Under the pieces are notes generated by a model. The model was given only the letters and a program-made list of their open reading frames with translations. It ran no database searches and was not told the DNA's origin. From Lathyrus oleraceus (Eukaryota > Streptophyta > Magnoliopsida > Fabales > Fabaceae), in the NCBI RefSeq assembly GCF_024323335.1, contig NC_066580.1, positions 144,078,188 through 144,142,187 on the forward strand: a stretch of 64,000 nt of DNA, written 5' to 3'. Both the position numbers and the translations under genes were made by a program. This document shows, piece after piece, positions 1 to 64,000 of this stretch. Every line of letters begins with the position of its first letter. Within the stretch, counting starts at the first letter, position 1.

Positions 1-3000
1 TTTCCTCTTTCTTTCTTCCCTTCCTTTCTTTCTCTTTTTTTTTCTCTTTCTGATAACTATCTCTTTCATTCTTATCTCTTTGTACTTCTTCTTATCTATT
101 ATTTTCCTTCTTTCTTTCTATACCACACAAATATATATAACATATAATTAATATATATTGTAATATTAGATAATAATACAAAATATCTCAATTGATATTT
201 TATCTTCTAGTACCAATTGATCAATTATTAATATTACCAAAATGCTCTCTCTTGTACTAATTAATATTGGTTTGTCTCTTTTATTAATAATTAATCTCTT
301 CAGAGTTCACTGGTTACTCTATTGGTTCCAACTGACAACATTTAGAGCACATAGGAGCTCTAACTGTTCCAACTGACAAAAGATATAGTACATAGGAACT
401 CAATTGGTCTCAACTGACAACTGATTGAGCATTTAAGGGGATATGAGATATTACATTCTCCCCCTATTAAATTGAAATCCCCCCTCCCCCTGAATTTCCT
501 CCACTCAACTGATAAATAATTCTTGCATCAACGTCTTAGACTAACACTTGACTTCTCTTCGATTTCAAACCTCTGACATGTTCATTCTTCCAACTTATTT
601 TCCTTGGCAAACTTCTTTCTTGTATGAACTCTCAATACTTCATGGTCTTAACCATATTTTTATTCTAATATTGGATTAATATTTAACCTTACTCTCGCTT
701 AATTCATCTGATATACCGCTCTAAATCATTTGGTCACTTTCCTCCCGAAAACCACGACTACCCTTTTGGTATTGAGTCACACAAAACATACCCATGACAT
801 CTTATCTTGATTTGGATAATCAATACTCATTAAATTTTCATAAGAAAACTTATTGATTCCTTGACCACAAACAATATTGACTACTTTCCTCTTATTATTC
901 CTTCAACAATTTCCACAAACTTTGGAATCCATCTATCGATAATCTTATCAATTTCACTTGATTTGATACTATATGATGCAAGCCTTTACTCCTACTGTTT
1001 CACTTCTCTCGTACTACTACAATAAGATAACACCCTTAGCACGAGATTATCTTACTCCCATTCTTATGAATGACTAACTCTCTAATCCCCATCATCACGA
1101 TTGAGCTCTTTCACCCATCACCTTTCATTATGCTACTCTGATTCCAACAGTGAAACACCTGGGATTCCTAGGCACTACTGGTTAGCTAACAGTCTACATA
1201 GAAGATCACGCATATCCTCTAGAGTGCCCACCACCCAAAACAATACTAAGACCTCACATGACATTCATTAGTAGAATAAATTTCTTGTTGGCACACAAAG
1301 GTTTAGAATATGACCAACACCCTCCATAAGATAGACATGCAGGAGCCACGTGATTATAACCATAAAGGTGTACGACATTCAGATTTATCATGTGCTTGAA
1401 TGAACTACTCCAAATTAGTTTGACAATATCTGATTCTTGTTACTATATTCCATATCAAATCCTCTTATAGGGTTCTAATTCCTTCAAGGTTTGTGTCGAC
1501 ACATGATCTCGACCAATAACAAAATAACACTATCAAGGAACTTCGAGTCATCAACGAGACACCACTTCCAAGAAACCTTAAGCAATCTAGGAGGCAACTG
1601 TGAGTCTCCATACTAGTCTCAAAGTCACACAACGCTTCACACCTTTAGAAATAACAGTTCACTTCTTATTTAGAACCCTTCATCTTAACGTCCTGATTTA
1701 TCTTCAAGAATCATAGTTTAAGCTCTTACTAATATACAGCGTGAGTTACATGGTTAACTTCAGGAATATTTGATTCTTGTTCCTCCTCGGAAGTATAACT
1801 CATGAATCCTTCCAATAGGGTAGAGTATCATTGTATACAAAAATACTACTCTCCTGGGGTCCACATCTGAAGCCATGAATCCAAGAAATTATCGAATGCC
1901 ATATTCTGACTAACCAATTTACATCTTACTAATGCATATGAAAAATACATAATTAACCTCCTCAAGATCACCACTCGGTAAGTCTCTTCCAACTCTGTTC
2001 CGTATAGTTATTCGTAGTCATAACAATGGTACTTCCAAGACTTACTTAAACTGAGCATGGTTCACCAGGTTGGTTCCCCAAACGTCTAACTTCTATGATA
2101 TCTCTACAGATGACCAACTACGCATTACACCTTCAAAAATCCCAATTTCAAAACTATGAATATGACTTGTGGTGACTTGTAACTCCATCCTCAATTTGTA
2201 CATCCACAACGGTACACCAATGAGATTTAGGACACCCTTAGCTCTAACAATGTGTGAATGTTTATACTTTGTGATCAACCAACCAAACACTACTCAAGAA
2301 GATAAATAACAATTGGACTCCCAATAAGCCATTATTACTCTTGCAATTCAAACAAGATGCACTTAAGATGAACCTTAACATTGCCACACACTTATGACTG
2401 GAATTTTCTTCTAAACCAATACCTACTACACACTTCATTATACTGGGGTTACTTGTCTAGATGACTTTCTACGGATAATCCTCATTGTCTCCCCATAAGC
2501 TCTTACAACATAACATATTTCACATCCTACACTTAGTCCCCATACTCAAGCTTGGCTTGTCTTTCGTTGTCTATCATAAACTCAATTTCTCGAAACACAA
2601 GACTCATTACTCAACAAAGTGTGTATTACTTCGCATCCATCTCAAGACAAGGAGTTCATTACACACACTTGTGACCATAATGCCTCTATCACATACTTCT
2701 CTTAATATCAAGGTTTAACTTTTTCCACTACACTCCCTCCTCTATAAATCTCCATATGTGAACGATCATCAACCATACACCCCTATCTTAGCCTCAATAA
2801 AATCCTTATGACTCCATAGTCTCCTTATCTAAAGTTCATTCCATTACGATGATTGTAATGTAAGGTTTACACTGCTCCTAAACTCTATGTTTGCTTCTTT
2901 TCTACAGTAAGTCCATTAACTCCAATAATAGAACCATTCTACTAGAATTCCTCGAATCCAAATTACTTGATCTTTTCCTTAACACAAATCTCCTTCATCC

Positions 3001-3045
3001 AATCCTACTAGAGCTTCCGTTGTTATATAATGCTTATTCTCTCTA
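1..3045 (-). mobile_element. Degenerate gypsy-like retrotransposon remnant
   Basis: No reading frame here resembles a known protein on either strand. At 451-470 the sequence reads TTACA followed by TCTCCCCCTATTA. On the minus strand that is a polypurine tract followed by an LTR start, the same arrangement as in the intact chromovirus at 42.67 kb. Bases 1-455 would then be LTR; they hold a CT-rich opening and imperfect repeats of the phrase 'caactgaca'. Bases 456-3045 would be decayed internal sequence. The right edge is set by the abrupt start of P450-like sequence at about 3,050. Family assignment rests only on the polypurine/LTR junction, so confidence is low. Confidence 0.35.
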
Positions 3046-3052
3046 CGACACA

Positions 3053-3330
3053 CATCGTATGGTTGATGTCAAACATGACTAAATCTAAAGATATTCAACA
3101 AGTTGATTACTGAGAAGTATGTTAAGTATAGTTGGTCTATTATTTATGTTTATATAAAATAAGTTAATATATAATTTATCTTTATAAATATTAATGGTCT
3201 ATCATCTGAGTGTATAAAATTATTTGAGTTCTTATTATAATATTTATTCTCTTTAATAACACTTGAAATATGTTATCATAATTATGAATAAGATTGTACA
3301 AAAGAGAAATAATATGCAACACTTTTCAAA
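3053..3330 (+). pseudogene. Cytochrome P450 (CYP736A-like) 3' tail and 3' flank
   Basis: Nine codons reading HRMVDVKHD plus a TAA stop at 3080-3082 match the C-terminus (YRLVDVKHE) of the P450 pseudogene ending at 33,330. The match continues past the stop: shared phrases include 'tattcaacaagtt', 'atagttg-tctat' and 'tatttatt-tct', followed by a diverged stretch to about 3,330. Everything upstream of codon 'cat' at 3,053 is unrelated, so the gene was cut off there by the remnant on its left. With the copies at 18.0-19.3 kb and 32.6-33.3 kb this makes three related P450 relics on the same strand, best read as a former tandem cluster. The identification depends on the shared 3' flank rather than the short peptide alone. 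Confidence 0.6.
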
Positions 3331-3495
3331 TGTATTCTGCTAGCGTTATCTATTACCTAAGACAACATTTTTATGATTCTATTTATACAATATTTATAAA
3401 AGTTGCCTATACTAGAGAACCTTTTTCAAAACTATTGAGGACATTTGAGAAAATGTTTTTTTATAAGCAAATAGGATTAAATATTAGGAATGCAA

Positions 3496-3735
3496 TCACA
3501 AACAACCGCTCAAGTTCGATTGCCATACATGCCAATCGATGTGAGAGTGCTCTTGGTTCCTAACCGACCACCACCCCCAAGCAAAAAATTTCGAGGATCC
3601 AACAATATCCTGAATTTTCAGCATACCAGACTCAAAAAGAATTATATTCCTACTCGTCCAAAGAGACCAACAAATAGCTAATATAAAAAAAGCAAGAGTT
3701 AAACTTTCTATTGAATAATCGAAATGTGAGATCAA
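3496..3735 (-). pseudogene. LINE (non-LTR retrotransposon) C-terminal fragment
   Basis: The minus-strand translation has about 79 residues, including ICWSLWTSRN followed by ILFESG, IQDIVGS and FFAWGWWSVR. This resembles the region after the zinc-binding reverse-transcriptase domain at the C-terminus of plant L1-type LINE proteins, where a tryptophan-rich 'W.LW..RN..IF' motif precedes a 'SW.W' block. No catalytic domain is present, so this would be a 5'-truncated insertion, which is usual for LINEs. No clear poly(A) tail or target duplication was found. The next 400 bases on the right are AT-rich without recognisable coding. Confidence 0.45.
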
Positions 3736-4382
3736 AGAGTTCTGCTCCTCTCATGAGAAACCAAACATGCCAGCTTTTCAAAACTCAAATAAAAAGGATG
3801 GACTGTCTTGAAAACTATCATGTACTTTGTCATTAACCATTTTTATATTTTCAAAACTCACACATCCATATTATACAATCAATAATATCCTATTGTAATA
3901 AAGATATCTGATACCCACAAGAATATAGTACTCATTCTATCATTGTAATCTACAAAAATTAGAATTCTATCTTGATATTAAAAATTAACATGTTGCTTAT
4001 TTTCTAAATGAATGATCAACCTTAATACCAAAATGATTTTTTATGAATATCAAGAAAACTATTTACCAAACCTCTATATAAGGAGAGACATATCTACAAT
4101 CATAACAGTATCAACTTCACATTAAGGTAGAAAAATATGAGGATCTTTGTTAGATACCCAAAAGTGCTTATTTGAGCTATCAATTATGGGCATCTTTCAC
4201 TCCATTTCCTTGCTAAAGTGTTCGAAACCACCTTTGTTTTTGATGAATTGCAATACAATGATAAGCGATCTTGGTACCTTTGATTTGTGTGTTATTGTGC
4301 AGGAATTAGGCATGAAATAATAGAAAATGAGGGCACAAGAAAATGGCAAGGGACCAAGAAAAAGAATGCATTCATCAGCTTT

Positions 4383-4773
4383 CTCGCTAGGCGAGGGCTG
4401 TGGCGAAGAGCTCGCTAGGCGAGCGCCCAGCGAGTCCCCAGCGAAGAGCTCCAGTATTTTACAATAGCAAACATCGACAAACTCGCTAGGCGAGCTGCCA
4501 ACGAAGGGTGTAGCGAACACGTCCAGACTTGGCCAAAAGCGCAACCAGCACTCACTCGCTAGGCGAGCCATTAGCGAGCTCCCAGCGAGCAATCCCAGTA
4601 GCAAAACCTCCTAAGCTCGTTGGAGCGAAGGGTGAAGCGTGGCCTTCGCCTAGCGAAGGTTTTGTTCGCCTAGCGAAATGCCAATCTGGCAAAGGACATT
4701 TCTTTGGGCGCAGGTGCCACAGGTGCCTCATTTTGGGGCTCGCTAGGCGAGCCATTCTGCTCGCCTAGCGAGC
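4383..4773. repeat. GC-rich cluster of CTCGCTAGGCGAG inverted motifs
   Basis: The 13-mer CTCGCTAGGCGAG occurs at 4383, 4411, 4482 and 4555. Weaker variants (GCGAAG, TCGCCTAGCGAA) lie between them. At 4738-4752 and 4759-4773 the 15-mer GCTCGCTAGGCGAGC and its exact reverse complement face each other across a 6-base loop. The cluster ends 21 bases before the TATA box. It is far richer in GC than its surroundings. Confidence 0.85.
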
Positions 4774-4794
4774 ATGACAGCTCAGTAGCAGCAC

Positions 4795-4802
4795 TATAAG
4801 TA
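4795..4802 (+). promoter_or_regulatory. TATA box of LTR-like block
   Basis: TATAAGTA lies directly downstream of the GC-rich inverted motifs and upstream of a pyrimidine-rich stretch. It is the expected position for an LTR promoter between U3 and R. Confidence 0.45.
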
Positions 4803-5580
4803 GCAAGGGCTACTTTTTGGAGCCACACTTTTACACCTCCATACTTTTGTACTTTTTAGATATTTTCCAGCATTGCTCTAGAGATCTTTTGTGACCTAGA
4901 AATCATTTCTCTTCATCTCTTAACAATCTTTCACAAAAAGAAGGTAGATTCCCATCCAATCTCGATTATTCGACTCGGATGTTGATCAACCTTCTTCCGA
5001 AACTTATTGACCAAGCTACCATGAAAATGAGTAGCTAAGTTCTTCATTTTGTCAAGGTTAGATGTAGATGATCATTAGCTTTGTGTGTAAATGGGATGAT
5101 CTTCATTTGTAAACTCTTTAATGGTGAATATATGGTGAAAACTTTATTTTATTGAAAACTCTTTGTGTTGGTTTATGATCGAGAGATGTTTACCAACTCT
5201 TTACCTAGGTTTTCATCCAATCTTGTTTGTTAGCTAGAGATAGTAATGAATGATTTTGTTCACCATAAGGTTGAACCAAAAAGTTGTCATTTTGATAGAT
5301 TGTGTTAGAGATAAACAATGGATCAAAATGGGAAAACACACAATGTGTGTTAGAGATAAACACATTGGGAGGACTTTGTGAAATAGTTTATCATCTAAAG
5401 GAGTTTATAAGTTTTGTTGATCGAACATATACATGCAAAGTGATCGTCGAACCCTAACTTTGGCAATATTTCTCAAATATTAAAACCAAATCTTTTACCG
5501 CATTTTATCACACTTTTATGCAAGATACCGTGACTAACCAAAACATTTGTACGTTTGGCCAGTTGTTACCTAATTGACTT

Positions 5581-8099
5581 AAAATATAAGAAGGAAATGA
5601 ATTATGATAAAAATATTTTTCGAAACTCAAATAAATTTAAATTGATTTTAAGAAAGGGATAAAAGAAGAGAATACTACCAAAAAGATACAAGATAATAAA
5701 GTAAAAAAGATAAAGGAAAAAGAAGGAACACACCTGAATTATATCACTTCAATCCAAAACAACGTGGACTGCTCTTATCCTTGAGAGTTTCTTCTTAAAA
5801 TATCTGTTACAATAGATATTTTCACAAATGAACAACCATCAATATTTTCATACCTAACGTTTACATCAGGTTCAACTTACAACCTTTATAACTTATAAGA
5901 TTTTCTAGAGAACACTGTTATCTTGATTTACACACATATCAGAATAGTATAGCAACATGTACTTGATAAAAGTACAATAAGTAACAACTCTTTAATGGTT
6001 AATGGATGTCATAGGTTTTGAAGGTTGTTGTGATGTTAAAGAAAGCTCATGCTGGGAAGGTGAGAAGATCTATATAGGGTGTTTTAGAGAGTATATAATG
6101 TGTTTGTCAATCTCTTGGTTGATATATTTATAGGAGTCTCTTGGGACTGAGTTTTAGGACCCAAAAGGGAATATCTATACTTCCCCCTTCCGGGAGAGTG
6201 AGAAGTAGGTAGTTACTTGCCCTATTTCTCGGGAGAACCTGACTTCCCCTTTTGACTCTTCTACCATAATATTATGTATAAGGACACATCACTTCACATA
6301 TCTCCATAGACGAGCGGTTAATCTAGGAAACAAGCAATATCAGTATAAAACAGGTGTGCGTTCCTGAAAACGGGTGACTGGGAAGTTTGATGGGGGCAAA
6401 GTATTGTGTCGTCTGTCCTTAGGAACCCCCTGCACTGTCTCTTATTGCCCTTTGCAAATATACCAATACACGGTTCCTCAAGTACGAGGGATTGTAAAAG
6501 AAAAAGTGATTTAGTTTAATCACCACCTCTTATTTGGATGAGCCTCTGATGTGCATTTGGGGGAAAGTCCCTCAGGTGTTTTGGGGAAGAGTCCTTTAGG
6601 CATACCTAGAGGTGAATCTCTCAAGTGTGGCCTGGAGTCAACCTCCAAATATCAATGAACTAAATCCATTAAATTCATTTGAGATAAAAACCTTAACGCC
6701 AGTTGAGGTGCATGTACAATATTAAATGTATTCAATGATTATTTAAACATCGGGAAGACAAATTTATTTTATCCTTATCCATGTTAAGGACGCTGAGATC
6801 TTTTCAATTGTTAGGATATCTAGTAAGAGGTAATTTATTGCCCCTAAGGATATATTTCAAATCCCTATAAAAATGAATTCAATGCCTGCTATTGAAACTT
6901 TCTCGTATATTTTTTCTCAAGCTTTGTGAAACGGCCTCATAGTTCCTCAAGCGCGTGACATACTCGTTTTCCCATATTCTCAGACTCAAGCCATTAATCC
7001 TCATTTTCAAATACACATTTGTCACCTTTTCTTCTCTTTTTTTCCCTTTGTGGCGATAAGTAGGGATTTAGATGAGAACCGTAGGATGGTGGATCCCTCT
7101 AACATTAGATAGTAGTCTAAAATGTACCTTGTAATGCGTGAGGAATGCTGAACGGGGGAATGACTCTGTTAACTATAGACTCTTAGTTTTAGGTTATTTT
7201 GGGAGTTATGAGAGCACTAATAGTTCTTAATGAACATGTGACTCCATACACAAGAGTGGGATGACTGAATTGTGGAGGTTTGAAAAATGATAGTTTAAAA
7301 TAAAATTATCTTCTAAAATAGAGTTTGAAAACATGCAACCAAAGTTAAGCGAAAAATAAAAGAGTTAAGGGAAGAGAGATATCACTAGGAATTTATAGAG
7401 GTTCAGTCTTAAAGAAGTGAATCACCCCTATCTCCAATAATTGATATTGAGAGTATCCAATAATGTTTGAGAATTTTTAGAAGGTTAAGCCCACGAACCC
7501 CGATATACAAGGAAAATGAAGTTTCAGGCTAACTTCCAACCAAAATCCAAATAGAGGAATTAAGTGGGTTATCTTTATGCAAAACATTGAACACAACTTC
7601 GAGCAGTTAGTCTTTAAGCCAAATTAATAATTCCCAAAGGTTGATCTCAAACAAAGTCTTAGTTTTGAATTTTCTACCCTCTGAATCAAGCCAATGTTTT
7701 ATATGGGTTGGCCAAGAACTGGACCGATATTTTTATCGGACTTATCTCGAACCTACTTATCTTTTACACATGTTGAACTCTGAAATTGAATGAGATTTTA
7801 TACCAAGCTAATAGCGAACCAAATGAGCTTTTAAACGAGCTTAGATCAAGAACCATCTGTCATGAAGATTTTTCTTTAAGTATTCATCACGAAACCAAAA
7901 GGAGATATTTTCTTCAATGGAAGAGCTCGCAACCAAACAAAGACCTTTTACACTGGCTTAACTGCAAACTAAAATAACTACTTCCCTAAAGAAAGAATAA
8001 TTTACTCAAGAGGAAAAATAACTCTTGGTAAATTTACAATAAAGTCTTCACCACGAACAATTTCCTCACTAAACTCAAGAGTTCTCTCAAAACATTTTG
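5581..8099. other. No gene recognised; AT-rich, probably decayed repeat
   Basis: Both strands are closed by frequent stops. The stretch around 6,180-6,640 is more GC-rich and contains 'gggagagtgagaag' and 'ggggaagagtcc', which look like old LTR sequence, but no paired copy exists in the window. From about 7,250 the sequence begins to resemble the tail of the SIRE-like LTR that is clear from 8,100. The 63-codon frame at 7786-7977 shows no recognisable protein similarity. Confidence 0.4.
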
Positions 8100-9032
8100 G
8101 CTAAAAATGTGAGAGAAAATAAATGATTTAGAGAGATTGAAAGAAAGGGGAAAAGTGTGATATTCATGCTTTTCAGGATGGTTTGAAATGAAAGGGATGC
8201 CCTTTATTTATATGACAAAAATGATTGATTTAAGGAAACAATCCATGGGAAAATAAATGACCTAATGGATTAACTAATCAATTAAGTACTTCTAATAATC
8301 GATTATTGTTGCCCAAATTGAAAGGTTTTGATAGATTGTCATTACCATTTATTAAAACATTTTCATAATTAGTTATTAACTTGATTTATCCTCATCTAAT
8401 CAATTAGTTATTTTTTTAATTGATTAGACGGTTCAAAACTTGTCTTAATCAATCTAGTAGTTTCCAAAACACTTGGCTAGGCTCCAAAAATATTTTCGGT
8501 GATTTTATTTGAATAAAAGAGAGACTTTAAAAGTAATTTTAAATGTGTGTGTTTTTTTGCCATGTTACTTACAAAAACTCTCTTTTGTCTTTACAATACA
8601 CTGATCACTCAGATAGACACAATAAGAAGAGCTTTCACACTTTCTCTCTTTCACACTCTAAAGCTTCAAGTCCTTTTGTCGGGTATACCAATCATATAAG
8701 AACTTCTCTTGCATCTTCTTGTGAATGAGGCTTGAGATATCTTCAAGTCAGTTAACATCATCAGAGATTTGTAAGGATATCACGGTGATCAAAAACTCCA
8801 ATTCTTTAGCTTAATTTGGAAAAATAGCTTGATGAATAACTTTGTGCATCTTTGACCGCTTGAACTAGCTTTAGTAATTGCTTGCGTTGTTGTCATCAAA
8901 ACCACTTCAAGAGTTATTACAAATTTAAGTGTTATCATCATTAAAACTATGGCATTATCAAGGCTAAGCATATCTTGCTTATTTGTGAGCTTTGATCACT
9001 TCCTAATTATACCTGCAAACACATAGTTCCAT
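8100..9032 (-). mobile_element. SIRE/Maximus-like copia LTR (copy A)
   Basis: This stretch aligns by eye with the LTR at 24.86-25.88 kb. Shared features are the 'aatcgattatt' blocks, 'ggctccaaaaatattttcggtgatttta', a TG-rich tract, 'ctttcacacttt', 'aagcttcaagt' and 'gatatcttcaagt'. Just beyond its right edge, 9033-9046 reads on the minus strand as a purine run (AAAAAGGGGGATAAT) preceded by GTCATCATT. That is the 3' end of a SIRE-type internal region, so the LTR is a minus-strand 3' LTR. The left boundary could lie as far out as 7,250. Confidence 0.55.
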
Positions 9033-9046
9033 ATTATCCCCCTTTT

Positions 9047-9577
9047 TAATGATGACAAGGCATCTGTCAATGAGGTGGGAAAAAAATAGGTGAATCGAAT
9101 TTGGAGTGCTTAAACTTCCTGTCACATGAGTAGAGAGTATACTCTACTCCCCCTTGAGAGTATACTTGTCCCCCTTTTTCATAATAAAAAAGGCAGGTAA
9201 AGATGCAAGGCTAAATTTTTAAAATGCAAGCACAATGATCACATAGTCAAACATATTACTCAGACGAAAAATGAACTATTTTATTAATTCATAGATGCTA
9301 GAATTCAAAGTACAAGAAAACAGGAAATTGATGGAATAAAGAGAAAAACTTCAAAATAACATAGCAAGAACACTTAAGAAAAATACTAATTTGCCTCTTG
9401 ATCATCCTCATTGGACATAATTGGAGATATGATATGGTATTTTTAAAGTTTATCGATGATGTGACAAATCCTTGAATTTTTCCTCCTATGCATCCTTATC
9501 ATCACCTATTGATTCTCAAGGAGCTTGTTGAGTATGTTTGAGGAAGAAGGAAGGAGGTCAACATTTTGTGTTTGTTG
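9047..9577 (-). other. SIRE-like internal 3' region, non-coding
   Basis: This stretch has no open frame. Bases 9,090-9,180 share 'gagtgcttaaact' and 'gagagtatact' with 25,950-26,010, which lies at the same relative place inside the other SIRE-like element. It therefore reads as the untranslated 3' part of a copia element on the minus strand. Confidence 0.45.
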
Positions 9578-10409
9578 TCACGCTCTTGGTGGTGACTTTG
9601 GAGGTAGTAAGAGAATTTCCTTGCTTTCAATTGCAAACCTCATTTGACTCAAGGTACCTTTTCCTATTTTTGATCGTTTGATCTTTGATTCCTCCTCCTC
9701 CAAATCATATCCAGAGTACTCTAGGATCTTTGTGATAAGTTTGATATTCGGTAATAGTGTATTCTTCTTTCTGCGATCCATCATATGCTAGATCACTGGA
9801 TCTGCCCAATTTTTCTCAACTTTGTTTACCAAACACCAAACCAGAGGTATGTCCTATATGTGTGTATGGCTGTAGTTGATTTTTATTCGAAAAAAGAATA
9901 TGATTCACCTTATAGTGAATTACTCGAATGTTCGGGCATATCAAGCTAACAATGAAGGGAGTGAGAATGATGGAGATTTGATCAGCAAAAAAGGAATTAG
10001 TAACAAGATCAAAGCGAAAGTTGTTACTTAATTCAGTTTCATTATACACTTGATTTTTGTAAAGAACGTTGAAAACTTTTGCGAACTCTTCAAGGCTTAG
10101 TTGAATGTGATGTTTCTTCACTTCAGAGCCGATATAACGATTTGAGTACTTGATATTAGAGTAAAATATATTTACCAAGAAGGGGAATCTTTCTTGAGGC
10201 GCTTCAAAGACAAAGTTCCTAAAATCAGACACCGTGTAGGCTTCAACAAAGTTGCACTCTTTGAAAAGGTTCTTATCAAAGTAAAGATATTCAAATATAT
10301 CTCTATTGGCGTAGTATTAGTTGTAGTTGGTTTCTTGTTCTTGTGTTGAAAATATTTTGAAGTGGTAGGATGATGATGTTTGGGTGGTGCGAGCTCTTCT
10401 GGATGCCAT
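9578..10409 (-). pseudogene. Putative plant transposon protein (PF20167-like), broken
   Basis: Minus-strand coding starts at ATG 10407-10409 (MASRRARTTQTSS). It is stopped by TAA at about 10,317 and continues in the same frame as YYANRDIFEYLYFDK and SDFRNFVFEAPQERFPFL, then LSLEEFAKVFNV to about 9,816. After a frame change at about 9,800 it resumes as WADPVI, HMMDRRKK and ITKILEYSGYDLEEEE, ending at 9,578. The layout of a basic Ala/Ser/Arg N-terminus, an 'NRDI...F' stretch, 'V..FY.N', 'SLEEFA..' and a C-terminal 'K.I.YSG.DL' resembles the proteins grouped as 'putative plant transposon protein', common in legume retroelements. Their role is unknown. The stop and the frameshift make this a pseudogene. 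It lies between SIRE-like LTR pieces that face opposite ways. Confidence 0.6.
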
Positions 10410-10964
10410 TGTGGTGATGATGAAGATGCGAAGAGGAAAAAAAACTCTAACAACACTAAGACAATGCACACAGGAGATGGTGGAATGAGATAAGAATTGA
10501 AGAGAAGACATAGATTTTTATACTCATTGGTTAATCGAATAGAAGTGGGTTATAATCGACTAGGTTAATCAATGCATACAGGTGGACGTTGGAACTAGTT
10601 GACGTGCTAGTTTTCAAGGCTTTAATATATTAGCTCACGCCCTTATCGATTATTTGGTGCACCAAAATTTGAAATTTGAAATTTGAAGTCATCTAATTGA
10701 TTAGGTCCTGACCTTAATAGACTATTTAATGCATTTTAAGGTTTTTTTTGGATATTTTGGGACTTTGGTTGATTTTTTTGTATCCTTGCTCAATTTGTTA
10801 GCACCCCTTTCTTGACAAGTAATAAAAGCTTATTTATTTTATTAGTAAAAATAATTTTAAATTGATAAGAGAATAATAAAAGCACTTTATTAAACAATTA
10901 ATCAGAGTTTTTTTGGTTATTCAATCTTTATTTAGTGTACTACCTTAATTATTAAGTAACTTGA
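10410..10964. other. No gene; AT-rich spacer between ORF relic and LTR piece
   Basis: The sequence is non-coding. It has 'aatcgac/aatcgatt' motifs like those of the SIRE-like LTRs, and a triple 'gaaatttg' run at about 10,665-10,685. It would contain the upstream region of the minus-strand ORF relic. Confidence 0.35.
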
Positions 10965-11068
10965 AAGCCTCAGAGTTGTGAAAGAGAGGTAGTGTGAAAG
11001 CTCGCATGGTCGTGTCTGTCTGAGTGACCAGAATCTTGTAAAAGTGGGAGTAACTCATAAAATACTAA

Positions 11069-11134
<66 letters not shown>

Positions 11135-11345
11135 ACACACACAGACACACACACACACTTAAAATAATTTTGAAAACCTCCTTTTAACTAACAAAACACC
11201 TAAAAATATTTTTATGCCTTAGCCAATTGAATTAGAAACTGCCAACTTCATTAAAAAAAATTGAACTATCTAATTGATTAGACCCTAAAGATGATTGATT
11301 AGATGAAGTAAAAATGAATACACAGTCGATTATGGAAATGTCTTA
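10965..11345 (+). mobile_element. SIRE-like copia LTR fragment, inverted (copy D)
   Basis: The reverse complement of 10,970-11,210 matches 25,440-25,640. Shared phrases, in the orientation of the other copy, are 'gagttactc-c-acttt-acaag', 'ctggt-actcagac', 'gctttcacac', and after the microsatellite 'cacctaaaaatattttt'. The LTR here therefore points the opposite way to copy A and to the element at 24.9-30.4 kb. It is cut at both ends; the right edge meets another LTR at about 11,350. Confidence 0.55.
11073..11158. repeat. (TC)n(AC)n compound microsatellite
   Basis: About 28 bases of TC repeats run straight into about 58 bases of AC repeats with two CAGA interruptions. A TG tract occupies the equivalent place in the related LTR at 25.5 kb, so the microsatellite is part of that LTR family. 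Confidence 0.95.
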
Positions 11346-11349
11346 ATGA

Positions 11350-13753
11350 TGGGTAGCGACTCTCTACTCAAATATTCCAAAGTAGGCTCAAATGAATTTT
11401 TAATGAATTATTGAAAATGGAATGAATTAAAGAAAATAAAAGGAAAATGAAATAAAACCAAAAATGTTGAGCCACCGGATCCAAACTCATTAATTGACGT
11501 GGCACACTGCACGACATGGATCTGATGATGCATGGTAGGCTCAACTCAAACGCGCAACACAATAGATTAAAGCAAGTAATTAAAACGGATGATCAAGATT
11601 AGATCGTAAAAGGGAGATCCAAGGGCCATGAGCATCACACATGGTGGTGGCGGTGGAAACCACTGTCTTCTCCGGCCAACCACACAAACTCCGGCTAGAA
11701 TTGCAGGAAAATAAACCTCAACGAAAATGGAAAACAAGGACATGGAAATAAAGCTCTTGTGATGTAGATCATCATTGTACCATTGGATTTCTTTCAATCT
11801 TCCTATATTGAGAGAAAGATGAAGGAGAAAATCATGGTATCCACACGAATTGTTCATGAAATGGCAAATTGAATGCACCAAAGGCTTGCCTCAGGTATGA
11901 GGACTTCAGAGAACCACCAAAACACAAGAAAACTACATTGAATTAGGAGTTTCAGATCCAAAAAGTTTGAGTTTATACCTTCAAATTGGTGAGCTTCTGG
12001 CCACGAATTCTTCAAACTTCTTGCTCCTCTTTGATCTCTGAATGTAGGGGAGATGATAAACTAAGGAATCTGGCTTTGAAATTCAACTAATGTTGCTGAA
12101 TTTCAAGCTCGAAAATCTAAAAAATTATGAGTGATTCCTTTGGTGAGGGTTATGGTTTCAGTTCTGCAGCATATGGGATCTCCAAAAGGTTATGAAATGA
12201 AGCTCATGAGGCCCTTATTTATAGGTGAATGCATTTGAGTTCACACTTTTCTCATGTGCATGGGATTTGAAAATTTGAGTGCATGGGCCTTTGTTGACGT
12301 GTGAAAGGCCCATGGATGGCTGAAGGAGCTTGCTGAGTTCACATATAAGGCATGTGGTTATATACATTGGATGGAAAGGACTTGCATTTCAAGTTTCAAC
12401 ATAAAATATCAAGAATGCACATAAATGAAAAGAAATTCGAAACTAAAAAATGGTAGACCCCAAGGACTATTGTGAGTAATGGTTGGAAAGCTATTAAAAT
12501 AAGGAACAAAAGTCATGTTGGGAAAAAAATCATTTGGCATGTGCAAATTGATCAAAACTGGCTTGGAAAATTCAAGTATAAAACATATTCAAATCACTTT
12601 GAAAAATTAACCCAAAAGTAAGCTTGGTTAAACCCCTCTTTCCTCATGATACACGCTTCAAATGAAAACATCTCCAACATCAAAGTTGTATATATTTTCA
12701 AGATGGTAAATCTAGACTCAAAGTTTGTATCATTTGTATTTTCTATGACAAAGTTATGGGCATTTGAAGTTGGGTACATTTTCAAATTCAATGAATTAGG
12801 TCTAAGATGACCTATAATGTTTTGCATTATCACATGTATTTCCTTTAGGATTATGAAGTTTTGTCCAACATAACATTTTAATTATACATCTCAAGCTTTC
12901 CAATTACTTTTGTCTCACCCCAAAATCATAAAAATTAAGGAAGTTATTCCCTTGGCAAGTTGACCCAAAATTAGGGTTTCAGTCAAAATGACCTATAATG
13001 TTTTGAAATGAATGATGACCTTCAAAGTTTAAAATGGATTTTTTATGAACATGAAAGTTGTTCATATGATTATTGGGAACATTTTTTATTTTGGGGTCAT
13101 CTTCATTTAACAAACACATAAAAAAGTATAGCTCATTGAATCTCAGCTTAGTCATATGACTTGACTGATCAACTTTTCAAACTCAAACTTCCAATATTGA
13201 TGAATAAATGATTGAGGGGCCTCAAATAGGCTCATGTATGAATAAAATGATAAATGAAAGAACTTCCCTTGATTAAATTTGATCAGAGGTTGAGATTGCT
13301 TCATGGGCAAGGCACAATCAAAGCATTGTGAAATTAGGGTTTCCTTGGGAAACAATCTTCAAGCCCTTTGGGTTATCTTGATCAAATTGGCAAATTGAGA
13401 TACTTGGGAGACATATATGATGATTAGGAACTTTGTGGACCATTGTCATGCTTTTTCTCTTCTTCATCTAGCCATTGCATTGGGCTTAGGAGCCTCCTAG
13501 GAGCATTGTGGAGCACATGAATACTTGAGCTTCAAAACAAAAAGAGTTAGTGACATATATTTGTGCTATTGGTTAGTAATCAAATAATAAAAGCAATAAC
13601 ATACAATACAAGCATGCTTGGTGATCTCAAAACACTCAAAAAAGTCCCAACCCTAGGGTTAAGGAGCCAAACATGCTATGATCCTTGAGGCAATGCACTT
13701 GTGCAATAACATGATGCCATGAGGGATCTTAGGGTCAAAATTAGGGTCTTACA
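11350..13753 (-). mobile_element. Gypsy (Tat/Ogre-type) LTR, reverse orientation
   Basis: On the minus strand the block starts TGTAAGACCCTAATTTTG at 13,753, a form of LTR start typical of legume Tat-type elements. It ends near 11,350 with 'gagtcgctaccca'. The interior is AT-rich and twice contains 'gacctataatgtttt' in similar surroundings (about 12,808 and 12,990). No open frame is convincing. The five bases on either side differ, so no target duplication is seen; it may be a truncated element or a recombinant. Length is 2.4 kb. Confidence 0.5.
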
Positions 13754-13810
13754 GAGTGTCATTACCATTAAACACAACAAAGAGTAAAAAGGGGCAAGAA
13801 AAAGATATAC

Positions 13811-16110
13811 CTTTGTGGGCTTGCTACCTCCCCCAGTCTTTGATTCGACTGGCCTTCTGATTATTGTTTTCTTGGATGGGACCCTAGTAGCTAAAAGAAA
13901 ATAACATAAAGCAATTAGTGAAAGTTAAGGGTAAATAGCCTAAAAGAGGGGTATGCTTCGAGGAAAACCTTTCGTGTCACACCTTCATATATGTTCGATT
14001 CGATGCGAACATCTTCGATCCCTATATGAAGATGCCCTTTGAAACTGTCTAAAGTATGCTTAGTCATAACCACCCGCTGGGCTTTTTTCTGGGACTGATG
14101 TCGAACTATCTTAATGGAGTGCCCACAGATAAACCAGTCTGGAAATGGAGGGGCAAGGGCCACTCCAAAGTCAGCATTAGGCAGTGGAGGAAATTTTGGA
14201 GGAAACAATTCGAAAGCCATTTCATAGCGTTTCTCATGAGGAACATACGAAGGAAATTTTAGAGTTTCTATTTTCTTTGAAAAATGTTCTTTGAGCGTGA
14301 CAGCTGCTTCGCGGATGGTTCGACTAAGATCATCAGGCCTATAGGCAGTTTCAAAGTAATTTTGAAAAGCTTGGATTTGTTTGATAAGTGTGTATGTACC
14401 TTTTCTGGTCTTTTCCTGCACAAGAAGAAAAGCTTTGTTAAAATGTTGGATAAAGGAAGAGACATCATAGAAGTCTTTAGTATAGTATTTGTTCCACCAT
14501 CTCCCGAATCTCGAGTGCAAAGAAAGTTAGGCTCGAATGAGAGAGGAGTGAGTTGGGTCCTGCCAGTATATCTAGTTATCTGCTTAAGGGTGGTGGTTTC
14601 ATTATGGACCATGTTGTAGAGAAGGAGGCTACCCTTTTTATCATACATGCACTTTGGGAGAGCCTGGATTAGCCCAAACTGTCGAGCAACAAGGTTGGGT
14701 TGATAAGCGATCAAAGTAACATGTAACTTCGAGGGGTTTAATCGAAGGGTTAAGATCATATGGTCAAAAAGGCTTCCCAAATCAGTAGAGATTTTGTCTC
14801 TCGTTTTTGGAAGGAGATGGGAAAGGCCTTGTAAACCATTATCGACCATACTTTCTAGCAGCAAATGGGGTCATGCTCGAAGTAAAAACATGGCGCTTGG
14901 CGAACATCATTACATAGCCCATGAAAGTTGGTCGAAGGGCTTGTCCTTCGTCATTGGGAGTCAGTTGGGCCAGTCGAATCCCTTCGATCCTTCTGTGTTT
15001 TACTTCCTCAGCCTCTTCATCAACGAGGCCTTTATTCGGTAGACTTGCCTCGAACATGGCAGTAAGCCAGAGTTATAATAACCAAAAGGGACTAGAGACA
15101 AGGAGATTCCCTTTTTCACCCAAGTTCTTCAATTGAGTGACTCCATCACTCAATGATTCATAGAGGCTTGCCAATATCATTTCACTTAGGCAAACGCTAT
15201 GTCCAACATGTAGTTGGTTTGCCGGGGTGAAATATTTTTTGGCAACTCGTAGAGACTTCGAGAAGAATATAGAATGAGACAACCACAGAGCTAAGAAAGA
15301 TATGTGTTCCACAGCAGAGACGGTGTCGACGTCTTTGTCATGATAATGTGCGATGTCAGTCGAATACGCTGCTCGAGAGGTCGAAAAGGTTATGGTATCT
15401 TAAGAATCAATCTCAGGGTCGTACGTGTGTCCAGTGGGTTTTAGCCCTGTGATAGAGGCTAAATCGAAAAGTGTTGGTGTAGCCATGCCGCACGGGAGGT
15501 GGAAAGTATAATGTGTACTATCCTAGAAATACAATGAAGAAACCAACATGGATGCACTATACTCTAATCCTACCTTTGACAACATGATCAGGTCGTAAAT
15601 TCCCATGTCTTTCCAATTTTAGGCTTTGGTTTTCTCTATTTTCTTTAACCATTCCAAATAATTTGTTCAGTCTTTGAATGAAGGGGTAGCGCGAAAAACT
15701 CTAAATTCGTTGTTCATGAACCTCAAATCTATGGTTTCACTAGTGTTTTGGTTTTCAGCAGCGGTTAGTTCAACCCTAGATTTTTTCGCTTGCCCTATGG
15801 GCTTGCATTTATGGTAAGAGGGGAAATATTCTTTAAGTTTGCTAAAATATGTGTTTAAATCAGTTAAAGGCTCAGATAATGCATGAGTTTTTCCAGAAAT
15901 AGAAACAGGGATAAGCACCTAGGAAGCGTAGATCCTGCGTTGTTCCTCCATTTTCGGTTCTGGGATGTATTGTTGATTACCCACCCTTACTGGATTAGGC
16001 AATGTGGTGAAAGGAGGAAGCTCCGAAATCTTCTTGGGAGCTTTTGATTTGACAGTTGTGGTCTTAATAGTTATGCTCACTTCTTTAGGGGTTTTGCTTG
16101 AAGTTGTCAT
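13811..16110 (-). pseudogene. Plant mobile domain (PMD) protein, multiply broken
   Basis: Minus-strand coding starts at about 16,110 (MTTSSKTPKEVS), passes an in-frame TAG where glutamine is expected (about 15,918), and continues with LIPVSISGKTHALSEPLTDL and FRVFRATPSFKD. A stop-ridden stretch follows, with W-K-DMG, DLI-LS, 'GLEYSASMLV' and 'DSTHYTFHLPCGM.TPTLFDLASI.GLKPTG'. That last block is the signature of the Ser/Thr-phosphatase-type plant mobile domain (PF10536). The relic runs on as ALWLSHSIFFSKS, 'MFEASLPNKGLVDEE' and a C-terminal part with FPSYVPHEKRYEMAFE. A small exon with good splice sites (13811-13890: TTTTAG before, GTATAT after) encodes RVPSKKTIIRRPVES. At least three stops and several frame changes show it is dead. 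It lies just upstream of, and antisense to, the LTR at 16,594. Confidence 0.65.
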
Positions 16111-16593
16111 CTCTGTTGAAAGTTGGAAGAGAAAAAGATAATCTAGGTTTTTGTTAAAGATGGTTTGAGGATGAATAGCTAGAGCGTTTGAAAGTTCAGA
16201 AAGCATAAAATATGAAATTGGTAAGTTTGTGACTTTTATAAGCAGACTTGGGAGAAAAAACGCTTCAAATCAACATTGATGATTGACAAGTTAGTGGGAC
16301 ACGTGTCTTCCTTGGATAGTGTGATGGAGAGGTGGTAATTAATGTCTAAACCCACGATTTCCTAGAGTCTAGGAAACATGATGATTGAAAATATTTAGTT
16401 CTGGGCTGAAGAGACGTGATTAGGAAAAAGGTAATGATGACTCTGACGTCATTAAACAGCTGGGAGAAACTGAAAAGTTTTGCAACATTGGAACATTTGG
16501 CAATGTGTCAGAGTTGTCCAAGGCATCGTAGCATGTTCTCAAAAAATGTCTTTTTCTCCTATATGTCGAAAATAACATTTTTGGGGGGCAATT
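16111..16593. other. PMD 5' flank ending in a polypurine tract
   Basis: This is non-coding. It ends with TTTTGGGGGGCAATT, which on the plus strand is a plausible polypurine tract directly before the LTR start TGTTAGC at 16,594. The 84-codon plus-strand frame at 16416-16670 crosses that junction and has no recognisable similarity. Confidence 0.4.
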
Positions 16594-17374
16594 TGTTAGC
16601 TCATAATTTCGACGCCCATTTTAGAGTTACCAAAATGGAAATCCCATGTGAAGATGTTTTCGACAAATGAAGATGTTTTCGACCGAATCTAATATTAGGA
16701 AGATCCAATCGAAAGTCACTGGGTAAGAAGGGTCAGCGTGCAGTTAGGACTTAGAAATATTTCTTTAAATGTTTTGAAGACGGTTTCGATTGGAGATTCA
16801 AAATTCAAATAAAGGAGAGAACTTTGTTCTTATTTGAAACTGTTGAAGGTACACGTGGAGCCTAATGGATAGTTGCACTCATGCAAAGTGTCATGTGTCT
16901 CAACGTGATTGAGGGGCCGGTAGAAACGGTTATTTCGATTGAGTATAAATAGAGGGTCTTAGCGTTTGGATCAGGGTGTCAAATTGTGTACAGAGTCTGT
17001 AAAATTTATCAAGTACCCGTGTGGAGAGAAACGGTAAATCAAGAAATATACGTTCATTCTACACCATTGTCAATTACTTTAAAGTAATACAATTTTTCTC
17101 TATTTTCCAGAAATACTTCTTTATTTTAATTATTCATCTTTATTACAAATTATCTTCATTTCTTTTACGATCTCTCTTTTTAATTTGTGTTAGTCTTTTA
17201 TTGTCTGAGTTTTTTCATTAATCACCATTACTGCAACACTGTCGAAGTGTTCATATTTACTAGAATTTACTTTAAACAAGCACATGTCCTAGGATCAATA
17301 TGATCGATCCTGTAAGTAACCAAATTTAATAATTTAAAAGATCAGCGGTTGTTTATCAATTTTCACGGTAAACA
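16594..17374 (+). mobile_element. 781-bp LTR (TGTTAG...TAAACA) with TATA box
   Basis: The block starts TGTTAGC right after a G-rich polypurine tract and ends TAAACA. It has a good TATA box (TATAAATA, 16944-16951) 430 bp before its end. An internal direct duplication of 'gaagatgttttcgac' lies at about 16,650-16,685. A leading polypurine tract implies a 3' LTR on the plus strand, whose internal region contains the antisense PMD relic. No matching 5' LTR is in the window. The superfamily is uncertain. Confidence 0.5.
16944..16951 (+). promoter_or_regulatory. TATA box of the 781-bp LTR
   Basis: TATAAATA in the context 'gagTATAAATAgagggtc' is a textbook plant TATA box. It is central in the LTR, as expected for the U3/R boundary. 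Confidence 0.6.
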
Positions 17375-17961
17375 GTAGTACACTATATACATTCCAAATT
17401 TAACTTAAAAAATAAAATCTTATAAGATTATTAATCAAACTATACATTTTGTTTAGCATAAGACACATCAAAATATCTTCATTAAAACATAGTAAATGAA
17501 AAAGGATAAAAAAAAATAAAACTTACAAGGTAAAACAATCCTAGCATATAAGTAGAGGAACACCATTCCACTTCTTAAGACAATCCAACATAGGATCAAT
17601 AAAATTTCCATCACATAAATTTGAGAAAAACTTATCACATTCCTCACCAAGTGACTTAATTTTCTCAGTAGTAAATTTGTTTTCCTCATAAACTTTTACA
17701 ATGTATAAGATCTAGATTCGCTAATCCTATTAGAAATACTTGGTACAAACATTAAAAGCAAACCTATATGCCAAATTATAAGAAAAACTAAAAACACAGC
17801 AAGACCCATTACAAAAATAACCTTCAACTATAACAAAAACAATATAACTGAACCTTTAGATTGATTCAAATCCCAAATTGAAAGGTGAAAATTTTTTTAA
17901 TGTGCAAAATTTAGAGGAAAAAAGAAAAAAACAATTACAAAAAAAGACAGTATAATCAAAA
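17375..17961. other. Spacer before P450 relic; short unidentified coding-like patch
   Basis: The spacer is AT-rich. On the minus strand 17,560-17,700 reads [28 protein letters not shown] and [12 protein letters not shown] without a stop, which looks like a protein fragment. I do not recognise the family, and it is closed on both sides. Confidence 0.3.
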
Positions 17962-19295
17962 TGCGAGATCGAAATTGGTAACAAAATGAGTACCATCTCA
18001 ACTGTTGTCATTTCATCTTCAAAAGCTGCAGAATTGTTCCTCAAAACTCATGACTTGGTTTTCGCAAGCCGACCAAAGATTCAAGCATCTGAGATCTTCT
18101 CTTACGGTTCTAAAGGGTTAGGTTTCTCTGAGTATGGTCCTTATTGGCGTAGTGCTTCTAAAGTTGAGATGTTTGCTCCTATTAGAAAACAAGAGTTGAG
18201 TGTTTTGGTTAAATCTTTGGAGAAAGCTGGTTTGGTGGGTGAGGTTGTGGATGTTAGTGAAGCTGTAATTTGACTCTTGTTGAAAATATTATATATAAGA
18301 TGCTATTTGGTAGAAGTAAATATGAGCAATTTGACTTGAAGAGCCTTGTTAAAGAAACAATGACTTTATTTGGAGCTTTTAATCTGGCTGACTACATCCC
18401 ATGGCTAGGACCTTTTGATCTTCAAGTAAGTATGATAATCAATCGTGCTATTGTGTTGTTATCAAAATTTACGTGCTTTCATTGTTTTCTTAAAATAAGT
18501 GAAAATATTCAATTAATAGTTGATAATATTAATTTAACTCTTTATTAGGGATTAACACAAGCCTGCAAGAGAACAAGTAAAGCACTTGATGAGGTATTAG
18601 AGATGATAATAAAAGAGCATGAACAAATTACTAATGCTATCAATTATGCACCAAACCATTGATCTCAAAAATGAACAGAATCCCGTCATTGATCGAAGCC
18701 CCATGAAGGCAATCTTACTAGACATGATAGCAGCGGGAATCGATACATCTGCATCTCTAATTGAGTGGGCGTTATCTGAACTTTTAAGGAATCCAAGAAT
18801 AATGAAAAAACTTCAAGATGAGATACAAAATGAGATAGGACATATGAGAATGGTTGAAGAGAAAGATTTGAAGAATTTAAGTTACTTAGATATGGTGGTT
18901 GATGAGATATTAAGACTTTATCCGGTTGGACCCTTACTAATCCCTCGTGAATGTAGAGAGAATATAATAATTGATGGTTATTTTATAAAGGAAAAGACAC
19001 GAGTTATAGTAAATGCATGGGCAATAGGGAGAGATCATGATGTTTGGTCACAAAATGCTGAAGAGTTTTATCCCAAAAGATTTATCAACAAGAAAATGAA
19101 TTTTCATGGACAAGAGATGGAGTGTATACCATTTGCTGTCCTGGAATTCATTTGGGTTTAATTACGGTAAAATTGGTTTTAGCTCAATTGGTGCACTGTT
19201 TTAGTTGGAAACTTCCAAATAGTATTACTCCTTCAAATTTGAACATGGAAGAGAAATTTGGACTCACTATACCTAGAAATTGTGTAATATTATAA
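17962..19295 (+). pseudogene. Cytochrome P450, CYP736A-like, broken copy
   Basis: The protein pieces read in order: STVVISSSKAAELFLKTHD, VFASRPKIQASE, EYGPYWRS, KVEMFAPIRKQEL; after a frame change YKMLFGRSK and FNLADYIPWLGPFDLQ. An intron with GTAAGT at 18,426 and TTATTAG ending at 18,548 follows; then GLTQACKRTSKALDEVLE. After another frame change come the I-helix DMIAAGIDTSASLIEWALSE, the ExxR motif DEILRLYP and the PERF-like FYPKRF. These are diagnostic of plant CYP71-clan enzymes (ER-bound, heme-thiolate monooxygenases). The N-terminal membrane anchor is absent. About ten codons are missing after YWR. Some 16 bases are missing in the heme loop, removing the glycine/arginine part of FxxGxRxCxG and shifting the frame; the downstream CPGIHLGLI and [11 protein letters not shown] then read in another frame. 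CYP736A placement rests on remembered family sequences. Confidence 0.8.
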
Positions 19296-19888
19296 TTTGT
19301 TTTACAATAAATTAATGAATACTGTTTGTTCTTTGTGCTGTAACAACCAAAGGTTGATTGTATTTTGGCTAAATAATTTGATATTCATGTGGATTTTAGC
19401 AAATTTTTCGTAGGAAACGTATTTCACGTAGATTCTCTTATTGATAACGGTCCTCAACTAAAACTTTTGTAGATAATTATTATGGTAAATTTGCAGGTAA
19501 ACCTGCAAAAAAAATATCTTCTTGTAAACCTGCAATTAAATCCGTAGGTATACCAGTCATCACATATTTAGTCATTGTTGTTTTCCTACATAGTAATTTC
19601 ATGAAATAACATTGTATAACTAATGTGTCTCGGGTCTTAGAATCTATTTATTTTCATGATGTGCTTTTGAATGATTTCTAAGTTTAAGTAAACTTGTGTT
19701 TCATCATGTTCTGCTATAGCTTATCATCATGCATACTAATTAGTAGCTGTGGTATCACACATTTTGTCAAAAATAAAATGTGTTTCATAAAGAGTTTAAT
19801 TTGTCAATTTAGTAGCTATAATTTAAATGTCAATAAAAATATATATTAACTTTTTTTATGAGACTCTTATCAATTAAAAAAAATATGT
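19296..19888. other. No gene; AT-rich flank of P450 relic
   Basis: No coding or structured repeat is seen, apart from a local 'taaacctgca' repetition at about 19,497-19,545. It does not match the 3' flanks of the other two P450 relics. Confidence 0.4.
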
Positions 19889-20863
19889 TGTAACACCCTA
19901 ATATCCCAACTCTCTATTTATAAAATGATTTCATTAAATTTTACAAATAAGGCATTACACATTCTTCACCAAACACTTTATTCAATAAAATATCAAATTT
20001 ATAAGCGCAATAAAAATGCCATTTAACATAATAAGTGTCCATACCAAAAGATAATGGAGCAATTCAAAACATCTCAAAAAAAAACACAAGTAACAAAGCA
20101 ATATGTCTCATTGTTATATATCAGAGCTTTAGCGAAAACTAAACGGATCGACAAAACAATAAAAAAAAATGAAGAGGCATCAAATGTCATCCTCCACCTT
20201 AAAAGCAGTTGCTCCTCTACCTGATTATCTATATCCCAAGAGAATACAGAACACCACAACAAAGAAAATAGGGGTGAGAATAAGCTCAAAATATGCTAAC
20301 GGTGCAAAAGTAACAAATGGCAGTACAACAAAACATCAACGCGAACATGACATTCAAAACTCTCACAAATAATCAACATCATTATAAAACGATCACAATC
20401 GTCACCAAATCATAAGTACAAATGTGTATGCAATTTACTTATCTTCTTATCATCAAATGAATGTGGTACCAAGCTACTCACAATTGGATGTTAGAGTTAT
20501 GTTAGTGAACAATCTCATCACCAATCATCATCAATCACTTTCTTCGATATTCATGATGCATGACAATGCGAGAACAATGTAATATGAAAATCATCACCAA
20601 TGGTTCTTATCTGAACCTCATTAATCACCATAATGCAACACCATATGTTAACATCACCGATATACATATAAACATATTAATATGCAACAATATATCATCG
20701 ACAATTGATTTCAACGCGACACTCCACCCATACTCACCAAACAGTATTAAAAAACATAAACAGTCACCGCTCTCGAAAAAAACTTGAAATATCAAATCAA
20801 CCAATCATAATTGGTCAACTGCAAGGAATGGCGGTCAACCCGTCACCAGGCTGATGGTCGTCA

Positions 20864-20926
<63 letters not shown>

Positions 20927-21925
20927 TCTCACACACACACATACACACACATACACATACACACACACACACATAAAATTCTCACTTTGCTGACGCCTGG
21001 ACCAGAAACCCGTCTCAGGGACCATGACGGTGACCCCATCACCATACTAACATCTGTCAGCTATCCCAATTGAATGATGGTTATCCCGTCACACTGGTGA
21101 CGTCCGTCACCGTTGAGAAGATTGTAAAATATACATTATTTTTCATTCGAGCATTCTTAAAACTCCTATTTCAACCCCAAATCACCCAAATTAAATAGAA
21201 ACATATCACCCAAATTATATTAAATAGGAATCTCATCAAATCAACACTACTTAAACATCAACACCAATTTATCATGTAATTTCATCACCATGTTCATGAT
21301 ATCAATTCATATTCACATGAACAACAACATTTAGATTCATATCATCACATCATGTATAATTTCCAGCATAACACATAACACAAATTTCATATGTTTCACA
21401 ATAATCATAACATAACCTACACAACATTTTCTCTAAATCACATAAGCATCAACAATGGTGGTAAAAATGAGAAAATCTAGAAGAGGGTGATGACTCTTAT
21501 TTATCCTTCATGCAATTGACACTCATATTAGAGTAATCCCCCTTACCTCAATTTCCAACAAGGATCTAAGCTTTTGCTTATGGCTTCTTCTCCAACCTAG
21601 GTTTGTCTCTTTTCGACTCTTGCCTCTTTGCCCAAATTAGCATGTACTCAGTTGTTCTCTCCCAAACTTTTCTACTTATTTTTATTTCTCCAAATTATCA
21701 TGTACTTATTTTAAAAAAACTTAATTCCAATTACTAACATTTTTATTTCTCCTCTCAACTTTTGGGTTCTCACTCTTTACCACACTAATTTCCTCATTAA
21801 TCTATTTCAACTCCCATATCCCACTATTTCATATTTTACTCAATTTCTTTTATTTTTAATTAATGGAAAATCTTGATAATTCATGTAAATTCTACCCCAC
21901 CTCATACCGCCCCACCAAATTCACA
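19889..21925 (-). mobile_element. Chromovirus-type LTR relic, reverse orientation
   Basis: It opens with TGTAACACCCTAATATCCC at 19,889, the same plus-strand opening as the intact chromovirus LTR (TGTAACACCC at 40,632). At 21,541-21,600 it has 'ccttacctcaattt...aagctttt', echoing 'ccttacctgagttaat...aagctttt' at 42,364-42,400 in that LTR. The right end runs into the LTR that starts at 21,929. The similarity is weak, so this is an older relative rather than the same family. It includes a compound microsatellite. Confidence 0.4.
20868..20974. repeat. (TC)n(AC)n compound microsatellite
   Basis: About 60 bases of TC repeats with one TATC break are followed by about 40 bases of AC/ATAC repeats. 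The apparent Ser-Leu and Thr-His repeat protein across it is an artefact of the repeat. Confidence 0.95.
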
Positions 21926-21928
21926 TAA

Positions 21929-24495
21929 TGTCACACCCTAAAATTTGCCCATAATTTTATCTGTTCTTTCTATTTTGGGTCATTTGTTGTGTCACTAGAG
22001 TTTGTCAGAGTCAATTGTGTTATCTGAGGCATTGAGCCCTTTATTATGTATTTTGCATTTTGTCTGAGTCTTTAGTCCTTGACCGAGTCATTTTGATACA
22101 TATGAGTCTTTTGTTTATCTGAATGAGTTGCATGTGTTAGAGTCAAAGGTCAAAAAAGTTGATTAAAAAGTCAAAGTGGAACCATTTTGACTTTTTTTCC
22201 TTTTCTTTACTTGTTTATTTTAATTAATTCATTATTTTGTTATTTATGCATTTTTATTTTATCAATTACTTTTCATTCATTTTTTATCAATTTTTTTATT
22301 ATTAGATCAGTCATTTATTTATATTATTGTCATTTTTTTTAATTATTTTTTTTGTCTAGTTTGTGAAACCGTAAAACATAAAAAAAAATCTAAACTTGCT
22401 TCAACTGGATCAAATCACACCAAAAATTCAAATTTTTATTACATCATATTCGGAATACAAGGCCCATAATTTTTTCCTTATTCGTACAAACTTAAGCCCT
22501 AAGTAAACATCGGAATCACATTAGAATCAAGCTCAATAAAAATTTCCTAAAACTTGAACAATCACATTGAATCCTTTAGCATAATTCCTACTTATAAAAA
22601 CCCTAAGGGTTTTACACAGAAGGGACACGGAAAAAAAACCCTAGCCTCCACATTGAAGACAAACTATGTCAAAAGGCTCTAGCCTCCGTTTCTCCTTTGC
22701 AAACCCCATCTGAACCTCACACCAAAGAGAAAAAAGAAGTTAGAAAAGGAGCAGGAGAGAGAGCTGAGAAAGTACACAAAACAGAGAGAAGGAAAAGTGA
22801 AAGAAGGAGTGCATTACCTAGGAGTTCACTGCAGGGTCGGTTGGTAGCTTCTTTGCCTTTTTTATTACTTCCTAATCATGGTTGTATATGCTAGAGTTCG
22901 AAGGTTAGGGTTCGAAGGTTAGGGGTGAAGATTCATCATGCTCATGATGAACATGATGAAGGTTTGAAGGTTCTGGGTTTAAGGATGAAGTTTGATGGTG
23001 GTTCAGGCTTTGTCACAACGGATGAACGGGTGCAGACGATGTTGTTCTTCATGTTCATATGAACATGAAGAACAAGGTTTGAAGTTGGTGGTGGACTTAT
23101 GTTAAGAGGACTGGTTTTGGCTTTCCGATGAGGGATGAGTTAGAGAGAGGTCAGTGAGTTTGAGAGAGTATATAGAAGAGGAAGAGAATGAAGAGAAAGA
23201 GAAATAGGAAATGAGCATTGATTTCGGGAGGAGGAGTTTATATACTCTCTCTCCATGCTCTGGGATCAGGACGTGTGTGTGTCTCTCTTTTCAGAGCCCT
23301 TAGATCACCATTCCAGTGTAATCTCTTGTATGCCTTCCAACTAGAACGTCTTAATAATGTCCTTTGATTCCTGATCAGATGGTTTAACACATTTTTCCCA
23401 TAATAAATTAAATCCATTAGACCAATTTGATGACCCCGCTTTACCCTGGATTTTTTTCTTCTGTTTTAACCCCCCCTAGTTTGGGCCCTAATTTCCTTTA
23501 TTCACAACTCCCCCATTTCTTTTGCACCCCTCTATTTTTTTATTCATTTTTTATTTGGTTTAGTTTAATTAATTAATTTTATTCTTTTTCATTTATTTTA
23601 TTTTAATTTAATTATTGTTAGAAAAATACAAACAAAAACAAATATTAAATTGCCAAAAATAAAAATAAGGTTTCAAAAATGCAAAGGTAGTTTTATTTCG
23701 TCTTAAATTAAATTCCTATTTAACATACCTCTAATTAAATATGGAGGAATGAGTGAATGCATATTCACATGTTTATCAAATAATCGAGGGCTTAGCGCAC
23801 GCATCGTCTGAACAATCATTTCTCTCCCACAAACAATTTTCACAATAAACTTAGTATTAAAAGAGAAATGGATTTGTTTCTCACACAATCTAAGGCTCAA
23901 CGTATGTTTTGCCTGAATCGGTTATTCATCCTTCATATTTAAAAATATCCTCAACTCATCAAATTAATTTGTTTTTCCTTGTGCAATCAAAATGAACTTT
24001 TTTCACAAAAGGATAGTGTTTCATTTATTTTGATATAAAATACAAACAAACGCTTCAGCCTCCATAGTGCGAGCATTCAAGAAAATGTTCTAACCGCTTG
24101 AATGTGACTTAAACACCATTCTCTAAAAACAACCAACACACAAATCTTTTATACCAAATAACTACACAACCTTGAGTTCTCCATCACACATGGGGATACG
24201 TAGGAGCGAGACTCAACATCTCGTCAGGCCCATTAACAAAAAACTAAAATTTCCCCCATTTATATAAAAGTTCTTTTAATAAACAGAGAACTTAAAACAT
24301 CTTTAAGCTAAGCATTATATTCCCTAAGCTAATTAGAATATTCTTGTTGAGTATAATAAATGTGAGGGATGCTAATACCTTTCCGTCGCTTAACCGTCTC
24401 CCGAACCCTAAACTGGTTGCGAGAACCATGTTTTTATCCTTCAAAGGTTTTATGGATGCTTCCCTTTAAAAATAAAAACTTTGGTGGCGACTCCG
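21929..24495 (+). mobile_element. Ogre/Tat-type LTR, truncated at 3' end
   Basis: It starts TGTCACACCCTAAAATTTG. Its last kilobase aligns with the Ogre 5' LTR end at 52.4-52.8 kb: 'atacgtaggagc', 'tc-tgtcaggccca-taa-aaaaaac', 'ggg-tgctaatacctt', 'cccgaacccta', 'ggttgcga-a-ccat' and 'ggtggcgactc'. A TATA box (TATAAAAA, 22593-22600) is followed by a purine-rich leader. The expected LTR terminus (ACGACA) is missing, so the 3' end is lost or rearranged where a 66-bp tandem duplication begins. Coding frames inside (for example 22697-22894) are not convincing. Confidence 0.6.
22593..22600 (+). promoter_or_regulatory. TATA box of truncated Ogre/Tat LTR
   Basis: TATAAAAA lies in 'cttataaaaaccctaag', about 660 bases into the LTR and ahead of a purine-rich untranslated stretch. 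This is the expected promoter position. Confidence 0.5.
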
Positions 24496-24627
24496 TAAAT
24501 CGATGGTACTTTTGTTTGATTTAAAATTTTATAAAAGAGTATCCTTATGATCATGATTATCTAAATCGATGGTACTTTTGTTTGATTTTAAAATTTATAA
24601 AAAAGTATCCCTATGATCATGATTATC
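24496..24627. repeat. 66-bp tandem duplication
   Basis: Two copies, 24496-24561 and 24562-24627, both start 'taaatcgatggtac' and end 'gatcatgattatc'. They differ at only a few positions. They begin within the 'ggcgactccg' terminus region of the adjacent LTR. Confidence 0.9.
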
Positions 24628-24859
24628 TACTTGTGATTTACTCGAGTAAAACTCTCTTTTTTGTTCTGCTATGAGAATGCTGATTTTTGCAAAACTGAAA
24701 TAGATATAAATACTCTTATCTCTATTCAGAGTATATGGCATTCTCATGAATCAAATAATTACCTACTTCCGTAGAGTATCCAGTTTGTTCATAAACCATT
24801 AAGCAAGGCATTTTTTAAAATAATTGTCTCAATTCCATGTGTTGAACTCACAAACCAAG

Positions 24860-25878
24860 TAAATATTTTACTAGCTAATTCGAGGAACCAAACAAAACTA
24901 ATCTTGGGCTAAGTTCTAAAACAAAAACAAGAACCTCGAAAGAATAACACTTTTGAAATAAACTAACAACGGCATGACACGAGTATCAAAGTTTCCTCAC
25001 AAGTAGTTTTTACCCTCAAGGCACTAAGACAACATTTTGGTGAAGAAGAAATATCACTAAGAATGGAGGAGAGTAATAAAATAGAGAGTAATAGGAAAAG
25101 TTTGAATTCTTGTGTGATTTCAACAGAGGAGAGGTCTCGATTATATATGTGAGAATTTGGCTCATAAAAGGAATCAATCCATGAGTCAAATTAATGTGAT
25201 AATCAATTAGTCCAATCGATTATTATACCTAAATAATGAATTGTTCAAGCCACAATTAGAAGTTTTTGATACTTAGAAGTTCCTAGTCCCTAAGATCCTT
25301 TTTCTAATCAGTTATGAATGTTACAAAGCAAAATAGTCAATTAGAGGATTATGGCTAATAGATTATCCAGTTGTAAAATGGCTCCAAATTATCAGACAAT
25401 TCCCTAATCGTTTGGCTAGAGCTGGAAAATATTTTTAGGTGATTTTAGAAAGTAAAAAGAGGTTCCTCAAAGGCTTTAAGTATGTGTGTGTGTGTGTGTA
25501 TGTGTGTGTGTGTGTGTGTGTATATGTGCGTGCGTGTGACTATCCTTAGTATATTAGGAGTTACTCTCCTACTTTCACAAGAGTCTGGTAACTCAGACAA
25601 ATATGACTAGGAAAGCTTTGACACTTCCTCTCTTTAACAACTCCAAAGCTTTAAGTTCCTTTTACATATACACTGATCATATAAACACTTCACTAGAACC
25701 TTGAATCTTCTTCTTGATGAGGCTTTATATATCTTCAAGTAAGACACCATCATCAGATATTTGGAAAGATATAACCATCAACTTCAACAAGAATTTGTGT
25801 TGTTGTCATCAAAACATCAAGACAATCGACAACATCCAGATCATTAGCTTCATACCAGCAAGCATATAAATACATATT
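24860..25878 (-). repeat. 3' LTR of SIRE-like element (copy B)
   Basis: It aligns with 29,786-30,430 ('gggctaagttcta', 'gagagtaataaaatagagag', 'caatcgattatta', 'ggctccaaa', 'attttaggtgatttta', 'gaggttcctcaaag') and with copy A at 8.1-9.0 kb. On the minus strand it is preceded by GTCATCATAAAAGGGAGAGG, the polypurine tract. Part of its low-coordinate end is lost. It contains a (TG)n tract at 25,487-25,548. Confidence 0.6.
25487..25548. repeat. (TG)n microsatellite
   Basis: TG repeats are interrupted by TA and CG steps inside the SIRE-like LTR. Confidence 0.9.
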
Positions 25879-26079
25879 CCCTCTCCCTTTTATGATGACA
25901 ATTCATCTCTCAGGGGGTGTTAAAAGAGAAAAACATAGATATAAAGTTCCGAGTGATTAAACTCCCTCTAACATGAGTCGAGAGTATACTTCTCCCCCTC
26001 AAGAATGCACTATTTACATCTATTTGGAAGAGTTTGAAACTCATGATAGAGAAAAAAGTTAAAACATCCTTATGGCCTC

Positions 26080-26330
26080 TAATTGAGCTACATGAGCATA
26101 GGTTAATTGAATTTTATGCCTTCCTATTGATTCTAACCCTTCACAAAAATTCTAGTTTTGTTTCCTAAAACATTTCCGTCTTTGTTCATATTATTATGAA
26201 AGATCCAACGGGTATCAATCACTTGATTACCAAAAGTTTTTGGAACAAGTTCCTAAACTTTATTTCGCTAAAATTGACTTAACTCCCCTTGCATGGCAAG
26301 AGACCAATGTTCATCAATAATAGCCTCGTA
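26080..26330 (-). pseudogene. Copia reverse transcriptase, N-terminal remnant
   Basis: On the minus strand 26,330-26,080 reads DEHWSLAMQGELSQF, then a stop, LVPKTFGNQVIDTRWIFHNN, DGNVLGNKTRIFVKG, another stop, and a short tail. This is the start of the Ty1/copia reverse-transcriptase domain: the 'W..AM..EL..F..N..W.LVP...IGTKWIFRNK' block. The catalytic 'YVDD' part is absent; the sequence jumps to 3' untranslated sequence at about 26,080. The W of the 'VW.LV' motif and other codons are stops, so the fragment is non-functional. Confidence 0.65.
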
Positions 26331-26642
26331 AATTCCTTTTGGCTCAATTTTCGAAACAACAGCCACAAAATTACATACCTTGTTAAGGGAGTGTCGAGTA
26401 GTAACTCCCTTGGAAATATCTCCCATGACATTCTAAGTGTAATGGTCATTGGTTGTCCAACACTCCCTTGGAAGATCTTGATGATCTAGAGAAGTTTCCT
26501 CATTTAGATCTTGAACTTATTCTTGATGTTGACTTTGTTCTACTTCCTGATCATTATCCATTTCTTTTAAGGTTGTCTTTTCCTATATAGATGCTTAATC
26601 AACAACCTCTACTTCTAATAATTTAGGTTAGTTTCATCAAAA

Positions 26643-27400
26643 TTAACGTGAAAAGATTTTTTTGTCGTCATGCTTCTTTTTTTTAATGACTCTAAGAGCT
26701 TTGCTCAAAGTGGAATATCCTATGAACATGCCTTCACCAACTTTTGCGTCAATTTTTTTTAGAATACCCTTCCCATTGTTAAGGATAAAGAACTTTCTCA
26801 CAAAGACATGTAAGTAAGAAGTATTTAAATTTATTCCTTTATATAACTTATAGGGCATCTGCTTCAGAATTGGTATTATCAAGACATAATTATGTTGTAC
26901 ACTTTTCTCGTTAAAAAATATTTTGAATTCCTCATTTTGGGATTCTCCACAGTGACCTCTTCGGATGGATGCAATGCTTAATCCTTTTTTTTTTGGATAA
27001 CCTTGGCTAGTTTGCTAAAGGTAGCAAACACATCTAATTTATGATATAAGAGTAATGTTCATGTATAACGAGAGTACTCATACACAATTATAAGGGTGTA
27101 GAGATTTCCACCAAGACTTACAATTCTAGATGAACCAAAAAGATCCATGTGAAATCATTTTAAAGGCCGTTTGTGGAAGTTATATTTTTCGCTTTAAAAG
27201 AAGCCCTTAATTGCTTACTCTTTTAGAACCTATTACATAATCTGTTCTTTTTGAAATATAAGTCTAAAATACCAATTACGAGATCCTTGTGAACCAACTT
27301 GTTTAAGTGGTCCACATGGATGTGAGTTATCCTCATTTTCTATAGCCAAGATTCATCCTTGTTACTCAGGAGACATACATAACTTGATGGAATTTTATTT
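26643..27400 (-). pseudogene. Copia integrase remnant
   Basis: Two minus-strand blocks are readable. The first, about 27,260-27,000, has FHMDLFGSSRIVSLGGNLYT, IIVYEYSRYT and 'VFATFSKLAKV'. This is the start of the copia integrase core, in which the first catalytic aspartate lies in 'HMDLFG'. The second, 26,882-26,643, has MPYKLYKGINLNTSYLHVF, FFILNNGKG and GEGMFIGYSTLSKALRV, the integrase C-terminal 'TPYEL..GRKPN..YFH.FG' and 'FLGYS' motifs. The segment between has lost the remaining catalytic residues to stops and deletions. The family match is SIRE-like copia; the wording of the motifs is from general knowledge. Confidence 0.7.
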
Positions 27401-28439
27401 AAATTCCCTGATTAGGTATTTCCACTTCTTGAGCTTGTAAATAGAATTTAATTTGATTTAAACTTTATGACTTTGCATCTAGAATAATAGAAAGTTATAA
27501 TGTTACCTTCGTCACATAATTGACTTATACTAAGTAAATTATGCTTTAATATTTCAACCAAAAGAATTTCTCAAATCATTGGATTTGGGGACTTACTGAC
27601 GGTACCAAAACCTAAAATCTTTCCATTATTATTGTCACCAAAAGAGACAAAGCATCCATTATTAGTAGTGAAGGAGGAGAACAGAAAGCTTCATCATCGA
27701 TCATATGCTTCGAAAAGTCGCTATCATGATACCATTTTGCATTCGAAATTGTAAAGTGTTCCTACAATAAAAGCTCACGTCTTAAACTTTAGGTACCCAT
27801 ACCATTTTGGATCCTTTACTATTAGTTCCATAAATACTTTCACAAATGGATTTTATAATAAGATTATAAAGATGCAATGAGGCCGGTATATTTTTAATTT
27901 TGCGCTCACAATACTTTATATTAAAGTATTAATGAGGATGCCCTTGTTTGCTATCATGACTCTTTTTAATGAAATAAAATAGAGCAATATGACCATCTTT
28001 ATTACAATATATACATTTTAAGGGTTTTCAATGAGATGTAGGTTTACCATTTCAAATATTACTAAATTTCATACTATTGTTCTTGGGTTAATAGTTAAGA
28101 CTGTCTTTATTGTAGGAAGCTCTTTGATTTCCTAGCAAAAGATTCAAATTGTATCTTTCTTTATAAAAAATTCCAAATGTTTTTTGAATATCACACATTT
28201 TGTTTTTCAAAATCACATTTATCGCACTTGACAAGTTCATCTAACTCTCGTTAGAAGGAGAAGAGTTTTGGACTAGATCATTTTGTCTCTCCCTAATAAT
28301 TTTTATTACTTCCAACAAGTTTTTATTTTATAACTCAAGGTAAGAAATAATATTCTTGGAGGTAGAGACAACTTGTTCTAATTTGATATTTCTTTTGTTA
28401 GTTTCTTACAAATGAGGTATAAATCTTGATAATAAAAGT

Positions 28440-29338
28440 GAGAGGTTACCTCGTCATCTTGATTATGTTTCGTTAGGCATATGTTAGCTTTTTCATCATC
28501 TGAGGACTCCATGTCATTGTTATCCCACATGATGTGAGCCTTATTGCCCTTTTTCTAAGATTTCTTGGATTTCTTTTGATTCTTATTTGCCTTTTTCCAT
28601 AGAGGACATATTGTTCTAATATGTCATTTCTTTCCACATTGACATCAAGTAAAAGTAAATGAAGTTTTTCTTCACTTTCATTTTTCTCCTCTTGTTATTG
28701 TTTCTCATGCTCTAAGAATTTTCTGAAGTTTCATACCATGAGTGATATGTCACCACCAGAGTCAGAATCTTTGGCTTTTAGAGCTATAATTTTGTTCTTC
28801 TTTTCTACTTCCTTATCCATAGCAAGCCTTTCTATCTCCATCACATGTTCCTGTAATTTACCAAAAATAATATGTGTGTGTGTGTGCTAAATCCCTAGAT
28901 TCAGAAATCACAATGACTTTAGGTTGTCAACTATGTTTTAGGCATTGAATAATTTTCACAACCGATTACTCATTTGCAAATTTTTTTACCATAGTTCTCA
29001 TATGACTCATGTTATGGGTAAATCATGTTTGCATTTTACTAATTATCTCAAAGTTAGAAACTTACAAAAAAAACATCAAGACCAAGAGGCATAATGATGA
29101 TCGTATTCACCTTCAAATAGTATTGCATATTTTATTTAGCATCTTGCATCCAATCCTTTTTAATTTTGTTCTCTACAGCACCATCAACTTTGCGCGTGGG
29201 AACAAATCCACCATCCTTTACAATCTTCTAAATACTACGATTCATCCCATCGATGAATAACTTCATCCTCTCTTTCCATAAACTATACCCTTCTCCATTA
29301 AAGGATGGGAGTTTGAATTTTGAAACGATTGAAGTCAT
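28440..29338 (-). pseudogene. Copia gag remnant with zinc knuckle
   Basis: Gag begins at ATG 29,338 (MTSIVSKFKLPSFNGEGYSL, then WKERMKLFIDGMN). This matches the SIRE-type gag start 'P.F.G.NY..WK.RM..FI'. Stops interrupt it within 40 codons. Further down, 28,850-28,740 reads EKKNKIIALKAKDSD, and 28,660-28,600 reads QCGKKGHIRTICP, a single CCHC-type knuckle missing context. Then KKSKKS, DNNDMESSDDEKANICL and so on. Frame changes between these pieces show it is dead. The order and orientation fit the integrase and reverse-transcriptase remnants downstream. Confidence 0.65.
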
Positions 29339-29389
29339 TTCCTACATCCTGGGATGGTTAATATTTCACAGGAGTTAAGATTTAATGTC

Positions 29390-30430
29390 ACTTGTTAAAC
29401 AAGTGAATCCAAGTACAAGAGAGGGGTGAATTATGGTATATAAAAATCATGATAAATTAAAAAAAAATATTATTTAAAACACAAAATTTGTGTTTTTTTT
29501 AAATTGTGAAGGGGAGTCTAGGGAAGTCGGGAGCACCAACAGACACACATGCTCCATGACCACAAGAAATGGAGACACCACATATCCACCAAAAATCTTA
29601 AGGCATTAGTTAAATGGTTCCTCTCTCATAAATCTAATATTTAACTCATTCATAGGCGATGTGGGACTTTAACCATTCATACTTGCACCCAACGTCCTCC
29701 CCCACAAGATTTTACATTGACTTATCTCCCCCTCCCCCCAACTTAACAAGAGCTTTTCCTTAGGTTAAGCTAAAGAAATGAGTATTGATTTTACTGGCTA
29801 ATCTAAATAATGAAACTGAACTTTTACTAGGCTAAGTTCTAGACCCAAATAAATATTTTCACTGATTTATCTCGAAAATAAAAAAAAAATACTTTATAAA
29901 GAATGATACTCTTGAAATAAACTAATAATGAGATATCAATACAAATCTTTTCTCAAAAGTAGTTTACCCTCACAGGGCACTAAGGAAACTTTTTAGCGAA
30001 GAATAAATATCATTGAGAAAAGAGGAGAGTAATAAAATAGAGAGAAATAGGAAAGCTCTGAATTCTAATGTAATTTCAGTTGAGGAGAGTCTTCCTTTAT
30101 ATTTGAAAAAATATGGCTCAAAAGGAAACAATCTATGGGCCGAATTAATGTGATGATCAATTAGATCAATCGATTATTACACCTAAATAATCAATTTTTC
30201 AAGCCATAATTGATATGTTTTAATATTTAGTCGTTACTGATTATTAAGAGCCTTGTTCCAATTGATTCTGAGTGTTACAAAGTAAAATAATCGATTAGAG
30301 GATTAGGGCTAAACGATTATCTAGTTGTAAATTGGCTCCAAACTTATTAAACGATTCCCTAATCGATTAGCTAGACGTTAAAAATATTTTCAGGTGATTT
30401 TAGCATGTAAAGAGAGGTTCCTCAAAGTCA
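29390..30430 (-). repeat. 5' LTR of SIRE-like element (copy C), truncated
   Basis: It matches copy B over most of its length and is cut at 30,430 in 'gaggttcctcaaagtc', where copy B goes on with its TG tract. A roughly 200-base GC-richer segment (29,510-29,720) with 'gatgtgggactttaacc' is absent from copy B and looks like a small insertion of unknown type. Confidence 0.55.
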
Positions 30431-32585
30431 AATTATACTGGTCATGAGTTTGATCCCCAGCAACAACATTTTTTAGATTATCAAAAGTACGCTACTTTTT
30501 ACCTTTGCTGGAAATGATACCTGAGGTAAATAGCTTGTTTACATAATTTTTGTTGTAACCTATTTTTTCTTTTCAGTCTGCAAAACATCAAATTTATTGA
30601 AAAAGTTTGAATCTCCGTCATCATCATCACCACCATTATCATCAACAACAAATACATATATAGAATCGTTAGCATTAAATTTCAACAACAACAACAAGAT
30701 CCATAAAATCTTTGAACATTAAATTTCAAAAACAACAACAACAAGAACAATAAATAAATAAAATAAACAAAATCATTAAATATTTAATCTCAACAACAAC
30801 AACAATAACATTAAACATTTTACATAACACAATAAAAGTTAAGATTGTTAAGTTACATTTATGCTCTCCTAATTAACATTAAACATTTCTAGCAAGCAAT
30901 TATAAGAGAAGAAATTACATTAAGGAATCAACCTTGAAATTTTTTCCTACTTTTGCAATCAATCTCATAGAATAATGTTATACTTTATTGTGTTCCTTTC
31001 ATTATCATTGTTTTCATTATATTAAATTTGTATTTCAGCATATTGGATAAAAATATGCTGAAAAATTGAGTATTGATAGTTTCACACGGATTATTGATGT
31101 TTCATTGAGTATTGATGAGTTGACCGTATATTGGATAAAAATATTTCCCTTATTTGTTAGCTCAGTCAATGTATATATCATAAATAAAAAATAAAATATA
31201 AAATAAAATACTTTTCTCCTAGAGTGTCACCTCAATCGAGGTAATAGATCATAAATAAGAAAAATAAAATAAAATAAAAGATACTAAAATATAATTCAAA
31301 GATTTGAAAGTATTTCTTGTAATTATTTTTCTCTTGGTTTGTCATCTTGGTTTGTCATATCGGTAAAAAGTCATAAACAAAAATATATAAAAAAGATTAA
31401 AAATTGCTAAAATTTCTTGTAAATATTTTAAATGTGACGTTACTTGTTTACCTCGTTTTTTCTTTGTTGGCTGAGGTGTGAAAGTTTTGTCGTAGTAAGA
31501 GTGTAAAAACAAGAGTTGAAAAGTATTGGCACTTAATTAGCAAAGTAGGGTCAATGGTGTCATATGGTGTAGCGTTTAGAGATAATCCACAAACAAAAAT
31601 AATTAAAATTTTCACCTCCTAAAAAATATAAATGTTATATATATATAGAGAGAAGGGTATTATGTTCATTACCAGTATTTGACTGAGTAGGAATTTCTTA
31701 TTTTAAATTTATATCCAAGTATTCTAATTGCTGCATCCAATTTGTCATAAAATATTATAGAAGAAAACGCCAAAAGAATAAATTTGAGAATTAAATTTTT
31801 GTTCACTTAGTTTTAGATGACATGCCAAAAAATAAAATACAGAGTGTAAAGGCTTTTTAACTCATATTTATGTAGGGCCAGTTCTCCAAAATATTGATAT
31901 GATTATGTTTATAACCAAACAAAGAAGAAATAACACACTCATGAAGGCTTGCACTTTTTCTGAGTTAGACAAAAATCATTATTTTTTATTTAAGAAAAAT
32001 TCGAAATTTGAGAATGATATATGATTTTGTTGTTGTTTTCTATCACTTCTTCATGGTATTTTTATGGTAATAATACAATAAAAATATTAAAAAACAAATT
32101 CTTATGTCATTTTTTTAAGTTGGACAATCATTTTTAAAATGAGAAAATTAAATATGTGAATTAAAACGATATCTTTTTATCATAAATATTACTTTCTTCA
32201 TCATTAAACGAAGTGGTATTTATCAACAAAAACAAACACACATACAATGGTAAGATTAAGTTATAACGTCACATCTAATAATATCGATTTTTACCTTTCA
32301 TATAAAAATTGCATATACTTTTGAATTGTTTTTATTTTTCTTCTCTATCTCAACTCAAACACAAATTAGATATATTTTTATATGACCATGTTTATTTGTT
32401 ACAATTAAGTAAGAAAAAGAAAAACAAAACCCATTAGATCAAGGTAAATAATGAGTTGAGAAAAATCCACATTTTTTTTTAAAAGTCAAATCTTTAATTT
32501 TCCATATGGTTTTATGATTTTATTATGTTTACTAAAAGTATTTATTTTATAAACGTTATTATATATATCTAATTAACTCCTTTAT
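30431..32585. other. No gene; very AT-rich flank of P450 relic
   Basis: No open frame or known domain was found. The stretch 30,600-30,830 is rich in 'aacaac' triplets and repeats 'ttaaatttcaacaacaac'. At 31,030-31,140 'atattggataaaaatat' occurs twice. A 'gagtttgatcccc' patch at about 30,447-30,465 looks like a polymerase III box B. The 5' part of the P450 gene that should precede 32,588 is not here. Confidence 0.4.
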
Positions 32586-32587
32586 AG

Positions 32588-33330
32588 ACTCGCCGTGAAG
32601 ACTTTGTAGACATACTTCTTTCGATTATCCACCAAACCATTGATCACGATAGTGAGCAAAATCATGTCATTGATCGAACAAACATCAAGGCTATTTTACT
32701 CGACATGATAGTGGCATCAACTGATACCTCTGCTATATCAATTGAGTGGACTTTATCTGAACTATTAAGGCATCCAAGAGTGATGAAAATCTTCAAAATG
32801 AGATACAAGATGAAGTAGGAAATAAGAGAATGGTTGAAGAGAAGGATTTGAAAAAGTTAAAGTACCTAGATATCGTAGTTGATGAAACCTTAAGACTTCG
32901 TCCTACTGCACCTTTTCTAATTCCTCGTGAATCTAGAGAAAGCGCCATAATTGATGGTTATTTAATAGAGAAAAATACTCGAGTTATGATTAATATATGA
33001 ACAATAGGGAGAGATCCTAATATTTGGTCCGAAAATGCTGAAGAATTTTATCCAGAGAGATTTATTGACAAAAAAATGAATTATCAAGGACACGAGTTTG
33101 AATCTCTCCCATTTGATTCTGGTCGTAGGGGTTGTCCTGGAACTCAATTGGGCTTAATTACTATTAAGTTGGTTGTTGCTCAATTGGTGCATTGTTTTAA
33201 TTGGGAACTTTCATATAATATTAACCCTTCCAACTTGAACATGGAGGAAAAATTTGGACTCGCAACACCAAGAGTCCAACATTTGCATGCAATACCGCAT
33301 TATCGTTTGGTTGATGTCAAACACGAATAA
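32588..33330 (+). pseudogene. Cytochrome P450, CYP736A-like, 5'-truncated
   Basis: Coding similarity starts abruptly with RREDFVDILLSIIHQTID. It continues through the I-helix (DMIVASTDTSAISIEWTLSE), a one-base deletion in an A run at about 32,787, then EEKDLKKLKYLDIVVDE and the ExxR motif TLRLRP, then IPRESRES. An in-frame TGA at 32998-33000 stands where related proteins have tryptophan (VNAW). After that come the PERF motif FYPERF, an intact heme loop FDSGRRGCPG with the cysteine ligand, QLGLITIKLVVAQLVHCFNW and a normal C-terminus DVKHE with TAA at 33,328. Compared with the 18-kb copy, the second half is better preserved but the first half of the protein is gone. Non-functional: one frameshift, one nonsense codon and a 5' truncation. 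Confidence 0.85.
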
Positions 33331-33719
33331 ATCTATGTATATTCAACAAGTTTGTGACTAATCAATATAATAAATATAGTTGATCTATTTTTGATGTTTG
33401 AGTTTATTAAAATATTATTGAGTAATATATCATACTATTTATTATCTCTAACAATACTTGAAAATTGAAAAATGTTATACTATGAATAAACTTCCCAAAA
33501 CAATATAAATGTACAACGTTTTTGATTGTATTTGATAAACAAGGAATAACTAGACTAAAATTATTTGTACCCTAAGGCAAATTATGTTTTGGTAAGTTTA
33601 TAGTTCTATTGTCAGCTAACTTGTTTTAAGGCATAGATGGATATATTCAATTTACCAACAATATTTTTATAAGTGACTTTAAGGGCAAGGGAAAATTTCA
33701 TATAAATCTATTTATTTAA
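33331..33719 (+). other. 3' flank shared with the P450 tail at 3 kb
   Basis: It is non-coding. Up to about 33,530 it can be aligned loosely with 3,083-3,330, showing that the two genes were duplicated together with flanking DNA. Beyond that the similarity fades. Confidence 0.5.
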
Positions 33720-34212
33720 ATTGCCCGTTGTTATAAGAGGACGTCACAAGTAAAATAAGGTGAATGTTAGTCATTTAACTATAGAAATAAAGATTTTAAG
33801 ATAAACAAGATCTTCTCTTTGATTGAATCTTTTAGCTACTACACAAAATTTGTACCGTTCAATAAACTCGTTGGCTAAAAATTTAATTATGAAGATCCTT
33901 TTGTAATACAAAGTAACTTCTGGGAAAGTATGATAATTTAGAAGGCAGCCTATTAGTTAAGAAAACAACATGTGAGAAGCTATGGGTCCAAAATAATTTA
34001 GGTAGATTCGATTGAAAAATAAGAGATCTAACATCACTTAAAAAGTGTTAATCTAGATGACGGATACCATGTTGCATAAAAAAAACATTTTAAGAAAAAT
34101 TCCAGGCTATTATTAGAACTAGTTGTTTTTATAGTGGTTTAAATTGAGTTTGAATTAGAGCAATGAAGGCTTTAATAAGAGTAGCAATTTCAAATTTAAG
34201 TTTTATAAGATA
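33720..34212 (-). pseudogene. Copia integrase relic, downstream half
   Basis: On the minus strand 34,212 downward reads IKLKFEIATLIKAFIALIQT and QFKPL. After stops comes SLIFQSNLPKLFWTHSFSHV, then VFLTNRLPSKL. These are copia integrase motifs: 'TR..LIK.F...VQTQF' and 'LLFQS.LP..FW..A...A.FLINR.PS'. The reading frame runs straight on from the piece at 37,372 once the inserted solo LTR is skipped, showing that they were one sequence. Several stops precede the catalytic aspartate and glutamate positions, so it was already dead or has decayed since. The family looks Tork-like rather than SIRE-like. Confidence 0.7.
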
Positions 34213-34845
34213 TGTGATACTCCAATTTTGAACCTCAATTGCTGAATCAATGCATTCATCGAATCATTAACATCATATGCATATCATAACATGCATAATG
34301 TCCAAATTGTCAGTCGGAATAATTTCTCAGATTTACAGACAAATCGGTTAAACTGAATGTCAACTTTGCGTAAAATCAGTGGACGGAAAATTTCAAAATC
34401 GAACTTACAGATGTCAATTATATTAATCTATATTTCACGTAGTTTAACCTGACATTCTCGTTTTATTTTTTGACTTGTTTTGGTCGCATTTTGATCAGTA
34501 TGAGCCTGTTAACCAATAAAAGATTATTTCAAGATTAAATCAAATGTTGTATATTTTCAAGAAGTTTATTTCACGTTAATCATTTTGATGCGGTCAATTT
34601 ATTTTTTCGGGCATTTTTGCACCCGATTTTTTTTTATTTAGAGGCTTTTATTTTTTCATTTTTTCGAGAGTGTTTAGAAAAATTAAATGGAATTATTGGT
34701 GTTTTTTTTATATTTTTATTTTAGTTATTTTTTAATATTTAATTTTATTTAGTTTTAGTTAATACTATTTAATTTTGTTTCTAAAATGAGCACCAAGGGC
34801 ATATGTGGGTTTTCAAAATTATTAAAAAAAAACTAATCTGACTTG

Positions 34846-34859
34846 TATATATATATATT
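34846..34859 (+). promoter_or_regulatory. TATA-rich promoter of solo LTR
   Basis: A run of alternating TA lies 45 bases before the GA tract, about 630 bases into the LTR. It is in the position of the promoter in related LTRs. Confidence 0.4.
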
Positions 34860-34900
34860 GGTGATACTGAGAGTGAGAGGACAAATCCAAAAAGGCACCA

Positions 34901-35290
<390 letters not shown>

Positions 35291-36232
35291 TAATGTTTTC
35301 AATTTTGTTTTATTTCTGAAACAATGTCGAATTTTATTGGATAGAGTGTGTTATGTTGTTTCGATTACATTGATCGGAAATATTATAACACTGGTGAATA
35401 ATAAAAAATAAATGGTGTGCGTTGTTGTTGTTGTTTTATTTACGTTTGGGTCATGTTGTTTGGATTGAATCATGTCGATACGTTGTATGCATATTTGTGT
35501 GCACGATGCGTGACATTTGTGTTAGTTTGATCCGATTGCGATGAACGCATTCTTGCGTTAGCAATATTGTTTGATTTTTTTGTTTTAACATGTTTTATTT
35601 CATTTTCGCTTCACATTTTATATTGATAATTTTATATCCGTGCGATTTTGATCCATATTGCGATGATCACGTTTAGTGTAGCAAGCTTTTGGTTAATTTT
35701 ATTGGTTCATGTGTGTTTTTTTCGTTGCGTTCCAATTTTGTGCATGCATCTGATGGTTTAGCATAGTGGTAATCCGCTTTTTGTTCGCTTACCAATTTGC
35801 ATTTCCATTCGCAACCTTGTGCTTTAATTTGATTTTATTATATTGTTGATTCTTTATTCGACTTGCGATGACTGCTTACGCGGTAGCAATTTGCCTTTTT
35901 TTTTTCTTCTCTTTCTTCAAAGTATGTTAAGAACAATGATCCAACATCTTTATGTTTACATCGAATTTAATTTAATTTAATTTAATTTAACTTTTTTTGG
36001 TAGCCTTCCACGTCTTCGCGTACGCGATTTTGATTCGTGTTTTTGCGTCATAATTTAATCTGTGCACTTTTTTTTCACTTTTTTCCCTCAATTCATTTGT
36101 TATGGATGCGTGATATAAATATGGTGTATGCTCTTGTATATTTTCAATCTTATCATTGTCGAATGTTTATATGCACGTTCGTATCTCGTGGCGTTTGATT
36201 TACGCCTTATGCTTGAGTTCATGCCACTATGA

Positions 36233-36288
36233 ATTCGCACCCCTTTGCGATCCAATTCGCACCCCTTTGCGATCCAATTCGCACCATT
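36233..36288. repeat. 22-bp tandem repeat in solo LTR
   Basis: Two exact copies of a 22-mer starting 'attcgcacccc' (36233-36254, 36255-36276) are followed by a partial third. Confidence 0.9.
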
Positions 36289-37371
36289 CGCGTTACCATT
36301 TGTATCCATCATATTTAACCATCGATTTCAATTAATTTCTAATCACTTACCCAAATCATTTTTAAAACTATTTTGCAAGGCAAGTCAAAAGCTTGATCCA
36401 ACGTCAAGTTATTTTCAAAATCATTTCAAAACCAATCAATTTGACTTTTCTTTTCAAATCGTTTCCACTATCTCAATTTATCAACCATCCACATTCAAAT
36501 CATTTTTCAAACCATAAAACCACTTCAATTTTTTTCATAACCATCAACAAACCTCGATCAACATCTAGTGCATTTTCCCAATAAAACTTCAAAATACATA
36601 AAAATATTCAAAACACTTTCTTAATAAAGATGGAAATGGAACGGGGTGAATACCACGAGCTCCTGAGACTGGGATCCAAGCTCTCGCCATCGCCAAAAAT
36701 ACATCAAACTAATTCAAACTTTTTTTTGCCTTTCGGCACAACCAAAAATCTTTTCAGAAACGAAAGACATTTTGTCTTAAGTAGATGAAAAATAATGTTT
36801 CATCCACAACTGTTGAGTTGAGATAAGTGGCATGAATGTGATTTGTAAATCCATTCAATGTGGCGCAAATGTCTGCTTCTTACTTGTTTTGGGTAAAACA
36901 ATGTTTTCTGTCGATTAATACAAGATAGATTTCTCTAAAATTGACCAACAAACAAACTTTTTATCCAGAACTACGTGTGTCTTGACTTCTCTTTTAAGAT
37001 ACGTAGGAGTAGGATTGCGAAATCTTGTCAGACCCACTAATAAAAAATAAACCTTTTGTCCTCTTCTTACCCTTTTAATAACTCGAGAAGCCTAAATTAT
37101 AAACAAACACTAACACGTACAACTAACCAAATGGTTCCCGTTGAATACAACGGACATGAGGGGTGTTAATACCTTCCCCATGTGTAACCGACTCCTGAAC
37201 CCTGATATTGGTTGTGATGACCTTATCCGTGTCCTACTTTAGGGGTTTTATTCGATATTTTCCCTTTCTCTCTATGGGAATAAATAAAGATCGATGGCGA
37301 CTCTGTTAAGTCCATCCCGCGAGCGTACGATTGCTCTTCGCGAGGTCGTTCTCATTTTTCGGGCTACGACA

Positions 37372-37620
37372 AGATAGATCCAACAAATTATGCTATGATC
37401 ATATACCACAGTTAGAAAATACTTGTAACCTAACCTGGATAGAGTGGAGTAGGAACCCCATATATCCATGTGGATTAGGTCAAAACAATTATTGAATGAA
37501 AATTACTAGTAGAAAAAGGTAAGATTTTTTGGCAAAAAAAAACAAGAATTCTAGGATATAATATGCTTAGTAAACTATTATAAGGGACATTTCTATTTAT
37601 ATGAGTAGTAGTTTCATGGG
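37372..37620 (-). pseudogene. Copia integrase relic, upstream half
   Basis: The minus strand reads from the pre-integrase zinc-finger tail (CQKILPFSTSNFHSI at about 37,545-37,500). After a one-base frame change come LIHMDIWGSYSTLSRLGYKY, FLTVVYDHS and CWIYL, ending at the AGATA duplication. 'HMDIWGPYST....YFLT.VDD.S..TW.YL' is the start of the Tork-type copia integrase core; here VDD has become VYD. The partner half is at 33,720-34,212 beyond the solo LTR. Confidence 0.75.
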
Positions 37621-37655
37621 AAGGATGTCAAATGTGATAATGCCATAAATTACAT

Positions 37656-38705
37656 TCTATTATAATATATTAAATCAGAAATGTGCACTCTAATATAAAT
37701 ATTTCAACGTCATTTGTGTCGCATCACTCATATTTCTATGTGACATCTTCTAAAATCCATTTTCACTTTTTAAAATACAAAATCACATAGTGTTAAAGGT
37801 CACAAGTTCGAATCCTGAGAAATACAAAAAATATATTCATTTAATAATTTCTTATATATTTTGATCAACATTATTTTCATAACTATTATAAAACATTAAT
37901 TCTATTTTCTTTCAATTATGTTTTAATTATTAAAATTATAGAAAATAATTTAATATTATCTCTCTAAAATAATTTTAGATTATTTCCATTCTATATTTTT
38001 CATAACATATATCAGAAAAATAAATTAAAGATTAATAATAATATTTTTGATTTTTTTCACATATAAGATATAAAGTTTGTAAAATTTGAGTTATAGTTTA
38101 CCTATATTTTCTTACGGTGATCATAAGGAGTACAATAAAAAATAGAGGTAATAATGCTAAAAATAAGAACTCTCGTTTTTAAACTACTATCATCACTAAA
38201 ATCACCTAAAATTTTTACAATATCATTAATAACAAATTAATATAATTCTTTTTTAGATTATAACATACAAAACATATTATCCTGTTAAATACTTGAAAAA
38301 TTTGATATATATTATTTTCATACAATTTATAAAATATATATTATAATATATTAAATAAGAAAACGTGCACTCTTAAAATGAAAGAAAGGAAATTTTGATG
38401 TATCATTTCAGTATAATGTCTCTAAAATAGTTTTAAATTATTTCTATTCTACCTTCTTCATATCATGTCAAACAAATAAACTAAATACAAACAACAAATA
38501 TTTTGATTTTTCACATATAAGGATATAAAGTTTATAGATTGTTCATTTTTATAATAAAAAACATAGTGAGTATAATAAAAACAAATATAGTATTTTCTAA
38601 ATAATTATTCTCATATTTTTACTAACAACAACAATAATATCACATAAATATTTTTTAATATCATTCATAACAAGTTAAAATAATTTTTTTTTTTAAAAAG
38701 AAGTT
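37656..38705. repeat. AT-rich imperfect direct duplication
   Basis: 'tataatatattaaat-agaaa--gtgcactc' occurs at about 37,660 and 38,341. Each copy is followed by the same series: 'tctctaaaata-ttttagattattt', 'cacatataagatataaagttt' and 'aatatcatt-ataac'. The second copy is shorter. Neither codes for protein. This could be an old pair of short elements or a segmental duplication. At 37,795-37,820, inside the first copy, 'ggtcacaagttcgaatcctgag' resembles a tRNA-type box B. Confidence 0.55.
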
Positions 38706-38853
38706 AGAAAGTCATTAGTAATTGAAACTGTAGCAACCCATATATATATCTAGAATAATATCATACAAGTGTTATTAATTGGTACTGATACAACATAAGT
38801 GTCTAATGGCATCATTATATACATGTGTCCAACTTAAAACATCAATGGGACAT

Positions 38854-40631
38854 TGTCATACCCCGATTTTGATCCTGAATTGTTTCCATTTTTTTTTCAT
38901 TTTTTATTTGGCACTTGGCCTAAAGTTCATTTGCATACATTCATTCCCAAATCCATATTTTGTGATAAACATTGGTTATTATCTAGCTTTTTGATCATGG
39001 TGCTTTGTGATTACAAAATGGATTTTAGTTATTTGACTTTTTTTTAATTTTTCAATTTTAATTTAATTTCGAAGTAAATCTAATCCCAAATTTCAAGTTA
39101 ATCTTAATTGTATTTTACTAATGATTCAAACTCTAATTGATTTTAATTCCCAAATGAATGTTAGAGTTGATATCAAAGTAATTTTAACAAATTATAGATT
39201 GATTCGATTTTAATTGGTTTTGTTGGTTTTTTATTTTATTTTAAATTGACATTTTGATTATTCTTAGATTTATTTCTAAAATCCAATTCATTACATTTTC
39301 AATACCATAATTTGTTATTCAGTTGCTATTCAAGTCATATGCACTACAATTCATGTTCAAATTCATTCCAAATATCAATTAGTGTAAATCATGGCCATAT
39401 AAATTTCATTCAAAGTGTTTTATTCCATTCAAATGATCAATTACATTATTACAATCCATCATACATTGTTCATGACATGGAAATCCACAAAAAAACGCAT
39501 AAGAAGCTATAAGCATGTATCCAAAGTAAAATATTGCAGACACCACCACAAGTAAGGTATGAACGCCACCACCACAAGTAATCCTCACTGCACAACTGGA
39601 AGTAGCAGAGCACAATGGTTATTTCAGCATCTTCTACCCCAAGCCATTCAAAATCATGATGCACCTCAACCTAACCTGCCATCGAATTCCAATATACAGG
39701 GTTGCAACATCATTTGTATGTCGATTGGGATGGGCAACAAGAGTCATGCTGCAAAACGTAACAAACCGTAAACTTGCAGCACAAGGACGATGCTGTATAT
39801 TGCAAGACAAAACATGCTTAAATATCCGTGTTACAAGAAAACTCATGGAGTTACAAAAAGACATAATATTTAAGTATATCTTTGTACCTGTTGCGATTTC
39901 GCTCTAAGCTATTGCAAAACAAAAAAGGACCATTCAACAAGTTAAAACCAACCTGTTGAAGCTACTGCAATGAATTTAAGCACTGAGTTAATAGTCGGTC
40001 TTGCTGATAACATCGCTGTTGGTGCTTAGAATTAATTTGGTTTCCGCTTGATCGGGTGTTGCTTTTGATGCTGCCATGTGCGACCCTATCAAGTACAAAT
40101 GCAGAGTCGAATGCTGCTCATGCTAACCTTATTGCATCTATAATTCTCAAGACCAAAGATTCAGGTTCAACAAACTGTGCTGGCACCTTCGGATATCATT
40201 CCCGCTCCGAACGCAAGTATTTTATGAAGAATTTGGACAAGGCATTTGATTCCAAGGCTTTGTATGACACTTTTTCTACGATTACACATCCTGTTTGTGC
40301 AAAATGGCTACCGTTGGTTCTGGCCAGTTTAAAGGTTTTAGCTTTTCCCAATTTAAGAATGTTGAACCTGCATAATACACACAGAAATGGTCATTTTATT
40401 ACAACCCTGTTTTGTTTTCCAGCACATCACAACAGTCCTTGTTCCGGTTACAAAAGCCATAGCAGAAATTGAGAAGAACATAACGGGATCCGGAAAAACT
40501 CACCTTAACCTCTTGAACTAGTTTGGTTTCTCCAAATCCACAACAACAACAACATCATTATCATCTTCAAATCAAGCTCGAGCAAACCATGAAAATTTCC
40601 AAGCCAAGCCATCTAGATTAAGTGTGATTAA
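38854..40631 (+). repeat. Ogre 5' LTR, first part
   Basis: It opens TGTCATACCCCG and is AT-rich to about 39,500, with many 'cattca' phrases. From about 39,540 it becomes more balanced in base composition and contains a poly(A)-binding-protein-like fragment. It ends at ATTAA (40627-40631), the target duplicated by the inserted chromovirus. The frames at 39,559-39,907 look coding-like in composition but match nothing I know. Confidence 0.7.
40060..40372 (+). pseudogene. Poly(A)-binding protein fragment (RRM1 end to RRM2)
   Basis: Readable pieces on the plus strand, with frame changes, are IYNSQD, LRISF (RRM1 end), a variant of the linker ending RK, FMKNLDKAFDSKALYDTFST (start of RRM2), then in another frame KMATVGSGQFKGFSFSQFKN, followed by a double stop. 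Plant cytoplasmic poly(A)-binding proteins have 'NPQDA...', 'RI.YSHRDPS.RKSG', 'IFIKNLDK.IDNKALHDTFS.FG.ILSCKVA.D.SGQSKGYGFVQF' in this order, so the identity is clear. No introns separate the pieces, which suggests a processed or captured copy. It lies inside the Ogre 5' LTR, 230 bases from the chromovirus insertion. It is non-functional. Confidence 0.7.
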
Positions 40632-42671
40632 TGTAACACCCTTCTAAAATACCCCAAATATTTAATTAAAATAACAATATCTCAATCAGAGTAAATATGC
40701 AATTAAGGGTGTCACACAATCATTTCACACCATTCACCATAATAACTGTCATGCTCTTTTATTATCAATTAAAACATAAAGCATTATACGCAGCGGATAG
40801 AAATCAAATCAATCATGCAAAACATGTAACACATTACATGTAAAATTATTCAACAAGGTAAAACATCCCGTCCCGATGTTACATCTATCAGAGCATGACC
40901 CACTAGGGAACTACACTAGACTCCAAGCACTAGCTCCTACTCAATCACTGCTCGTTACCTGAAAAATAGTTGTAAGGGTGAGTTCCTCAATCGATATAAT
41001 AAGCATTATAAAATATCATGTAATGCTAAGTAAATAACACATTAATCACCCTAATCATATTACACATTCAGTAACGGCACATCAACTCAAATATCATACT
41101 CAATACCAACATAAATTCATACTCATACTCAATGCCAACACAAACACACACATAATATTGGAATACATCCATTCATATTATACGCCATACATACATTATG
41201 CAATGAGACTCCATGCATGCGGTACCGACTATTCGTGAACATATAGTTCACCTCACCGATCAAATCCAGATACGGCTACCAAGCCCACTAGTCCCACTCA
41301 TTTGAGACCTAGTGACTCACTCACTAATTCCTCACCACGGGAATTAGCTACCACCAACTCACTAGTTCCTCACCACGGGAATTAGCTACCACCCCAAGGG
41401 CTATGCTATGCACGCTAATCACCTAGCATGCAAACATCAACAACAATCCACAATGATTTACTCACTAATTCCTCACCATGGGAATTAGCTACCACCATAA
41501 AGGCCACAATATGCATGCTAAATCACCTAGCAATGCAAAATCATCAACAATAATCCACAATGGACATATGCTCACACTCTAAGCCATAAACAGTCCATTC
41601 ACAATTGCATTCATAACATATACATTCACATCATTATGCATACCATCATACATTCATCAACACATGTATCATATCATGTCAAATAATTAATCACAGTATT
41701 AGCACACTCCACTAATACCTATACTGCTCAAAACAGCGGGAATTAATCCCTATTACATCACACGCCAATATAGGCCAATCACCAATTATGCACACATTAT
41801 TCAAATATTAATTTTTCCAATTTCCAACAGTGTTAACCGGTTAACGCCCTGGGTTAACCGGTTAACGCATCACAAAACACGCTTTCTGGCAAAACTCAAC
41901 AGTGTTAACCGATTAACGCCCTGGGTTAACCGGTTAACGCAGACAGAACAGCAATATTTTCACAACTCACAACAGTGTTAACCGGTTAACGCCCTGGGTT
42001 AACCGGTTAACGCAAGCAAAATAGCAATACCTCACAATTCCTAACAGTGTTAACCGGTTAACACCCTGGGTTAACCGGTTAACGCAAGACAGAAAGCTGT
42101 TCCTGCGCTAACACGAAGCAGAATGCAGAATTCTCCGCATTTTCCGCCGTTGGAGGACTTCCGGACCTCCGATTCCGATTCCGTAAAAAGCTATACGTTC
42201 GGGAAATCACTACCCATCCAATTACAGATTCAATTACGGCTTTAACACAACTTATCCAACACAATTTTTCAGCATTCAACATCCCAATTAGGGTCAATTC
42301 ACGGTTTATCACTACCCATTACATGTTAACCCATAATACCCATTAAACGACGATAAACCCCCCTTACCTGAGTTAATCTGGCGAATCTTTAAGCTTCAAG
42401 CTTTTCCGTTCTTCAACCCTTGCTCTCTTGCTCTTCCTCTTTGCCCTTTTCCTCTTTTCAGCCGCTTCTCTGCTTTCACGTGAAAACTCTTTTTACCAAA
42501 ATGGAACCCTTTTTCCTTATTTCCAACTTATATATATATTTTCCAATAATTATTATTCCAGTAATAATAATAATAATAATAATCCAATAATTCCAATTAT
42601 TTAATTAAATTAATAAATATAATATTAACTTAAATTAAATAATTATCTTATTTTTTTATCGGGGTGTTACA
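40632..42671 (-). repeat. 3' LTR of chromovirus
   Basis: Read on the plus strand it runs TGTAACACCC to GGTGTTACA. It contains eight GTTAACCGGTTAAC-type palindromes (41832-42083), a triplicated 'attcctcaccacgggaattagctaccacc' motif (in part) at 41,316-41,495, and a TAA/AAT microsatellite at about 42,558-42,585. The 77-codon frame at 42079-42312 recurs in the other LTR and is not a gene. Confidence 0.95.
41832..42083. repeat. Array of GTTAACCGGTTAAC palindromes (3' LTR)
   Basis: Four blocks each hold two copies of the 14-base perfect palindrome separated by 'gccctgg' or 'accctgg'. Each block is preceded by 'aacagt'. One of the eight copies has a single change (ACCGATT). Confidence 0.95.
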
Positions 42672-42686
42672 ACTCTCCCCCACTAA
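42672..42686 (-). other. Polypurine tract of chromovirus
   Basis: The minus strand reads TTAGTGGGGGAGAGT directly before the 3' LTR start. It is the primer for plus-strand DNA synthesis. Confidence 0.85.
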
Positions 42687-42761
42687 AAGAGTTTTCGTCC
42701 TCGAAAACATGCCTCAAGCGAATAACTCTGGTTAAGACTCCTTCATCTGACTCTCAAGTTC

Positions 42762-45700
42762 CTAAGTCACATTGCCACCTGCTGGTCCTCCCCAAGCTAC
42801 CTTCACCAAGGCAATCTCTTTACCCCACAACTGCTTCAACTCTCGATCCTCGATCCTCATAGGTGATGTTTCAACAGTCAGGTTATCTCTCACCTGTACA
42901 TCATCTACTTGGACTACATGCGACGGATCATGAATGTACCTCCTCAACTGAGACACATGAAAAACCTCATGCAAATTCGCAAGCGACGGCGGTAAAGCGA
43001 TACGATAGGCTACTTCCCCTATCCTCTCCAAAATCTGATAAGGACCAATAAATCGAGGTGTCAACTTCTTCGACTTCAAAGCTCGACCAACTCCCGTTAT
43101 CGGAGTAACACGGAGAAACACATGATCCCCCTCTTGAAACTCAAGTGACTTCCTTCTCTTGTCGTGATAACTCTTCTGACGACTCTGAGCAATTCTCATC
43201 TTCTCTTGAATCATCTTAATCTTTTCCGTAGTTTGTTGAACAATCTCCGGTCCAACCACAACACTCTCACCGGACTCATACCAACATAAAGGTGTCCGAC
43301 ATCTCCTACCATACAAAGCTTCAAACGGTGCCATACCAATGCTCGAATGAAAACTATTGTTGTAGGTAAACTCAATCAAAGGTAAATAACAATCCCAAGC
43401 ACCTCCCTTTTCCAAAACACAAGCCCTCAAAAGATCCTCTAGTGACTGAATCGTCCTTTCAGTCTGACCATCAGTCTGCGGATGATATGCAGAACTCAAT
43501 CTCAGCTTAGTTCCCAAAGCCCTTTGCAAACCTTCCCAGAACTTCGATGTAAATCTAGGATCTCTGTCCGAAACAATACTAGACGGAATACCATGCAAAC
43601 TTACAATCTTCTCAATATACAACTCGGCTAATCTCTCTAATGGATAATCCATTCTGATCGGAATAAAATGAGCCGACTTTGTCAATCTGTCAACAATCAC
43701 CCAAATAGCTTCAAAATTCTTAATCGTCCTCGGTAAACCAGAAACAAAATCCATACTGATACTATCCCACTTCCACTCTGGAATAGCCAACGGTTGCATT
43801 AGCCCGGACGGCTTCTGATGCTCAATCTTTGACTTCTGACAAGTCAAACAAGAATAAACAAAACTCGCAATTTCTCTTTTCATTCCCGGCCACCAAAATA
43901 ACTTTTTCAAATCAAGATACATCTTTGTAGCTCCAGGATGAATACTCAGGCCACTACGATGTCCTTCCTCAAGAATACTCTTCTTAAGTTCGGTAACGTC
44001 CGGAATACACACCCGATTACCAAATTTCAAAACACCATTCTCATCAACTCTGAATTCACCACCTTGACCTTGATTCACTAGAGTCAACTTATCAACCAAA
44101 AGCACATCGGATTTCTGACCCTCTCTAATCTCATCCAGAATACTACTCGTTAACTTCAACATTCCCAATTTAACACTATTATGAGTACTCTCACACACCA
44201 AACTCAAGTCTCTAAACTGCTCAATTAAATCCAATTCCTTAACCATTAACATAGACATGTGCAATGATTTCCGACTCAATGCATCAGCCACTACGTTTGC
44301 TTTACCCGGATGGTAATTCAAACCAAAGTCATAATCCTTCAGAAACTCTAACCATCTCCTCTGTCTCATATTCAGCTCTTTCTGATCAAACAAATACTTT
44401 AAACTTTTATGGTCACTGAAAACCTCAAATCTTGACCCATACAAGTAATGCCTCCATAACTTCAGAACAAATACCACGGCTGCCAACTCTAAATCGTGTG
44501 TCGGATAGTTCCTCTCATGAACCCTCAGTTGTTTCGAAGCATAAGCTATAACCTGCTTAATCTGCATCAACACACCACCCAAACCCAACAATGAAGCATC
44601 ACAGTAAACCTCAAATGATTCCGACGAACTCGGTAATATCAGAATAGGAGCAGTAGTTAACCTTCTCTTTAACTCTTGGAAACCTTCTTCACATTTTGAG
44701 TCCCAAACAAACGCTTGCCCCTTTCTAGTCAACATCGTCAACGGTAACGCCAACTTAGAAAATCCCTCAATGAATTTCCTATAATAACCTGCAAGTCCAA
44801 GAAAACTCCTTATCTCCGAAACTGACTTCGGAGCTTCCCACTTAGATACCGCTTCTATCTTAGAAGGATCAACAGCAATACCACCTCTTGAAACCACATG
44901 ACCAAGAAAACTAACCTCTTCTAACCAAAATTCACACTTAGACAGTTTAGCAAATAACTTCTTTTCTCGTAAAACTCCTAAAACCACTCTCAAATGCTCA
45001 GCATGCTCTTCTTCAGATTTCGAATACACCAAAATATCGTCAATAAACACCACAACAAACTGATCTAGGTACGGATGGAAAATCCTATTCATATACTCCA
45101 TAAACACTCCAGGCGCATTAGTCACACCAAAAGGCATTACAGAATACTCATAATGTCCATACCTTGTTCTGAAAGCAGTCTTCTGAATATCCTCAGTTTT
45201 CACACGTATCTGATGATACCCCGATCTCAAATCTATCTTACTGAACACGCTCGCACCAACCAACTGATCCATCAAATCATCAATCCTCGGCAAAGGATAC
45301 CGATTCTTGATCGTCACTTTATTCAGTTGCCTGTAGTCCACACACAACCTCATAGTACCTTCTTTCTTCTTAACCAATAACACTGGTGCACCCCACGGTG
45401 ACACACTCGGACGAATAAATTCCTTATCCAACAGATCTTCCAGCTGACTCTTCAATTCAGCTAACTCAACAGCAGACATACGGTACGGAGCCATCGATAT
45501 CGGCCTAGTACCAGGTACCAAATCAATCGAGAACTCAACTTCACGCTCTGGCGGTAATTCATTCACTTCTTCAGGAAACACATCAGGAAAATCACACACC
45601 ACAGCTAGATCGCAATTCACCAGTTTATCTTTAGCCTCCAAAGTTGCTAATAGCATAAACAACTCTGCCCCATCTGCTATTGCCTCATTCACCTGCCTCG

Positions 45701-47084
45701 CTGATAGAAACAAATCCTTTCCTTCCTCAATCTCAGGAAAGATCACAGTCTTATCAAAACAGTTGATATAAACTCGGTTACACACCAACCAGTTCATACC
45801 CAGGATAACATCAATCTGCACTAGTGGAAGACACACGAGGTCCATTCCAAAGTCTCTACCAAAAATACTCAAAGGACAATTTAAACAAACTGAAGTAGTA
45901 GTCACTGAACCCTTCGCAGGAGTATCAATCACCATACTTCCAAGCATCTCAGATATCTCTAATTTAAGTTTCACAGCACAATCCAAAGATATAAAGGAAT
46001 GAGTCGCACCTGTGTCAATAATAGCTACAAGAGGAAAGCCATTAATATAACACGTACCTCGGATCAAACGATCATCTGCAAAAGTCTCAGAACCCGATAA
46101 AGCAAAGACCTTGCCTCCCGACTGGTTCTCTCTCTTCGGCTTAGGACACTGTGGGCTAATATGACCCAACTCTCCACAGTTGAAACAAGTCACAGTCTTC
46201 GACCGACACTCTGCAGCCAAATGACCACCTTTTCCACACTTGAAACACTTCCTCTCAGCACTGGTACACTCATGGACACGATGTCCAGCCTGACCACATC
46301 TGTAACACTTAGCAGGGGCACTAGAGTCTCCCCCACTAGGCCTCTTCATCCCACTCTGTCTCTGGAAACCTTTGCCAGCTGCATACGGTTTCCCACGATC
46401 ATTCTGATTCTTGCCTTTCCTATCAACCCTCTGCTGATAGCTCTTCGCTCTGGCCTTGGTATCCTGTTCAAAGATCCTGCAACAGTCAACCAAATCAGAA
46501 AACACTCTAATCCGCTGATACCCAATAGCCTGCTTGATCTCGGGACGTAACCCGTTCTCAAACTTCACACATTTTGAAAATTCCCCAGTAGCCTCATCAT
46601 AGGGAGTGTAATACTTCGACAGCTCTGTGAACTTAGCAGCATACTCAGTAACAGACCGGTTGCCCTGCTTCAATTCCAAGAACTCTATCTCTTTCTTTCC
46701 TCTGACATCCTCTGGAAAGTACTTCCTCAGGAATCTCTCTCTAAACACAACCCAAGTGATCTCAGCATTCCCAGCAGATTCCAACTCAGTGCGGGTAGCA
46801 ACCCACCAATCATCTGCTTCTTGTGACAGCATATGCGTACCGAACCTGACATTCTGGTTATCAGCACACTCAGTCACTCGGAAGATTCTCTCGATCTCCT
46901 TCAACCACTTCTGAGCACCATCTGGATCGTATGCTCCCTTGAACATTGGAGGATTGTTCTTCTGGAACTCACTCAGTTGACGAGCAGCTCCCATTCCCAC
47001 AACATTCGGATTTCCTCCAAGTACTCCAGCTAGCATACCCAGAGCCTCAGCAATCGCAGCATCATCTCTACCTCTTCCAGCCAT
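42762..47084 (-). CDS. Chromovirus gag-pol polyprotein, 1,440 aa
   Basis: The start is taken at ATG 47,084 ([15 protein letters not shown]); the frame is open 19 codons further but without an ATG there. Domains in order, by position: gag with W-rich core (about 46,950-46,600), three CCHC knuckles ([42 protein letters not shown]; 46,311-46,147), protease DTGATHSF (about 46,015), and reverse transcriptase from about 45,500 with FIDD at about 45,045. RNase H follows (YCDAS, about 44,605), then integrase HHCC finger (about 43,960-43,835), catalytic D, D and E in SMDFVSG, SDRDPRF and TERTIQS (about 43,750, 43,565, 43,460), GPY/F motif (about 43,035) and a chromodomain-like tail. It stops at TAG 42762-42764, where the family has tryptophan; the native end would be at 42,732, about ten codons on. 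Otherwise it looks functional: it makes particle protein and enzymes for copying and inserting the element. Confidence 0.93.
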
Positions 47085-47190
47085 CTCTATTCTGAAAACC
47101 CAACAAGCTAAACAATAAGTACTGATAGGGTTACACAACACCTATCACGTACAGGGGAACAGAATAATTACGACTTGACTCGACTGACTA

Positions 47191-47203
47191 TGCTCTGATA
47201 CCA
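47191..47203 (-). other. Primer-binding site (initiator Met tRNA)
   Basis: The minus strand reads TGGTATCAGAGCA, four bases inside the 5' LTR. It is the classic site complementary to the 3' end of initiator tRNA-Met. Confidence 0.93.
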
Positions 47204-47207
47204 CTAA

Positions 47208-49249
47208 TGTAACACCCTTCTAAAATACCCCAAATATTTAATTAAAATAACAATATCTCAATCAGAGTAAATATGCAATTAAGGGTGTCACACAATCATT
47301 TCACACCATTCACCATAATAACTGTCATGCTCTTTTATTATCAATTAAAACATAAAGCATTATACGCAGCGGATAGAAATCAAATCAATCATGCAAAACA
47401 TGTAACACATTACATGTAAAATTATTCAACAAGGTAAAACATCCCGTCCCGATGTTACATCTATCAGAGCATGACCCACTAAGGAACTACACTAGACTCC
47501 AAGCACTAGCTCCTACTCAATCACTGCTCGTTACCTGAAAAATAGTTGTAAGGGTGAGTTCCTCAATCGATATAATAAGCATTATAAAATATCATGTAAT
47601 GCTAAGTAAATAACACATTAATCACCCTAATCATATTACACATTCAGTAACGGCACATCAACTCAAATATCATACTCAATACCAACATAAATTCATACTC
47701 ATACTCAATGCCAACACAAACACACGCATAATATTGGAATACATCCATTCATATTATACGCCATACATACATTATGCAATGAGACTCCATGCATGCGGTA
47801 CCGACTATTCGTGAATATATAGTTCACCTCATCGATCAAATCCAGATACGGCTACCAAGCCCACTAGTCCCACTCATTTGAGACCTAGTGACTCACTCAC
47901 TAATTCCTCACCACGGGAATTAGCTACCACCAACTCACTAGTTCCTCACCACGGGAATTAGCTACCACCCCAAGGGCTATGCTATGCACGCTAATCACGT
48001 AGCATGCAAACATCAACAACAATCCACAATGATTTACTCACTAATTCCTCACCATGGGAATTAGCTACCACCATAAAGGCCACAATATGCATGCTAAATC
48101 ACCTAGCAATGCAAAATCATCAACAATAATCCACAATGGACATATGCTCACACTCTAAGCCATAAACAGTCCATTCACAATTGCATTCATAACATATACA
48201 TTCACATCATTATGCATACCATCATACATTCATCAACACATGTATCATATCATGTCAAATAATTAATCACAGTATTAGCACACTCCACTAATACCTATAC
48301 TGCTCAAAACAGCGGGAATTAATCCCTATTACATCACACGCCAATATAGGCCAATCACCAATTATGCCCACATTATTCAAATATTAATTTTTCCAATTTC
48401 CAACAGTGTTAACCGGTTAACGCCCTGGGTTAACCGGTTAACGCATCACAGAACACGCTTTCTGGCAAAACTCAACAGTGTTAACCGGTTAACGCCCTGG
48501 GTTAACCGATTAACGCAGACAGAACAGCAATATTTTCACAACTCACAACAGTGTTAACCGGTTAACGCCCTGGGTTAACCGGTTAACGCAAGCAAAACAG
48601 CAATACCTCACAATTCCTAACAGTGTTAACCGGTTAACACCCTGGGTTAACCGGTTAACGCAAGACAGAAAGCTGTTCCTGCGCTAACACGAAGCAGAAT
48701 GCAGAATTCTCCGCATTTTCCGCCGTTGGAGGACATCCGGACCTCCGATTCCGATTCCGTAAAAAGCTATACGTTCGGGAAATCACTACCCATCCAATTA
48801 CAGATTCAATTACGGCTTTAACACAACTTATCCAACACAATTTTTCAGCATTCAACATCCCAATTAGGGTCAATTCACGGTTTATCACTACCCATTATAT
48901 GTTAACCCATAATACCCATTAAACGACGATAAACCCCCCTTACCTGAGTTAATCCGGCGAATCTTTAAGCTTCAAGCTTTTCCGTTCTTCAACCCTTGCT
49001 CTCTTGCTCTTCCTCTTTGCCCTTTTCCTCTTTTCAGCCGCTTCTCTGCTTTCACGTGAAAACTCTTTTTACCAAAATGGAACCCTTTTTCCTTATTTCC
49101 AACTTATATATATATATTTTCCAATAATTATTATTCCAGTAATAATAATAATAATAATAATCCAATAATTCCAATTATTTAATTAAATTAATAAATATAA
49201 TATTAACTTAAATTAAATAATTATCTTATTTTTTTATCGGGGTGTTACA
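47208..49249 (-). repeat. 5' LTR of chromovirus
   Basis: It is nearly identical to the copy at 40,632-42,671. Differences that I can see are scattered single substitutions and a 2-base change in the TA run near 49,107. It contains the same palindrome array at 48409-48659. On the minus strand it holds the promoter for the polyprotein. Confidence 0.95.
48409..48659. repeat. Array of GTTAACCGGTTAAC palindromes (5' LTR)
   Basis: Same four-block array as in the other LTR. Here a different one of the eight palindromes carries the ACCGATT change, so the two arrays have mutated independently since insertion. Confidence 0.95.
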
Positions 49250-49684
49250 ATTAATGCAAGCATCATACATGTGAAAAAGCAATCAAATGCAATCAAATGC
49301 AGGCCCAAGGGAGTTAAATCAAATACACAATGCAACAAGGTACAAATTGCAACAAGAAAAAGCAAAATTCGGGCACATGTGCAAATGCGATTTGAGAGAG
49401 CTTCTAGAACAAGTATAGAAAGGAAGGCTGATCCTGCTGAGTTTGATTCTGTCTTTAACAGAAGCAGCCATACGATTTCTTTTGAAAGTCCATACCATAG
49501 ATACCAGTAGATAGATCATCAATGTGCCCCTGAATTCCAAAACCAAAGCACGATCATTTGTCTCATCATATGAAGCCAAGGCTGCGGCTGTAGAAATTGA
49601 AAGTCGTCTGCATTTTGGATCAAAACTCAGTAAAATCATCAAGAAGAAAAAGCTTACCTTCGTCAGCTAGCAGAAATTGAGGCA

Positions 49685-49753
49685 ATGACGGCATCAAAGA
49701 GAGTGATTCCAAGGGAAGAGTGGGAGAGGAAGCTGAATAACGTCAAGATACAG
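49685..49753 (+). pseudogene. GID8-like (LisH/CTLH protein) first-exon fragment
   Basis: An ATG opens MTASKRVIPREEWERKLNNV followed by KIQ, and then CAG/GTGAAG looks like an exon end with a splice donor. Plant GID8 homologues (a subunit of the CTLH/GID ubiquitin ligase) begin 'M..SK.VITREEWEKKLN.VKIRKED'. The match covers 23 codons and stops where that gene's first exon would plausibly end. The frame then runs 18 codons of unrelated sequence to a stop. The upstream stretch (49,520-49,684) and downstream frame (49,783-50,052, starting SVQPLSLNIMPNGLDCTVNE) look coding-like but I cannot name them. Short match, so moderate confidence. Confidence 0.5.
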
Positions 49754-50440
49754 GTGAAGAAAGCCTGCACACTAACGAGCCTATGTCTGTTCAACCGCTT
49801 TCATTGAACATCATGCCAAATGGTCTTGATTGCACTGTAAATGAAATAAATGTTACTCCCAGTGATAATGTAGCAATACCCCAGGAATTTGTAAACTCAT
49901 CTATTGAGTCTGGTGCTGATGTACAATACGGAAGGGCTGCAAATGAACTTACTCACAACCAGAATGCGCCAGTTATACCATTGGTTTGCGATGGAACATT
50001 TAAAGTTGCTTTCCAAGACCTGCATAACGAAAAAAAACGTAACAGTCATTGAATGAAGAAGCTTTTGCTCCAAATCTCACTGCAGTAAAACACAAAATAA
50101 TTACCAAGTGTTAAAATTCAGAAAAATATCCCAAAATGGAATGAAGACAAAATTCAAAGAGAAAGTGTAGGTCTGTTTACCTTTTTTCGAATTTAACAAT
50201 AAACAAGGCAATCCAAATTTGAGGATCACGAAAGGAGTTTGTAGGGACGCCCCTTCTGGGTCACCAGAGACCAAATCAAAAACCCTAAAGCTGATAGATA
50301 AATAGACAAGAAAGGAATTAGTGAGGGAGGCGATTGAAAGAAGGAGAAATTAACGGCGAAAAGATTTCAAAGAGCAAAACCCTAAATCCCAAATCAAAAA
50401 GCCAGTATTGGAAGAGAGGAGGAGGAAGATTTAAGGTCAC

Positions 50441-50760
50441 CTGATTCGTCATCGCCAAAGGTGAGATTCCCGCTTGATGTCTCTTTGAAACCGTGGATTT
50501 ACGCCCTTTGTGTTTAACGTTGTTGAGCATCTGGTTTGAGTGAGCAAGGATGAGCGATTTTGAGATCGAGAGAGGTTTGGAGTTCGTGAGATTGTAAGAG
50601 ACGAGTTTGTGAGAGGAGTTCGTGAGGGTGTGAGAGAGATGGGTGAGCGGTGATGAGCGATTTTGAGAGCAGAGAGAGATTTCGTTTGAGAGAGTTTTGA
50701 GGTAGAGAGATTCTGGGTTTGAGATTTGGGAAGAGGACGATGAAGTCTGTTACACTATTT
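50441..50760 (-). pseudogene. Unidentified gene 5' end: leader and first exon fragment
   Basis: On the minus strand 50,760-50,531 is CT-rich with repeated 'ctctct' and 'ctcac' runs, typical of a plant 5' leader. It is followed by ATG at 50,530 and 30 codons (MLNNVKHKGRKSTVSKRHQA, then GISPLAMTNQ) ending CAG/GTGACC, a good splice donor at 50,440. I do not recognise the protein. It is opposite in strand to the neighbouring GID8-like and poly(A)-binding-protein pieces. Confidence 0.35.
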
Positions 50761-51039
50761 CATTTTTCTTTCTTTAATTTATTTTAAAAACAGAATAAGT
50801 TTTTTGAAACCTTTAAATTTTTTTGTTTAAACTTCCTAAGTTTAGTTAATAAATATTTCTCTATTTTCAATTCCTATTCTGTTGAAGAACCCAACAGCCA
50901 GGCGGCTGGGTTTTAATTTTTGGTTCCTCCATCATTTATTAGGGTAGTCCAGCAGATTTCTTCTTTTATTAGTTTTAATTCTTTTTTATATTTATCTTGG
51001 TTTATATATCTGAATTAGCATTAAAGTAATAACTAGTCA

Positions 51040-51125
51040 TAGGTGGTCTGGTGGAGAGGGGTGGTTTCTAAGGTCTTTAGTGGAGTGGGTTCAATACTCA
51101 TGTATAGCATTCTATTTCTTTTGGC
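51040..51125 (+). repeat. Possible tRNA-derived SINE head
   Basis: 'ggtggtctggtgga' resembles a polymerase III box A, and 'gtgggttcaatactc' about 50 bases later resembles box B (GGTTCRANNC). A T-rich tail follows. It is weak, with no target duplication identified. Confidence 0.25.
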
Positions 51126-51437
51126 ATTTTTTTTTATGTTTATGTTTTATTATAATTTCTCTTATGCTTATAGTTTCATTGTTGTTTAGTAACACAAATT
51201 TGTTTTCTTTTAATTTCATCATCCATTCAAAACCGCTTTAAACTATAAAAAAATCATTTTTCTCGATTCAATATCGAGCCCATTTTCATACCCTTGTAAG
51301 TCGATTGCTTTTAAGCATCGCCATCAACCTCACATGGCTTACTCTTGGGCCTTCTTACAATGAGCTCTTAAGCAACATCAACTTAACTTTCAATAATTTC
51401 AAACCTCGGTACTTTAATTGTTTTAATTTAATATTCA

Positions 51438-51985
51438 AATCATTTTCTAAATAAAACGTGAAGAAAAAGGTTACCTGGATGGAATGTCCAGTCGTAATCC
51501 CGAATATTAGGCTCAAGCTGTAAGAGCTTGCAAGCCATAAATATTCGTCTTCTCTTTAACACTCCAATATTCAAAATCATTTTCTTAATAAAGTTGGAAG
51601 AAAAAGGTTACCTGGATGGAATGTCCAATCGTAATCCCGAATATTAGGCTCAAGCTGTAAGAGCTTGCAAGCCATAAATATTCGTTTTCTCTCCAAAACA
51701 CCTGTAAATATCTCAAACCATCTTCTTAATAAAGTTGGAAGAAAAAGATTACCTGGAGGGAATATCCAGTTGTAATCCCGAATATTAGGCTCAAGCTGTA
51801 AGAGCTTGCAAGCCATAAATATTCGTCTTCCCTCCAAAACATTCATAAATATTCGAATCATTTTCTTAGCAATATTGGAAAGAAACAGACTGCCTGGGTG
51901 GAATGTCCAGACGTAGTCCCGAGTATTAGACCCAAGCTGTAAGAGCTTGTAGGTCACAAGTACTCGTCTTTCAAACTTCAAAAAT
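51438..51985. repeat. Four tandem ~139-bp units with 47-nt hairpins
   Basis: Units start at about 51,469, 51,606, 51,747 and 51,888 (spacing 137, 141, 141), each beginning '(g)gttacctgg-tggaatgtcca'. Each contains a 47-nt inverted repeat at 51501-51547, 51638-51684, 51779-51825 and 51920-51966. The outer stem is CGAATATT/AATATTCG, the middle stem GGCT/AGCC, the inner stem CAAGCT/AGCTTG and the loop GTAAG. The fourth copy changes both sides of the stem together. The 134-codon minus-strand frame here is a by-product of the repeat. Confidence 0.95.
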
Positions 51986-52849
51986 ACTTAATTCCTACCT
52001 TAATACTTTTTCAATAAAGATGGAAATGGAACATGGTGTATACCGTGCACTCCTGAGACTAGGATTCGAGATGTATATCTCGCTCATCCAAGTCCTCGCC
52101 ATCACTCAAAATACATCCAACCAATCAAACTCTTTTCTCGCCGCCGTGCGACTAACAAAAAAAAAAACTTTTTTCATAAACGAAAGATATATTGTCTTAA
52201 GGTGATACAAAACAATGTTTCGGCCACAATTGTTGAGTCGAGATAAGTGACGCTTTTCCGAATGTAGATTTATAAATCCGTTCGATGTGTGGTATGCGTC
52301 CACTCCTCATCTGTTTTGGGTAAAACAATGTTTTCGTCGACTAATACAGTATGACTTTCGCTAAAATCGACCAACAAACAAACATTTTTCTACCCAGAAC
52401 TACGTAAGCCTTGATTTCTCTTTTGAGATACGTAGGAGCAGGATTCGTAAATCTTGTCAGGCCCACTAATAAAAAACTTAGGTTTAGTCCTTCGTCAAAA
52501 ATCCAAAAATATTCTTCTCTCTTATATTCTTTCTTTTCCCACCTAATAAACTGAAAAGCCTAACATTTCAAACTAACATTAACACACACAACTGACCTAA
52601 TGGTTCCCGTTGAGTACAACGGACGTGAGGGGTGCTAATACCTTCCCCTTGCGTAATCGACTCCCGAACCCTGATTTGGTTGCGATGACCATATCTTATC
52701 CTTTCTTTTGTCTTGGGTTTTATCGATATTTCCCCTTTCCTTTTTAGGAATAAATAAAGTTCGGTGGCGACTCTGTTCAGTCCATCATTGCAAGCGTGCG
52801 ATTGCGCTTCGCTTTGAAGTCGTATCCCCATTTTTCGAGGTACGACAGA

Positions 52850-52867
52850 TGGCGACTCTGCTGGGGA
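52850..52867 (+). other. Ogre primer-binding site (tRNA-Arg type)
   Basis: TGGCGACTCTGCTGGGGA begins two bases after the LTR end. It is the site described for Ogre elements as complementary to the 3' end of an arginine tRNA. Confidence 0.85.
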
Positions 52868-53090
52868 ACAGGAACATCCCTAAGTGAGTCAAGCCTAGTT
52901 AGGTCGTTTGTGTGCCTTTGTTTGTTTACCTATGTGGCTTTTCTCTATTGTTTTTACTATCTCTATTGTCATATTGATATGAATCTGTTGTATTGGTTCG
53001 ATTATGGTGCGGTACTTGGATACTCTGATTGCAAACCTTGTGGGAAAGACTTTTTACCCGAGTCTCGAGTAAAAATATAAGATAGGACGA

Positions 53091-53430
53091 GGTTGAGTAG
53101 TACGGGTCCGCGAGATGTATTTCTCGTTGGGTCGGTATGAGAACCTTACTTAGAGTAGATTCTTGAGAGGATGTTGTCGCTCGGCAAGTAAGTTGCCGTA
53201 AGCTTCGACATTTTCTTTAGGATCCATGACTCTGAGAACCATTTGTAGAACCTTAGTTCTTTTCCCAACTAGGAAAGATGGTTGCGTAGTGTGGGTCTAC
53301 GAGATGTATTTCTCGTTGGATCGATGCGAGAACCTCAATTAGAGTAGATTCTTTAGATGGAGTTGATGCCCGGCAAGTAAGTTGCCGCAGGTAGCAAACA
53401 GTCTAATGGATCCATGACTCTAGGAACTTT
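53091..53430 (+). repeat. Ogre leader, 189-bp duplication with hairpins
   Basis: Two units with a period of 189 share 'cgagatgtatttctcgttgg', 'agagtagattctt' and 'ggatccatgactct'. Each has a perfect hairpin CGGCAA-GTAAG-TTGCCG at 53182-53198 and 53371-53387. The loop and its flank (AAGTAAGT) match a splice donor. A good acceptor (TTATTTGTTTCAG) ends at 53,602, 18 bases before ORF1. The units lie between the primer site and ORF1, where packaging signals would be expected. Confidence 0.85.
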
Positions 53431-53619
53431 TTCAAAAAAAAACCTTAGACCATACCTGGTGAGAACCATGTTCCATACAAAGCAATCAGACTTATCCATG
53501 CCTCAAGCCTATTGAACCTATACAAAAAAAAATGCATTACATTCATACATTGCATCAACATCATAAAAAAGCAAGCTCTTAGCTGTCTCTTATTTGTTTC
53601 AGGAATTGAGAACTTGAAA

Positions 53620-55596
53620 ATGACAACTTCAACGAGACACACTTTCACACTTAAGTACAAGGAACCTAAGTTGGACAGTCTGAAGGATTTGATCTCTGAT
53701 TTGTCTCTCAGCAGACGTGATGAGTTCGGAAAAAACTATGGGAAAATTTTGAGCCTGCTAAATAAGAAAGTTGACTATGGAATCATCGGCTCTCTGGCAC
53801 AACATTATGATCCACCTCTGCGTTGTTTCACATTCGCTGATTTCCAGCTAGCTCCTACTTTGGAAGAAGTTGAGAGGATCGTGGGCCTCAAATTGAAAGA
53901 TTTTAATCCATTTCCAAAGCTCGAAGAAGATATGGGCCCAAAGAAGATAGCTTCGGCCCTAAGTATCAATGTCCCGACTGTTCGAGACAATTGGGCTGAA
54001 AAAGGGGGTTGCAAAGGTTTTGCCGCGATGTTTTTGGAGGATTTAGCTCTAAGGTTCAAGAAAAGTGGAAATTGGAATGCATTCTATGCTGTGGTGGCTT
54101 TATTGATCCATGGGATTGTGCTATTCCCAAATGTTGAAAAATTTGTGGATCAAGTGGCCATAGAAGTTTTTCTCTCTGGCAATCCAGTACCATTTCTCTT
54201 AGCTGACGTTTACTATGCCCTTCACGCTCGACATAAAAAGAGGGGTGGAGTGTTGTTGTGTTGTGCTCCGTTGCTTTACACTTGGTTCATGCAACACATG
54301 CCCGAAGAAGGTCCTTTTGTGGCAAAAGAACTTAAGTTTCCTCAGAAATTAGCCTCTCTCACCGCAAGTTCCATCAGATGGTATATTCGAGAGTGGGAAA
54401 CCCCAGACATTATAGTCATTTGTGGGGAATTTCCTAATGTACCGTTGTTGGGCACCAAGGGTTGCATCAACTATAACCCTATGTTATCTCGATTACAACA
54501 CGGGTACTCCATGGATGGTCCTCCTGACGCAAAGGACTTACAGCCATTTGTGCTCTCTGACATCCAAGCCAGCAATCCTGATGTAAGAGCAGTACGAAAG
54601 GCTTGGTTAAAGGTTGTAAGAAAAGGTAAAGAGTTTGGAAAAAGAAACATTCTTGCCAAAGAACCTTACACGCAATGGGTGAAAGAAAGAGTTGAGAAAA
54701 TCCAGTTGCCATTTATCTTAAAGGCTCCAGCTTTTCCTAAAACTCCTGAGCCCGAGCCCATACTCCTTGAGGACATGGAGAAACTCGCTACTAAGGTTAA
54801 GGAGCTCGAAGTGGAGAATGCTGAATTACGAATTCAGATGAACCGAGTTATCTTGGAAAATCAGAATTTGAAAGAGGAACGTAAGGGAAAAGCCCAAGAA
54901 CTTAAGGATAGCAACAAGAGAGCTAGGCTATTGGAAGACCAGAAAGATGATCTTGATCATATCCTATTAGGTTCCACATCAGTGATCCGAACCAGGAAGG
55001 AAGAGCTCAAGAAAGCTGAGTATAGGATCCGTGAGTTAGGGAGACTGTTGGATAAATCTCTTATGGATAAAAAAGAAATTAAGCTTGACTTTGAGGCACA
55101 AATCCGTGACTTGAGGGACGCTCTAAAGAAATGCGAGGAAAAGTTGTCTCGCGAGATCCTCCAAAAGAAAGAAGCTGAAAGAAACTGTCACCATCTCAGG
55201 TACCAGTTGGAAGAAGCTACTAGGAGGTTTGCAGTTTTTGAGAGCCAAGAAGGTGATGCAGCCTACTTACTCCTAAAGAATGATTGTGTGTACTGGAAGA
55301 GGTTGTATAGAGAGGCTAGAGCAACCCTAGATGAAGATCAAAAGGTCATCCAGAAACTCCAAGAGCTCTATGTTGAATGGAATGGCAAGTTCCGCAACTT
55401 GGCTAGGTTTGTTAACCTCAATATGTTGGAACTCCAAGAAAAACTCCAGGAAGCGGACTGGTGTATGTGTCCAGAAAACACACCTCCTCAAGTTTTCAAT
55501 TTCGTCAAGTTTATCAAGAAAATGATGAATGAGCTCACCACAGATCTGGCTACGATCATAAGAGCTGAGACAGAACTTAAGTTTACTTGTACTTGA
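53620..55596 (+). CDS. Ogre ORF1 protein, 658 aa
   Basis: The start is chosen at ATG 53,620 (MTTSTRHTFTLKYKEP), directly after a splice-acceptor-like TTTCAG; the frame is open 36 codons further upstream, through leader sequence. The N-terminal half (residues about 15-370) has LAQHYDPPLRCFTFADFQLA, PTLEEVERIVGL, WNAFYAVVALLIHGIVLFPN and KRGGVLLCCAPLLYTWF. These resemble the plant mobile domain and related domains of the extra ORFs of Ogre elements. The C-terminal part (about 385-600) is a long charged coiled coil (ELEVENAELRIQMNRVILEN, and so on). The function is not established; it is absent from most Ty3/gypsy lineages and could bind RNA or protein in the particle. It has no frameshift or stop. 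It is followed 310 bases later by gag. Confidence 0.85.
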   Translation: MTTSTRHTFTLKYKEPKLDSLKDLISDLSLSRRDEFGKNYGKILSLLNKKVDYGIIGSLAQHYDPPLRCFTFADFQLAPTLEEVERIVGLKLKDFNPFPKLEEDMGPKKIASALSINVPTVRDNWAEKGGCKGFAAMFLEDLALRFKKSGNWNAFYAVVALLIHGIVLFPNVEKFVDQVAIEVFLSGNPVPFLLADVYYALHARHKKRGGVLLCCAPLLYTWFMQHMPEEGPFVAKELKFPQKLASLTASSIRWYIREWETPDIIVICGEFPNVPLLGTKGCINYNPMLSRLQHGYSMDGPPDAKDLQPFVLSDIQASNPDVRAVRKAWLKVVRKGKEFGKRNILAKEPYTQWVKERVEKIQLPFILKAPAFPKTPEPEPILLEDMEKLATKVKELEVENAELRIQMNRVILENQNLKEERKGKAQELKDSNKRARLLEDQKDDLDHILLGSTSVIRTRKEELKKAEYRIRELGRLLDKSLMDKKEIKLDFEAQIRDLRDALKKCEEKLSREILQKKEAERNCHHLRYQLEEATRRFAVFESQEGDAAYLLLKNDCVYWKRLYREARATLDEDQKVIQKLQELYVEWNGKFRNLARFVNLNMLELQEKLQEADWCMCPENTPPQVFNFVKFIKKMMNELTTDLATIIRAETELKFTCT

Positions 55597-55906
55597 ATTT
55601 GAATTGTTGGTGTTTAAATCTTTTGTATTCGAATCATGTGTACTTGAAGTTAAATCCTTTTGTATTCGAATTTGATTTTGATTAATGGAAGTTGTCATTT
55701 TGGGTCTCAATTATTACATGTTGTTCTTATATTCTAACATTGCTGGAATAAATAATAAAGATAACTAAGAGTTTTGCAAACAAGATGCATCCATACATGC
55801 ATTCATACATTTTCAAAAAACAGAGTCTCATTCTGTCCTTTCTTCCTCCAGTTTCACGTTGAATTTTCAACACCAGTATAATACTCGTGCCAGAGCTCAT
55901 CAAAGA

Positions 55907-58900
55907 ATGCCAGATCAAGAGCATGAATTGGAGCGAGTGAGCTCAGAGCTCGAAGACCTACGTGGAAACATGGGTCAGGTCATGGAGATATTACAGGTCA
56001 TCAGGGCAAAGTTAGACACCCAAACGACGGTTGTTTCAGAAATCGTCGGCCCATCGATTGAACCCCAACCTGCAAGGACGGTACCAACAACATGGCCAAC
56101 CTATGGTTTACCTCCCGGTTTCACGCCTACGGTGGAAGGCGCCCCTGGTTTTGCACCATCCGCTCAGCAGACTACTCCTCTACCGACCATCAATGAAAAT
56201 CATCCAGTGGTTCACACGTTCGCACCTCCTCTCGTTCGTGCACATGTGCAACCCTACTTTGAGGATCAACAACATGCTCCGGACTTTTCAGACGAAGATG
56301 AGGAAAGACAGGAAGACATAAGAGGGATGAAGGAGAATTACCAGATGCTTGAGAAGAGATTGAGGGCTATGGAAGGGGACCAAGTTTTTGGTGCTACTGC
56401 TAAGGAGATGTGCTTGGTGTCGGGTCTTGTGATTCCTGCGAAGTTCAAGACCCCATATTTCGATAGGTATGAGGGTCACTCGTGTCCTAAGAGTCACCTT
56501 ATTATGTATTATCGAAAAATGGTTGCGCATGTAGAGGATGACAAGCTTATGATACATTGCTTCCAGGACAGCTTGAGGGGTGCTCCCTCCAAGTGGTACT
56601 TAAGCCTTGATCAAAGCAGGATTCGTTGCTTCCAGGACTTATCTGATGCCTTCATCCAACATTACAAGTATAACATGGATATGGCCCCAGATAGGAGACA
56701 ACTGCTCAGCATGTCCCAGAAAGACAAGGAGTCTTTTAAGGAATACGCGCAACGATGGAGGGAAGTGGCCTCGCAAGTCGAACCACCTCTGGCTGAGAAG
56801 GAGTTAGCAGATTGGTTCATGGATACAGTCAAACCTGTGTTCTATGAAAGAATGGTGAGTAGTGTATCTGCGAGCTTCTCTGATCTGGTCGTCGTGGGCA
56901 TAAAGGTCGAGTTGGGATTGAAGAATGGAAAGATGGTGACTACCTCTGAAACATCTGGTAGTAATGCCAAAAAGTTTCCTGGAGGGTTTCAAAGAAAGAA
57001 GGATGGTGATACAAATGCAATGTCAACCAGTCAAAGGAGGAGTCATTCATGGAAGAAACAACACCCATTTGCTCAACAACAACCGATTTATCCAGTACAA
57101 TATGTTCAACAACCATATGTGGCAGCAGTCACACCAAATTTTAACCAATCACAAGCTCATGTTTATCAACCCGCTCAACAAGTGCATATATACCAGCAAG
57201 CGCCAGCGCCACCTGCTTATCAACAGCCGAGGGCACAGGCTCCTCGTCCACAAAATCTTCAAAATCAAAATAGGGTACAGAGAGGTAGACTTCCGTTTGC
57301 TTCAATACCTATGACATACACTGAATTGTACCCATCATTACTACAGAAAGGGTTAGTGACGCCCAGATCTTTGGGTCCTCCACCAAATCCTTTACCTCCA
57401 TGGTACAATCCAGATGCCCATTGTCCTTTCCATGGGGGTGCCCCTGGACATGATTTAGAAGGATGTTATGCTTTAAAGCATATTGTGCGAGACCTGGTTG
57501 AGAAGAAGATTCTTTCGTTTCGAGACGTCGGACCCAACGTCAAAAGCAACCCTTTGCCAGCACATGGTGATGTTAATGCCGTCGAGGATGCTTCTGATGT
57601 GTGTACAATCAAAAACGTGGAAGATGTTAAAACTCCGTTGCTAGCGCTTCATGCAGGATTGGTGAGGGCTAGATTGATTGACGCATGTCACGATAGCTGT
57701 GAGGAATGTGCCATTCAGCCGAAAGGATGTAAAGTGGTACGAAATGACATTCAGAATTTGATGAATCAAGGTGTTTTACAAATTTCTGGTCCAACAATAA
57801 ATGAGGAAGTTTCGGTCATTGAACCTGTTTTTAACATACCAGAACCGTTTGAGGTGACTTATCACAGAAGAGACGTTGTTCATCCGTCACCCGTGGTAGT
57901 TTGCATGCCTACCCCATTTCCTTTTGAGAGCACCAAGGCGGTACCCTGGAAGTACGACATAACAGTGGTAGATGGAAAGCCCAAAATTGCTGAAAGTAAG
58001 GAAGTGATGGAGAATGTTGACACCGACATCACCAATATCGCAGGGACAAGCAGGATGACCCGCAGTGGTCGGATTTATACTCCCAATTTTAATATGAACC
58101 CTCAAGAGCCAACAAGGAGAGCTGCAAATGTAAATCCTACCCCAGAACAGGGAGGGGCACAGCCGGCTGTGCAAACAGATGAAGCAAGTGAGTTCCTAAG
58201 GATAATAAAGAAATCTGACTACAAGATAGTTGATCAGTTACATCAAACACCATCAAAAATATCTATCTTGTCGTTGCTTCTGAATTCCGAAGCTCATAGG
58301 GAGGCTCTGCTGAAAGTGCTTGCTCAGGCTCATGTTACCCAAGATATAACGGTCGGCCAATTCGATGGAGTGGTCGCCAATATCACAGCCTACAACACTC
58401 TAAGCTTCAGCAATGAAGAGTTACCCAAGGAGGGGAAGAATCACAACCGCGCTTTGCATGTATCCATAAAGTGCCAAGAAGATGCTCTGGCCAGAGTTTT
58501 AGTTGACACTGGATCATCCCTCAATGTCCTACCAAAGAGGGCACTTGCTAAATTGTCTTACCAAGGTTCGGAGTTGAAACCTAGTGCGCTTGTGGTGAAA
58601 GCATTTGATGGCTCTCGAAGGACAGTAGTTGGGGAGGTAGAGCTACCAATACAGATCGGACCGCATGTATTCCCCATCAATTTCCAAGTCATGGACATAA
58701 ATCCAGCTTATAGCTGCCTTTTGGGACGTCCATGGATACATGCTGCTGGGGCAGTAACTTCTACTCTGCATCAAAAGATGAAGTTCGTTGTCGATAACAA
58801 GCTCGTCATTATCTCAGGTGAAGAAGATTTTATCATCAGTCAACTCTCCTCTTTCCGTTATATTGAGGCCGATGAGGATGCCTTAGAAACCTCTTTTCAA

Positions 58901-59296
58901 GCACTTGAAATATCCAATGCCACACTTGAAGAAGTTAAGGATCCTGTTGAGAAAACCAGTTTGTCATTCGCCTCTTTGAAGAGTGCAAAATCAACAATTG
59001 AAAGTGGAGGCCCTGCAGGTTGGGGACAAGTCATCAACGTCAATGAGAAAAATGACCGTTTTGGTTTGGGGTACAAGTCTTCTGCTAATGGAGGAGCCCT
59101 GATACCTGCAAAGGACCGTGTGCGGAGCATACAAGAGGTTTTCCTGAGCAAAGGATTTATCCATGGAGATCAAGTTGGTGCAGTGGAAGATGACACTGAA
59201 GATGGAGAAACATCAAATCTGATATACCGGTGTGAAGCAGCCCTGACAAATTGGGAAGCAGTTGAGATTCCAGAAGTTTTTCCTGTGTCAAAGTAA
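55907..59296 (+). CDS. Ogre gag-protease, 1,129 aa (exon 1 of gag-pro-pol)
   Basis: The start is ATG 55,907 (MPDQEHELERVSSELEDL); the frame is open 16 codons upstream without ATG. Domains: N-terminal coiled coil (1-50); proline-rich region; gag core (about 150-330) with WYLSLDQSRIRCFQDLSDAF and ESFKEYAQRWRE; Q/P-rich linker (380-450); a CHHC knuckle CPFHGGAPGHDLEGC (506-520); aspartic protease with DTGSS at 867-871 and LLGRPWIHAAGAV; and a G-patch-like GWGQ...GLGY near 1035-1055, typical of Ogre. A stop (TAA 59,294-59,296) overlaps the proposed intron donor AAA/GTAATT at 59,293. Splicing would join the frame to reverse transcriptase, so unspliced RNA makes gag-protease and spliced RNA makes the polyprotein. 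It is intact. Confidence 0.9.
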   Translation: MPDQEHELERVSSELEDLRGNMGQVMEILQVIRAKLDTQTTVVSEIVGPSIEPQPARTVPTTWPTYGLPPGFTPTVEGAPGFAPSAQQTTPLPTINENHPVVHTFAPPLVRAHVQPYFEDQQHAPDFSDEDEERQEDIRGMKENYQMLEKRLRAMEGDQVFGATAKEMCLVSGLVIPAKFKTPYFDRYEGHSCPKSHLIMYYRKMVAHVEDDKLMIHCFQDSLRGAPSKWYLSLDQSRIRCFQDLSDAFIQHYKYNMDMAPDRRQLLSMSQKDKESFKEYAQRWREVASQVEPPLAEKELADWFMDTVKPVFYERMVSSVSASFSDLVVVGIKVELGLKNGKMVTTSETSGSNAKKFPGGFQRKKDGDTNAMSTSQRRSHSWKKQHPFAQQQPIYPVQYVQQPYVAAVTPNFNQSQAHVYQPAQQVHIYQQAPAPPAYQQPRAQAPRPQNLQNQNRVQRGRLPFASIPMTYTELYPSLLQKGLVTPRSLGPPPNPLPPWYNPDAHCPFHGGAPGHDLEGCYALKHIVRDLVEKKILSFRDVGPNVKSNPLPAHGDVNAVEDASDVCTIKNVEDVKTPLLALHAGLVRARLIDACHDSCEECAIQPKGCKVVRNDIQNLMNQGVLQISGPTINEEVSVIEPVFNIPEPFEVTYHRRDVVHPSPVVVCMPTPFPFESTKAVPWKYDITVVDGKPKIAESKEVMENVDTDITNIAGTSRMTRSGRIYTPNFNMNPQEPTRRAANVNPTPEQGGAQPAVQTDEASEFLRIIKKSDYKIVDQLHQTPSKISILSLLLNSEAHREALLKVLAQAHVTQDITVGQFDGVVANITAYNTLSFSNEELPKEGKNHNRALHVSIKCQEDALARVLVDTGSSLNVLPKRALAKLSYQGSELKPSALVVKAFDGSRRTVVGEVELPIQIGPHVFPINFQVMDINPAYSCLLGRPWIHAAGAVTSTLHQKMKFVVDNKLVIISGEEDFIISQLSSFRYIEADEDALETSFQALEISNATLEEVKDPVEKTSLSFASLKSAKSTIESGGPAGWGQVINVNEKNDRFGLGYKSSANGGALIPAKDRVRSIQEVFLSKGFIHGDQVGAVEDDTEDGETSNLIYRCEAALTNWEAVEIPEVFPVSK

Positions 59297-59553
59297 TTGT
59301 TGTTTTCCTTTGTGTTTTTGAAAATCCTTAGCTCTGCCCAAGGCTAATGGATCATTTGTAGGGCCCCTTTTGAATTTCAAAAAAAATCATTATGACAAAT
59401 AAAGAGCATCTTGTTCAAACTCTTGTTGTTCATTTACTTTGTTTTTCTTTCTTTAAAATGGCAACCCTTTCAAAAACTACAAAAATATTTTTTATTTTCT
59501 TTTGCTTTTTATTTCCATTTTACTAAAAAAAACCATCATTAAAAAACATGCAG
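59293..59553 (+). other. Ogre intron between protease and reverse transcriptase
   Basis: The donor is GTAATTG at 59,293 and the acceptor ACATGCAG ends at 59,553. The 261 bases between are T-rich with several stops. Joining 59,292 to 59,554 keeps the frame (SK, then IINKPVEFDDP). An intron at this place is an established Ogre feature; the exact sites are my reading. Confidence 0.7.
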
Positions 59554-61771
59554 AATAATCAATAAACCAGTTGAATTCGATGACCCCACTACTTCTTATA
59601 ATTTTGAACTCCCCATCTACCAAGCGGAAGAGGATAGTGAGGAAGATTGTGATTTCCCTGAAGAATTAGAAAGGATGCTAGAGCACAAGTCAAAGGCCCT
59701 TCAGCCGCATCAAGAACCAGTGGAAACAATCAACCTTGGCACCGAGGAAGACAAGAAAGAGGTCAAAGTTGGGACTACACTTGAGGCAAGCATCAAAGAA
59801 AGATTGATCAAGTTGCTACATGAATATGTAGATGTATTTGCTTGGTCGTATCAGGATATGCCAGGTTTAGATACTAATATTGTGGTCCATAAGCTACCGT
59901 TACAGCCAGATTGTCCACCAGTAAAGCAGAAGCTCCGAAGAGCGAGACCCGACATGGCTCTAAAGATTTGTGACGAGGTGAAACGTCAATTTGATGCCGG
60001 TTTTCTAGCAGTTGCAAAGTACCCTCAATGGGTAGCTAACATAGTACCTGTACCCAAAAAGGATGGCAAAGTCAGGATGTGTGTTGATTATAGGGATTTA
60101 AACAAAGCAAGTCCGAAAGATGATTTCCCCCTGCCACATATTGACACTCTGGTAGACAACACTGCTAAGTTCGCAGTCTTCTCCTTAATGGACGGATTCT
60201 CAGGTTATAATCAAATCAAGATGGCTCCAGATGACATGGAGAAGACCACTTTTATTACCCCTTGGGGCATATTTTGCTACAAGGTGATGCCTTTCGGTCT
60301 CAAAAATGCCGGGGCAACTTACCAAAGAGCTACGGTCACTCTTTTCCATGATATGATGCACAAGGAGATAGAGGTCTATGTTGACGACATGATCGCTAAA
60401 TCTCAGAATGAAGAGGATCATATGAGCCATCTGAAGAAGTTGTTTGAACGCCTCAGAAAGTTTAGATTACGATTAAACCCTGCAAAATGCACATTCGGTG
60501 TCCGTTCAGGGAAGTTGCTTGGTTTCATTGTTAGTCAACGAGGAATTGAGGTGGATCCCGACAAGGTCCGAGCTATACAAGAGATGCCTGCTCCACGCAC
60601 CGAACGAGAGGTTAGAGGCTTCCTGGGACGTTTGAACTATATCTCAAGGTTTATCTCACATATGACGGCCACATGTGAGCCTATCTTCAAATTGCTTCGA
60701 AAAGATCAAGCAGTCGAATGGAACTCTGACTGTCAAATGGATTTTGAGAAGATCGGACAATACCTGCAAGAGCCCCCTATTCTAATTCCACCTGTCCAGG
60801 GGAAACCACTCTTTATGTACTTAACTGTGCTTGAAAAATCAATGGGATGTGTGTTGGGACAACATGACGAAACCGGTCGAAAGGAACATGCTATCTATTA
60901 TCTGAGTAAGAGGTTTACCGATTGTGAATCCCGATATTCACTCTTAGAGAAAACTTGTTGCGCTTTAGCATGGGCCGCTCGTCGTCTAAGACAATACATG
61001 ATTTGCCACACTACTTTGTTGATCTCAAAAATGGATCCAATAAAGTATATCTTTGAAAAGCCTGCTTTAACTGGAAGACTCGCCCGTTGGCAGATGTTAC
61101 TATCCGATTATGACATCCAATATGTATCTCAGAAATCCATTAAAGGAAGTGTGTTGTCCGAGTACCTGGCAAACCAGCCTGTTGAAGACTACCAACCATT
61201 GAAGTTTGACTTCCCTGATGAAGACATTATGGTAGTAAAAGATTGTGAAATCCCAGGACTTGATGAAGGACCTGAACCCGGATCTCAGTGGAAGCTCATG
61301 TTCGATGGTTCCTCCAATTGCATGGGGCATGGCGTAGGAGCTGTCTTGTTGAATCCAAATGGTGGATACACTCCTTTCACAACAAGGTTGTGTTTTGATT
61401 GCACAAATAATATAGCAGAATACGAGGCGTGCATCCTAGGCATTGAAGCAGCAATTGATCTCCGAATCAAAACCCTCGAAGTATGTGGAGACTCAGCCTT
61501 GGTGATATACCAAGTCAAGGGTGAATGGGAAACTCGTGATACCAAGTTGATCCCATACCGTGCCTATGTCATGGAATTAATAAAATACTTTGACGAAATC
61601 ACTTTCCGTCATATCCCAAGAACTGAGAATCAAATTGCTGATGCTTTGGCTATGTTGGCTTCAATGTACCAAGTCAGATTCCATAATGAAGCACCTCTCA
61701 TTCAGATTGAGCGGAAAGTTGAGCCTGCCTACTGCCAGTTGGTTGAAGACGAAGACGATGGTAAACCCTAG
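59554..61771 (+). CDS. Ogre reverse transcriptase and RNase H region, ended by TAG
   Basis: The exon reads IINKPVEFDDP onward from the acceptor; the first ATG is at 59,675. Reverse transcriptase has PQWVANIVPVPKKDGKVRMC, FSLMDGFSGYNQI, the YVDD catalytic motif at 60378-60389 and LLGFIVSQRGIEVDP. The first RNase H region (YLTVLEKSMGCVLGQ ... YYLSKRFT) lacks the catalytic aspartate of the usual 'DAS' motif. A second, archaeal-type RNase H follows with intact residues in FDGSSN (about 61,300), NIAEYEACILGIEAA, GDSALV and NQIADALA. This dual arrangement defines the Tat lineage. The frame ends at TAG 61769-61771, where the sequence continues FHDIKCFLQ in frame; the codon was probably TGG. This nonsense codon cuts integrase off. 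Confidence 0.9.
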
Positions 61772-63016
61772 TTTCACGACATCAAGTGTTTTTTGCAAAA
61801 TCAAGAATATCCAACAGATGCAACAACCCTTGACAAGAAAACATTGAGGAAGTTAGCATCCAAGTTCTTCTTAAGCAATGGTGTGTTGTACAAGAGAAAT
61901 CACGACATGATTCTGCTCAGATGCGCGGATGGACGTGAAGTAGACCTGTTGATCAAAGAGATTCATGAAGGATCCTTTGGAACTCATGCCAATGGGCATG
62001 CCATGGCCAAGAAGATTTTGAGAGCTGGTTATTACTGGTTGACCATGGAATCCGACTGCTTCAATTATGATAGAAAATGTCATAAATGTCAAATCTATGC
62101 CGACAAGGTACACGTGCCTCCGACCCTGCTAAATGTTTTGACGTCACCTTGGCCTTTCTCAATGTGGGGCATCGACATGATTGGCGCCATCGAGCCTAAA
62201 GCTTCCAATGGTCACTGTTTCATCCTGGTTGCCATTGATTACTTTACCAAATGGGTAGAAGCCGCCTCTTACGCTAATGTGACAAAACAAGTGGTTGCAC
62301 GGTTCCTCAAGAAAGAGATCATTTGCCGTTATGGGATTCCAAACTGGATCATCACAGATAATGGGACGAATCTGAACAATAAGACCGTGAAAGAATTATG
62401 CGAGAGCTTCAAGATTGAGCACCATAATTCTTCACCCTATCGTCCAAAGATGAATGGCGCCGTTGAAGCCGCTAATAAAAACATCAAGAAAATCCTGCAA
62501 AAAATGGTGAAAACCTATAAGGATTGGCATGAAATGCTACCCTTCGCACTGCATGGATACCGGACTTCCGTCCGCACTTCAACAGGGGCAACCCCGTTTT
62601 CTCTGGTATATGGGATGGAAGCAGTTCTCCCAATTGAAGTAGAGATACCTTCAATGAGAATCTTGATGGAGACCAAGCTAGAAGAGGATGAGTGGATTCA
62701 AAATAGATTTGATCAGTTGAACCTCATAGATGAGAAGCGAATGACTTCTTTGTGCAATGGACAATTATACCAAAAACGGCTTAAAAGGGCTTTTGACAAG
62801 AAAGTACGTGTTCGAGAATTCAGAGAAGGAGACCTCGTGCTTAAGAAGATCTTGCCAATACACAAGGACTCACGTGGGAAGTGGACTCCCAATTATGAAG
62901 GCCCATATGTTGTGAAGAAAGCCTTCTCCGGAGGCGCCTTGATTCTCACAACTATGGATGATGAAGAGCTCTCACACCCCGTGAACTCTGATGCAGTTAA
63001 AAAATACTATGCCTAA
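61772..63016 (+). CDS. Ogre integrase, separated by one nonsense codon
   Basis: It is in frame with the preceding part; the first ATG after the TAG is at 61,793-61,795. An HHCC zinc finger (H in IHEGSFGTHANGH, C in RKCHKCQ; about 61,960-62,100) is followed by the catalytic core with D in GIDMIG (about 62,172), D in TDNGTN (about 62,358) and E in GAVEAANKN (about 62,465). A GPY/F-type motif YEGPYVV (about 62,896) and the end SDAVKKYYA with TAA at 63,014 complete it. There is no chromodomain, as expected for Tat elements. All catalytic residues are present; expression as part of the polyprotein would need read-through of the TAG at 61,769. Confidence 0.9.
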   Translation, partial: FHDIKCFLQNQEYPTDATTLDKKTLRKLASKFFLSNGVLYKRNHDMILLRCADGREVDLLIKEIHEGSFGTHANGHAMAKKILRAGYYWLTMESDCFNYDRKCHKCQIYADKVHVPPTLLNVLTSPWPFSMWGIDMIGAIEPKASNGHCFILVAIDYFTKWVEAASYANVTKQVVARFLKKEIICRYGIPNWIITDNGTNLNNKTVKELCESFKIEHHNSSPYRPKMNGAVEAANKNIKKILQKMVKTYKDWHEMLPFALHGYRTSVRTSTGATPFSLVYGMEAVLPIEVEIPSMRILMETKLEEDEWIQNRFDQLNLIDEKRMTSLCNGQLYQKRLKRAFDKKVRVREFREGDLVLKKILPIHKDSRGKWTPNYEGPYVVKKAFSGGALILTTMDDEELSHPVNSDAVKKYYA

Positions 63017-63021
63017 TAAAA

Positions 63022-63240
63022 ACCCGCTAAATCGAAAACCTGAAAGGGCGATTTAGGCAAAAAAAGGGTATCCCGGTGGATTGAAAACCCGGAAGGGCGG
63101 TCCAGGCAAAAGTTAGGGATGAATAAAAATGGTAGCTCGCTAAGTTGGAAACCTGAAAAGGCGACTTAGGCAAAAACGAGCGTCCCGGTGGATTGAAAAC
63201 AAATCCGAAAGGGCGATCCAGGCAAAAGTTAGGGGCAAAA
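63022..63240 (+). repeat. Ogre 3' tandem repeat of stem-loops
   Basis: Two units with a period of about 113 (from 63,022 and 63,135) each contain two similar half-units: a short stem, the loop phrase 'gaaaacc-gaaaggg', the other stem half, then 'aggcaaaa'. Stems are CTAAATCG/CGATTTAG and GGATTG/CGGTCC in unit 1, and CTAAGTTG/CGACTTAG and GGATTG/CGATCC in unit 2. The repeat lies directly after the integrase stop. Confidence 0.9.
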
Positions 63241-64000
63241 GGCATAAACTGCATCAGTTGTTATTGATTAACACCGAAGAATTTGAGGTGGAAGATTAAT
63301 CCAGTCACTCCCCTTAGGAGCAAGGTTTTGGGGGAATCATACCTATTAAGGATGTTAGTGGTCACTGAATTCAATGTAAACTTTTCCTTATTGCTATTTT
63401 CCAAAAATTGTAACACTCTATGGAGCTACGCCATTTGTGTGCTACCATTCTTGAATAAAATACAAGTTTTCCCAATCATTGTTAGTTTGTGTTCATCTAC
63501 GCTTTTCTTTGTTATGCAAAATGTCATTTATTTGTTAATAATGAAGTTTTGAAACTTGAAAAAGAATTTGGAATTTAGTAAAAAGAACAAAATTACTTTG
63601 ATATATGTGAAAATCAAAGGAAAATCATTTGTTTCCCCGAAAGCCTCGAAGTTGCATAAATATTCCTGGATCACCAACAAAAGTCCCCATGGAATATAAC
63701 TCATTGATCCTCTAGAAGGATGGACCTTTGGTTGTTTATAACTGTCAATCATGATAGTTTCTCCTCTGGATGCGCCTGTTAATTGTACGGGTATGAGTTA
63801 TTGGTGTTGAGGAATCAGAATCCTTGTAAACAGTCCCTACAAACTCCCAGTCTGCCAAGTGTCAGCATTCTCATAATCATGATCCTTCATATATCATGCA
63901 TAAAAGTAAATTCAAATCATGCATAGCCGAAATGTACTTCGTGCTCATTTTGCATTGACCCAGGTCTCGTTGTCGATCCTAGATCCTTTGACCTTTGATT
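63241..64000 (+). other. Ogre 3' untranslated region, no gene
   Basis: It is AT-rich, with AATAAA at about 63,455 and no recognisable coding. Neither a polypurine tract nor an LTR start (TGTCATACCC) appears before the window ends, so the 3' LTR lies beyond. The frames at 63,283-63,752 match nothing known. Confidence 0.6.

Follow-up and report, generated by a model that had tools for sequence, protein, structure and literature searches.

An Ogre-type Ty3/gypsy retrotransposon of Lathyrus oleraceus carries inside its LTR a tandem array whose units fold computationally into three-way junctions of conserved layout, with a bias towards the sense strand and with hairpin loops that recur in the 5' leader of the element. 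Judged from sequence, these hairpins may be a repeated recognition site for an element-encoded RNA-binding protein, most likely with a role in packaging. We infer the protein, its binding and the packaging function, and put at about one in two the probability that tandem sense-RNA modules and leader hairpins, read by a protein of the element, mark genomic RNA for packaging or dimerisation.

The window, meaning the whole stretch of 64,000 nucleotides that was analysed, spans 144078188-144142187 of its contig and contains the element on its + strand:

38849-38853, and again after the 3' LTR: target-site copy GACAT
38854-52847, + strand: 5' LTR, starting TGTCATACCCCG and ending CGACA, about 5.4 kb once the nested insertion is subtracted
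40630-49255, - strand, ends approximate: nested Ty3-type element that splits the Ogre 5' LTR
about 40629-42672 and 47205-49250: LTRs of the nested Ty3-type element
52850-52867, + strand: primer-binding site TGGCGACTCTGCTGGGGA, starting two bases past the LTR end
53449-63016, + strand: whole block of Ogre reading frames
53449-55596, + strand: extra ORF with DUF7745 (E 3e-123), upstream of gag
55769-59296, + strand: gag-protease
59543-61771, + strand: RT, RNase H and archaeal-type RNase H (RVT_3 after the RT-RNase H domains)
61772-63016, + strand: integrase (rve, in the ORF after the RT frame)

The 3' LTR, about 17 kb downstream of the 5' LTR, is 99.1% identical to it over 2913 bp, so the insertion is young. 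The 18-nt primer-binding site is of Ogre type, with 60,260 exact copies in the 3.8-Gb assembly and 0 for the reversed control; its tRNA is presumably that for arginine. The archaeal-type RNase H lies between RNase H and integrase, an extra ORF is present outside gag-pol, and the gag-protease and RT-RH frames are separated by a short gap, all of which are given as Ogre features in the available text of PMC6317226; the gap is 246 nt here (59296 to 59543), and the same source gives an average of about 274 bp between gag-protease and RT-RH-INT. The INT frame directly adjoins the RT frame, a stop separating the two. DUF7745 is a domain of unknown function, and the product of the extra ORF is a candidate partner of the hairpins.

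Several further features of the window were recorded. Both LTRs of the nested element contain tandem 72-nt repeats with GTTAACCGGTTAAC palindromes (41818-42094 and 48394-48670). A second Ogre LTR end at 36612-37371, 74% identical to 52002-52847, bears a single module with a shortened P3 and is adjoined by a long AG dinucleotide tract (34904-35286), and a further decayed Ogre remnant at 24346-24496 retains 71% identity to the LTR end at 52609-52776. Upstream of the array, a segment with a CTCGATTCAATATCGAG hairpin (51262-51360) is matched in many Ogre LTR loci. A TATA-like sequence at 51243 was considered as a conserved promoter and rejected, as it is not conserved between LTRs, and the transcription start was not found.

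The first-pass annotation had described four 47-nt hairpins in the LTR, with stems of 8, 4 and 6 bp and the loop GTAAG. All four are present, each as one arm (P3) of a larger module of 85-95 nt, in which an outer stem P1 is followed by a short A-rich linker and two hairpins, P2 and P3. The unit count, given as four, is in fact five, the last being diverged:

51460-51552, + strand: module 1, A-type, P3 at 51501-51547; MFE -32.9, z -5.5
51597-51691, + strand: module 2, A-type, P3 at 51638-51684; z -4.9
51737-51831, + strand: module 3, A-type, P3 at 51779-51825; z -6.2
51878-51972, + strand: module 4, A-type with paired changes, P3 at 51920-51966; z -4.7
52019-52103, + strand: module 5, B-type, with GTAT as the loop of both P2 and P3; z -3.3

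The unit is about 141 nt long, with spacings of 137, 141 and 141 nt. The junction of the window modules has a 4-nt A-rich linker after P1, 1 base between P2 and P3, and 0 bases between P3 and the closing strand of P1; the loops of P2 and P3 differ in the A-type modules. Module 5 keeps the layout of modules 1-4 with another sequence and other loops. Against 1000 dinucleotide shuffles per module, on which the z-scores are based, the observed energy was reached 0, 1, 0, 0 and 3 times for modules 1 to 5, and the spacer between modules 1 and 2 showed no fold in shuffle-controlled folding. A geometry filter applied to both strands of the window gave 10 matches, namely four of the five modules and six places elsewhere; the one it missed is module 2, whose P1 pairs in a shifted register. 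Rfam 15, ribozymes included, gave 0 matches at gathering score in 50000-54000 and, in 51400-53460, three far sub-threshold matches only (E 0.78-4.3), and ARAGORN with the bacterial code found no tRNA.

Copies 1-3 of the 47-nt hairpin are identical at all 47 nt, and copy 4 has three pairs altered on both sides and one G.T wobble, just as first described. Selection on the folded form had been argued from these paired changes, which are real; they occur, however, in the last A-type unit in 22 of 22 close copies (L001-L022, with 101 A-type units, 64 of them distinct, and 4 to 7 per LTR), and therefore represent one inherited event that counts once and not as repeated evidence. Moreover, after redundancy was reduced to 39 A-type rows, five of the eight rows of the copy-4 unit type (L063, L068, L071, L077, L078) have the middle stem GACC/AGTC; the innermost middle-stem pair is thus C.A in these rows, which lack one of the three compensations. 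What supports the fold independently comes from other unit classes and families, not from copy 4.

Among B-type units (95 distinct rows, with 9 dropped: L060, L069, L079 and the truncated type at 36.6 kb), a sequence-only alignment reduced to 69 rows at <97% identity was scored for 32 proposed pairs. Its cells comprise 1973 Watson-Crick, 88 G.U, 42 A.C and 104 other combinations, that is, 93.4% canonical, against 29-45% after sliding one arm by 1-4 positions. Both-sided changes were found at four pairs, and the eight slid versions score 0 (six times), 1 and 2. The covariation test that had been proposed was run on these units in a tree-aware form (G-test with APC against 100 tree-simulated alignments) and returned no pair at E<=0.05; we attribute this to the small number of clades, yet the result stands as negative. 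Diversity averages 0.13 in both stems and apical loops and 0.07 in the junction linker, compared with 0.23 at the remaining unpaired sites, and the flanks reach 0.34 and 0.42. The stems thus vary less than the flanks, contrary to the equal rates that had been named beforehand as a refutation.

The layout extends well beyond close relatives. A 32-nt motif near the LTR end has 5,310 matches in the genome (reversed control, 0), and the first 30 places listed (L054-L083), all within the first 33 Mb of one contig and representing fewer than 30 elements since some are LTR pairs or near neighbours, were scanned over 1,400 nt upstream for a P1 of five pairs enclosing two hairpins, with linkers <=8 nt and MFE <= -18. 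This loose scan gave 122 sense, 130 antisense and 24 shuffled matches; with linkers restricted to 3-5, 0-1 and 0-1 nt, 105 sense modules remained against 1 in shuffled sequence, and at least two modules were present in 28 of the 30 LTRs (zero in L063 and L082). Mirrored linkers recovered 44 antisense modules (shuffled, 2), and the sense linker filter retained 3 of the 130 antisense matches, which is an unfair test of polarity since the geometry is mirrored. The 41 non-redundant modules have a mean identity of 50% and fall into classes by loop:

Class A: P3 loop GTAAG, P2 loops different
Class B: GTAT in P2 and P3; also GAAT and GGAT
Class C: GTCT (L069, L079)
Class D: GTAC, GGAC, GAAC and others (L054, L056, L070)

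RNAalifold on a sequence-only alignment of these 41 mixed modules gave almost no structure, which we attribute to misaligned stems, and a U5 motif search of viral contigs and of prokaryote genome contigs found nothing. The persistence of one layout across classes at about 50% identity and against shuffles, together with the conservation of stems relative to flanks, makes very improbable a neutral tandem array whose inverted repeats arose by chance and spread with the element, even though A-type copy number does vary from 4 to 7 among close copies and Ogre arrays can seed satellites, as the available part of PMC7004042 describes.

A G.U pair on one strand is an A.C on the other. In a set of 74 distinct modules taken from scans of either strand, the sense z was the lower in 49, with means of -4.08 for sense and -3.51 for antisense (p 6e-5, over modules that are not independent of one another); by unit cluster the same held for 14 of 16 (p 0.011). 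Raw energy favours sense in 48 modules against 25 (p 9e-4), a bias that is weak by cluster (11/16, p 0.19). For the whole window array, z is -8.1 in sense and -6.6 in antisense, whereas raw energy is lower in antisense (-200.4 against -186.2 for sense).

In the 5' leader the sense fold is strong. Two tandem repeats follow the primer-binding site, each containing two hairpins:

53085-53225, + strand: leader repeat 1; -56.8 sense, -32.7 antisense, z -5.4
53275-53415, + strand: leader repeat 2; -49.3 sense, -31.0 antisense, z -4.3
53111-53126, + strand: first copy of the hairpin with loop TGTATT (GTAT core)
53300-53315, + strand: second copy of the hairpin with loop TGTATT (GTAT core)
53182-53198, + strand: first copy of the GTAAG-loop hairpin, with TA bulged on the 3' side
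53371-53387, + strand: second copy of the GTAAG-loop hairpin, with CA bulged on the 3' side

Such structured hairpins near the primer-binding site are a feature looked for in packaging signals. Across 28 five-prime loci (29 rows, the window copy being L001), the leader is more stable in sense than in antisense in 28 of 28, by 3.4 to 50.5 and on average 32 kcal/mol; control sense-antisense differences average 0.3 for 24 Ogre coding segments and -0.2 for 26 others, with extremes to -28. When composition was controlled by shuffling, sense z was lower in 10 of 10 leaders chosen from the 28, and the leader of L063 showed no structure (-0.1) in this folding.

The first-pass annotation had left the folded form as either RNA or a DNA cruciform. 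RNA fits better, because the sense strand is favoured, and a cruciform is disfavoured by the same strand bias, itself moderate in the array. Action at the DNA level, through a cruciform or templated quasi-palindrome repair at replication without selection on RNA, could draw on the 44 mirrored modules, by which the antisense strand folds too; the sense bias of the modules, the asymmetric bulges that are retained and not erased, and the sense-specific leader fold make it improbable.

Array and leader are further linked by their loops. On stems of at least 5 bp, the GTAAG loop occurs six times on the + strand of the window, four times in the array and twice in the leader, and never on the - strand. 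Although their stems are not the same (CAAGCT and CGGCAA), each of the six hairpins has six pairs below the loop, then a 3' bulge of two nucleotides (YA) and 3-4 pairs beyond it. Both strands of 83 loci yield 22 distinct GTAAG hairpins with a 6-bp stem; CA or TA follows in 21, and 19 are compatible with a 2-nt bulge above three or more further pairs. Leaders of the B-only elements L067 and L081 carry GTAT, GAAT and GGAT, those of the C-type L069 and L079 carry GTCT, and that of the D-type L054 carries GTAC; among nine elements compared, array and leader loops match inside the blocks A/B, C and D, with one chance match across blocks (D against the window). Of 1000 shuffled leaders, 0 reached the match for the window, L067 and L081, 18 for L069, 32 for L079 and 8 for L054, the match resting on one hairpin each in L054, L069 and L079. 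A listed loop is common to array and leader in 19 of 28 loci. The nine misses are L063 and one family of eight (L029, L030, L034, L036, L038, L039, L043, L047), in which the leader loop is GAAT in 6/8 and the array P2 has GAAT in 7/8 rows on a 3-bp stem, below the criterion. L076 combines a B-only array with an A/B leader, and the leader of L021 is without GTAAG. These loop statistics concern related elements and tandem copies that are not independent, and correspond to about four independent classes.

Selection on the folded form is thus supported by the layout shared across families, the conservation of stems relative to flanks, the sense bias and the leader loops. A matching fold, often with matching loops, amid changing stems suggests recognition tags for the handling of the element's own RNA. 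A fold in sense RNA might also serve nuclear export or splice balance, as a constitutive-transport-like structure bound by a host factor, and only a subset of Ogre transcripts is reported to be spliced in the available text of PMC6317226. We regard this as unlikely, since it is not obvious why a conserved host factor should require loops that are specific to a class and change in concert between array and leader. The leader-shared loops are likewise unexplained if the fold acts in 3'-end formation by placing or hiding poly(A) signals. AATAAA does stand just ahead of modules 1, 2, 3 and 5 and varies little ahead of B-type units (diversity 0.077), but the fold persists in module 4 and in modules of types C and D, where AATAAA is not found there in each unit, and this role appears quite unlikely.

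Among the roles offered earlier, packaging or dimerisation fits best. In the packaging model, the array would be a series of tandem RNA modules in the sense Ogre transcript, each presenting, through P1, a 3-5-nt A-rich linker, P2 and P3, two hairpins with class-specific apical loops, and the tandem leader hairpins past the primer-binding site would present the same GTAAG loop and pyrimidine-A bulge. Gag or the extra ORF product may recognise these hairpins, so that many leader and LTR sites would mark genomic RNA for packaging or dimerisation, with repetition supplying more sites per genomic RNA. The Gag of the window copy has no CCHC knuckle, and recognition would therefore have to rely on a different RNA-binding surface or on the product of the extra ORF. 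A position of the array upstream of the transcription start, earlier proposed as an argument against the fold, does not serve as one: U3 is transcribed from the 3' LTR, and the array would be in genomic RNA whether it belongs to R or to U3. A rice element that we take to be related to Tat elements is relevant here. This related element has a 2-kb R region, according to the available text of PMC3485330, which makes a long R plausible. More tentatively, and with some doubt, the hairpins could form a two-place RNA address, a class-specific code set in the leader and multiplied in the LTR that co-evolves with a protein of the element and enables families sharing one nucleus to distinguish their genomic RNA from that of other families.

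To our knowledge, the packaging signals of plant Ty3/gypsy retrotransposons are poorly known. RNA phages such as MS2, in the descriptions available, similarly have many stem-loop copies with a common recognition motif per genome. The MS2 operator combines a loop and a bulge, which the Ogre hairpins resemble. Unlike the dispersed MS2 signals, they are tandem and lie in non-coding retrotransposon DNA, with a putative partner protein. GACG-tetraloop stem-loops have a role in packaging in alpha- and gammaretroviruses, as the available text of PMC516450 describes, and like them the Ogre leader has fixed-loop hairpins past the primer-binding site of a reverse-transcribing element. Unlike them, the Ogre hairpins have no GACG tetraloop, their loops being GTAAG, GTAT, GTCT or GTAC by class, and their motif is multiplied on three-way junctions in the LTR, with putative binding by a protein. 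Short tandem arrays of variable copy number are also described from Ogre 3' untranslated regions in the accessible part of PMC7004042; those lie downstream of coding and are called hypervariable, whereas the present array is inside the LTR and its fold is kept. Tandem arrays in non-coding regions of large elements are known (PMC6317226, available part), and PMC2206039, as far as its accessible text goes, deals with satellites. A literature search that covered few subscription papers found neither folded arrays in Ogre LTRs nor leader-shared loops.

The Ogre retrotransposon is very abundant in legumes. If the hairpins are recognition sites, plant Ty3/gypsy retrotransposons would have in them a defined RNA code acting in cis, which would explain in part the great length of the LTRs and their variable arrays, and it would be directly testable whether the protein of a family binds that family's loop and no other.
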